38,445 nt of DNA from Candidatus Omnitrophota bacterium (GTDB lineage: Bacteria > Omnitrophota > Gorgyraeia > JABMRN01 > RBG-13-46-9), in NCBI GenBank assembly GCA_016782445.1, contig JADHYM010000011.1:1-38445 (forward strand). Direction: 5' to 3'. Positions 1-38,445 of this stretch are shown piece by piece (the stretch's first letter is position 1; every line of letters begins with the position of its first letter). Below the pieces are notes generated by a model. That model was given only the letters and a program-made list of their open reading frames with translations. It had not been told where the DNA came from and searched no databases. A program made the position numbers and the translations under genes.

Positions 1-3000
1 GCCGCCGCTTCGACACCGGCTATTACTTCTTCGTATGCCTTTTGGAACTCGGGAATGGTCCCGCGTTTAGAAATTTCGAATTTTATATCGTAATAATTTG
101 TCGCCCCTTCAACGCATTCATCTATCGCGCGAATGCTTGTGCAAGATTCGATTTCTCTAGATCTGCCATCGATCGCGCTCTCAACCACTCCTTTTAATAC
201 CTTGTCAAGCCTGCGCTTTAAAGCTCTTTTTACTGTCCGAGTGAACTTTGTTAGGCGATCTTGCAGGTTGGGATTGGCCTTGACCGGTTCCATCCAGGAA
301 TCGAGCGTTTCGGGTTTTAACCTACGGGGATCAATCGTCCAACTGATTTCTTCAAGAATAGATTCAATGATTTCGCGCGGTGCTCTGCGGGAATCGTCGT
401 CCGGGGAAGGAACATCCTTTCCTCTTTGCCCTAGTCGTGTAAGGCCCTTCAGAGCTTCTTCATCATCAGAGGCTACGAACCGGAGAAACGCTCCTACGCG
501 TATGCCTTTTTTTCCTGCTTTTTCAGCTTCCGCTTGATATTGAGCGACAAATTCCGGAGTACTAACGGCAACAAGCTCCTCTCTAGATTTAACCGCAAAA
601 TAAGAAACCGGTAATGTTCCCCTATAAATAAATCTATGAGTTGTAAGGCCTCTTTTATGATTAAAATCGTCCTTCCATGTTACAATGACTTTGTCTTTGA
701 AAAATTCTACGGTCATTTTTTTCTGTTGTGAATCATATATATCGTAGCTATGATGGAAAGTGAGCTGACCCCTCTCACCCATGTAAATAGCATACCTCGT
801 AGCCGGCCAGTTCGCGGAAATAGTCCATAAAATGCTTGTTTCTAAGGCTTCGATAACTCTGATATGCATGGGGAGTTCTGCTTTAATCGTGTAGAAAAAC
901 GCTTTCGGGCTGGGTTTATCCGAAGAATGTGATTTTTTAATAAGGCCGTGTATTTCGTCGATAAGCAGCATGATGTTCTCCGGGGCTACTGTAAACAATG
1001 CGTTTTCTGTTTTATATAAATCCTTAACATCTTTCGCAGCCCGTTTTATACCGCTTTGGGCAATAACGATTCCTTCGACTCTGCCATTTTTTGGTTTGGT
1101 AAGCGGCATGAATATCTCATTATTTTCGGAGTTTAGCCTTATTATATGCGGGACACGTTTTATATCTTCTGCCGGAGTTAAGTGCGCAACCCCCCGGGGA
1201 TCCATGCTTTCCGAAAACATGAAGGATTTATTCCCGAAAACGGCGCAAATGTCCGGCGCTATGTCTTTTGCGAAGTCCGGCTCAATTGCCATGACTCTGT
1301 CAAACGCTTGAGCGAGTGCGTGCACGCCGCTTTCCAGCAATAAAGGCGCATCGTATCTGAAGCGATATTTATTGCGGTTTCCTTCCTTTTCGATTGTAAT
1401 TAGATATCTGTGATAAATCTTGCTCAACTCTCTTAGATCCCTGTAAGCAGTGGACCTGGATATTCCGGGCTCAAAATCAAGAAAGCCGTATTTCGCGCAA
1501 ACCTCCTCGTATCCCGCCATGTAGTCCGAAACAGTGAAGAATCCTCGATCTCGCATGGCTCTTTTTATGCGCTCCGACAGAAAAATAACCGCTTTCGCGT
1601 CCTCCGGGTTCTTTCCGGAGTGTTCTCTGAATGTGCCATCCGGGTTACGGATTCCGGATTCTTCCGGATTATCACCTAGTTCGCCTGACACAAAGGCATA
1701 GGTAAGCTCACGCCTTTTTTGCCTATCGCGCAGTTCATCCCACAGTCCCCTAAGACCAATGATATCTAAATCAGGGCGGGATTTTTTCATGGCATTAATT
1801 TCTTCATCCAGGAAAGCCCATAACCTCCTCGTTCCTCTTTTCTCAAGCGTGCCTATTCTCTGAAAAGTTACTTTATATATTTTGGCTATAGCTTCTAGCG
1901 CTAACCCTTGGGCGCGAAACCGCAGCACTTCAAGGTCACGCTCACGCATTCTCGAAAGCACTCTCCGGCGAAGTTCTTGAAAAGCATCTCTCTCTTCAAC
2001 AGCGATCATATTACTAAGCGGCGTCCTGTATGTCGCGGGCTCGCCTGCCGCGTAATCCCTTGTTTCGAGGTTGCGGTCGAGGTCAACAATGTTAAGCATT
2101 AAGTTCTCAAATTTCACACGAACGTCCGCCAATTGTGGGAATTTTGTGTATAGCTCATAGCGGACGTCCAGCGCATTGAGCGGGACACCGTCTACTACCG
2201 ATTTGACTTCTTTTCCCGTCATTACACCTATTTCATGCGCAAGCCTTGACGTGAGTAAGGCGCGCGCGGCGTTTATTTCTCCGGCATCAATAACGCCATT
2301 TCTAAGGGCGTTATATGCCTTTTTATCCGCAATAAAAGCCGTGACAGCGCTGTTGCTTGAATGCATCCAGGAATCCACGGCGGTTTCTTTGATTGCTCCG
2401 TCTACTTTATGAAGAACGGTTGAGACAAGCATTTTTCTGCTTTCATCGTAAGAAATGCCCTCTTTTTCTTTGAGTATCTTCTGAAACTCCTTGAAATTGA
2501 TAATAAAGAAATCTCTCTTTTCTATGTTTTTTAGGTCCCGGGGGTTGGGATTTACTATATTTAATTTCAGATTACTTTTAAGGCCGTTTATAACTTTTCT
2601 ATAATCAAAAACCTTCGTATGAGGCTTTTTAACAAATCCGTATTTCCACGCGAGCGCTATTAATCGGTCAACGCCTATCTCATGCTGTGCGTATCGCGAT
2701 ATCGCTTTCGCAGCAACCTTATCTTTATCTTCACCTTTTTCGCGGCGGGGAGGCTCTTTGCCGGCGTCAAAACGGCCTTGTCTTGAAAATCTAACATATT
2801 CGTCTTCTGTATATGAGATGAAGCAAGGATCCGTAGCGTCCTTGCGGTATAGCATATAATACCTTAATCCCTCGGCCGAACAAGCAGATCTTTCAGGTAT
2901 ATATTCGCCTTCCCTCGCCCTGCATAATACGCTTGTATAACCGTTCGGAAGCGTTTTTTCCTCACTAAAGAAAAGCTGAGTTTTGTGACGCTCTTTCCGT

Positions 3001-3287
3001 CTTGCATTTTCAAAACGAGTGTTTATTCCGACAAGTGTATCCTTGTCCAGGTCGCCGGTATTTGATAATGCGTCTTTTATGATGAGGCGCGCGATTGAAT
3101 CGATCCTACCCAAATCCTGCTCAACTATAGTTTGATTGATGTCATCGAATTTAAGCGGCACAGCGAGCGTCTGGCTGGTTACGACTTGTGGGCTTTGTGC
3201 GAACGCAAGATCCTGCGCTATGGTATTAAAGAAAAAGAATACCGCAACTATTGCTGCGACGGTTTTATTTATTTGTTTTAAATGCAC
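1..3287 (-). CDS. N-terminal part of a giant exported protein of unknown function (cut by the left window edge)
   Basis: One frame stays open from a GTG at 3285-3287 to the window edge, about 1095 codons with no stop. The start is supported by GAGGAG at about 3293-3298, five bases upstream. Residues 1-33 look like a Sec signal peptide: a basic start (MHLKQINK), a hydrophobic core (VAAIVAVFFFFN) and a possible cleavage site at LAFA|Q. No enzyme domain is recognised. Two DNA-binding-like helix-turn-helix segments are visible: one at about residues 442-490 (1815-1960, containing ERDLEVLRFRAQGLALEAIA, like sigma region 4) and a winged-helix-like one at about 576-644 (1355-1560, containing ISRSTAYRDLREL). 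Having these after a signal peptide is odd. It lies downstream of proS, separated by a palindromic repeat, and has its own candidate promoter. Giant proteins of this style are known from Omnitrophota. Function not assigned. Confidence 0.85.
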   Translation of the reverse strand, partial: MHLKQINKTVAAIVAVFFFFNTIAQDLAFAQSPQVVTSQTLAVPLKFDDINQTIVEQDLGRIDSIARLIIKDALSNTGDLDKDTLVGINTRFENARRKERHKTQLFFSEEKTLPNGYTSVLCRAREGEYIPERSACSAEGLRYYMLYRKDATDPCFISYTEDEYVRFSRQGRFDAGKEPPRREKGEDKDKVAAKAISRYAQHEIGVDRLIALAWKYGFVKKPHTKVFDYRKVINGLKSNLKLNIVNPNPRDLKNIEKRDFFIINFKEFQKILKEKEGISYDESRKMLVSTVLHKVDGAIKETAVDSWMHSSNSAVTAFIADKKAYNALRNGVIDAGEINAARALLTSRLAHEIGVMTGKEVKSVVDGVPLNALDVRYELYTKFPQLADVRVKFENLMLNIVDLDRNLETRDYAAGEPATYRTPLSNMIAVEERDAFQELRRRVLSRMRERDLEVLRFRAQGLALEAIAKIYKVTFQRIGTLEKRGTRRLWAFLDEEINAMKKSRPDLDIIGLRGLWDELRDRQKRRELTYAFVSGELGDNPEESGIRNPDGTFREHSGKNPEDAKAVIFLSERIKRAMRDRGFFTVSDYMAGYEEVCAKYGFLDFEPGISRSTAYRDLRELSKIYHRYLITIEKEGNRNKYRFRYDAPLLLESGVHALAQAFDRVMAIEPDFAKDIAPDICAVFGNKSFMFSESMDPRGVAHLTPAEDIKRVPHIIRLNSENNEIFMPLTKPKNGRVEGIVIAQSGIKRAAKDVKDLYKTENALFTVAPENIMLLIDEIHGLIKKSHSSDKPSPKAFFYTIKAELPMHIRVIEALETSILWTISANWPATRYAIYMGERGQLTFHHSYDIYDSQQKKMTVEFFKDKVIVTWKDDFNHKRGLTTHRFIYRGTLPVSYFAVKSREELVAVSTPEFVAQYQAEAEKAGKKGIRVGAFLRFVASDDEEALKGLTRLGQRGKDVPSPDDDSRRAPREIIESILEEISWTIDPRRLKPETLDSWMEPVKANPNLQDRLTKFTRTVKRALKRRLDKVLKGVVESAIDGRSREIESCTSIRAIDECVEGATNYYDIKFEISKRGTIPEFQKAYEEVIAGVEAA

Positions 3288-3338
3288 TATCTCTCCTCGA
3301 TTTATTTTAAGCTTTTGTTTTGCTAACAATTCATGTGC

Positions 3339-3367
3339 ATAATATAGCATATTTTTTGTTTTCAAGT
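3339..3367 (-). promoter_or_regulatory. candidate sigma70-type promoter of the left giant gene
   Basis: On the minus strand a -10-like TATTAT lies at 3339-3344. Upstream, TTGAAA at 3360-3365 gives a 15-nt spacer, or ACTTGA at 3362-3367 gives 17 nt. The region is AT-rich and sits 52 nt before the GTG start, leaving a leader of about 45 nt that contains a good ribosome binding site. The spacing is not ideal, so this is a moderate call. Confidence 0.4.
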
Positions 3368-3399
3368 GTCACAGGAGTGTATTAGTTAGGTAAAAATAG

Positions 3400-3556
3400 T
3401 GTGGGTTGCGGTTGCGTCGGTCAGTGGCGTCGCGGGAATCGTTAATCCGTCGCGGTTGCGTCTGGCGAAACGTCGGTCGTCGGATGGTTGCGTGTATTTT
3501 TTCACGCAACCGATCAACGCAACCGATTCTCGCGACGCGACCGCAACCAATCGACG
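3400..3556. repeat. intergenic palindromic repeat, family A, copy 1
   Basis: This is an imperfect palindrome built from many GGTTGCG motifs on the left and CGCAACC motifs on the right. At its centre GGTTGCGTG and CACGCAACC flank a T-rich loop. It shares a core (GCGAAACGTCGGTCGTC, central hairpin, then GCAACCGATTCTCGCGACG) with the copies at 8028, 17862 and 26961. It ends 8 nt from the proS stop codon. Small open frames across it on the plus strand come only from the repeat itself. It is probably a REP- or MITE-like element; no mobilising gene is visible here. Confidence 0.85.
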
Positions 3557-3564
3557 AAAACCTG

Positions 3565-4701
3565 CTATGTTTGGAGGTGTTTTATTACGTTATCTGTGGG
3601 TATGAGAGTGGATTTCTTATCAGCTCTCGACTTGATTTCGATTTTGCCGTTTTTGAGGTTCTTCTCTCCTATAATAACCTGCGTAGTGAAGCCTACCAGA
3701 TCAGCGTCCTTGAACTTAACACCGGCACGTTCGGATCTATCGTCTATTATAACGTCCAAACCGGCTTTTAAAGCGTCGTTATAGACTTTTTCCGCTGTCT
3801 CGCGAAGTGCCTTATCTTCTATGTTTAAAGGAAGTATTACGATTTCATACGGGCTTAAGGACTTGGGCCAGATAATGCCGTCCTTATCGTAGCTTACCTC
3901 TATAACTGCCGCGGGAATCCTGTTTACGCCGATGCCGTAACAGCCCATTATGATCTCGCGCGATTTGCCGGCGCTGTCCAGAAATGTCGCGCCTAATGTC
4001 TTGGAATACTTCGTGCCCAGCTTAAATGTGTGACCAAGTTCGATTTCCTCGCCGGATTTAGGATAAACCACAAATTCGTGGGACTCTTTCCCGCCCATCA
4101 TGCCGGGATCTGCTTCTTTTATTTTATACGGCAGGCTGCATCTTTTAAATATGCGCTCGTAGGCCGCATACATCTTCTTATAATTTTTCTCGAGGCCTTT
4201 TTCATCCGCATCAAAGCTATAGGCATCCTTCATGATAAATTCACAGCTTCTTATTACGCCGAATCGGGGCCGAATCTCATCGCGGAACTTTGTCTGTATC
4301 TGAAAAAGTATCTTTGGAAGGTCTTTATAGGAAGACAAGGTACCCGCTACAAGATTCGTAATAACTTCTTCGTGAGTGGGCCCGAGACATACGGTTTTTC
4401 CGTGTCTGTCCTTGAACTTGATCATTACCTCGCCAAGCTCTTCATCGCGGCCTGTTTTTTGCCATAGCTCGATGGGCTGGAGCGCCGGCAGAAGAATTTC
4501 TTCCGCGCCCTCTTTTACTATTTCTTCCCTTATAATGTTTTTAACCTTTGAGATGACCTTGTACCCCAAAGGAAGGTAAGAGTATGTTCCGGCACTCAAT
4601 TTACGGACAAACCCCGCGCGCACCGCAAGCTTGTGGCTTATAGCTTCCGCGTCCTGCGGATCCTCTCGCAATGTCGGTATTAAGGTTTGTGTCCAACGCA
4701 T
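3565..4701 (-). CDS. proS: prolyl-tRNA synthetase, short form without the INS editing domain
   Basis: This class II aminoacyl-tRNA synthetase charges tRNA-Pro with proline. The N-terminus (MRWTQTLIPTLRED) is typical for bacterial ProRS. Motif 2 is seen around RDEIRPRFGVIRSCEFIMKD and motif 3 in GCYGIGVNRIPAAVIE. The C-terminal anticodon-binding domain is present (IIDDRSERAGVKFKDADLVG, then the usual end). At 378 residues it is far shorter than the ~570 of common bacterial ProRS. The gap is between motifs 2 and 3, where ADPGMMGGKESHEF runs almost directly into EIELGHTFKLGTKYS. The INS domain that normally deacylates Ala-tRNA-Pro is therefore missing, not degraded. The start overlaps the end of ispG by 22 nt, and the gene is last in the dxr-rseP-ispG-proS run. 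Confidence 0.95.
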   Translation of the reverse strand: MRWTQTLIPTLREDPQDAEAISHKLAVRAGFVRKLSAGTYSYLPLGYKVISKVKNIIREEIVKEGAEEILLPALQPIELWQKTGRDEELGEVMIKFKDRHGKTVCLGPTHEEVITNLVAGTLSSYKDLPKILFQIQTKFRDEIRPRFGVIRSCEFIMKDAYSFDADEKGLEKNYKKMYAAYERIFKRCSLPYKIKEADPGMMGGKESHEFVVYPKSGEEIELGHTFKLGTKYSKTLGATFLDSAGKSREIIMGCYGIGVNRIPAAVIEVSYDKDGIIWPKSLSPYEIVILPLNIEDKALRETAEKVYNDALKAGLDVIIDDRSERAGVKFKDADLVGFTTQVIIGEKNLKNGKIEIKSRADKKSTLIPTDNVIKHLQT

Positions 4702-5771
4702 TTCAATAGTTCCTTAACAGCATTTCTTGTTTTTATCTTTTTTATGATTTTACCTTTTTTAAATAGCATCCCAAATCCTTTACCAAATGCGATTCCCACA
4801 TCCGCTTCGCGCGCTTCGCCGGGCCCGTTAACCTCACATCCCATTACAGCTATTTTCACGTTCGTCCCTCGTCCCTCGTCCCTCGTCCCTCGGAACGCGC
4901 TTTCGAGTGCGGCTGTTATTCTTAAGAGGTCGACCTGGCATCGTCCGCAGGTGGGACACGAGATAATTTCCGGGCCAAATCGCCTTACATCTACGGCCTG
5001 CAATATTCTTTTAGCGGCGATAACTTCTTCGACAGGATCCTCTGTAAGTGAAACACGTATCGTGTCGCCTATCCCGTCCAAAAGAAGCGCTCCTATACCG
5101 ATTGCGGACTTTACTATGCCCGTATTATATGAACCTGCCGCAGTCACTCCCAAATGCAGCGGATAATCACAAAGAACGGCTAATTTCCTGTATACGCTAA
5201 CCGTTTCCGGAACACTTGATGATTTTAATGAAATTATTATATCATGAAAATCTTGCTTTTCAAAAAATTTAATATACTTAAGAGCAGTTTTTATAAACGA
5301 GTCGTCCTTTCGTCCTTTCGTCCCTGCCTGTCCGGCAGGCAGGCTTTCGTCCATCGGAACTAAAGACCCGGAGTTAAGCCCTATGCGTATGGGAACGCGT
5401 TTCTTTTTGGCAGCGCCTATTATTTCTTTCAAATGCTCAGGGTTTGAAATGTTGCCCGGATTTATGCGTATCTTATCTGCGTTGTTTTTTATCGCCTCGA
5501 GCGCAAGGTGAAAATCAAAATGAATATCCGCTACGAGAGGTACCCTGATCTTACGCTTTATCTTTTTAATTGCACGCGCGGCGAGCTTGTCCTTTACTGC
5601 GACGCGTACTATCTCACAACCGCACTTTTCAAGCTCCTTTATCTGGGCGACGGTCTTTCGCACATCGCGCGTATCAGTCTTCGTCATGGACTGGATACGC
5701 ACCGGAAAATGCGAGCCGATCTTAACCCCGCCTACGTTTATTGTTCGTGTCTTTCGCCTCATCTTACCCAT
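4680..5771 (-). CDS. ispG: 4-hydroxy-3-methylbut-2-enyl diphosphate synthase (GcpE/IspG), MEP isoprenoid pathway
   Basis: IspG is an iron-sulfur enzyme that reductively converts methylerythritol cyclodiphosphate to HMBPP. The TIM-barrel part is recognisable (VRIQSMTKTDTRDV, VPLVADIHFDFHLAL, KIRINPGNI). The [4Fe-4S] cysteines appear in CPTCGRCQVDL and MGCEVNGPGEA. The gene carries two in-frame repeat-derived insertions. One encodes a segment with DESLPAGQAGTKGRKDD (5305-5360). The other encodes GTRDEGRGT from a heptanucleotide tract (4863-4890) between the cysteine clusters. ATG at 5771 has AGGTATGG just upstream and lies 22 nt after the rseP stop; a second ATG three codons later is possible. 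The neighbours dxr and rseP match the common envelope/isoprenoid cluster. Confidence 0.96.
   Translation of the reverse strand: MGKMRRKTRTINVGGVKIGSHFPVRIQSMTKTDTRDVRKTVAQIKELEKCGCEIVRVAVKDKLAARAIKKIKRKIRVPLVADIHFDFHLALEAIKNNADKIRINPGNISNPEHLKEIIGAAKKKRVPIRIGLNSGSLVPMDESLPAGQAGTKGRKDDSFIKTALKYIKFFEKQDFHDIIISLKSSSVPETVSVYRKLAVLCDYPLHLGVTAAGSYNTGIVKSAIGIGALLLDGIGDTIRVSLTEDPVEEVIAAKRILQAVDVRRFGPEIISCPTCGRCQVDLLRITAALESAFRGTRDEGRGTNVKIAVMGCEVNGPGEAREADVGIAFGKGFGMLFKKGKIIKKIKTRNAVKELLKCVGHKP
4863..4890. repeat. heptanucleotide tandem repeat inside ispG
   Basis: Four exact units of CGTCCCT (plus strand) lie in frame inside ispG. Because 7 is not a multiple of 3, gain or loss of one unit would shift the frame before the last [4Fe-4S] cysteine. 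Confidence 0.9.
5305..5360. repeat. in-frame composite palindromic element inside ispG (copy 1; copy 2 at 31902-31957)
   Basis: This 56-bp segment begins with TCCTTTCG-type repeats, has a core palindrome around CCGGCAGGCAGG, and ends in TCGGAAC. It aligns without gaps to 31902-31957 in the right-hand giant gene (48 of 56 identical by eye). It is read in the same frame in both genes, giving DExLPAG...TKGRKD. Confidence 0.85.
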
Positions 5772-5793
5772 TCCATACCTGGTTTGATATCAG

Positions 5794-6879
5794 TTATTTT
5801 CCCAGATTCGAGATAACCCGCGCCGTGTCGAAATAACTTACATACAGAAAAAACATTATCAGAAACGCGAGCGCCACGTTTTGTACGACACCTTGCGTCC
5901 TCGGACTTAGCGGCCTTCCTCTTAATTTTTCTATTCCCAGGAATAATATGTGCCCACCGTCAAGTATGGGGAAAGGGAGTAGGTTAAATATAGCAAGAAG
6001 CAAGCTTATCGTCGCAAGCATGTTGAGGACAGAGATCGGCCCGTATTTAACCGCTTTTGCAAGCATTTCCACGATCAGTATCGGCCCGCCCACGTTTTCC
6101 TTTACGGGCATGGCGCCTGTTGCCAAAAGCCATATCCCCTTATAAGTGGTTATGGTAAAAAACCAAACGTGCTTTGCAGCAAGGGAAACAGCGCGCGCCG
6201 GATTTCCTTTCAATATAACGACGTTTTCGCTCTGAGCTATGCCTATGCCGACAAACTTTACCTTTTGCTTGAAAACGTTTTGCGTCTCTATTACCTTAGG
6301 CGCAACGTTTAGATTAATCGCTCTATCGCCTCTTTCTATTGTAAGAGAAAGAGGCAAGCCGTCTTTGTCAGCCCTTATCGTCTTAACCAGTTCGTCCCAG
6401 TACTTGACGGTTTTTCCGTCGATCGCCGTTATCGTATCTCCTTTTCGGAGGCCCGCAAGTTGAGCCGGCGATCCTGTAAGTGTTCCGCCTATTTCGCTTG
6501 TCGGCATGGGCGTTCCGACAAAAAAGATAACTATAAATATTAAAAATGCGAATATATAGTTGAAAATCGCTCCCGAAGCTACAATAAAAAATCTCGAGCG
6601 TATGGGCTTGGACTGAAATTCGTCTTTTTCTCCCTTACGCTCATCCGGATCTTCGCCGGCAAGCTTCACAAAACCCCCGAAAGGTATGAGGTTTACCACG
6701 TATTCGGTGCCTTTTCGCGTAATGCCGAAAAGCCTTTTTCCGAAACCCAAGGCAAACTTCTCGACCCGCACCCCGCACACGCGCGCGGCAATAAAATGCC
6801 CTGACTCATGCACAATTATAAGAATGCTTAATATGAAAATTATTATAAGGCCTGTAAATATCGCGCCCAGTATCAACAT
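5794..6879 (-). CDS. rseP: RseP-type site-2 intramembrane metalloprotease
   Basis: This is an M50 zinc protease that cleaves transmembrane anti-sigma factors or signal peptide remnants within the inner membrane. The first membrane helix holds the zinc-binding HESGH motif (about residues 25-29). One PDZ domain covers about residues 125-205 (LRKGDTITAIDGKTV). The C-terminal helix has the second active-site motif around LPFPILDGGHILF. There is one PDZ domain, not the two of E. coli RseP, and 361 residues fits that shorter class. The ATG overlaps the dxr stop by 7 nt with GAGGCG upstream, so the two are translationally coupled. The dxr-rseP-ispG order is widely conserved. Confidence 0.94.
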   Translation of the reverse strand: MLILGAIFTGLIIIFILSILIIVHESGHFIAARVCGVRVEKFALGFGKRLFGITRKGTEYVVNLIPFGGFVKLAGEDPDERKGEKDEFQSKPIRSRFFIVASGAIFNYIFAFLIFIVIFFVGTPMPTSEIGGTLTGSPAQLAGLRKGDTITAIDGKTVKYWDELVKTIRADKDGLPLSLTIERGDRAINLNVAPKVIETQNVFKQKVKFVGIGIAQSENVVILKGNPARAVSLAAKHVWFFTITTYKGIWLLATGAMPVKENVGGPILIVEMLAKAVKYGPISVLNMLATISLLLAIFNLLPFPILDGGHILFLGIEKLRGRPLSPRTQGVVQNVALAFLIMFFLYVSYFDTARVISNLGK

Positions 6880-8015
6880 AATCGCCTCGTTTCGTTTTTA
6901 GCCCATCCGGCCACGTGGAGTATCTGGTCTATTGATGGATTTTTTATTGTCTTGTGTCTTGTAACTACCTTTTCAATGATATCGATTATTTTCATAAACT
7001 TTATCCTGCCCCCGAGGTAAAGCCGGACAGCTTCTTCGTTGGCGCTGTTCAAAGCTGCCGGGTAAGTGCCGCCTTTTTTTACCGCATCATAAGAGAGCCT
7101 GAGCGCAGGAAATTTCTTCATATTCGGTTTTTCGAACGAGAAATTTCCAAGATCCGGGAAGTCGATGCGCGGAAGGCGCGACTGGATTACGTCGGGATAA
7201 CACAAAGCGTGCATGATCGGAAAACGCATGTCCGGAATGAACATATGCGCAAAAACGCTGCCGTCTTTCATTTCTACCATGCCGTGTATTATGGCCTCGG
7301 GATGAAAAAGTATTTCTATTTTTTTGATTTCCGTACCAAAAAGATAGTGCGCCTCGATAAGCTCAAGCCCCTTATTCATCATGGTAGCCGAATCAACGGA
7401 TATTTTTTTGCCCATTTTCCATACCGGATGCGCGAGGATCCTGGCCTGCGAAAACTTTCCAAACATGCTCTTTGAAACCTTTCGTAGCGGCCCGCCCGTT
7501 CCCATGAGGTAAAGCTTCGCGACGCATTCTTTTTTCCTTCCCTCAAGGCACCGGAATATCGAATTATGCTCGGAATCAACGGGTATTATTTTAACCCCGT
7601 GGGTCTTTGCCATACTTTTTATAATGGGCCCGGCGCTCACTATTGCCTCTTTATTGGAAAGGGCTATTTGTTTTCCCGCCTTTATCGCGGACAAAATCGG
7701 CAGGGCCGCTGAAATGCCGCTTATGGCCACAACAACTATGTCGGCCTCCTTCATGGACGCAAGCTCTTCTATACCGCCGGGACCAAGAAGTATTTTCTTC
7801 GGCGTTTTCAACAATTTCTTTAACTCGTTGTATTTTGATTCGTCGCCGATCGCCGCAAAGCGCGGTTTAAAACGCTTTATCTGTTTTGCCAGAAGCCCGA
7901 CATTTTTTTGCGCACTCAAGCCCACCACGGTAAAGAGATCCCTGTGCCTCGATATTATATCAAGTGCACTTGTGCCCACGGATCCGGTTGAGCCTAGTAT
8001 TACTATTTTCTTCAT
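6873..8015 (-). CDS. dxr: 1-deoxy-D-xylulose 5-phosphate reductoisomerase
   Basis: Dxr catalyses the first committed step of the MEP pathway, from DXP to MEP, using NADPH and a divalent metal. The N-terminal nucleotide-binding motif is GSTGSVGTSALDII. Substrate and metal-binding motifs are NKEAIVSAG, VDSEHNSIFRCLEG and SVDSATMMNKGLELIEA, all intact. The 380-residue length is normal. The ATG at 8015 follows a weak purine stretch, and family A repeat copy 2 lies directly upstream, between it and cdsA. Its product feeds IspG encoded two genes downstream; the intermediate MEP enzymes are not in this window. Confidence 0.97.
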   Translation of the reverse strand: MKKIVILGSTGSVGTSALDIISRHRDLFTVVGLSAQKNVGLLAKQIKRFKPRFAAIGDESKYNELKKLLKTPKKILLGPGGIEELASMKEADIVVVAISGISAALPILSAIKAGKQIALSNKEAIVSAGPIIKSMAKTHGVKIIPVDSEHNSIFRCLEGRKKECVAKLYLMGTGGPLRKVSKSMFGKFSQARILAHPVWKMGKKISVDSATMMNKGLELIEAHYLFGTEIKKIEILFHPEAIIHGMVEMKDGSVFAHMFIPDMRFPIMHALCYPDVIQSRLPRIDFPDLGNFSFEKPNMKKFPALRLSYDAVKKGGTYPAALNSANEEAVRLYLGGRIKFMKIIDIIEKVVTRHKTIKNPSIDQILHVAGWAKNETRRLC

Positions 8016-8027
8016 ATCTTTAAGCTT

Positions 8028-8182
8028 ATGGTTGCGGTTGCGTTAGTAGGTTGCCTGCCTGCAGGCAGGCGTCGCGAGAAACGTCGTTTGTCAGTCGGTT
8101 GTGTGCATTTTAGCCACGCAACCAGTCGACACAACCGTTTCGCGCGACCCAACCGCAACCTACCGACGCAACCAGTCACCGT
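8028..8182. repeat. intergenic palindromic repeat, family A, copy 2
   Basis: Same family as 3400-3556, with GGTTGCG/CGCAACC arms and a central hairpin GGTTGTGTG...CACGCAACC. It ends 7 nt from the cdsA stop. The left arm carries an extra perfect 18-bp palindrome, GCCTGCCTGCAGGCAGGC (8053-8070), which the other three copies lack. This looks like one element nested in another. Confidence 0.85.
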
Positions 8183-8189
8183 ACATATT

Positions 8190-9011
8190 TTAAAACAAGT
8201 TCTTTATATTAAGGTAAAAGTAGAAAATAGGCGCGGTAAAAAGAAGGCTGTCGATCGTGTCCAGCATGCCCCCCAGGCCCGGCAGCGCCCGGCTTGAATC
8301 CTTGGCATCAAAATCGCGTTTAAAGAGGCTCTCGGCAAGGTCTCCGATCTGGCCGAGAATGCCGAAAAGAAATCCCAGAAAAAGAAGCCTCGTGTAAGGA
8401 AAATCCACGAGAATACCCTTGGATAAAAGAGCAAGGATTACGCAGGACATAAGGCCGCCTATGGCCCCCTCCTTTGTCTTGTGCGGGCTTATTCGTGGAA
8501 TAAGGGGATGTTTGCCAAAGTATTTTCCTATAAAATAAGCGCCCACGTCCCCTCCCTTTGTCACGATAACAAGGAAAGTGACGAGCTTCGCCCCTTCATG
8601 CAAAAACTTGATTTTGATAACAAAAGACAAAAACCAGCTTATATAAAAAAGTGCGAACAAAAGTATAGCTATACTCGTCAGGTGGTTCTGCGCCCTGTCG
8701 CGCCTGGCAAGCTGAAGGATAAAAGCAAAAAGGCAGGTTATCACTATGAACAAAGGCTCCATGTTCGAGTAGCCTTCGCCCTTCTGGAAATACACGGCTA
8801 TGGGGATCACGATCCCTATGAGTATGCCGTAATACTTATAGACAACTACGCCCTTTTTCTCGACTATAGAAAAAAACTCATAGAGCGCCGCGGCTACGAA
8901 GAATGTCGTCAGAATACAGAAAGCCCAGTTTGGCAGCAAAAAAAGTATGCAAAATACCGCTGATAATACAGTCAGCGAGGTTATGACGCGTTTTATAACA
9001 CTATCCGCCAT
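8190..9011 (-). CDS. cdsA: phosphatidate cytidylyltransferase (CDP-diacylglycerol synthase)
   Basis: CdsA makes CDP-diacylglycerol from phosphatidic acid and CTP at the inner membrane, the branch point for phospholipid head groups. The protein is almost entirely hydrophobic helices. The family signature near the C-terminus is clear: SLFKRDFDAKDSS, then LPGLGGMLDTIDS. Positions often written HGG and DR in the signature are LGG and DT here, a variant I believe is common in related bacteria. A longer frame starts with TTG at 9053, but its purine stretch is only 2 nt away. The ATG at 9011 (MADSVIKRVITSL) has GAGGG about 9 nt upstream and overlaps the uppS end by 11 nt, so I chose it. Confidence 0.92.
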   Translation of the reverse strand: MADSVIKRVITSLTVLSAVFCILFLLPNWAFCILTTFFVAAALYEFFSIVEKKGVVVYKYYGILIGIVIPIAVYFQKGEGYSNMEPLFIVITCLFAFILQLARRDRAQNHLTSIAILLFALFYISWFLSFVIKIKFLHEGAKLVTFLVIVTKGGDVGAYFIGKYFGKHPLIPRISPHKTKEGAIGGLMSCVILALLSKGILVDFPYTRLLFLGFLFGILGQIGDLAESLFKRDFDAKDSSRALPGLGGMLDTIDSLLFTAPIFYFYLNIKNLF

Positions 9012-9708
9012 AGCGCCTATCCCTCTTTTTATATTCGTTAACAGCCGTTTCAAGTTCCTTTTTTCCGAAATCAGGCCATAATACGTCTGTCACGTAGAGC
9101 TCGGCGTAGGATATCTGCCACAAAAGAAAATTGCTGAGCCTCATTTCGCCGGATGTCCTTATGAGCATGTCAGGGTCGGGAATATCTGAAGTATAGAGGT
9201 GCTTTGCGAAAACATCTTCGGTTATATCCCCGGGCTTAAGCTTCTTTTCCAGCACTAAGGTTGCTATGCTTTTTGTGGCTTCTATTATCTCCATCCGGGA
9301 ACCGTAATTCAGAGCCAGATTAACTAAAAGATTTTTGTTTTCTTTTGTTTCCTCTTCGATTTTTCTCATCTTTATCTGTATCGATTCGGGCATTCCGCTC
9401 ATCTTGCCTATTGCGCGAAAACGCACGCCCTTTTTTCTTAAATCTTCCTTATTGCGTTTTTCAAGATGTGTTTCCAGAAGCTTCATGAGGGCTTTAACTT
9501 CGAGTTCGGGGCGCTTCCAGTTCTCCGTACTGAAGGCATAGAGGGTCAGGATCTTTATGCCTAAATCAAGCGCTCCCTCTATCGTATTTTCGATCGCTTT
9601 AACGCCCTGTTGATGACCGGTTATTTTTGGAAGGCCTCTTTTTTTTGCCCACCGGCCGTTGCCGTCCATTATTATCGCGATATGGGTTGGTGTTGTTTTT
9701 AATTTCAT
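9001..9708 (-). CDS. uppS: isoprenyl diphosphate (di-trans,poly-cis-undecaprenyl) synthase
   Basis: This cis-prenyltransferase elongates farnesyl diphosphate with isopentenyl diphosphate to make the C55 carrier used for peptidoglycan and LPS assembly. The catalytic motif MDGNGRWA (Asp at residue 15) is at the N-terminus. Other family motifs are FSTENWKRP, LNYGSRMEI and, near the end, IRTSGEMRLSNFLLWQ followed by ELY. The 235-residue length is standard. It is followed by cdsA with a short overlap, the usual uppS-cdsA-dxr-rseP order. A palindromic hairpin lies between it and the upstream pyrophosphatase gene. Confidence 0.96.
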   Translation of the reverse strand: MKLKTTPTHIAIIMDGNGRWAKKRGLPKITGHQQGVKAIENTIEGALDLGIKILTLYAFSTENWKRPELEVKALMKLLETHLEKRNKEDLRKKGVRFRAIGKMSGMPESIQIKMRKIEEETKENKNLLVNLALNYGSRMEIIEATKSIATLVLEKKLKPGDITEDVFAKHLYTSDIPDPDMLIRTSGEMRLSNFLLWQISYAELYVTDVLWPDFGKKELETAVNEYKKRDRRYGG

Positions 9709-9719
9709 GCTCTCTGTTT

Positions 9720-9778
9720 CAGGTTACAAGTCGCAAGTTATAGGTTTTTTTAATATGCAACTTGCAGCCTGTAACCTG
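9720..9778. repeat. intergenic hairpin, family B (CCTGCAACCTG type), copy 1
   Basis: Arms of about 23 nt at 9720-9742 (starting CAGGTTACAAG) and 9756-9778 (ending CTGTAACCTG) pair with a few mismatches around a T-rich loop. Extra CCTGCAACCTGCAGCCTG units follow up to about 9799, just before the pyrophosphatase stop codon. A similar hairpin lies at 23818-23853. It could act as an mRNA 3' structure; no classical terminator T-run follows on the gene strand. Confidence 0.75.
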
Positions 9779-9800
9779 CAACCTGCAGCCTGAAGCCTGT

Positions 9801-11900
9801 CTATTTCATGAGCGTATGTGTCAGAATAAACGAACCGAAAACAACCGAGACCATGGCCATAAGTTTTATAAGTATATTAAGGCTCGGCCCGGAAGTATCT
9901 TTGAAAGGATCACCGATCGTGTCCCCCATGACAAGTGCCTTATGAGCCAATGAACCCTTGCCGCCGTGAGCGCCTTTTTCTACGTATTTTTTGGCGTTGT
10001 CCCAGGCACCGCCCGCATTCGCCATAAATACAGCCATTACGAATCCGCTGCCGAGAGCGCCTACCAGGAGCCCTATATTCGCCGCAGGTCCTAAAATAAG
10101 TCCGGTTGCTATCGGGCTTATTAAAGCCAATATGCTCGGAATTATCATTTCACGCTGTGCCGCCACGGTGCATATGGAAACGCAATGCTCGTAATCAGGC
10201 TGGCATTTCCCTTCCATGATACCTGCAATGTCGCAAAATTGCCGCCTTACTTCTTTTACAATACTTTGCGCCGCCCGACCCACTGCCTTCATGGTCAGTG
10301 CGGAAAATAAAAAGGGTAGCATTATGCCTATAAATACGCCTACTATTACTTTCGGCTCCATGAGAGTCACGACAACTTCCTCGCCGAAACGGTGAAGCTC
10401 GTCCCTGTACGCCGCCACAAGCGCGAGCGCAGTAAGAGCCGCGCTTCCTATGGCAAAGCCTTTACCGGTCGCCGCTGTAGTATTTCCCAAAGAATCAAGG
10501 GCGTCAGTGCGCTCTCTTACTATAGGGTCCTGTTTGGACATCTCTGCTATGCCGCCCGCGTTATCAGCTACCGGGCCGTATGCATCAGTCGCGAGTGTAA
10601 TGCCAAGAGTACTTAGCATGCCCACTGCCGCAACGCCTACTCCGTATAAACCGGCATTAAACTTAAACGCTGCATCCACCCCGGATGACGCTAAATAGTA
10701 ACTGGCGATGGTCGCTATGCCGACCGTAAAAACCGGAATTGCCGTAGAAAACATTCCCGTAGCCAGGCCGCTTATAACGACTGTGGCTCCGCCGCTTAAA
10801 GAAGATTCCGCTATCATGCGCGTAGGCGGATACCTGTCAGACGTAAAAAATTCTGTTGAGAGCCCTATTATAATACCGGCCAGAAGTCCCGCGATAACCG
10901 CCCAATATACGCCCATATTATCGGGCAAGAGGTGTCTCATTATAAAGAATGATGCTATCGCTATAAGAGCGGCGCTTACAAAAATTCCTTTTCTAAGCGC
11001 GAAAAGCAGCTCTCCCTGTTCTGCTTTTTCTTTTGTTCTGACAAAAAACGTACCTATAATACTGGCTATAACCCCCACCGAGGCCATGACAAGCGGTATC
11101 ATTACTCCGTTAACGCCAAACCCGCCTGCTACCGCGAGGACCATTGTCGCTACTATCGAACCCACGTATGATTCGTAGAGATCCGCGCCCATACCGGCAA
11201 CGTCGCCGACGTTATCACCCACGTTATCAGCAATAACAGCGGGGTTGCGCGGGTCATCCTCCGGAATACCGGCTTCGACCTTTCCCACCAGATCCGCGCC
11301 CACATCAGCGGCTTTAGTATATATCCCGCCACCTACGCGGGCAAAAAGCGCCATGAGAGATGCTCCCATCTCGAATGTCAGCATCGTCCCCGTTATATAT
11401 TGTATCCTGACAGCTATATCCGTTACTTCCTGGACATGCGTATACCAGTAATCCAGAACATAATACCATATTGATAGATCTAAAAGCCCCAGCGCCACGA
11501 CCGAAAGCCCCATAACTGTCCCGCTTGCAAAAGCTATGCGAAGCCCGGAATTCAGGCTTTTCTTGCACGCCTCAGTGGTCCGGGCGTTCGCGCTTGTCGC
11601 GACTTTCATGCCGATGAACCCCGCAAGGCCGCTGAAAAACCCGCCCGTCAGGAACGCAAAAGGAACAAAAAAAGGAAGATAGTTTCTCTTCGCCAGGATA
11701 AGTAAAAGCACAAACACAATTGCGAAAAAAATAGCTATTACGGTATATTGCCTTTTTATGTAAGAAGCAGCGCCTTTTTGGATTGCTTTCTGTATTTTCT
11801 GCATCGCGTCGTCGCCGGGCGATTGTTTCATGATTTTAACTATAAAATACGTCGCGAATACAAGCGCTAAAACCGAACTTATAGGAGCAATTATAAGCAT
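9801..11900 (-). CDS. hppA: membrane-bound ion-pumping inorganic pyrophosphatase, K+-dependent type
   Basis: This integral membrane enzyme hydrolyses PPi and pumps H+ or Na+ out of the cytoplasm. The PPi/Mg-binding signature DVGADLVGKVEAGIPEDDPR is followed by NPAVIADNVGDNVGD. The second conserved acidic block is DAYGPVADNAGGIAEM, and the C-terminal one is GGAWDNAKKYVE. About 16 hydrophobic helices are expected over 699 residues. The motif GNTTAATGKGFAIGSA has Ala and Gly where K+-independent enzymes have Lys and Thr, so it belongs to the K+-dependent subfamily. I cannot decide between Na+ and H+ as pumped ion by eye. The ATG lies 11 nt after the purA stop, with AAGGGA between. AMP synthesis and nucleotide metabolism release PPi, so pairing with purA is sensible. 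Confidence 0.96.
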   Translation of the reverse strand: MLIIAPISSVLALVFATYFIVKIMKQSPGDDAMQKIQKAIQKGAASYIKRQYTVIAIFFAIVFVLLLILAKRNYLPFFVPFAFLTGGFFSGLAGFIGMKVATSANARTTEACKKSLNSGLRIAFASGTVMGLSVVALGLLDLSIWYYVLDYWYTHVQEVTDIAVRIQYITGTMLTFEMGASLMALFARVGGGIYTKAADVGADLVGKVEAGIPEDDPRNPAVIADNVGDNVGDVAGMGADLYESYVGSIVATMVLAVAGGFGVNGVMIPLVMASVGVIASIIGTFFVRTKEKAEQGELLFALRKGIFVSAALIAIASFFIMRHLLPDNMGVYWAVIAGLLAGIIIGLSTEFFTSDRYPPTRMIAESSLSGGATVVISGLATGMFSTAIPVFTVGIATIASYYLASSGVDAAFKFNAGLYGVGVAAVGMLSTLGITLATDAYGPVADNAGGIAEMSKQDPIVRERTDALDSLGNTTAATGKGFAIGSAALTALALVAAYRDELHRFGEEVVVTLMEPKVIVGVFIGIMLPFLFSALTMKAVGRAAQSIVKEVRRQFCDIAGIMEGKCQPDYEHCVSICTVAAQREMIIPSILALISPIATGLILGPAANIGLLVGALGSGFVMAVFMANAGGAWDNAKKYVEKGAHGGKGSLAHKALVMGDTIGDPFKDTSGPSLNILIKLMAMVSVVFGSFILTHTLMK

Positions 11901-11911
11901 TTCTTTCCCTT

Positions 11912-13787
<1,876 letters not shown>

Positions 13788-13791
<4 letters not shown>

Positions 13792-15053
13792 TTTTTGCGC
13801 CTTTTTTGGGTAAGGGGAGCCATTACAAAAATTTTCTTAGCGATATTCGGGTATTTAGCAATAAACGCAAGCTCGTCCTGCGTCAGGGGTTTTTGCGTGT
13901 GCACATTCGCGTAACGGACAAGCTCTAATATTTTTGTCGCCTCGTTTTTGTCCTTGAACTTTATCTGAAGTTTTTCGTACACGTTCCTGAATCCTTTAAT
14001 GCCTGAGTATTCGCCGGCGGTAATCTGGCGCCCCGTTTCTATTACTTCCGGTTCGCCGCGGCCAAGCTCCTCAAAATCATAAAGTTCGTAATTCCGCCTG
14101 TCCTTCAGGGCTCCGTCGGCGTGTATCCCTGACTCATGAGCAAATGCGTTTTCCCCGACTGCTACCTGATTTACCGGTATCGGTATGCCAAAAGCGTAGG
14201 AAGCGTATTTCGCTATCTTCCAGGCTTTTTTTAGGTTTATACTCGGATCCAGTTTGTATTTCCCGGCAAAACCGCTTGAATGTTTTATAGCCAATATAAC
14301 GCTTACGAGATCCGCGTTGCCGGCCCTTTCTCCGAGCCCGTTTACTGTTGTATTTATATAAGCGTCAACGCCTGAGTCTATGGCAGCTTTCGCGCCCGCA
14401 ACGCTCACAGCAACAACCATTCCGAGATCGTTGTGACAGTGGAGCTCGATCGGTATCCTCACAGCTGAGGCAAGGTGTGCTACGCGATCATATATGGTAA
14501 ACGGGTCGTCATAACCGAGGGTATCGCAGTATCGTACCCTGCATGCGCCTGATTCTTTTGCCGCCATCGCGAATTCCACCAGATATTCAAGATCGCTTCG
14601 CGAGGCATCTTCCGCATTCACGCCAATCGTTTTTATCCCGCAACGTTTTGCTTCCTTTACCGCTTCCACCATCTCGTTTATAACATCGGTTTTGCTGTAT
14701 TTTCCTTTGAACTTACCCTGTATCATCTGATCGGATGTAGAGATAGAAAGATTCAGATGCCTGATATTAGTCTTCTGCGTGGCTTTTATCACATCTTCTT
14801 TTATCGCCCGCACCCACCCCTCAAGTATGATCGGCTTCAAAGCGCCGAGCTTCGCGAGCTCCAGGTTCGCGTTGAGATAATTCGTTTCGTGACTTGTAAC
14901 GGGAAACCCGAACTCTGACTGGTAAATGCCCATGTCATTTAAGTACATGTTTATCATTGTTTTCTGCAGTTTAGCCAGCCCGAGGCGCGACGTCTGCACG
15001 CCGTCCCTGTTCGTGACATCAATTATACGGATTATGTTTTGTTTTTTCTTCAT
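13788..15053 (-). CDS. LeuA/homocitrate synthase-family acyltransferase
   Basis: This HMGL-like TIM-barrel enzyme condenses acetyl-CoA with a 2-oxo acid. Family motifs are DVTNRDGVQTS (catalytic Arg region), the metal-binding ELHCHNDLGM and NTTVNGLGERAGNADL. At 421 residues it lacks the C-terminal leucine-binding regulatory domain of typical 2-isopropylmalate synthase (about 510 residues). It is closer in size to homocitrate or short citramalate/isopropylmalate synthases. The substrate cannot be fixed from sequence by eye. A longer frame begins with TTG at 15104 without a ribosome binding site. The ATG at 15053 has AAGGGG at good distance and starts directly before the conserved barrel, so I chose it. 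Confidence 0.85.
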
Positions 15054-15132
15054 TTTTATCCCCTTATTTTTCCTTCTCGCCCCTTCGTCTATGCAAATTA
15101 CCAATTACAAATTACTCGAATCCCTTCGTGCC

Positions 15133-16719
15133 TCATAGCTTAATCGCTTTTACATCCTTTATGTATTTTGCTTTTTTTATCTTCTCAAGCGTTGCCTTGG
15201 ATACGGCGCTATCTATATTGAGAACTGAAACAGCGTCTCCACCCGGCTTCGCGCGTCCGAACGTCATGCCGGCAATGTTTATGTTCTCCGCTCCGAGAAG
15301 CGTCCCGATATGCCCGACGATACCCGGTTTGTCCTGATTGCGTATGACAAGCATGTGGCCTTGAGGCACCACCTCGACGTAATGCTGATTGATCTTGACT
15401 ATCCTCGGGTTTACTTTTGTGAAAAGCGTTCCCATGATAAAGTTTTTAGACCTCTCCGTTTCTATCTCTACTATGACGAGATTGGCAAAATCCTCTATCT
15501 CCTCGGTCTTTTCTTCGATGATTTTTATTCCTCTCTCCTTGGCTATGACAGGAGCATTTACATAATTTACGTTCTCCTCCAGGATCGGCTCAAGCATTCC
15601 TTTCATGACAGAACGCGTAAGCGTGCCGGGATCGTGCTTTGCGGCTTCACCTACATATTTTACTTTAACTTTTTTTATGTACCCTTCGGCAAGCTGGGCT
15701 TGCATTTTTCCGATTTTCTCTGCCAGGCTAAGGTAGGGCTCCATGACTTTCAGTACCTCCGGATCAATCGAAGGCGCGTTTACGGCGTTCCTTATACCCC
15801 TGCCTGTGAGCGCGTCTTTTATGCTTTCGGCCACGTCGAGCGCGACGTTTACCTGCGCTTCCTCTGTCGAGGCCCCGAGATGCGGCGTAGTAATAATTTT
15901 ATCACAAGAAATTACCTTGCTCCCTTTAGGCGGTTCCTTCTCGTATACATCAAGCGCAGCCCCGGCAACACGGCCTTTTTCTATTGCTTCAAGAAGTGCT
16001 TCTTCGTCTATTATTCCGCCGCGCGCGCAGTTTATTATGCGAACGCCTTTTTTCATCTTTTTGAAAGAATCGCTTTTTATAATATAGTGCGTTTCCTTAT
16101 TGTGAGGCGTGTGCACGGTTATGTAATCGGACCTCTTGAAAAGATCCTCAAGATTCACGGATTCTATGCCGAGCGCTTTGGCTTTATCAGGCGAGAGAAA
16201 AGGGTCATATGCGACTACTTTCATGTTGAAGCTCAAGGCCCGCCTTGCCACCTCAGTGCCTATCCGCCCGAAACCTATTATCCCGAGAGTCTTCCCATAT
16301 AATTCCACGCCCATGAATTTTTTTCTCTCCCACTCGCCCTTCTTTACAGATTCATTGGCCTGCGGTATTTTACGCGATAAAGCAAGTATGAGCGAAAATG
16401 CGTGCTCAGCAGTGGAGATGGTGTTTCCTCCCGGCGCGTTCATAACAACTATGCCGCGCTTTGAGGCCTCTTCCACATCTATATTATCAAGGCCGACTCC
16501 GGCGCGCCCTATATATTTAAGTTTTTTGGTTGAGGAAAGGATCTCTTTTGTAACCTTTGTCTGACTCCTTACTATAAGCGCATCGTATTCGCCTATGCAT
16601 CTTTTAATCTCCTCCGGGGAAAGATTGGGTCTTACGTCAACCTTGAAGCCTTTTTCTTTTTCAAGAATCTCTACGCCTGCCTTTGCGAGGGGATCGCTCA
16701 CTAATATTTTAAAAGCCAT
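15133..16719 (-). CDS. serA: D-3-phosphoglycerate dehydrogenase, long form with ACT domain
   Basis: SerA oxidises 3-phosphoglycerate to 3-phosphohydroxypyruvate, the entry to serine synthesis. The N-terminal substrate part has LIVRSQTKVTKEIL. The NAD fold has GIIGFGRIGTEVARRAL, and the catalytic region has NCARGGIIDEEALLEA and TPHLGASTEEAQ. An intervening ASB domain covers about residues 310-450. The C-terminal ACT domain (about 455-528, RNQDKPGIVGHIGTLLG) probably senses serine. The 528 residues match the long type 1 enzyme. The ATG at 16719 has GGAGG upstream. The aminotransferase encoded just before it likely performs the next pathway step. Confidence 0.97.
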   Translation of the reverse strand: MAFKILVSDPLAKAGVEILEKEKGFKVDVRPNLSPEEIKRCIGEYDALIVRSQTKVTKEILSSTKKLKYIGRAGVGLDNIDVEEASKRGIVVMNAPGGNTISTAEHAFSLILALSRKIPQANESVKKGEWERKKFMGVELYGKTLGIIGFGRIGTEVARRALSFNMKVVAYDPFLSPDKAKALGIESVNLEDLFKRSDYITVHTPHNKETHYIIKSDSFKKMKKGVRIINCARGGIIDEEALLEAIEKGRVAGAALDVYEKEPPKGSKVISCDKIITTPHLGASTEEAQVNVALDVAESIKDALTGRGIRNAVNAPSIDPEVLKVMEPYLSLAEKIGKMQAQLAEGYIKKVKVKYVGEAAKHDPGTLTRSVMKGMLEPILEENVNYVNAPVIAKERGIKIIEEKTEEIEDFANLVIVEIETERSKNFIMGTLFTKVNPRIVKINQHYVEVVPQGHMLVIRNQDKPGIVGHIGTLLGAENINIAGMTFGRAKPGGDAVSVLNIDSAVSKATLEKIKKAKYIKDVKAIKL

Positions 16720-16746
16720 GCCTTTCCTCCGATTTTATCTAATCTA

Positions 16747-17835
16747 TTACTTAACCTTATGGCCCAATTCCGCAAGTGTTTCCTTCAGTTTCTCCAAAGC
16801 GTGTTCCAGGTCCTCCCTCGTGATCGCTCCCATGTGCGCGATCCTGAAAATCTTCCCCTTTAGATGCCCCTGGCCTCCGGCGAAGATAACGCTTTTTGTT
16901 TTCATCGTGTCCACGATTTTTTTGCCGTCCAGGCCTTGCGGAACCTTAATTGCGGTCAAGGCATCGGACGGATACTTTGAAAAAACCTCAAGCCCCATGC
17001 CGGATAAGCTTTGACGGACAAATGCAGCGTCCGCAGCGTGCCTGGCAACAAATTTATCCACGCCTTCGTCAAGTATCATGGAAACGGCCTTGCCAAGCCC
17101 CAGAACGAGCGTTATGGCCGGCGTCCACGGGCTATCTCCTTCGGTTACTACTTTCTCGTATCTTTTCAGGTCAAAATAAAATTTTGGCAGTTTCGACGCT
17201 GCCGCCAGTTTCCATGCCTTTCCGCTCACAGCTAAAAAAGCGAGCCCCGGCGGCAGCATGAATCCCTTCTGGGAACCGCCTATGGCTATGTCCACGCCCC
17301 ATTCGTCCATGAAAAATTCATCCGCTCCGAGCCCGCTTATCGCATCCACAACGAGGATGGCGCGTGTGTTTTTCACGACACTGCCTATCGATTTAACGTC
17401 GTAAAGAGTCGCAGTCGATGTCTCGCAAAGCTGTATAAAAACTGCCTTGGCCTCGGGATGCTCCTTAAGGGCTTTTTCTATGGCCGCGTGGTGTGGCCTT
17501 GTGCCCCACTCTACGTCTATAGGCACGACCTCTACGCCAAAAGCTCGGCATATTTCGCTGAATCTTTCTCCGAATTTTCCGCCTCTTACAACAATCGCGG
17601 TATCGCCTTTTGATAGCGTATTCGTTACGCTCGCTTCCATGGCGCCGGTTCCGCTCGAGGTGAAAGTCAAAACGTTTGCGTCTGTCCTAAAGATTTTTTT
17701 TATATCCTGATTTATCTTCCAGACTATGTCCCGGTACTGTGACGTCCTGTGATGTATGATCGGCTCGGACATTGCCTTCATGATTTCTTCCGGCACCGGC
17801 GCCGGGCCGGGGGTCAGTAAATATTGTTTCTTCAC
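16747..17835 (-). CDS. class V aminotransferase, serine-pyruvate/alanine-glyoxylate family; probably the phosphoserine step
   Basis: This is a PLP-dependent fold type I aminotransferase. The start YLLTPGPAPVPEEI is characteristic of this family. TSSGTGAMEASVTN forms the PLP phosphate site, VVDAISGLGADEF holds the PLP-ring Asp, and GGSQKGFMLPPG contains the Schiff-base Lys. The length (362) is normal. The GTG start at 17835 has AAGGAG eight bases upstream. It is directly upstream of serA. In some bacteria and archaea a class V enzyme of this type replaces SerC, so transamination of phosphohydroxypyruvate is the most likely role. This is inference from context; alanine-glyoxylate activity cannot be excluded. 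Confidence 0.9.
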   Translation of the reverse strand: MKKQYLLTPGPAPVPEEIMKAMSEPIIHHRTSQYRDIVWKINQDIKKIFRTDANVLTFTSSGTGAMEASVTNTLSKGDTAIVVRGGKFGERFSEICRAFGVEVVPIDVEWGTRPHHAAIEKALKEHPEAKAVFIQLCETSTATLYDVKSIGSVVKNTRAILVVDAISGLGADEFFMDEWGVDIAIGGSQKGFMLPPGLAFLAVSGKAWKLAAASKLPKFYFDLKRYEKVVTEGDSPWTPAITLVLGLGKAVSMILDEGVDKFVARHAADAAFVRQSLSGMGLEVFSKYPSDALTAIKVPQGLDGKKIVDTMKTKSVIFAGGQGHLKGKIFRIAHMGAITREDLEHALEKLKETLAELGHKVK

Positions 17836-17861
17836 TTATTTATCTCCTTACTAAACCGTCT

Positions 17862-17986
17862 CTCGTCGGTCGGTTGTGGTTGTGTCGCGCGAAACGTTGG
17901 TTGTCAGTCGGTTGCGGTTTTTTTACGCAACCGATCGACACAACCGATTCTCGCGACGCCACCGATCGACGCAACCGTTCGACGAA
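17862..17986. repeat. intergenic palindromic repeat, family A, copy 3
   Basis: This copy shares the GCGAAACGTTGGTTGTC core, the central hairpin GGTTGCGG-T run-CGCAACC and the GATTCTCGCGACGCC arm with the other three copies. It ends 3 nt from the clpP stop and lies between clpP and the aminotransferase gene. Confidence 0.85.
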
Positions 17987-17989
17987 TTA

Positions 17990-18583
17990 TCATTTCTTCT
18001 TAATGGCCTCAACGACCTGGTCCACGATACCGTAGCTTTTCGCCTCTTCAGCTGACATGAAAAAGTCGCGGTCAGTATCTTTTTTTATTGTACCCATCGC
18101 CTTGCCTGTGTGCTTAACGAGGATGTTTTCTATCCGTTCTTTAAGCCTAAGTATTTCCTTCGCCTGTATACTGATGTCAGCCGCCTGGCCCTGAACTCCG
18201 CCCCACGGTTGATGTATCATTACACGCGCGTGCGGCAACGCGTATCTTTTACCCTTCGTGCCGGCGGCAAGAAGAACCGCTCCCATGCTTGTCGCCTGGC
18301 CCACGCAATAAGTATTCACGTCCGGCTTTATAAACTGCATCGTGTCGTATATCGCCAGGCCGCTTGTCACGTGCCCGCCCGGCGTATTCACGTAGATGTC
18401 CACGTCTTTTTCCGGGTTTTCCATCTGCAAAAAAAGGAGCTGCGCTATGATGACATTCGCCACCATGTCGTCTATGGGCGTTCCTATGAAAATTATCCTG
18501 TCTTTAAGAAGCCTCGAGTAGATATCATACGCGCGTTCCGCGCGCCCGTCTTTTTCAATCACCATCGGGATCAGCATGCTCAT
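17990..18583 (-). CDS. clpP: ATP-dependent Clp protease proteolytic subunit
   Basis: ClpP is a self-compartmentalised serine protease that degrades proteins delivered by Clp ATPases. The catalytic Ser is in [12 protein letters not shown], the His in MIHQPWGG and the Asp in KDTDRDFFM. The N-terminus has no long propeptide, and 197 residues is normal. ATG at 18583 has GGGGAGG at ideal distance. It follows tig, the common tig-clpP order, but clpX, which usually comes next, is absent from the window. Confidence 0.97.
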
Positions 18584-18597
18584 AATTACCTCCCCTT

Positions 18598-19878
18598 TTA
18601 TGCCTCGGTTATTTTCGCTTCTTTGAGTAACATTTCAAGCGTCTTCGTCTCCTTTATCTCCTCAACAAGGCCGTTCAACAGGCCCTCTTTTTCGTAATTT
18701 TCTTTTATTTCTTTTTCCGGACGGCCGGCGCTTTGAGAGATCTCGGCGATCCTCTTTTCGAGGTCCTTGGCCGTCACGCTAACACCGTCTTTAAGCGCTA
18801 TTTCGTCCAGAAGAAAATAAACACGCACTTTGTTGACAGCGTCCATGGCGAGTTCATTATCGGCTTTTTTTAGTCTCTCGTTTATTTCCTCGGTGCTCAC
18901 TCCGTTGCGTGAAAGTTCCTGCCTAAGGCGTTTTTCGAGGTATTCTTTCTGTCTTTTTACTATATTTTCCGGCACTGGAAATTTATGTTCCTTTAAGAGC
19001 TTTTCCAGTATCTGGTTCTCCATGTGTATTTTTTCGGCGCTTTCTTTTTTCGCGACAAGCTGCGTTCTTATCTCTTCCTTAAGGGCGTTTAAATTTTCTT
19101 TATTAAGCGTTTTGGCGAAATTTTCGTCTATCTTCGGAAGCTCTTTTTCCTTCACCGATTTGACCGACACTTTAAATTTCGCGTCTTTTCCGGCGTATTT
19201 TTTATCGGGATAATTCTCGGGAAGCTTTACGTTTATCTCTTTGGTCTGGCCCTTTGCGAGCCCTACAAGCTCTTCACCTATGCCTAGAAGAGAAGCTTCT
19301 TTATTGGCCTGGACCCACATGTCCTTGGTGTTTTTGGAAATGGCCTTATTCTCGATAAAAGCCTCGACGTCGCATATAGCGTAGTCGTTTTTGCCTACGG
19401 ATCTTTCAACGTCGTTATATTTTGCGTAAAAATCGCGCAAGCGAAGCACGGCCTGATCTACCTCGGCTTCCGTAACAGGGGACTTACGCTTCGTTATCTT
19501 GAGGCCCTTGTACCCTTTAAGCCTTATCGCAGGTTTTATCTCGACCGTGGCCTCGTAAGTAAGGGTTTTCCCTTTCTCGAATGTCACTTTTTCTATTTCA
19601 GGCGAACCGACAGGCGTTATTTTGTGGAATTCAACGGCCTTTTTATAGCCATCCGGGATAAGCTTTTTAAGCACCTCTTCTTCAGCGTCTTTTGAGTGGT
19701 GTTTCTCCAAAATATCCTGCGGGGCCTGGCCTACGCGGAAACCCGGCACTTTCGCGATTTTCTTTATCTCTTTGTAAATCTCCTCGCGCGCGCGATTCAC
19801 GGCCTCGAGAGGTATTTCTATCTCCAGCACCTTGGTACATTCGGCGTTCTGTTTATTGCGTATACGTGATTTTGTCAT
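18598..19878 (-). CDS. tig: trigger factor (ribosome-associated chaperone and prolyl isomerase)
   Basis: Trigger factor binds the ribosome exit tunnel and assists nascent chains. The ribosome-binding signature is seen as [18 protein letters not shown] near residues 45-60. The FKBP-type prolyl isomerase domain (about 155-240) includes [10 protein letters not shown] and [11 protein letters not shown]. The C-terminal half is a long charged helical domain (about 250-426). The length of 426 is normal. It follows lptB by 36 nt and is followed by clpP 14 nt downstream. Confidence 0.95.
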
Positions 19879-19914
19879 CTCTTTACTCTCTACTTTCTTG
19901 TTCGCTGCTCATAT

Positions 19915-20637
19915 TCACATGCTAAACTTTTCACCCAGATAGATCTCCCTCGCCTTTGGATTCGTGATAAGATCCTCCTTGCTTCCCGCTATCAGTATTT
20001 TCCCGTCGCACATTAGATATGAGCGGTCAGTAATAGCAAGCGTCTCCCTCACGTTGTGGTCGGTTAAAAGTATGCCTATATTCTTGGCCTTGAGCTCCTT
20101 TATGACCTCCTGGCAATCATAAACCGCTATAGGGTCTATGCCGCTAAAGGGCTCATCCAGCAATATAAAGAGCGGGTTTGTGACAAGGGCACGCGTTATC
20201 TCTAGCCTGCGCCGTTCTCCGCCCGATAGGGTATACGCCTTACTTTTCCGAAGATGCGATATCTTAAGCTCTTCCAAAAGCTTGTCGAGCCTGCGCTTTC
20301 TTTCGGTCCTCGAAAAATCAAGGGTCTCAAGCACCGCGAGTATGTTCTCTTCGACAGTAAGCTTCCGAAAAATAGACGGCTCCTGGGATAAGTAGCCTAT
20401 GCCGGAACGCGCCCTGTGATGCATCGCCATTTTCGTTATGTCTTTTTTATCGAAAATGATCTTGCCCTCGTCAGGCGGTATGATGCCGGTTACCATATAA
20501 AAGGTCGTTGTCTTTCCGGCTCCGTTTGGCCCGAGAAGCCCTACGACTTCCCCGCGCTTTACGTTTATGTCCACGCCGTCAACGACGCGCCTGTGCGAAT
20601 ATTGCTTAACGAGCCCTTTAGTTTCTAGAAGGTGCAC
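19915..20637 (-). CDS. lptB: LPS export ABC transporter ATP-binding protein
   Basis: LptB is the cytoplasmic ATPase that powers LPS extraction from the inner membrane through LptFG to the Lpt bridge. Walker A is GPNGAGKTT, the ABC signature is LSGGERRRLEI, Walker B is FILLDEPFSGID, and the switch His is in LTDHNVRETL. The 240-residue length and the end (KAREIYLGEKF) are typical for LptB. The start is GTG with a perfect AGGAGG five bases upstream, which lies inside the end of the lptC-like gene (20-nt overlap). LptFG are not in the window. Confidence 0.96.
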   Translation of the reverse strand: MHLLETKGLVKQYSHRRVVDGVDINVKRGEVVGLLGPNGAGKTTTFYMVTGIIPPDEGKIIFDKKDITKMAMHHRARSGIGYLSQEPSIFRKLTVEENILAVLETLDFSRTERKRRLDKLLEELKISHLRKSKAYTLSGGERRRLEITRALVTNPLFILLDEPFSGIDPIAVYDCQEVIKELKAKNIGILLTDHNVRETLAITDRSYLMCDGKILIAGSKEDLITNPKAREIYLGEKFSM

Positions 20638-21475
20638 TGCTGCCTCCTGAAAGATTCGATAGATCCATCATGTTTCCGGAAGAAAGCTTGTCAATATCGC
20701 GGTGCACGATCTTAACGTTCCCTTCGGTTACAATGCGGTCAACCCTATTTGTATCCTGCACCAGATAAACCGTCATCTTGTCCGTAAATGTATCTGAGTC
20801 GGCGTCGCTCACCTTAACGTTCGTATTGAATATGGCAACGCTATTTTCCTGGTCGAATACGAACGGTCCATCGCAGGCTATCCTGCGGTCCTCGGAAAAA
20901 TCAACCAGAACGTCGGTGTTGAACCTCACCCATTTGAGCTTCGGCTTCGTAAGCGCGCCGCGGCCCGTGCATGTCATATTCTCTTTTTTTACCGTAACGA
21001 AAGAATCAGTCGTTATTTCTTCGGTGGCACTGTTCCATATGGCGTAATTGGCAAAGATCTCTCCTCCGTCCGAAGAGTTACCTTTTATGTTATCAAAAAG
21101 CTCTATATTCTTCGTTTTTCTATTGTAGATAGCCTTGTCAGCTTTTAGATAAAAGATCGTTTCCTTATCGTAATGTTCGGCCCGCAGTTCATATATGGTA
21201 ATGATTTCGTTGCTTATGTCCCCGGACGTCCCCACAAGCTTCCACTCTGATTCTCCGTCTTCTGTAACGCCTTCGACCTTAAAGTGATACATCTCCTGGC
21301 CTATACCTTTTTCCATTCTGTGCGAGGTCTTTCCCAGAGGGGTATCCACTTCAACTATTGTTTCCGCAGCGTCTTTATCGGTTTTTTCCGCCTTCTTGGA
21401 ACAGCCCCAAACAGGCGCTAAAAACACGATTGCCGCAAGCGTGATTACCGATATATATGTAAGATTTTTACCCAT
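20618..21475 (-). CDS. lptC: LptC-like lipoprotein with an extra LptA/OstA-like repeat region
   Basis: This is a periplasmic, inner membrane-anchored component of the LPS transport bridge. The N-terminus is a lipoprotein signal, with hydrophobic residues followed by the lipobox-like VWGC (Cys at about residue 25). The rest is beta-rich with repeated short strands typical of the LptC/LptA jelly-roll (AIYNRKTKNIELFDNI, AIWNSATEEITTDS, VRIVTEGNVKIVH-like patterns). At 285 residues it is longer than E. coli LptC (about 190), suggesting LptC and LptA-like folds in one chain. It directly precedes and overlaps lptB, which supports the assignment. E. coli LptC has a membrane helix, not a lipid anchor. 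A promoter lies just upstream. Confidence 0.8.
   Translation of the reverse strand: MGKNLTYISVITLAAIVFLAPVWGCSKKAEKTDKDAAETIVEVDTPLGKTSHRMEKGIGQEMYHFKVEGVTEDGESEWKLVGTSGDISNEIITIYELRAEHYDKETIFYLKADKAIYNRKTKNIELFDNIKGNSSDGGEIFANYAIWNSATEEITTDSFVTVKKENMTCTGRGALTKPKLKWVRFNTDVLVDFSEDRRIACDGPFVFDQENSVAIFNTNVKVSDADSDTFTDKMTVYLVQDTNRVDRIVTEGNVKIVHRDIDKLSSGNMMDLSNLSGGSSAPSRN
20643..20648 (-). promoter_or_regulatory. strong ribosome binding site fixing the GTG start of lptB
   Basis: A consensus AGGAGG lies five bases before the GTG at 20635-20637, inside the last codons of the lptC-like gene. It supports the non-ATG start and translational coupling. Confidence 0.8.
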
Positions 21476-21486
21476 ATTAGGTCAAT

Positions 21487-21515
21487 ATAATATCATATAA
21501 GCATTTTGCGTGCAA
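21487..21515 (-). promoter_or_regulatory. sigma70-type promoter of the lptC-lptB-tig-clpP run, predicted near-leaderless
   Basis: TTGCAC (21510-21515) and TATTAT (21487-21492) are separated by 17 nt. The lptC ATG begins only 11 nt after the -10 hexamer, so the transcript should start about 4-5 nt before the ATG, with no room for a ribosome binding site. Confidence 0.6.
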
Positions 21516-21542
21516 TAGTAAAACGCTATTAGCGTAGCGATA

Positions 21543-21691
21543 ACGTTGGGCGGTGATCGATTGCCTGTCTGCCGGCAGGCAGGCGTAGCTCGAATCGTTA
21601 TACGGTAATCGTTATACGGTAATCGTTAAACGGTACGTTTGACGTACGACGTATGACGTTTCGAGTTACGACACCGTACACCGTTCAACGT
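21543..21691. repeat. intergenic palindromic element with tandem 14-mers (queF-lptC gap)
   Basis: The ends are inverted: ACGTTGGGCGGTG at 21543-21555 and CACCGTTCAACGT at 21679-21691 (two mismatches). Inside are three tandem 14-bp units (AATCGTTATACGGT twice, then a one-base variant) at 21593-21634, a run of TGACGT/TACGAC motifs, and a mini-palindrome GCCTGTCTGCCGGCAGGCAGGC region at 21563-21584. It ends 13 nt from the queF stop. No gene is seen here. It is unrelated in sequence to family A but sits in the same position relative to a stop codon. Confidence 0.75.
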
Positions 21692-21704
21692 AAAATAGAT
21701 AAAT

Positions 21705-22100
21705 TTAAGGAGTGTATTCGCGTTCGATGGTGGTGCGGATGCCGCCGCGGGATTTGAATTCGGCGCGTATTTTGGCCCATTTTGGTTTCGTCGCGGCAAC
21801 GAGGTCGTCGAGAATGCGGCACGTTACATGCTCGTGGAATATCCCGACGTTTCGGAATTGAGAGAGATACAACTTGAACGATTTAAGTTCCATGCAGAGT
21901 TTTGAAGGGCGGTAATCAATAAAAATATTAGCAAAATCCGGAAGCCCTGTCTTGGGGCATATACAGGTAAATTCATCTGTCTCGAGGCGAATAGTATAAT
22001 CTTTATCCGGGTACTGATTTCTCCAGGATTCAAGCTTCGGCAGCTTTAGTTTTCGTATGTCTTTCTGCAATCCTTCGTATTGTGACGCGTGTTTTCTCAT
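21705..22100 (-). CDS. queF: NADPH-dependent 7-cyano-7-deazaguanine (preQ0) reductase
   Basis: QueF reduces the nitrile of preQ0 to the amine preQ1, the base inserted into tRNA on the way to queuosine. The catalytic Cys is in CPKTGLPDFA, and the family motif appears as ELKSFKLYLSQFRNVG followed by FHE. At 131 residues it is the short unimodular type. Its ATG overlaps the queE stop in an ATGA. It is the last gene of queD-queC-queE-queF, and a palindromic element follows. Confidence 0.95.
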   Translation of the reverse strand: MRKHASQYEGLQKDIRKLKLPKLESWRNQYPDKDYTIRLETDEFTCICPKTGLPDFANIFIDYRPSKLCMELKSFKLYLSQFRNVGIFHEHVTCRILDDLVAATKPKWAKIRAEFKSRGGIRTTIEREYTP

Positions 22101-22780
22101 TTAATTCCCAGCCTCTTATGCTCCTGCGGCATTACCTCGACTCTTTTAAGATGCTTTTGGGCGATCCCTTGAAACTTTCGGAGCAATGCCTCTTCGGCCT
22201 TTTTTTCCTTTCGCACGGGCGTTACCGGCTGAAGTATAAGCGGAATATCCGGACTTTCCTGCGATATAACCTCTTTTGCCCGCATTATATCATCTGCCGA
22301 CGTAGAGGAAGTAATAACGGCTTTTACAAAAACCTGTTTTCTTTTCGCGATTTTCAAGAACTTGCCGTGCTCCTCCCACAGGGGCCCTGTTCCGGCCGAG
22401 GAAGGAAGCTTAAAGTCCATAGCAATTATATCCAGAAAATCTATTACCTTCAAAAGTTCCTCATGCAAAGTGCCGTTTGTCTCAAGGTATACGGGTTTTT
22501 TATAAAAAAGTCTGTAGCTTGCAATGAATTCCTTTAAAAAATCCGCCTGACATAAGGGCTCTCCGCCCGTAAGAGCAACTGAATGATAAGGCTGATCGTG
22601 GGCAAGTATTTTGCTCATAAGGGAATCCTTCGTAAAAGTCTTATAAGAGGTAAGCGGTGTGTCGCAAAAGCTGCAAGAGAGATTGCACCCGTAAAACCTC
22701 ACAAAAACCTGCGCCGCGCCAAGATATAGGCCCTCGCCCTGCAATGAAAAGAATATTTCGGATACTTTAGCTTCACGCAT
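22097..22780 (-). CDS. queE: 7-carboxy-7-deazaguanine synthase (radical SAM)
   Basis: QueE uses SAM and a [4Fe-4S] cluster to rearrange 6-carboxytetrahydropterin to 7-carboxy-7-deazaguanine. The cluster motif is CNLSCSFC (CxxxCxxC) at about residues 33-40, directly after FVRFYG. The SAM-binding TGGEPL motif follows, and the N-terminal EIFFSLQGEG is typical of QueE. The 227 residues fit. It overlaps queC by 8 nt upstream and queF by 4 nt downstream. Confidence 0.95.
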   Translation of the reverse strand: MREAKVSEIFFSLQGEGLYLGAAQVFVRFYGCNLSCSFCDTPLTSYKTFTKDSLMSKILAHDQPYHSVALTGGEPLCQADFLKEFIASYRLFYKKPVYLETNGTLHEELLKVIDFLDIIAMDFKLPSSAGTGPLWEEHGKFLKIAKRKQVFVKAVITSSTSADDIMRAKEVISQESPDIPLILQPVTPVRKEKKAEEALLRKFQGIAQKHLKRVEVMPQEHKRLGIK

Positions 22781-23432
22781 AATATGGATCTTTCATTTTT
22801 AATTCTTTAAATGCGCGCGACCTAAAAAAACAGCTGTCGCAGGTACCGCATGGCTTCTTTAAGCCCTTGTAGCATGACCATGTATGCCTTAAGGGAGTGC
22901 CGACGCGAAGCGCGGTTTTTATTATTTCTTTTTTTCCTTTTCCCAAAAGCGGCGTGTGCAGCTTTATTGTTTTTCCGGATTTCATTCCCGCGTTTACTGC
23001 CTTTTTAAACGCGTTGAAAAAGGCCCTTCTACAATCAGGATATCCTGAATAATCTTCTGTATGAGCGCCTATGAAAACAGCTTCTGCTTTTATATTTTCC
23101 GCAAATCCAAAAGCCATAGAAAGAAAAACCAGGTTCCTTGCGGGAACATAGGTCGAGGGAATAGAGTTTTTTATTTTTTTAATTCCCCGCCCTGACGGTA
23201 TTTTCTTATTCTCATCGAGAAGTGAGCTCATCTTTCCCGGAAAAGGAATTTTTAAAACTATGTGAGGCACGCGCGCTGAACGCGCGATTTTTTTCGCGCA
23301 TTCGATCTCTTTCTTGTGCCTCTGTCCGTAATTAAAGGTAAGCGCGTGTGGAGTAAATCCTTTTTTCCTGGCAAGATACAGCGTGGCTGAGGAATCTAAC
23401 CCACCTGAAAGAAGGACAACGCACTTTTTCAT
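22773..23432 (-). CDS. queC: 7-cyano-7-deazaguanine (preQ0) synthase
   Basis: QueC converts 7-carboxy-7-deazaguanine to preQ0 with ATP and ammonia. The PP-loop LLSGGLDSSATLYLA is at the N-terminus, and YVPARNLVFLS and AHTEDYSGYPDCR follow. The C-terminal zinc ligands are the Cys residues in CYKGLKKPCGTCDSC. The 219-residue length is normal. It begins 2 nt after the queD stop and overlaps queE by 8 nt, giving a tight pathway operon. Confidence 0.96.
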   Translation of the reverse strand: MKKCVVLLSGGLDSSATLYLARKKGFTPHALTFNYGQRHKKEIECAKKIARSARVPHIVLKIPFPGKMSSLLDENKKIPSGRGIKKIKNSIPSTYVPARNLVFLSMAFGFAENIKAEAVFIGAHTEDYSGYPDCRRAFFNAFKKAVNAGMKSGKTIKLHTPLLGKGKKEIIKTALRVGTPLRHTWSCYKGLKKPCGTCDSCFFRSRAFKELKMKDPYYA

Positions 23433-23434
23433 CT

Positions 23435-23791
23435 TTAATCGTAAAAACAGGCTTCGGAGGTCCCTGTCTCACGGACAGAAACCTTCATCTTTTTCTTTAT
23501 CGTGCGCGAAAGCTTTTCATGCACGAACTTCGCGATATTTTCAGACGTCGGGTTCTTCTTTTTAAAACAGGCGAGTCCATTAAGATAAGCGTGATCAAGG
23601 GGCGCGAGTACTTTTTTAAGATGCTTTTTCAGCTCTTTAAAGTCCATCACCATGCCGTGTACGTTGAGAATGCTGCTGTAAATATTTATCTTTACTCTCC
23701 AGTTATGGCCATGGAGAGATTCGCATTTACCCTTGTAATTTCTTAGCCGATGCGCTCCGGAAAATTCGTCCGTAACCTTTATCTCGTACAT
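23435..23791 (-). CDS. queD: 6-carboxy-5,6,7,8-tetrahydropterin synthase
   Basis: QueD converts dihydroneopterin triphosphate to 6-carboxytetrahydropterin, the first dedicated step to preQ0. The zinc-binding His residues are in GAHRL and LHGHNW, with the catalytic Cys in CESLHGHNW. The 118-residue length is normal. It is the first of four que genes. GTP cyclohydrolase, which makes its substrate, is not in the window. I saw no preQ1 riboswitch in the 83 nt upstream, only a family B hairpin. Confidence 0.95.
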   Translation of the reverse strand: MYEIKVTDEFSGAHRLRNYKGKCESLHGHNWRVKINIYSSILNVHGMVMDFKELKKHLKKVLAPLDHAYLNGLACFKKKNPTSENIAKFVHEKLSRTIKKKMKVSVRETGTSEACFYD

Positions 23792-23817
23792 GTTTTGCTA
23801 CTTACATCCCACTGTTG

Positions 23818-23853
23818 CAGGTTGCAGGCTAAAAACATACAGCCTGAAACCTG
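23818..23853. repeat. intergenic hairpin, family B (CCTGCAACCTG type), copy 2
   Basis: CAGGTTGCAGGCT (23818-23830) pairs with AGCCTGAAACCTG (23841-23853) with two mismatches around a 10-nt A-rich loop. More CCTG units follow up to the kdsC stop at 23875. It resembles the hairpin at 9720-9778. Confidence 0.7.
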
Positions 23854-23874
23854 TGACCTGCGGCCTGAAACCCA

Positions 23875-24393
23875 TCACTCAAAATATTTCTTCGTAACCC
23901 CATCCCACTTACCCTGCGCCTTCAGTATGAGTTCGCATACTTCACGCACCGCGCCATATCCGCCTTTTTTCTCCGTGACGTAATGCGCTAGTTCCTTGGC
24001 TTCTTTTATCCCTACCGGTACGGTTATCGCAAGTCCGACTCGCTTTAAAATGGGAAGGTCTATAAGCTCATCTCCTACGAAGCATATTTCTTCTTCTTTT
24101 ACCCCAAAGTCTCTTTTTACCGAAGGGAGAAGTTTTAATTTTAAATGATTAGCGTAAATCTTTTGTATCCCGAGCTGGTTCGCGCGAAACTTTACGATTT
24201 TAGACTTGAGTGCTGTCATAATAGCGACATGAAGCCCGGCTTTAGCGGCCAGCACTATTCCTAAGCCGTCGTGGATATTGAAATTTTTTATCTCGTCCCC
24301 GTAACTCCCTATAACCACGCTTCCATCTGTCAGCACCCCGTCCACGTCAAGAAGCAGGAGCTTTATCTTTTTCGCACGTTCTTGTATGTCCAT
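23875..24393 (-). CDS. kdsC: 3-deoxy-D-manno-octulosonate 8-phosphate phosphatase
   Basis: KdsC is a HAD-superfamily phosphatase that releases Kdo from Kdo-8-phosphate. HAD motif I is LLLLDVDGVLTDGS with the nucleophile Asp. Later motifs are the Thr/Ser region IMTALKSK and the Asp pair in CFVGDELIDLPIL. At 172 residues with no cap domain it is the tetrameric C0 type. Its ATG shares one base with the kdsD stop (TAATG). The kdsB-kdsA-kdsD-kdsC order makes a full set from arabinose 5-phosphate to CMP-Kdo. Confidence 0.95.
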   Translation of the reverse strand: MDIQERAKKIKLLLLDVDGVLTDGSVVIGSYGDEIKNFNIHDGLGIVLAAKAGLHVAIMTALKSKIVKFRANQLGIQKIYANHLKLKLLPSVKRDFGVKEEEICFVGDELIDLPILKRVGLAITVPVGIKEAKELAHYVTEKKGGYGAVREVCELILKAQGKWDGVTKKYFE

Positions 24394-25361
24394 TAAACCA
24401 GCCCCGCTTTCAGTATGTCCTGTACGTCCAGTAGCCCCACGGGCCGTCCCTTTTCATCCACGACCGGGATCTCGTCTATCTTTTTTGAGCGGAGTATCTG
24501 AAATGCCTCTGCGGCCAATTTTTCTTTTCTTATGGTAACAGGCGACTTGGTCATAACTTCTTTTATTTTTCTCCTCGCTATGTTAATCGATGAGTTGATG
24601 TGCCTCCTCAAGTCCCCGTCGGTAAATATTCCTACGAGCATACCTTTTTTATTTACAACGCTTGCCGATCCCGCTCTTGATTTTGTGATTTTAATAAGCG
24701 CGTCTTTGACGAGCGCGGTTTCTTTAACTATGGGGCTTGAGGCGCCGGTACGCATTATATCGCTGACTCGAAGTAAAAGCCTTTTTCCGAGAGCCCCTCC
24801 CGGATGGTAAAAGGCAAAGTCTTTTTCCCTGAAACCTTTTTTGTCGAGAAGGCTCACGCACAATGCGTCCCCCACCGCGAGCATGGCCGTTGTTGAGGTC
24901 GTGGGCGCCAGGCCCAGCGAACAAGCCTCTTTTTTCACGGAAGCGTCAATTACGAAATCTGAATTTTTCGCCAGGGTAGATTTTTTATTTCCCGTAACAG
25001 CTATAAGACGCGAGCCTATTTTTTTAAGTATCGGCAAAAGCTTCAGTATTTCCTCTGTCTCGCCGCTGTTTGAAAAAGCAATAAGGCAGTCGTCCCTCGT
25101 AACGCGCCCAAGGTCGCCGTGCAGGGCCTCTGCCGGGTGAAGGTATAAAGACGGTGTTCCGGTCGAAGAAAGCGTTGCTGATATTTTTTGCGCGATAAAG
25201 CCGGGTTTGCCCATGCCCGTTACGATTACTCTCCCCTTGGATTTTGAGAGAAAATCAACCGCCTTTTCAAAATTCCTATCAAGTTTCTTCGCGAGATCCA
25301 GTATCGCCTTTCCCTCTGTCGCAAGGACGCTGCACGCTGTCTTTATACTTTTGGATGACAT
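24393..25361 (-). CDS. kdsD: arabinose-5-phosphate isomerase (KpsF/GutQ family)
   Basis: The enzyme interconverts ribulose 5-phosphate and arabinose 5-phosphate for Kdo synthesis. The SIS domain (about residues 30-180) has GMGKPGFIAQKISATLSSTG, SNSGETEEIL and PTTSTTAMLAVGDAL. Two CBS domains follow (about 205-322, with VGIFTDGDLRRHI and IDEIPVVDEKGRPVGLLDV). The 322 residues match the family. Start and stop codons overlap with kdsC and kdsA by one base in TAATG, indicating coupling. Confidence 0.95.
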   Translation of the reverse strand: MSSKSIKTACSVLATEGKAILDLAKKLDRNFEKAVDFLSKSKGRVIVTGMGKPGFIAQKISATLSSTGTPSLYLHPAEALHGDLGRVTRDDCLIAFSNSGETEEILKLLPILKKIGSRLIAVTGNKKSTLAKNSDFVIDASVKKEACSLGLAPTTSTTAMLAVGDALCVSLLDKKGFREKDFAFYHPGGALGKRLLLRVSDIMRTGASSPIVKETALVKDALIKITKSRAGSASVVNKKGMLVGIFTDGDLRRHINSSINIARRKIKEVMTKSPVTIRKEKLAAEAFQILRSKKIDEIPVVDEKGRPVGLLDVQDILKAGLV

Positions 25362-26176
25362 TAGATCACGCTCTCCAATCTTTTTATTTTCTTCAAGAAC
25401 CCCCCGAGCTCTTTGAGCCGGAGCATGTTCGGGCCGTCGCTTTTAGCGCGTTTCGGGTTCTCGTGGACCTCTAGAAAAAGCGCGTCCACGCCGCAGGAAA
25501 CAGCCGCGTAAGATAGGGGTTTTATAAATTCGCTATTTCCGCCGCTTCGCGTTCCGAGTCCGCCCGGGATCTGGACCGAGTGAGAGGCGTCAAAACACAC
25601 AGGAAAGCCTAGTTTTTTCATGATCAGGATCGCGCGAAAATCAGACACGAGCATGTTGTAACCGAAACTCGTGCCGCGTTCAGTAAGCATGATATTTCTA
25701 TTGCCGGCGCGTGTTATTTTTTCCACTATGTTTTTCATGTCCCGTGGCGAGAGAAATTGGCCTTTTTTAACGACTACTGTTTTTTTTGTTTTTGCCGCCG
25801 CAACGAGAAGGTCTGTCTGGCGCGAGAGAAATGCCGGTATCTGAAGCGCGTCGAGAACGCGCCCGGCAATCTTCGCCTCATCCGGTGAATGCACGTCAGA
25901 GAGAACAGGAACGCCTATTCTTTTTTTAACCTTGCTTAAAATCTCGAGGCCCTTTGCGAGCCCCGGCCCCCTGAACGATTTTATTGACGAGCGGTTAGCC
26001 TTGTCGTAGCTTGCCTTAAAGACAAAGCCCATTCCGGCACATTTAGCTATCTCGGAAATTGCCGCGGCGTGATAGAGGCAGGATTTTTCTGATTCAATAA
26101 CGCACGGCCCCGCAATCAGGGCTATGGGATTCTGTCCGCCGATTTTTACTTTTCCTATTTTAACCTGTCTTGACAT
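25361..26176 (-). CDS. kdsA: 3-deoxy-8-phosphooctulonate (Kdo-8-phosphate) synthase, metal-dependent class
   Basis: KdsA condenses arabinose 5-phosphate with phosphoenolpyruvate. The TIM-barrel motifs are GPCVIESE, FKASYDKANRSSIKSFRGPG, LSDVHSPDEA, TERGTSFGYN, DASHSVQIPGG and LEVHENP. The Cys in GPCVIES replaces the Asn of the E. coli-type enzyme and marks the metal-requiring class, as do the downstream Asp and Asn in KSDGPNML. The length is 271. Its start lies inside the end of kdsB (17-nt overlap). Confidence 0.96.
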   Translation of the reverse strand: MSRQVKIGKVKIGGQNPIALIAGPCVIESEKSCLYHAAAISEIAKCAGMGFVFKASYDKANRSSIKSFRGPGLAKGLEILSKVKKRIGVPVLSDVHSPDEAKIAGRVLDALQIPAFLSRQTDLLVAAAKTKKTVVVKKGQFLSPRDMKNIVEKITRAGNRNIMLTERGTSFGYNMLVSDFRAILIMKKLGFPVCFDASHSVQIPGGLGTRSGGNSEFIKPLSYAAVSCGVDALFLEVHENPKRAKSDGPNMLRLKELGGFLKKIKRLESVI

Positions 26177-26945
26177 TTTTTAAAGCCTCTTCCGCTTTTT
26201 TAAGATCCTCCGGCGTGTCAACGCCGATCGTATCATAATCCGTTTCTATCGTTTTTATCTTATATCCGTTTTCCAACGCCCGGAGCTGTTCCAGTTTCTC
26301 GGCCTGCTCTAGCGGGGATTTCGGCAGGTTCGTATATGTAAAAAGAAAATCCTTCGTGTAAGCATAAATACCTATATGCTTGTAAAACACCGCAGAACCG
26401 CCTCCGGACTGACTCAGTCCGGAGCCTTCGGACTGAGTCAGTCCGGAGGCGGTTTCCCGCACATAGGGTATCGGATATCTCGAAAAATAGAGCGCATATC
26501 CGTCTTTGTCAACGGCAACCTTCACGACGTTCGGATTTTCGAGCTCGGCTTTATCAGTCACTTTCCTTATAATAGTTGCCATGGGAATTGATTTATCTTC
26601 AAGTAGTGTTTGCGCGAGATTGTCTATCATGCTGTAGTGTATGAGCGGCTCATCCCCTTGAATGTTCACGATTACTTCCACGTCCACGGCGTTTACCACT
26701 TCTGCTATGCGATCCGTACCTGAAGGCTGGTCCTTCGAGGTATAGACAGCCTTACCGCCGAACATTTCCGCAGCCTTTATGACCTTCTCTGAATCCGTGG
26801 CGATTATGAGATCCTCAAGAACGTGCGATTCCTTGGCGCGCTCCCACACGTACTGAATGAGGGGCTTGCCGGAAATCTCAGCAAGCATCTTGCCTTCGAA
26901 CCTCGAAGCCTTCCATCTTGCCGGTATAATGCCTATTGCTTTCAT
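26160..26945 (-). CDS. kdsB: CMP-Kdo synthetase (3-deoxy-manno-octulosonate cytidylyltransferase)
   Basis: KdsB activates Kdo with CTP. Family motifs are IIPARWKASRFEGKML, GKPLIQYVWERA, NIQGDEPLI, and near the end LEQAEKLEQLRALENGYKI and IGVDTPEDL. Between PYVRE and the conserved KHIGIYAYTKDF is a foreign-looking Gly/Ser/Gln-rich segment (SGLTQSEGSGLSQSGGG). It is encoded by a 59-bp near-perfect palindrome at 26396-26454. The frame is kept, and the position corresponds to a variable loop in the family. The ATG at 26945 is the natural family start. The gene lies just after family A repeat copy 4. Confidence 0.95.
   Translation of the reverse strand: MKAIGIIPARWKASRFEGKMLAEISGKPLIQYVWERAKESHVLEDLIIATDSEKVIKAAEMFGGKAVYTSKDQPSGTDRIAEVVNAVDVEVIVNIQGDEPLIHYSMIDNLAQTLLEDKSIPMATIIRKVTDKAELENPNVVKVAVDKDGYALYFSRYPIPYVRETASGLTQSEGSGLSQSGGGSAVFYKHIGIYAYTKDFLFTYTNLPKSPLEQAEKLEQLRALENGYKIKTIETDYDTIGVDTPEDLKKAEEALKNVKTG
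26396..26454. repeat. 59-bp palindrome inserted in frame in kdsB
   Basis: Two perfect 26-bp inverted arms (26396-26421 and 26429-26454) flank a 7-nt centre. Each arm itself contains the small palindrome GGACTGACTCAGTCC or its complement. In kdsB it encodes a low-complexity Gly/Ser/Gln stretch. Confidence 0.92.
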
Positions 26946-26960
26946 GATTTTTCCTAGCTT

Positions 26961-27091
26961 CGGCTGCGGTTGCGTTATTCGGTTGCGTCGCGCGAAACGT
27001 CGGTCGTCGTACGGTTGTGTCTACTTTTTTCCGCAACCGATTTACGCAACCGTTTCCCGCGACGCCACCGCAACCGATAGACATTCGACGG
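26961..27091. repeat. intergenic palindromic repeat, family A, copy 4
   Basis: It has the same core as the other copies (GCGAAACGTCGGTCGTC, a central hairpin GGTTGTGT...CGCAACC-type, then GTTTCCCGCGACGCCACCG). It ends about 9 nt from the hldE-type kinase stop and lies between that gene and kdsB. Confidence 0.85.
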
Positions 27092-27100
27092 GTTTATTGT

Positions 27101-28102
27101 TCAAGCCTTATCAATCTCTTCCTTGATTCGCCCGAGAAGCTCATCCTCGGTCACAACCGCAATACCGACCTTGCCTACCACGATTCCTGCAGCGCAATTC
27201 GCTATATGGGCCGCCTGTATGGGATTGGCGCCTGATACAAGTGAAAGCGTATACGCGCTCACGACTGTGTCGCCCGCGCCTGATACGTCAAACACTTCCT
27301 GCGCTACCGTATCTATCTTCTTCGAGGGTTTTCCTTTCTCGAATACCATCATCCCGTCTTCTCCGAGAGTAATGAGGACAACGCGGGCATTAAATTTCTT
27401 AAGAAGTAGAGAGCCTGCTCTTTTGAGAGTCGCTTTATCTTTTATCTCGAATCCTGCGGCCCTTGCGGCCTCGTGCACGTTCGGCGTGAGAAGCGTGACC
27501 CCTTTATAATAAGAAAAATGTTCTTCTTTCGGATCAACAGCTATGATCTTTTTCTTTTTCTTCGCGAGTGGTATGACAGCTCCTAAGAGCTTTGGCGTCA
27601 CAAGGCCCTTCCCGTAATCCTCTATGACAATGGCATCTATTTCGTCGATAACGCGCTCAATAAAACCTGCTATTTTCCTCGCAATGCTGTCTTTTATAGG
27701 GTCTTTTTTCTCTTTATCAATTCTGACGACCTGCTGCTGATGAGCTATTACCCGGGTTTTAAGGATCGTGGGCCTCTGTGAATCCGTAATAATGCCTTCT
27801 ATATTTACGCCCTTATGCTCGAGCTCGCCTTTTAAAATCGCGGCCCTTTCGTCGTTTCCGACAACGCCTACGAGATAAGTTTTTGCTCCGAGTGAGCTTA
27901 AGTTATTCGCCACGTTCGAGGCGCCGCCGGGCATGAAGCTTTCGTTTTTAGCCCAGACTACGGGAACAGGAGCCTCCGGTGATATGCGTGAGACCTCGCC
28001 CCATATGAACTCGTCGAGTATAAGGTCCCCCAGGACAAGTATTTTCTTATCTTTGAAGTTTGATATTGCCCGCTTTAATGTATTGAAATTCTGGCTTTTC
28101 AT
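27101..28102 (-). CDS. hldE: D-glycero-beta-D-manno-heptose-7-phosphate kinase (RfaE domain I / HldE N-terminal type)
   Basis: This PfkB-family kinase phosphorylates heptose 7-phosphate at C1 for the LPS inner core. Seen motifs are GDLILDEFIWGEVSRISPEAP, the PfkB signature GGASNVANNLSSLGA, IEDYGKGLVT, and the catalytic DVSGAGDTVVSAY. At 333 residues it covers only the kinase domain; the cytidylyltransferase domain of bifunctional HldE is absent and must be encoded elsewhere if used. It is the first gene after a strong promoter and leads into the kds genes. Other PfkB sugar kinases are possible, but the N-terminal motif and context favour heptose. Confidence 0.9.
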   Translation of the reverse strand: MKSQNFNTLKRAISNFKDKKILVLGDLILDEFIWGEVSRISPEAPVPVVWAKNESFMPGGASNVANNLSSLGAKTYLVGVVGNDERAAILKGELEHKGVNIEGIITDSQRPTILKTRVIAHQQQVVRIDKEKKDPIKDSIARKIAGFIERVIDEIDAIVIEDYGKGLVTPKLLGAVIPLAKKKKKIIAVDPKEEHFSYYKGVTLLTPNVHEAARAAGFEIKDKATLKRAGSLLLKKFNARVVLITLGEDGMMVFEKGKPSKKIDTVAQEVFDVSGAGDTVVSAYTLSLVSGANPIQAAHIANCAAGIVVGKVGIAVVTEDELLGRIKEEIDKA

Positions 28103-28112
28103 AAGAGGATAG

Positions 28113-28142
28113 ATTTTAGCATATATACTATAATAATGTCAA
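28113..28142 (-). promoter_or_regulatory. consensus sigma70-type promoter of the hldE-kds-que run, predicted near-leaderless
   Basis: A perfect TTGACA (28137-28142) and TAAAAT (28113-28118) are separated by 18 nt. The hldE ATG starts 10 nt beyond the -10 box, and no ribosome binding site is visible. The mRNA would begin within about 3-4 nt of the ATG. Confidence 0.7.
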
Positions 28143-28167
28143 TAACAACGCTCGTATCTTGATTGAC

Positions 28168-28338
28168 AAGAGGTTTGCGGGCGTCGCTTTCGCTATGGCG
28201 GCCTGCGAGGATAGGCGCCTCTCCGGCCGCCTGAAAAACCGCTCATAGCATCTGCATATGGAAATACGCAAATAAATGGCGCCCCTTTGTGGTATGAGCG
28301 GTTTTTCAATACGCTCAATCAACGCCCGAAAACCTCTT
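28168..28338. repeat. structured non-coding block 1 (171 nt, nested inverted repeats)
   Basis: Outer arms 28168-28184 and 28322-28338 are 17-bp inverted repeats with one mismatch. Inside are GGCGGCC/GGCCGCC (28197-28203 and 28225-28231) and a perfect 15-bp pair GAAAAACCGCTCATA / TATGAGCGGTTTTTC (28233-28247 and 28293-28307). The only frame here is short and has no coding look. It could be a structured RNA, a mobile-element remnant, or terminators for the giant gene. It lies in the 450-nt gap between the giant gene stop and hldE. Confidence 0.65.
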
Positions 28339-28360
28339 TCATTGCTAGTTACTAGGGTTA

Positions 28361-28528
28361 AAAGGGCTTTCGGGCAGTGCTGAAGCGGCTTTAAAAATCG
28401 CGAATACAATCGCGCCATTTTAATGCGCAATTTTTTGCGCAGTAGCCATGAGCGATTTTTATAGAGCGAAGCGAGGGGCGCGTATCCCCGAGCGAGCGTC
28501 CGCCAGAAGCACTGCCCGGAAGCCCTTT
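28361..28528. repeat. structured non-coding block 2 (168 nt, nested inverted repeats)
   Basis: Outer arms 28361-28381 and 28508-28528 are 21-bp inverted repeats with one difference that would be a G-U pair in RNA. Inside are a 10-bp pair (28392-28401 and 28452-28461), a TGCGCAA-TTTT-TTGCGCA hairpin (28424-28441) and a GGGG...CCCC hairpin (28475-28489). It begins 24 nt past the giant gene stop. No convincing target-site duplication was found. Confidence 0.7.
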
Positions 28529-28552
28529 ATAAATCAAGTTGCTGAAAAGAAA

Positions 28553-31500
28553 TTACGCTGCCCGAAGCGCTTTAAGCCTGTGGCGATATTCCTTATATAG
28601 CGCCTTTATGTTTTCGGCAGGGTTAGGAATCGGATCGAGCATGATGAGCCAGTCACAGGATTGGCCCCGTTCAGCTGCAAATTTTGAGGCTATTGCAGAG
28701 GACAATGCCTGAGCTAACGAATAGATGCCTTTTTCGTAACCGAATAGAACTATCGGCGTATCTTGAGACTTGGCTATTTCTTTTAATTCTGTTTCGTTGT
28801 CTTCCTGCGCGGGGCCCTTTATAAAACCCAGGATCTCTCTTCCGCCTCTTGCTTTTGCGAGTCGTATAATTTTTTCTACTTCACGAATTTCATCACCGTT
28901 ACGCGGCAATTCACTTTCTTTTATGGTTACAATATCTCGGACCGCAAAGCCAGTCTCTTCTATCATGATTTTAAGAACCTTCGCATTTTCCTGTTTCCTC
29001 GCAAATAACACAATTTTGCCGCCATTTAATAATTTGTGTTTTATTAATATATTTTTTATGGCGTGCTGCAGGTCATAGACGGCTACCTTTTCCAGTATAT
29101 CGTCGGCATCAAGTATTATGCTTTGCCCTGTTTTATCGTATTGAACAACTTTTTTCTCCAGTTTTCGCGCTTCATCGAGGAATGCCTTTTGCAGAGGCTC
29201 AGCCAGTGCCTTCAATGCCTCGAGCCACTCGTACCACTCTTTCTCCAGCTCTTTCGGCAGCGTCGGCCTACTTGCTTCAGACTGCGCAAAATCATCATAC
29301 ATATCACTATCTGACTGCGCCTCAAGATTAGGTCCTCTTTTTCCCAAAACATGAGTTGCGCACCTGAAAGATCCGGGTTTCATAGAAGGCGACCTGTATC
29401 CTTTTTCCGCTAATAACTCCATCACATCCCAGGGATCACCCCAATGCAAAGTAATAAATTCGCTGCTTTTTTCAGCATTACCTCCCGCTACCTCACGCAT
29501 TCTTCTTGCGCGTTCATCCGCCTCGGGAATCGAGTCCCCCGTAAACGGCGGCCAGTCGTCTTCTAAAAGAATAACTCCATCTCGCGCAAGCCCGGCTTCG
29601 CCCCTTCGTCCCGGCACCGGCGTATCCAAGGGGACGTTTCTCTTTGCTATAACTTCTTTACTACCGACAACTTCTGATGGGTCATTTTCCAATTCTTTAG
29701 GCTCGCCGGATTGGCAAATGTCATTTCCTAACCCTTTATCCTGCAATGCCTTGGGTGAAAGCGAAACGTCCCCTTTGCTGCCTGTGTCTTTGCTATCCAA
29801 TCCGGAAGTTGGTCCTGTTTTATCTTTATTCAATCGTGCGGCGAACCCGCTCTTGCTGCCGAATATGCCCTTGTTTTTCACACTACTCAGACCGTTAGCG
29901 CGAGTCGCGTATCCCCTCAATATGCTCGGCTTGGGAGTATTCGGATTCTCCTTATCTTCCTTGATGGCCCTGTGAATAAATTCCCGGAGACCTGCGTTCT
30001 CATGCATACGCCATTTTATAAGGGCTTCAAGATCCGTAAGTTCTACTGTTTTCTTCTCTTTTTTTATTACTTTCGCCATAACCTTTATGCTTACATTGAC
30101 ACCGTTTTCTCTCAATATATTTACAGCTCTTCTAATGTTCTGGTCCCATGAGGCTAAAGCAGAATTAAGCACATCTTTTGCTAAAGAATTCATACTCAAA
30201 AACTTTGTAACTGTGTTTTTTGCATAACCTGCGTAATTCCCTATGTCCCTCGCCGACATCGGTTTTCCGTGTACATTAAGCATTCTTATAGCGCTTAATA
30301 TTTTGTCCTTCATGCCACTTCCTTTTTGAGGCGTATAATACATTGGCCGGGACGCTATTAACCGTTCGCTATTATGTCTTTCGGTCAATCTAAAAGCAAA
30401 GCCTCTCGGTACTTCGTTAATACTTGCTATATCATCCGGCTGGGTTTCTTCTGCCCACTGCTTAAGCGCAGCTAATTGGGCATACGTATTATCATGGTGT
30501 CGGCTGCAAACCTGATTAACCTGGTCGGATATGGCACGTCTTAGAGCATCGGAATCGGCGCCAGCTTCCACCACCAAACGCGCTTCACGCTCTAAGCAAT
30601 TAGGGACAGATCGATCCGCAATCTCCGGGGTATCCCCGGACCCGGACTGAACTCCGGTGTTATCCGCTGGGAGCGCCCCTCGCGTTGAACCTGCGGCTGG
30701 TTCCTTTTGATGAGCAGACACGATTCTGACCTGTGCCTTTTTGATACTGTCTTGAACAAATCGTATAATTTCTGTTTCCCACTTCGCATCAGGTCTGCCT
30801 TTATTTACCTTTAATTCTCTTAGAAAGTCGCACAGACCCTTATCACGGATAACCTTAACAGCAATCGCTTCGGAAACACTGCCTAAGGTGATTTCTTGAG
30901 CCATAAAACCCCTTGCAACCTCAGATATCACTAGCGTCCGAAGTGTCGTTCCGTCATCCCCTGATACATAAGTGTTCATGCTGACCATGTAAGTGCCGTC
31001 GTTAACACCCAAAGGCGGGTTATCGCTCTGATTACTGAAATGCCTATCTATCATATCGCCGCGATCCCGCTGCGTAAAAAGATGAACGTCCGCCACTACC
31101 GCCTCATCGCCCCCTTTGCTGCCTGTGTCTTTGCTATCCAATCCGGAAGTTGGTCCTGTTTTATCTTTATTCAATCGTGCGGCGAACCCGCCGCAGTTGC
31201 CGAGGATGCCTTTTGATTTCGAGCCGGACGTACCGGCCGGGTCGGTTTGCGTTTCCTCTTTCATGCCATTATCGTGAACCGCAAGAAGTTGAAGAAGTTC
31301 ATCTTTACCATAGGGGCGATTCCGTTCGAGGCCTTCTCCAGACATCGCTTCTTGAGCGTCTATGCCAAAGCTAAACTCCAAATGACCTGTTAAAGTATCA
31401 AGTTTTCTGCGGATAACATCCCAAAGAAGCTCCGAACCAACCCCTATAAATCTTCGCTCACCAGCCGCCGTATGCCTGTTTTCCGGTTTAATCTCCTGAT

Positions 31501-34500
31501 TTGTTATACGCGTTATTTCCTCTTCATGAAAAACAGATATAAACCCTTCCATATCATAGCCTGCGGTACCATTAACCTCAGGCGCGCTTACAGCAAGATA
31601 GATAAATCTGCGCGGATGATCATAAACTTTAGACAGTAGCCCGTCAGTAAGAATATCTTTTAAGAGCCGTATCGTATTAGGATGTACAAGGCCTGTTTCT
31701 ACCATTTTCAGATAATCGCTATCCCATCTTTCGATTGATTCAAGGATGTCTTGAGATATTCTGGGATTACTTTTTATATCTTTTATACTAAAAATCTGCA
31801 TTTTGACAGGCTCCGCAGATTTACCTGAAATTCTATTTCGATAAACTGAAATTGTCGTAACCGAGGGGGCGTTTCGCTGCGCTACATCTTCTTTAGTGCC
31901 ATCCTTTCGTCCTTTTGTCGCTTCCTTGCCGGCAGGCAGGCCTTCATCCGTCGGAACGCGAGCATCGCTACTCGCCTCCCCCCTCATCGCCTCCGCGCGT
32001 TCATCCGCCTCGGGAATCGAGTCCCCCGTAAACGGCGGCCAGTCGCGTTCTAAAACATCCTGAGAATCAATGCTGTTTATAAGGTCCTCTATTGATAAGC
32101 GAAGTTTAGACATGCGCTGATACGGATTTTCCGGAAAAATTTCTTCCGAATATCCGGATTCATCTTCTTCCATAAGTTCTTCTCCGGTAAGTTCGCTCTC
32201 CTCGATTGGTTGAAGTTCAATTTGTTCTTCCAGGTCATCTAAAATTTCCGAGAGCCTTATCAGTCCTGAACACGCCGTTTGCGGATAGTTTAATATGTCA
32301 TCTTCTATTATTGATATTGCGCGTTTTAGCATTGCCAGCGCTTTTTCGATATCATCTTCTTCTTCAATGCCTTCAAATAATTTCGAATATCTAATTTCGA
32401 AAGTTTTGGTTTGTTCCCTCCGCAATTCCGGTGCAGGTGGATTTTCAGCCCGGCTGGTTGAGCCATATCTTTCATACACGTTTTTTCTTATCTTTGATTC
32501 AAGGCCCGGGTCGATTCCCGAATCCTGCAGCAGCAAAAGAAGCCGTCCGTAAATCAAACCTGCGTTATTGTGTGCCTCCCCGGATTTTTCCGGGTTTTTT
32601 CGGCACAAACGCCTGGCTCTTTCATCAAGAGCTTCGGCTTTTTCTTTCAGGGCACTTATTACTGATAGCAAATCCTCGCGGTTATATTTATTTGATATGC
32701 CTTTTATCTTGTCGCAGCTAATCCTGTCTGTTTTTGGAGTGCAGAGTTCATCGATTGTGTTTTGGACATCCGGCTTGCATGCTTTCATGGCCTTTCCCAT
32801 CTCCTCCAGAAACGGCTTGCCTGCGGGCGTTTCCAGCCAGTAATATAACGCTCGAACGCTCACGTCCTCAAGCCCCATATTCTTCATTGTATGAGAAAGA
32901 AGCGGCACGGTTATTCGCGCGCGCGGCATGTTTTCTTGGATGTTATCGAGCGCTTTGCGCACGTTCTTTTTATGCACTTCGGAAGAATGCTTTTTTTGAA
33001 TTTGGATCTCCAGTTTCTTGGCCGTTCCCGGGCTTTTTCTCTCAATGCGTTCGGCTAAAGCCCATATTACTTCCTTTGAAATTTCCGTTACACCTGCCAA
33101 GATAGACGGTGTTGTCTTCTCACCGATAGACTTTTGACGGTCAATGGCCACTAAAAGAGTCCTAAGGTGTGACTGAAGTTTTTGGGAAAGGCCGAATTTT
33201 TTAATAGACAGTCCTGTTTTTCTTCTGCACTCTCTATCCGCAAATCTTCTTGCTTCTTTAACAGTCATGCCGCATTTCGAAGCGAATCTCCTCTCAAGCG
33301 AATAAAGTATAGAATCGCGCAAGGCGCGCGCTCTCTTCGTCTTTTGCTCTGTAAACCAGACGTTAAGGGAAGCTGGTCTAATATCCTCAAAGCCAAGATC
33401 CTTCATGACCTTGCAAATAAGCGGGAATGTGATGTCTTTTTCCGGCATGTTTTCGTCAAGCCACGCCACGGATTTTTCCAGGCTATCAAAACGCGTTTTG
33501 ATTAAAGTTTTTTCATCAACAACGCCTAATTTCCGGGCGTTGGCCCAGCCAATTCTTTTAATCATGCCGTATACCCTGGTAGTTTCAATGCCGGCATGTG
33601 CGGATATTTTATATGCCGTGGGAAGACACCCCATTGCATCAAGCAAAAAAGTTTTCCATATAATTATCTTGAGAGTGGCAATTCCCTGAAGAATTAGATT
33701 ATATCTTGCTACATCTATTTTCTGAAATCCCTGGATGTACTTTGTCAGGCGAAAATCTTCTTCCCCGAAAACTTTTCTCTGTAATATACGCAAGAGATAG
33801 TGCGCGTTGCAGGGTTTATTTAGCGTTCTATCGCTCCACCCCGACCAGGATTCGCCTTCTTTTTTAAGTAACTTTAAAACTTTCGCAACGTCGATCTTTG
33901 TGCGCCGACCATTTGTCTCTACCGTCAACCCGCCTTTTTTTAAAGCGATCTTTAAATCCCCTGTTTGCATAAGATACTCGCATATTTCGTGGAATACGGC
34001 AACAGGCTCGTCTACCAGGTGCTTAGCTAAAGCGATAATGTTTCGCGCAGCCCAGGAAAAGCCGAAAAGGTCCTTATGCGGATTGACGTAAGCCCTAAGC
34101 TCTATATCAGGGCATAAATCAAGCAGTCTTGCAACAACCTGTTTATTCTTTTTTGCCGCGGATAAAATTCCGGGAATAAAATTTTTCAGCATGCGTTTTC
34201 GCTGGTCCATTTTGAGCGTAAGGCGCTTTCGCTTTTTTGTTTTCCGATCCACGAGAGATAATAGCATCCTGTATCTAGCCGGGTTTTTTAGTATATTGAT
34301 TATCTCGTAAGCCTTGCCGATATTCCCGGAATGGCCGGAATCGCCTGCGAACGGCAGGTCGTTTTGCTTTCCGCCGAACCAGTAGAGACTTCCGTCTGTC
34401 CAGCGGTGAATGTGATTTATCTTAAGCTCCTCGAGCGCTTCTTCGAGCGAAAATGTAACTTCGCGCGTATTGGAAAGCGAAGGAAACCCGTTCGGCATGG

Positions 34501-37500
34501 TTATAATTCCTTCGTTCGCTTTGGCGATCCTGCGGAGCTTTTTCTCTACTAATGTACGGCGACGCCAGGCTTCAAAGATTTTTTTGGAAATCGATTTGCC
34601 CCGCACGCTTATTGCAACCACCCGGTGACCAGCGAGGGTGATTTCGCGGAATTTAAGCCTTTTCCTACCCGAGCGTCTATATTCATCGATAACATTTTTG
34701 CAAGCCGTACTATTATCCGCGAACGAGGTACTTACAAATACCTGTCCCGGCTCGAGTTCCCTATCGAGCTTATCCACAATATCCCTTGTTATTTTTTCTC
34801 TGCCTACGCCGCGCGAGGCGGTAAAATAAAAATAGATGACGTCGAATCCTCGGATCGGGAACTTGAAGAAATCCGCCTCTTCATACCGGACATTGGTGCG
34901 GCTAAGCCCTGCTTTTGTTTCAAGAAACGTTCGAAAATTACCTGCGAGTTTCACACGCTCCGGATCATGCTCTATCGAGACTATATTAGCCTGTGTCCTT
35001 CCAAGCCTTAAGGCCGCCAGGCCGTACCCAGTGCCTACATCAAGAACCCTGACACCCGGTCCTATTTTAAATTTTTTCATAAGCGCATTAAGAACCGCCG
35101 GAGGAGTCCTGTAAAGAGTGCCGTAATCTTCGGAATATTCTGACGAGAGCAACCGGCCTGTTGTCCGCAGAAATTCGTCAAAAGACGCCCGCAGAGGGTC
35201 ATTCAAGCGGCGCGTGCGTTTCGGCATACAGCGTTTTAAAATATTAAGGGCCCTTTTTATTTTTATCTCGGTGCTCTTCGACAGAACAACGGATATATCT
35301 CCTCTTCTTAGAAGTTCGCTCAAAATACCGTTCAAATACAGCACTAATTCTTTATCCGCGTACGGGTTCATAGAATTTTTTAAAATATGCAAAAGTCGCC
35401 CGCAAAGAGATGCAATATATTCATTCGCGCTCATTCGTATCACACCTGAAGCAACAAGGCTTTCTATTTCGCGCTCAAGCTCCTCTCTGTATTCCGAAAG
35501 TTTCAATTTGTCGATGAGTTCGGCGTAATTTCCGACTAAAATTTTTCCCGCGTGAATAGAGTCAAACTGCCAGTAAGAGGGGTCTATTAAAAGAGTGGGC
35601 TCATCCTGCCCGGTATATACGGCAATCCACCTGTGATGCCGCCCGTCCGGAAGATAGTGGCCCGGAACAATTTCCACCCGACAAGGGCTTTTGCCGCCTA
35701 AGGGAAGGTTTAAATGCCAGGAAAGAAATTCTGCCAAAAGCTTTGTCGTTATGACGCACTTTTGAAGACCCATATTTTTGATTCCGGCTTCTTTTAACGC
35801 TTCAAAAAATCTTCGCTCTATTTTTTGGATAAATAAGGCTATGTTTTTACCTTTATCCGCCGCCTCCCATGCCTCCCGCCACTCCTCGCGCACGCTCCCC
35901 TCATCCATCTCCGAGCCGCGGGGCTCGCGTAATCTGGCATTTCTAACCAGGTTAGACTGGCTTGATTGTCCTGCAGTAAATTCCTGCCGCAAGCCATTCA
36001 CCTCTTCCTGAACCATTTTTCTAAGATCTTCCTCATTCATGCCCTCAAACGGTTTTACACCCTTGAAGAGGCCTTCTTCATAATAGTAATCCGTCAATCT
36101 GTAGTTTATATAAAGCTTTCTTTCGGGATTAGAAAAAAGCCAGTAGAACAACACGGATAGACTTCCGGGTTTTCCGTCTTTTATCTCTTCCGTAATACCG
36201 GGGTCATATTCCTCCGCCATATCAAGGATTATATCGGTATCGCCTTCGGTAAAGGCCCTAAAAAGCGGGTCTCTCGAGGCTCTTTCCGCTATCGTACCCC
36301 ACCCTTCTGTAACCGCATTTCCGAAAACAAGCGGGCTGTGTCCGGAAAGAAAATAATCAGTGACCGAAACATTGCCCCTGTAATCAATGTCCAGTCTTGT
36401 ATATAGCATTACGATATTGGACATCATTTTGTAATGGAATTTCTCCTCCGGCATTTCTTTCAGGGCTCGCCCCAGTCTTCCCACAGGATTTTCGTTAAAC
36501 CGAACCTCTATCTCTCGTCCGCCTTCCATTACAAGGACAAAACGCTTTCTGTCTTTGTAAATAATAATGTTTCTTTTGTCAAGCTCATCTCTCAAGGCGG
36601 GAAAAGCCTTTTTCTCCCATAGGTCCTTTAGCATAATAAATGTAAGCTCGCATTCCGGAAATTCGCTGAAAACCGCCTCCATGAGATTCACTATTTTTTG
36701 TGCAGATATGGCATTGCCCGAAAGGTGTATATCGTCAAGCGAGATCGTTATCATGAATTTATTTCTTGAAGGGGTTTTTTTATTGCGCACTTCAAAGGCC
36801 TTTTTTACTTTCCTGACAAATTTCCTGGCGTATTCCGGGCTTTTCATGGTGCAGGCGCTTGTGGTAAACGAAGTCACGGGAAACCGCCTGATTATCTCAA
36901 AAAGGTCCTTGCGAAGGGCTATCTCGCCTCCTGAAAGATGCCAGTTTTTATTTTTGTCAAACTGGTTTTCAGGGTCAAAGACCTTCTCCATATCATCTAT
37001 GGGCATGTCTCTTCCCGGGGTTGCGTCAGCATCAACATAACACATTGGACATTTGTTGCCGCATCGCAGAGTGGGCACCAAAACAATTCCTACAGGAGCC
37101 CACCTTCTCTTTTGTTCGGGGACAATTTCCTCTTTTCCGGGCATACACGAACGCCTGAAGTTTTCCACATACTGCTGAAAATCGTAGTTTGTATCAAGCT
37201 CATCTTTTACGACGCGTGGCCCAAAAATTTCTTTCGCCCTAAGGGCGGTTTCTTTACTATACGGGTCGGAAATGCCTCTACCGGCAATTCTGTCTTCTGA
37301 GCCCGACCAGTCCATCATGCCCTTGAAATAGTTCTTCGGAGAGAGATCGCGTGCTTTCATTTCAGCAAGCGAAAGAGTAGCAGGTTCCGGTTCACCGGGC
37401 TGCGCAAGCCCTGAAGTTTCAAATGGGTTAGAAGCGTCTACTCCAAACATGTAGCTGCTTTCTGGGTCTCTGTTGACAGTTATAATTTCTCTTAGTTTGC

Positions 37501-38445
37501 CGAAAACCTGAGCCGAAGAAATGCCGGGACAGCGGGCTAAAATCTCACCTTCCGTGTGCCCGTCAAGAAACATATTGATAAGTTCTTGTTCTCCTGCCTT
37601 CAACATCTTTATCGCTATCCCCAGACCTTCTCTGAGGAAAGCTTTATCTACTTCGGCTTCCACATTACCAGATCCCGCTATAATATTTTCTGCTTCGGGT
37701 ATAATGTCTAAAAGCAGGAGCTCCTTGGCATACCCCCTGATAACCGCCCTTAAGGACCGGAAATCTCGGCCGAAGAATCTTAATATCCATGCAGCCGTTC
37801 TGCCGTATTTACGCTCAAATTCATATCTCGTTGTATTTACCGGCATCTGTTCTATTTCAAGTTTGACGGCATCAAAGTCGATGCTCAAGATTTTGTCCAA
37901 TAATCCTGCGGGGTTATCCGTAAAAGCAAATCCTCTTAACATGCTTTTGATAAAATGCTCCGGGTAATCCTTGCCTTTTTCCCGCATAATAGTTCTTTTT
38001 AATTCAACCAATCTATTGATTTCATCTTGTGTACGGGAGCTTTTTAAAATGAAAGCAATATGAGTGTCCTTGGTAATGCCTAAGCCTCTTAGAGCTTTAA
38101 TGAGGGTTTTTATTTCTGGCTGTTTGCGAGAGGTTCCTAAAATGCGAGCGATGTAAGTGGCCTCTGTGATGCCTAAGCCTTTTAGGGTTGCGATAAGGCT
38201 TTTTATTTCTAGCTCTGTGCGGAAGCTCTGTAAGATAGGGGTGATGTGAGCACCCTCTGTAATGCCCAAGCCTCTTAGAGCTTTAATGAGGGTTTTTATT
38301 TCTGCCTCTGTGCGGGAGCTTTTTAAAATGAAAGCAATATGAGTGTTCTTGGTAATGCCCAAGCCTCTTAGAGCCTTAATGATGGTTTTTATTTCTGGCT
38401 GTTTGCGAGAGGTTCCTAAAATGCGAGCGATGTAAGTGGCCTCTG
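28553..38445 (-). CDS. giant multidomain protein: helical repeats, radical SAM, transglutaminase-like, methyltransferase, GNAT-like (5' end outside window)
   Basis: One frame runs from the window edge to TAA at 28553, at least 3296 codons. The real start is upstream; the TTG at 38362 lies inside a repeat. Order, counting from the edge: 31-residue helical repeats (1-150). Radical SAM domain with CGNKCPMC (Cys at about 461, 465, 468) and LSGGE, then a SPASM-like tail without cysteines (IDYRGNVSVTDYF, about 690). Transglutaminase-like fold with Cys near 896 (KCVITTKLL), His near 937 (GRHHRW) and Asp near 954 (LLIDPSYW). Class I methyltransferase with LDVGTGYGLAALRLG (about 1130). A segment with HEICEY. 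Two similar HTH-like segments. An acidic coiled region. A GNAT-like part with FIGVGSELLWDVIRRKLD (about 2335). Duplicated linkers. An unrecognised C-terminal domain. Overall function unknown. Confidence 0.9.
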   Translation of the reverse strand, partial: EATYIARILGTSRKQPEIKTIIKALRGLGITKNTHIAFILKSSRTEAEIKTLIKALRGLGITEGAHITPILQSFRTELEIKSLIATLKGLGITEATYIARILGTSRKQPEIKTLIKALRGLGITKDTHIAFILKSSRTQDEINRLVELKRTIMREKGKDYPEHFIKSMLRGFAFTDNPAGLLDKILSIDFDAVKLEIEQMPVNTTRYEFERKYGRTAAWILRFFGRDFRSLRAVIRGYAKELLLLDIIPEAENIIAGSGNVEAEVDKAFLREGLGIAIKMLKAGEQELINMFLDGHTEGEILARCPGISSAQVFGKLREIITVNRDPESSYMFGVDASNPFETSGLAQPGEPEPATLSLAEMKARDLSPKNYFKGMMDWSGSEDRIAGRGISDPYSKETALRAKEIFGPRVVKDELDTNYDFQQYVENFRRSCMPGKEEIVPEQKRRWAPVGIVLVPTLRCGNKCPMCYVDADATPGRDMPIDDMEKVFDPENQFDKNKNWHLSGGEIALRKDLFEIIRRFPVTSFTTSACTMKSPEYARKFVRKVKKAFEVRNKKTPSRNKFMITISLDDIHLSGNAISAQKIVNLMEAVFSEFPECELTFIMLKDLWEKKAFPALRDELDKRNIIIYKDRKRFVLVMEGGREIEVRFNENPVGRLGRALKEMPEEKFHYKMMSNIVMLYTRLDIDYRGNVSVTDYFLSGHSPLVFGNAVTEGWGTIAERASRDPLFRAFTEGDTDIILDMAEEYDPGITEEIKDGKPGSLSVLFYWLFSNPERKLYINYRLTDYYYEEGLFKGVKPFEGMNEEDLRKMVQEEVNGLRQEFTAGQSSQSNLVRNARLREPRGSEMDEGSVREEWREAWEAADKGKNIALFIQKIERRFFEALKEAGIKNMGLQKCVITTKLLAEFLSWHLNLPLGGKSPCRVEIVPGHYLPDGRHHRWIAVYTGQDEPTLLIDPSYWQFDSIHAGKILVGNYAELIDKLKLSEYREELEREIESLVASGVIRMSANEYIASLCGRLLHILKNSMNPYADKELVLYLNGILSELLRRGDISVVLSKSTEIKIKRALNILKRCMPKRTRRLNDPLRASFDEFLRTTGRLLSSEYSEDYGTLYRTPPAVLNALMKKFKIGPGVRVLDVGTGYGLAALRLGRTQANIVSIEHDPERVKLAGNFRTFLETKAGLSRTNVRYEEADFFKFPIRGFDVIYFYFTASRGVGREKITRDIVDKLDRELEPGQVFVSTSFADNSTACKNVIDEYRRSGRKRLKFREITLAGHRVVAISVRGKSISKKIFEAWRRRTLVEKKLRRIAKANEGIITMPNGFPSLSNTREVTFSLEEALEELKINHIHRWTDGSLYWFGGKQNDLPFAGDSGHSGNIGKAYEIINILKNPARYRMLLSLVDRKTKKRKRLTLKMDQRKRMLKNFIPGILSAAKKNKQVVARLLDLCPDIELRAYVNPHKDLFGFSWAARNIIALAKHLVDEPVAVFHEICEYLMQTGDLKIALKKGGLTVETNGRRTKIDVAKVLKLLKKEGESWSGWSDRTLNKPCNAHYLLRILQRKVFGEEDFRLTKYIQGFQKIDVARYNLILQGIATLKIIIWKTFLLDAMGCLPTAYKISAHAGIETTRVYGMIKRIGWANARKLGVVDEKTLIKTRFDSLEKSVAWLDENMPEKDITFPLICKVMKDLGFEDIRPASLNVWFTEQKTKRARALRDSILYSLERRFASKCGMTVKEARRFADRECRRKTGLSIKKFGLSQKLQSHLRTLLVAIDRQKSIGEKTTPSILAGVTEISKEVIWALAERIERKSPGTAKKLEIQIQKKHSSEVHKKNVRKALDNIQENMPRARITVPLLSHTMKNMGLEDVSVRALYYWLETPAGKPFLEEMGKAMKACKPDVQNTIDELCTPKTDRISCDKIKGISNKYNREDLLSVISALKEKAEALDERARRLCRKNPEKSGEAHNNAGLIYGRLLLLLQDSGIDPGLESKIRKNVYERYGSTSRAENPPAPELRREQTKTFEIRYSKLFEGIEEEDDIEKALAMLKRAISIIEDDILNYPQTACSGLIRLSEILDDLEEQIELQPIEESELTGEELMEEDESGYSEEIFPENPYQRMSKLRLSIEDLINSIDSQDVLERDWPPFTGDSIPEADERAEAMRGEASSDARVPTDEGLPAGKEATKGRKDGTKEDVAQRNAPSVTTISVYRNRISGKSAEPVKMQIFSIKDIKSNPRISQDILESIERWDSDYLKMVETGLVHPNTIRLLKDILTDGLLSKVYDHPRRFIYLAVSAPEVNGTAGYDMEGFISVFHEEEITRITNQEIKPENRHTAAGERRFIGVGSELLWDVIRRKLDTLTGHLEFSFGIDAQEAMSGEGLERNRPYGKDELLQLLAVHDNGMKEETQTDPAGTSGSKSKGILGNCGGFAARLNKDKTGPTSGLDSKDTGSKGGDEAVVADVHLFTQRDRGDMIDRHFSNQSDNPPLGVNDGTYMVSMNTYVSGDDGTTLRTLVISEVARGFMAQEITLGSVSEAIAVKVIRDKGLCDFLRELKVNKGRPDAKWETEIIRFVQDSIKKAQVRIVSAHQKEPAAGSTRGALPADNTGVQSGSGDTPEIADRSVPNCLEREARLVVEAGADSDALRRAISDQVNQVCSRHHDNTYAQLAALKQWAEETQPDDIASINEVPRGFAFRLTERHNSERLIASRPMYYTPQKGSGMKDKILSAIRMLNVHGKPMSARDIGNYAGYAKNTVTKFLSMNSLAKDVLNSALASWDQNIRRAVNILRENGVNVSIKVMAKVIKKEKKTVELTDLEALIKWRMHENAGLREFIHRAIKEDKENPNTPKPSILRGYATRANGLSSVKNKGIFGSKSGFAARLNKDKTGPTSGLDSKDTGSKGDVSLSPKALQDKGLGNDICQSGEPKELENDPSEVVGSKEVIAKRNVPLDTPVPGRRGEAGLARDGVILLEDDWPPFTGDSIPEADERARRMREVAGGNAEKSSEFITLHWGDPWDVMELLAEKGYRSPSMKPGSFRCATHVLGKRGPNLEAQSDSDMYDDFAQSEASRPTLPKELEKEWYEWLEALKALAEPLQKAFLDEARKLEKKVVQYDKTGQSIILDADDILEKVAVYDLQHAIKNILIKHKLLNGGKIVLFARKQENAKVLKIMIEETGFAVRDIVTIKESELPRNGDEIREVEKIIRLAKARGGREILGFIKGPAQEDNETELKEIAKSQDTPIVLFGYEKGIYSLAQALSSAIASKFAAERGQSCDWLIMLDPIPNPAENIKALYKEYRHRLKALRAA
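29508..29558. repeat. 51-bp direct repeat inside the giant gene, copy 1
   Basis: Identical to 31995-32045. It encodes a linker containing DWPPFTGDSIPEADERA. Confidence 0.9.
29770..29850. repeat. 81-bp direct repeat inside the giant gene, copy 1
   Basis: Identical to 31111-31191. It encodes a linker containing GFAARLNKDKTGPTSGLDSK in the same frame. Confidence 0.9.
31111..31191. repeat. 81-bp direct repeat inside the giant gene, copy 2
   Basis: Identical to 29770-29850, about 1.3 kb away. Perfect identity over 81 bp suggests recent copying or gene conversion, since flanking codons differ. Confidence 0.9.
31902..31957. repeat. in-frame composite palindromic element inside the giant gene (copy 2 of the ispG element)
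   Basis: Ungapped match to 5305-5360 in ispG (48 of 56 identical by eye). It encodes DEGLPAGKEATKGRKDG, in the same frame as in IspG. Confidence 0.85.
31995..32045. repeat. 51-bp direct repeat inside the giant gene, copy 2
   Basis: Identical to 29508-29558. After two mismatches the match resumes for eight more bases. Confidence 0.9.
37990..38445. repeat. 93-bp tandem repeats encoding 31-residue helical units
   Basis: Five units read from the edge: 38443-38351, 38350-38258, 38257-38165, 38164-38072, and a partial one from 38071. The pattern is xxTHIAxILxSSRTxxEIKx followed by LIKALRGLGIT. Units 1 and 4, and units 2 and 5, are nearly identical, so a three-unit (279-bp) block was duplicated. 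More units probably lie beyond the window. Confidence 0.92.

What the first reader, a model, noticed from the sequence alone, without database searches (positions are those of the whole stretch)
28553..38445. Giant protein combining radical SAM, Cys-protease-fold, methyltransferase and acetyltransferase-like domains
At least 3296 residues contain a CxxxCxxC radical SAM domain followed by a SPASM-like tail that has lost its cysteines, a Cys-His-Asp transglutaminase-like domain, a class I methyltransferase, HTH-like segments and a GNAT-like domain. The individual motifs are visible. That they form one modification machine, perhaps acting on a peptide or on the protein itself, is inference. I know of no characterised system with this set in one chain. 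The domains may instead be processed into separate proteins.
Basis: partly seen in the sequence, partly recalled or inferred. Interest (0 to 1): 0.85.

Follow-up and report, generated by a model that had tools for sequence, protein, structure and literature searches.

The report
Exported giant protein with swappable enzymes
This is the back part of a roughly 4,400-residue protein that a tiny uncultured bacterium probably exports; relatives keep the same front and back ends but swap the enzymes in the middle (including oxygen-sensitive radical SAM enzymes not expected outside a cell), which points to a modular export system, perhaps for acting on other cells.

Summary
The open frame is real: minus strand, 3296 residues, cut at its 5' end by the contig edge. 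Its missing N-terminus lies on contig C4: a 139-nt exact in-frame overlap, the same length as all other graph-type contig overlaps in this assembly, gives about 4376 residues (copy number of a 31-residue mTERF-like repeat unresolved). Radical SAM, Cys-His-Asp transglutaminase-like and class I methyltransferase modules are supported; the SPASM cysteines are absent; the claimed GNAT domain is not supported in the window, but a genuine one lies on C4. The protein is not an isolated 'modification machine'. Seven complete ORFs in other Omnitrophota carry the same signal peptide plus head domain and the same ~200-residue C-terminal domain, with unrelated middles (radical SAM, B12-radical SAM, GH77, PPDK, histidine kinase-like ATPase, GNAT). 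Two paralogues in one genome share a 73%-identical head and nothing recognisable in the middle. The transglutaminase-like module occurs almost only in giant ORFs, up to 70,450 residues. Best reading: a Sec-exported polymorphic giant protein with constant ends and exchangeable, mostly cytosolic-type enzyme cargo. Delivery into another cell is inference. Giant Omnitrophota ORFs are known; I found no description of this architecture.

The parts
28553..38443 (-). Giant ORF, C-terminal 3296 residues (P0001); continues upstream on contig C4 (L005:6546-9920 +) to about 4376 aa
38000..38443 (-). 31-residue helical tandem repeats, mTERF-like (9 copies counted across the C4/C2 junction, true number unresolved)
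   Evidence: Pfam mTERF 33.2 bits, cut-off 23.1, on the joined array
37286..37384 (-). Linker motif ARDLSPKNYFKGMMDWSG (third copy; two more on C4 between GNAT / methyltransferase / repeats), partly repeated at DNA level (80-90%)
36095..37255 (-). Radical SAM module with cysteine-less C-terminal tail; CxxxCxxC at P0001 461-468; homologous to a module of another giant ORF in genome G002 (23% over 453 columns, E 1e-10)
35516..35833 (-). Transglutaminase-like Cys-His-Asp module (C896, H937, D954), a module found almost only in giant Omnitrophota ORFs
34709..35131 (-). Class I SAM methyltransferase module (motif DVGTGYG)
33734..34372 (-). Module with HExxE motif (FHEICEYL; HExxH in the homologue L049), shared with giant ORFs in genomes G009 and G005
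   Evidence: no Pfam match
31106..31213 (-). Linker GFAARLNKDKTGPTSGLDSKDTGSKG, first copy; second copy at P0001 2866 (106 nt, 91.5% identical DNA)
28556..29200 (-). Conserved C-terminal domain (CTD), Rossmann-like alpha/beta predicted fold, pLDDT 86, pTM 0.85
28556..28660 (-). C-terminal tail (strand, Pro, amphipathic helix ending in Ala) resembling the tails of most giant ORFs in this genome
3..3368 (-). Second signal-peptide-bearing giant ORF (1122+ aa) at the other contig end, same class of protein

Best explanation
The window holds the C-terminal three quarters of a Sec-exported, modular ('polymorphic') giant protein. Constant parts: a signal peptide with an AXA site, a ~200-residue head domain (HExxE motif), and a ~200-residue alpha/beta C-terminal domain ending in an Ala-terminated helix. 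Variable part: a middle of enzyme modules, mostly cytosolic types (here GNAT, a methyltransferase, mTERF-like repeats, radical SAM, a transglutaminase-like module, a methyltransferase and several unknown modules). Shown: the ends, the swapping, the retained active-site motifs, and the strong association of the transglutaminase-like module with giant ORFs. Inferred: the head and tail serve export, retention or processing; the transglutaminase-like module acts on the giant protein itself or its neighbours (cleavage or cross-linking); the other enzymes need SAM, acetyl-CoA or a reduced Fe-S cluster, so they most plausibly work only after the protein, or pieces of it, enters the cytoplasm of a host or prey cell.
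For: N-terminus found on C4 with a 139-nt exact in-frame overlap, a unique edge in a contig graph where all 12 such edges are 139 nt. Head and CTD co-occur in seven complete ORFs of 1103-3534 aa from other Omnitrophota. Paralogues L062 and L160 in one genome: head 73%, CTD 48% identical, nothing significant between. Middles: rSAM+B12-rSAM+MTase+uridine kinase, RidA/chorismatase, PPDK, GH77, GWD, HATPase. Signal-peptide-like start in 28/28 giants against 136/413 background ORFs; C-terminal Ala in 20/23 against 37/413. Transglutaminase-like module: 30 places in 28 of 384 genomes, all in ORFs >=500 aa, 24 of them >2000 aa, up to 70,450; canonical PF01841 control: only 2 of about 77 places in frames above 2000 aa. 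Active-site motifs largely kept. CTD in 23 of 384 genomes, nearly always in long ORFs.
Against: No direct evidence of export, delivery, processing or activity. No holin, pore, injection or adhesin module was recognised in this protein. Cargo types (GH77, PPDK, GlgB, cytidylate kinase, sigma-54 activator) look like a sample of housekeeping enzymes rather than classical effectors. The signal-peptide test is a simple heuristic that also fires on a third of ordinary ORFs. The CTD has no confident structural relative and the head none at all, so their roles are guesses.
Confidence: 0.5

Rival explanations
1. Surface or coat protein in which captured enzyme genes are bulk: an exported, rapidly evolving giant protein accretes in-frame genes that serve as spacer or structural mass, with the transglutaminase-like module cross-linking the coat; the enzymes are not used as enzymes.
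For: Cargo resembles a sample of ordinary cytosolic genes; some motifs are altered (GGDEF in L161, Fic and HATPase variants, a Ser replacing the Cys in one transglutaminase-like module); repeated DNA linkers between modules; giant ORFs make up about 7.8% of the assembly; V. archaeovorus giant protein was proposed as a coat (PMC10066038).
Against: Most active-site motifs examined are intact (CxxxCxxC in every standard radical SAM module and a CxxxxCxxC in the B12 type, HxHxDH, GAFTGA, P-loops); the GH77 module is only ~30% identical to other GH77-like frames, so it is not a fresh capture.
Confidence: 0.27
2. Cytoplasmic or membrane-anchored polyprotein: the N-terminal hydrophobic segment is an anchor or is not used for export, and the chain is cut in the cytosol by its own Cys-His-Asp module into separate working enzymes.
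Against: An AXA-like site follows the h-region in the head family; positive residues before the h-region predict export of the rest; the ends stay constant although the enzymes change, unlike a metabolic polyprotein; most head+CTD homologues lack the transglutaminase-like module.
Confidence: 0.13
3. A self-contained peptide or self-modification machine (RiPP-like: radical SAM, protease, methyltransferase and acetyltransferase acting together).
For: The module set resembles RiPP tailoring enzymes; NCBIfam weakly links the radical SAM core to peptide maturases.
Against: The modules do not stay together in homologues; no SPASM cysteines; no recognised precursor, transporter or leader-recognition domain; neighbours tested are LPS and housekeeping genes.
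Confidence: 0.06
4. Assembly chimaera or several genes misjoined.
For: The ORF runs off a contig end inside a repeat array, so repeat number is uncertain.
Against: The 3296-codon frame is within one contig; seven single complete ORFs with the same ends exist in other MAGs; unique 139-nt graph edge.
Confidence: 0.03

Closest known systems
Giant ORFs of Omnitrophota (Seymour et al. 2023, PMC10066038; V. archaeovorus 39,678 aa)
   Same: Same phylum, very long single ORFs, predicted export; shares the transglutaminase-like module with ORFs up to 70,450 aa
   Different: Described giants exceed 20 kb, many carry multiple transmembrane helices, adhesion or carbohydrate domains and few annotated domains; this one is about 13 kb, has no transmembrane helix after the signal peptide except one marginal segment, and carries cytosolic-type enzymes between conserved ends
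Polymorphic toxin / effector systems (own knowledge)
   Same: Constant trafficking parts, hypervariable exchangeable enzymatic parts, paralogues in one genome with near-identical heads and unrelated cargo
   Different: Here the variable part is central and the C-terminus is constant; no immunity gene identified; cargo is not a known toxin
Multifunctional-autoprocessing multi-effector proteins (e.g. MARTX; own knowledge)
   Same: Giant exported chain with several effector modules and an internal cysteine-peptidase-like module
   Different: No RTX repeats; the protease-like module is transglutaminase-like, its activity is unknown, and it is absent from most homologues
Transglut_core PF01841
   Same: Cys-His-Asp in register, hhalign 94%, E 1.5e-7
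   Different: Not detected by Pfam directly; confined to long, mostly giant ORFs, whereas canonical PF01841 members here lie almost all in ordinary ORFs
Radical SAM/SPASM maturases (NCBIfam TrsS, WgkB)
   Same: CxxxCxxC core, GGE motif
   Different: Cysteine-less tail, embedded in an exported giant chain, weak score

Membership tests
Radical SAM superfamily | CxxxCxxC cluster motif and GGE motif | tested here: met
   P0001 461-468 CGNKCPMC, SGGE downstream
Radical SAM superfamily | Profile score above curated cut-off | tested here: inconclusive
   Pfam 21.7 bits against 29.5; NCBIfam TrsS E 9.7e-9 but far below its equivalog cut-off
SPASM domain | Auxiliary-cluster cysteines C-terminal to the core | tested here: not met
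   No cysteine in P0001 599-870
Transglutaminase-like superfamily | Cys-His-Asp triad with superfamily spacing | tested here: met
   Profile-profile match to Omnitrophota PF01841 members, triad aligned, reversed control negative; triad conserved in most of 13 homologues
Transglutaminase-like superfamily | Fold | not tested
Class I SAM methyltransferase | Motif I and profile match | tested here: met
   DVGTGYG; Methyltransf_31 26.4 bits (cut-off 27), PDB MitM E 4.5e-4
GNAT acetyltransferase (in the window) | Profile match | tested here: not met
   No Pfam hit at E<=10 for the candidate region; the C4 part has PF00583 31.1 bits, above cut-off
mTERF repeats | Profile match above cut-off | tested here: met
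   33.2 bits against 23.1 on the joined array, but repetitive queries inflate scores and ALS_ss_C scored equally
Omnitrophota giant ORF (>20 kb) | Length above 20 kb | tested here: not met
   About 13.1 kb joined, repeat number uncertain
Omnitrophota giant ORF (>20 kb) | Modules shared with giant ORFs | tested here: met
   Transglutaminase-like module in ORFs of 29-70 kaa
Polymorphic toxin system | Constant trafficking region with variable enzymatic region | tested here: met
Polymorphic toxin system | Variable C-terminal toxin domain | tested here: not met
   The C-terminus is the constant CTD
Polymorphic toxin system | Adjacent immunity gene | tested here: inconclusive
   Window neighbour downstream is a PfkB kinase, then Kdo genes; not searched systematically
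Sec substrate | Signal peptide with cleavage site | tested here: met
   MKRHIVPKCIAIYVALCVFLSTIPGIEEARA|LAP; heuristic only, no SignalP

The most novel reading that the evidence does not exclude
Omnitrophota run an undescribed polymorphic export system whose giant proteins carry whole metabolic-type enzymes, including radical SAM and B12-radical SAM enzymes, through the Sec pathway for use inside another organism's cytoplasm, with constant head and tail domains as the trafficking code.
Probability: 0.3. Interest if true: 0.92.

Novelty: new variant of a known kind. Interest (0 to 1): 0.76.

Why it matters
Giant ORFs of Omnitrophota have been called poorly conserved and hard to assign. Conserved ends with swapped enzymatic middles give a handle: a head and a tail profile now retrieve such proteins, and predict that they are exported and modular. 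If exported radical SAM enzymes are active, they would be, to my knowledge, the first radical SAM enzymes meant to work outside the producing cell's cytoplasm. The transglutaminase-like module links these mid-size proteins with the largest predicted bacterial proteins and is a small, expressible candidate for processing or cross-linking.

Tried and rejected
RiPP machine: rejected as leading idea because modules do not travel together. GNAT domain in the window: no profile support. CTD relationship to the other C-terminal domains in the genome (C13 pair, C15/C23 pair): profile comparison negative beyond the tail helix. CTD fold: only weak Rossmann-like matches, TM <= 0.42. Head domain: confident model (pLDDT 83) but no significant PDB match; BepA and ZMPSTE24 (M48 metalloproteases) appear only among the insignificant matches and are not used as evidence. 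Phage origin: no phage match, no viral contig with the CTD. Recent capture of own genes: no paralogue of the window protein's modules among ordinary ORFs of the genome, and the GH77 test gave ~30% identity only. Tail-only HMM: giants rank high but E-values are weak. One Pfam query (sixth sequence) had a mistyped start and is ignored. Literature searches found no paper joining Omnitrophota giant proteins with radical SAM, transglutaminase or polymorphic effectors in the held open-access library; the West-Roberts 2023 preprint on giant genes and the Kizina 2022 paper are not held, so novelty against them is not checked.

Full report
OBSERVATION. The frame is on the minus strand, window 38443..28553, 3296 residues, open at its 5' end because contig C2 ends there. 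The genome is a 1.0 Mb, 86% complete draft in 37 contigs. Codon-position composition is coding-like throughout (second-position G+C lowest in nearly every 300-codon bin).

THE MISSING HALF. A DNA search with the repeat end hit only one other contig, C4. C4 ends inside a 1125-residue ORF with the same 31-residue repeats. The last 139 nt of C4 equal the first 139 nt of C2 reversed, in frame; the joined ORF has 4376 residues. I read the whole draft genome and compared all contig ends: twelve pairs overlap by exactly 139 nt, so this is the assembler's overlap length, and C4-to-C2 is a unique edge. The repeat number (nine counted) is not resolved. The C4 part adds a signal peptide (MKRHIVPKCIAIYVALCVFLSTIPGIEEARA|LAP), a conserved head domain, a GNAT domain above Pfam's cut-off and a methyltransferase-like module (NCBIfam 3e-5).

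DOMAINS. Radical SAM: CxxxCxxC at 461-468, SGGE, weak but consistent profile hits. No cysteines follow in the tail. The Cys-His-Asp module (C896, H937, D954) is 41% identical to a module of a giant ORF in genome G005. A profile of 11 homologues aligns with canonical Transglut_core sequences from the same class at 94% probability, E 1.5e-7, triad in register; the reversed control gives 0.3%. Methyltransferase. The repeat array matches mTERF above cut-off, with the caveat that repeats inflate scores. A further module has HExxE (HExxH in one homologue) and is shared with two other giant ORFs. The HTH-like and GNAT-like claims inside the window lack profile support.

CONSTANT ENDS, VARIABLE MIDDLE. 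A search of the order with the C-terminal half hit mostly the last ~210 residues, at the very C-termini of other long ORFs. This C-terminal domain occurs in 23 of 384 Omnitrophota genomes, in frames mostly of 400 to 6953 aa, and all ten named relatives are Omnitrophota MAGs. Seven complete single ORFs carry both the C4-type head (21-41% identical) and this C-terminal domain: L048/L064 (3534 aa), L060 (2238), L062 (2859), L156 (1638), L157 (1103), L160 (1556), L163 (2074). Their middles do not resemble each other. Contents by Pfam/NCBIfam: methyltransferase, radical SAM/SPASM (1e-37), B12-radical SAM and uridine kinase-like in L060; RidA and chorismatase in L048; methyltransferase and GNAT in L062; PPDK in L156, GH77 in L157, histidine-kinase ATPase in L160, water-dikinase parts in L163. 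L062 and L160 lie in one genome: heads 73% identical, C-terminal domains 48%, nothing significant between. L060 and L156 (same genus) likewise share only the ends. This is the signature of module replacement.

EXPORT. All 28 giants with a visible N-terminus have a signal-peptide-like start by a simple rule that accepts 136 of 413 ordinary ORFs; 20 of 23 complete C-termini end in Ala against 37 of 413. The rule is crude, but an AXA-like site follows the h-region in the head family. Apart from one marginal segment the chain has no further hydrophobic helix.

GIANT-ASSOCIATED MODULE. The transglutaminase-like profile finds 30 places in 28 of 384 genomes; every one is in a frame of at least 500 residues, 24 in frames above 2000, the largest 70,450. 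Canonical PF01841 in the same class: about 77 places, nearly all in frames below 1400, two in giant frames. The contrast argues that this module belongs to giant-protein biology.

STRUCTURES. The C-terminal domain models well (pLDDT 86, pTM 0.85) as a Rossmann-like alpha/beta domain with no confident PDB relative. The head models well (pLDDT 83) and matches nothing significantly.

ACTIVE CARGO OR FILLER. Motifs are intact in most modules examined: CxxxCxxC in five radical SAM modules, CxxxxCxxC in the B12 type of L060, HxHxDH, GAFTGA and Walker A, a P-loop-like motif; a few are altered (GGDEF variant, Fic variant, one transglutaminase-like Cys to Ser). A GH77 module is only ~30% identical to other GH77-like frames, so it is not a fresh duplicate. 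This favours function without proving it.

GENOME CONTEXT. The genome has at least a dozen such giant ORFs, about 7.8% of the assembly, one with a strong B12-radical SAM module. The window gene sits between heptosyltransferase-like genes (C4, own reading of the sequences) and a PfkB-Kdo gene cluster. Module linkers are partly repeated DNA (61-106 nt at 90-97%), offering a route for recombination; that role is inference.

LITERATURE. Seymour et al. 2023 (PMC10066038) report giant ORFs >20 kb in many Omnitrophota, with few annotated domains and poor conservation, and connect them with symbiosis or predation. PMC12057145 and PMC11573180 repeat this. Nothing found in the held library describes the constant-end, variable-middle architecture. 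The West-Roberts preprint and the Kizina paper could not be read.

MECHANISM. Most likely: Sec export, head and C-terminal domain for sorting or retention, transglutaminase-like module for cleavage or cross-linking where present, and enzymatic cargo acting in another cell. Steps shown: architecture, swapping, conserved motifs. Steps inferred: export in vivo, processing, delivery, activity. Confidence in the architecture is about 0.85, in delivery about 0.3 to 0.4.

Noticed in passing
window 3-3368 (-): A second signal-peptide-bearing giant ORF (1122+ aa) is cut at the other contig end; no Pfam domain above cut-off, a weak sigma-70 region 4-like stretch.
   Followed up: partly
window 5305-5360: A dispersed ~56-nt DNA repeat here (in the ispG region) also occurs inside the giant gene (joined residues 3243-3261); other short repeats recur on C15, C37, C10 and C32, one inside another giant ORF.
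   Followed up: partly
G000 contigs C3, C4, C8, C15, C27, C34: Several contig breaks fall inside giant ORFs, so short-read MAGs probably truncate these proteins systematically.
   Followed up: yes
G000:C13:24416-32938 (L106:4416-12938): Another 2841-aa signal-peptide ORF with B12-binding plus radical SAM (5e-30), glucosamine-6-phosphate isomerase-like and PAS domains.
   Followed up: partly
L168 (G043:C32): A 4681-aa open frame with two sigma-54 activator AAA modules, GlgB-like amylase, histidine phosphatase, HD and a transglutaminase-like module.
   Followed up: no
G172:C2, G273:C2, G160:C8: Open frames of 70,450, 57,756 and 38,661 residues carrying the transglutaminase-like module.
   Followed up: no
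window 24393-28102 (-): Kdo/heptose gene cluster (SIS-CBS isomerase, KdsA-like, KdsB-like, PfkB) directly downstream of the giant gene; heptosyltransferase-like genes upstream on C4.
   Followed up: partly
window 22097-23432 (-): QueC and a short radical SAM protein (231 aa) side by side, probably ordinary queuosine synthesis.
   Followed up: no
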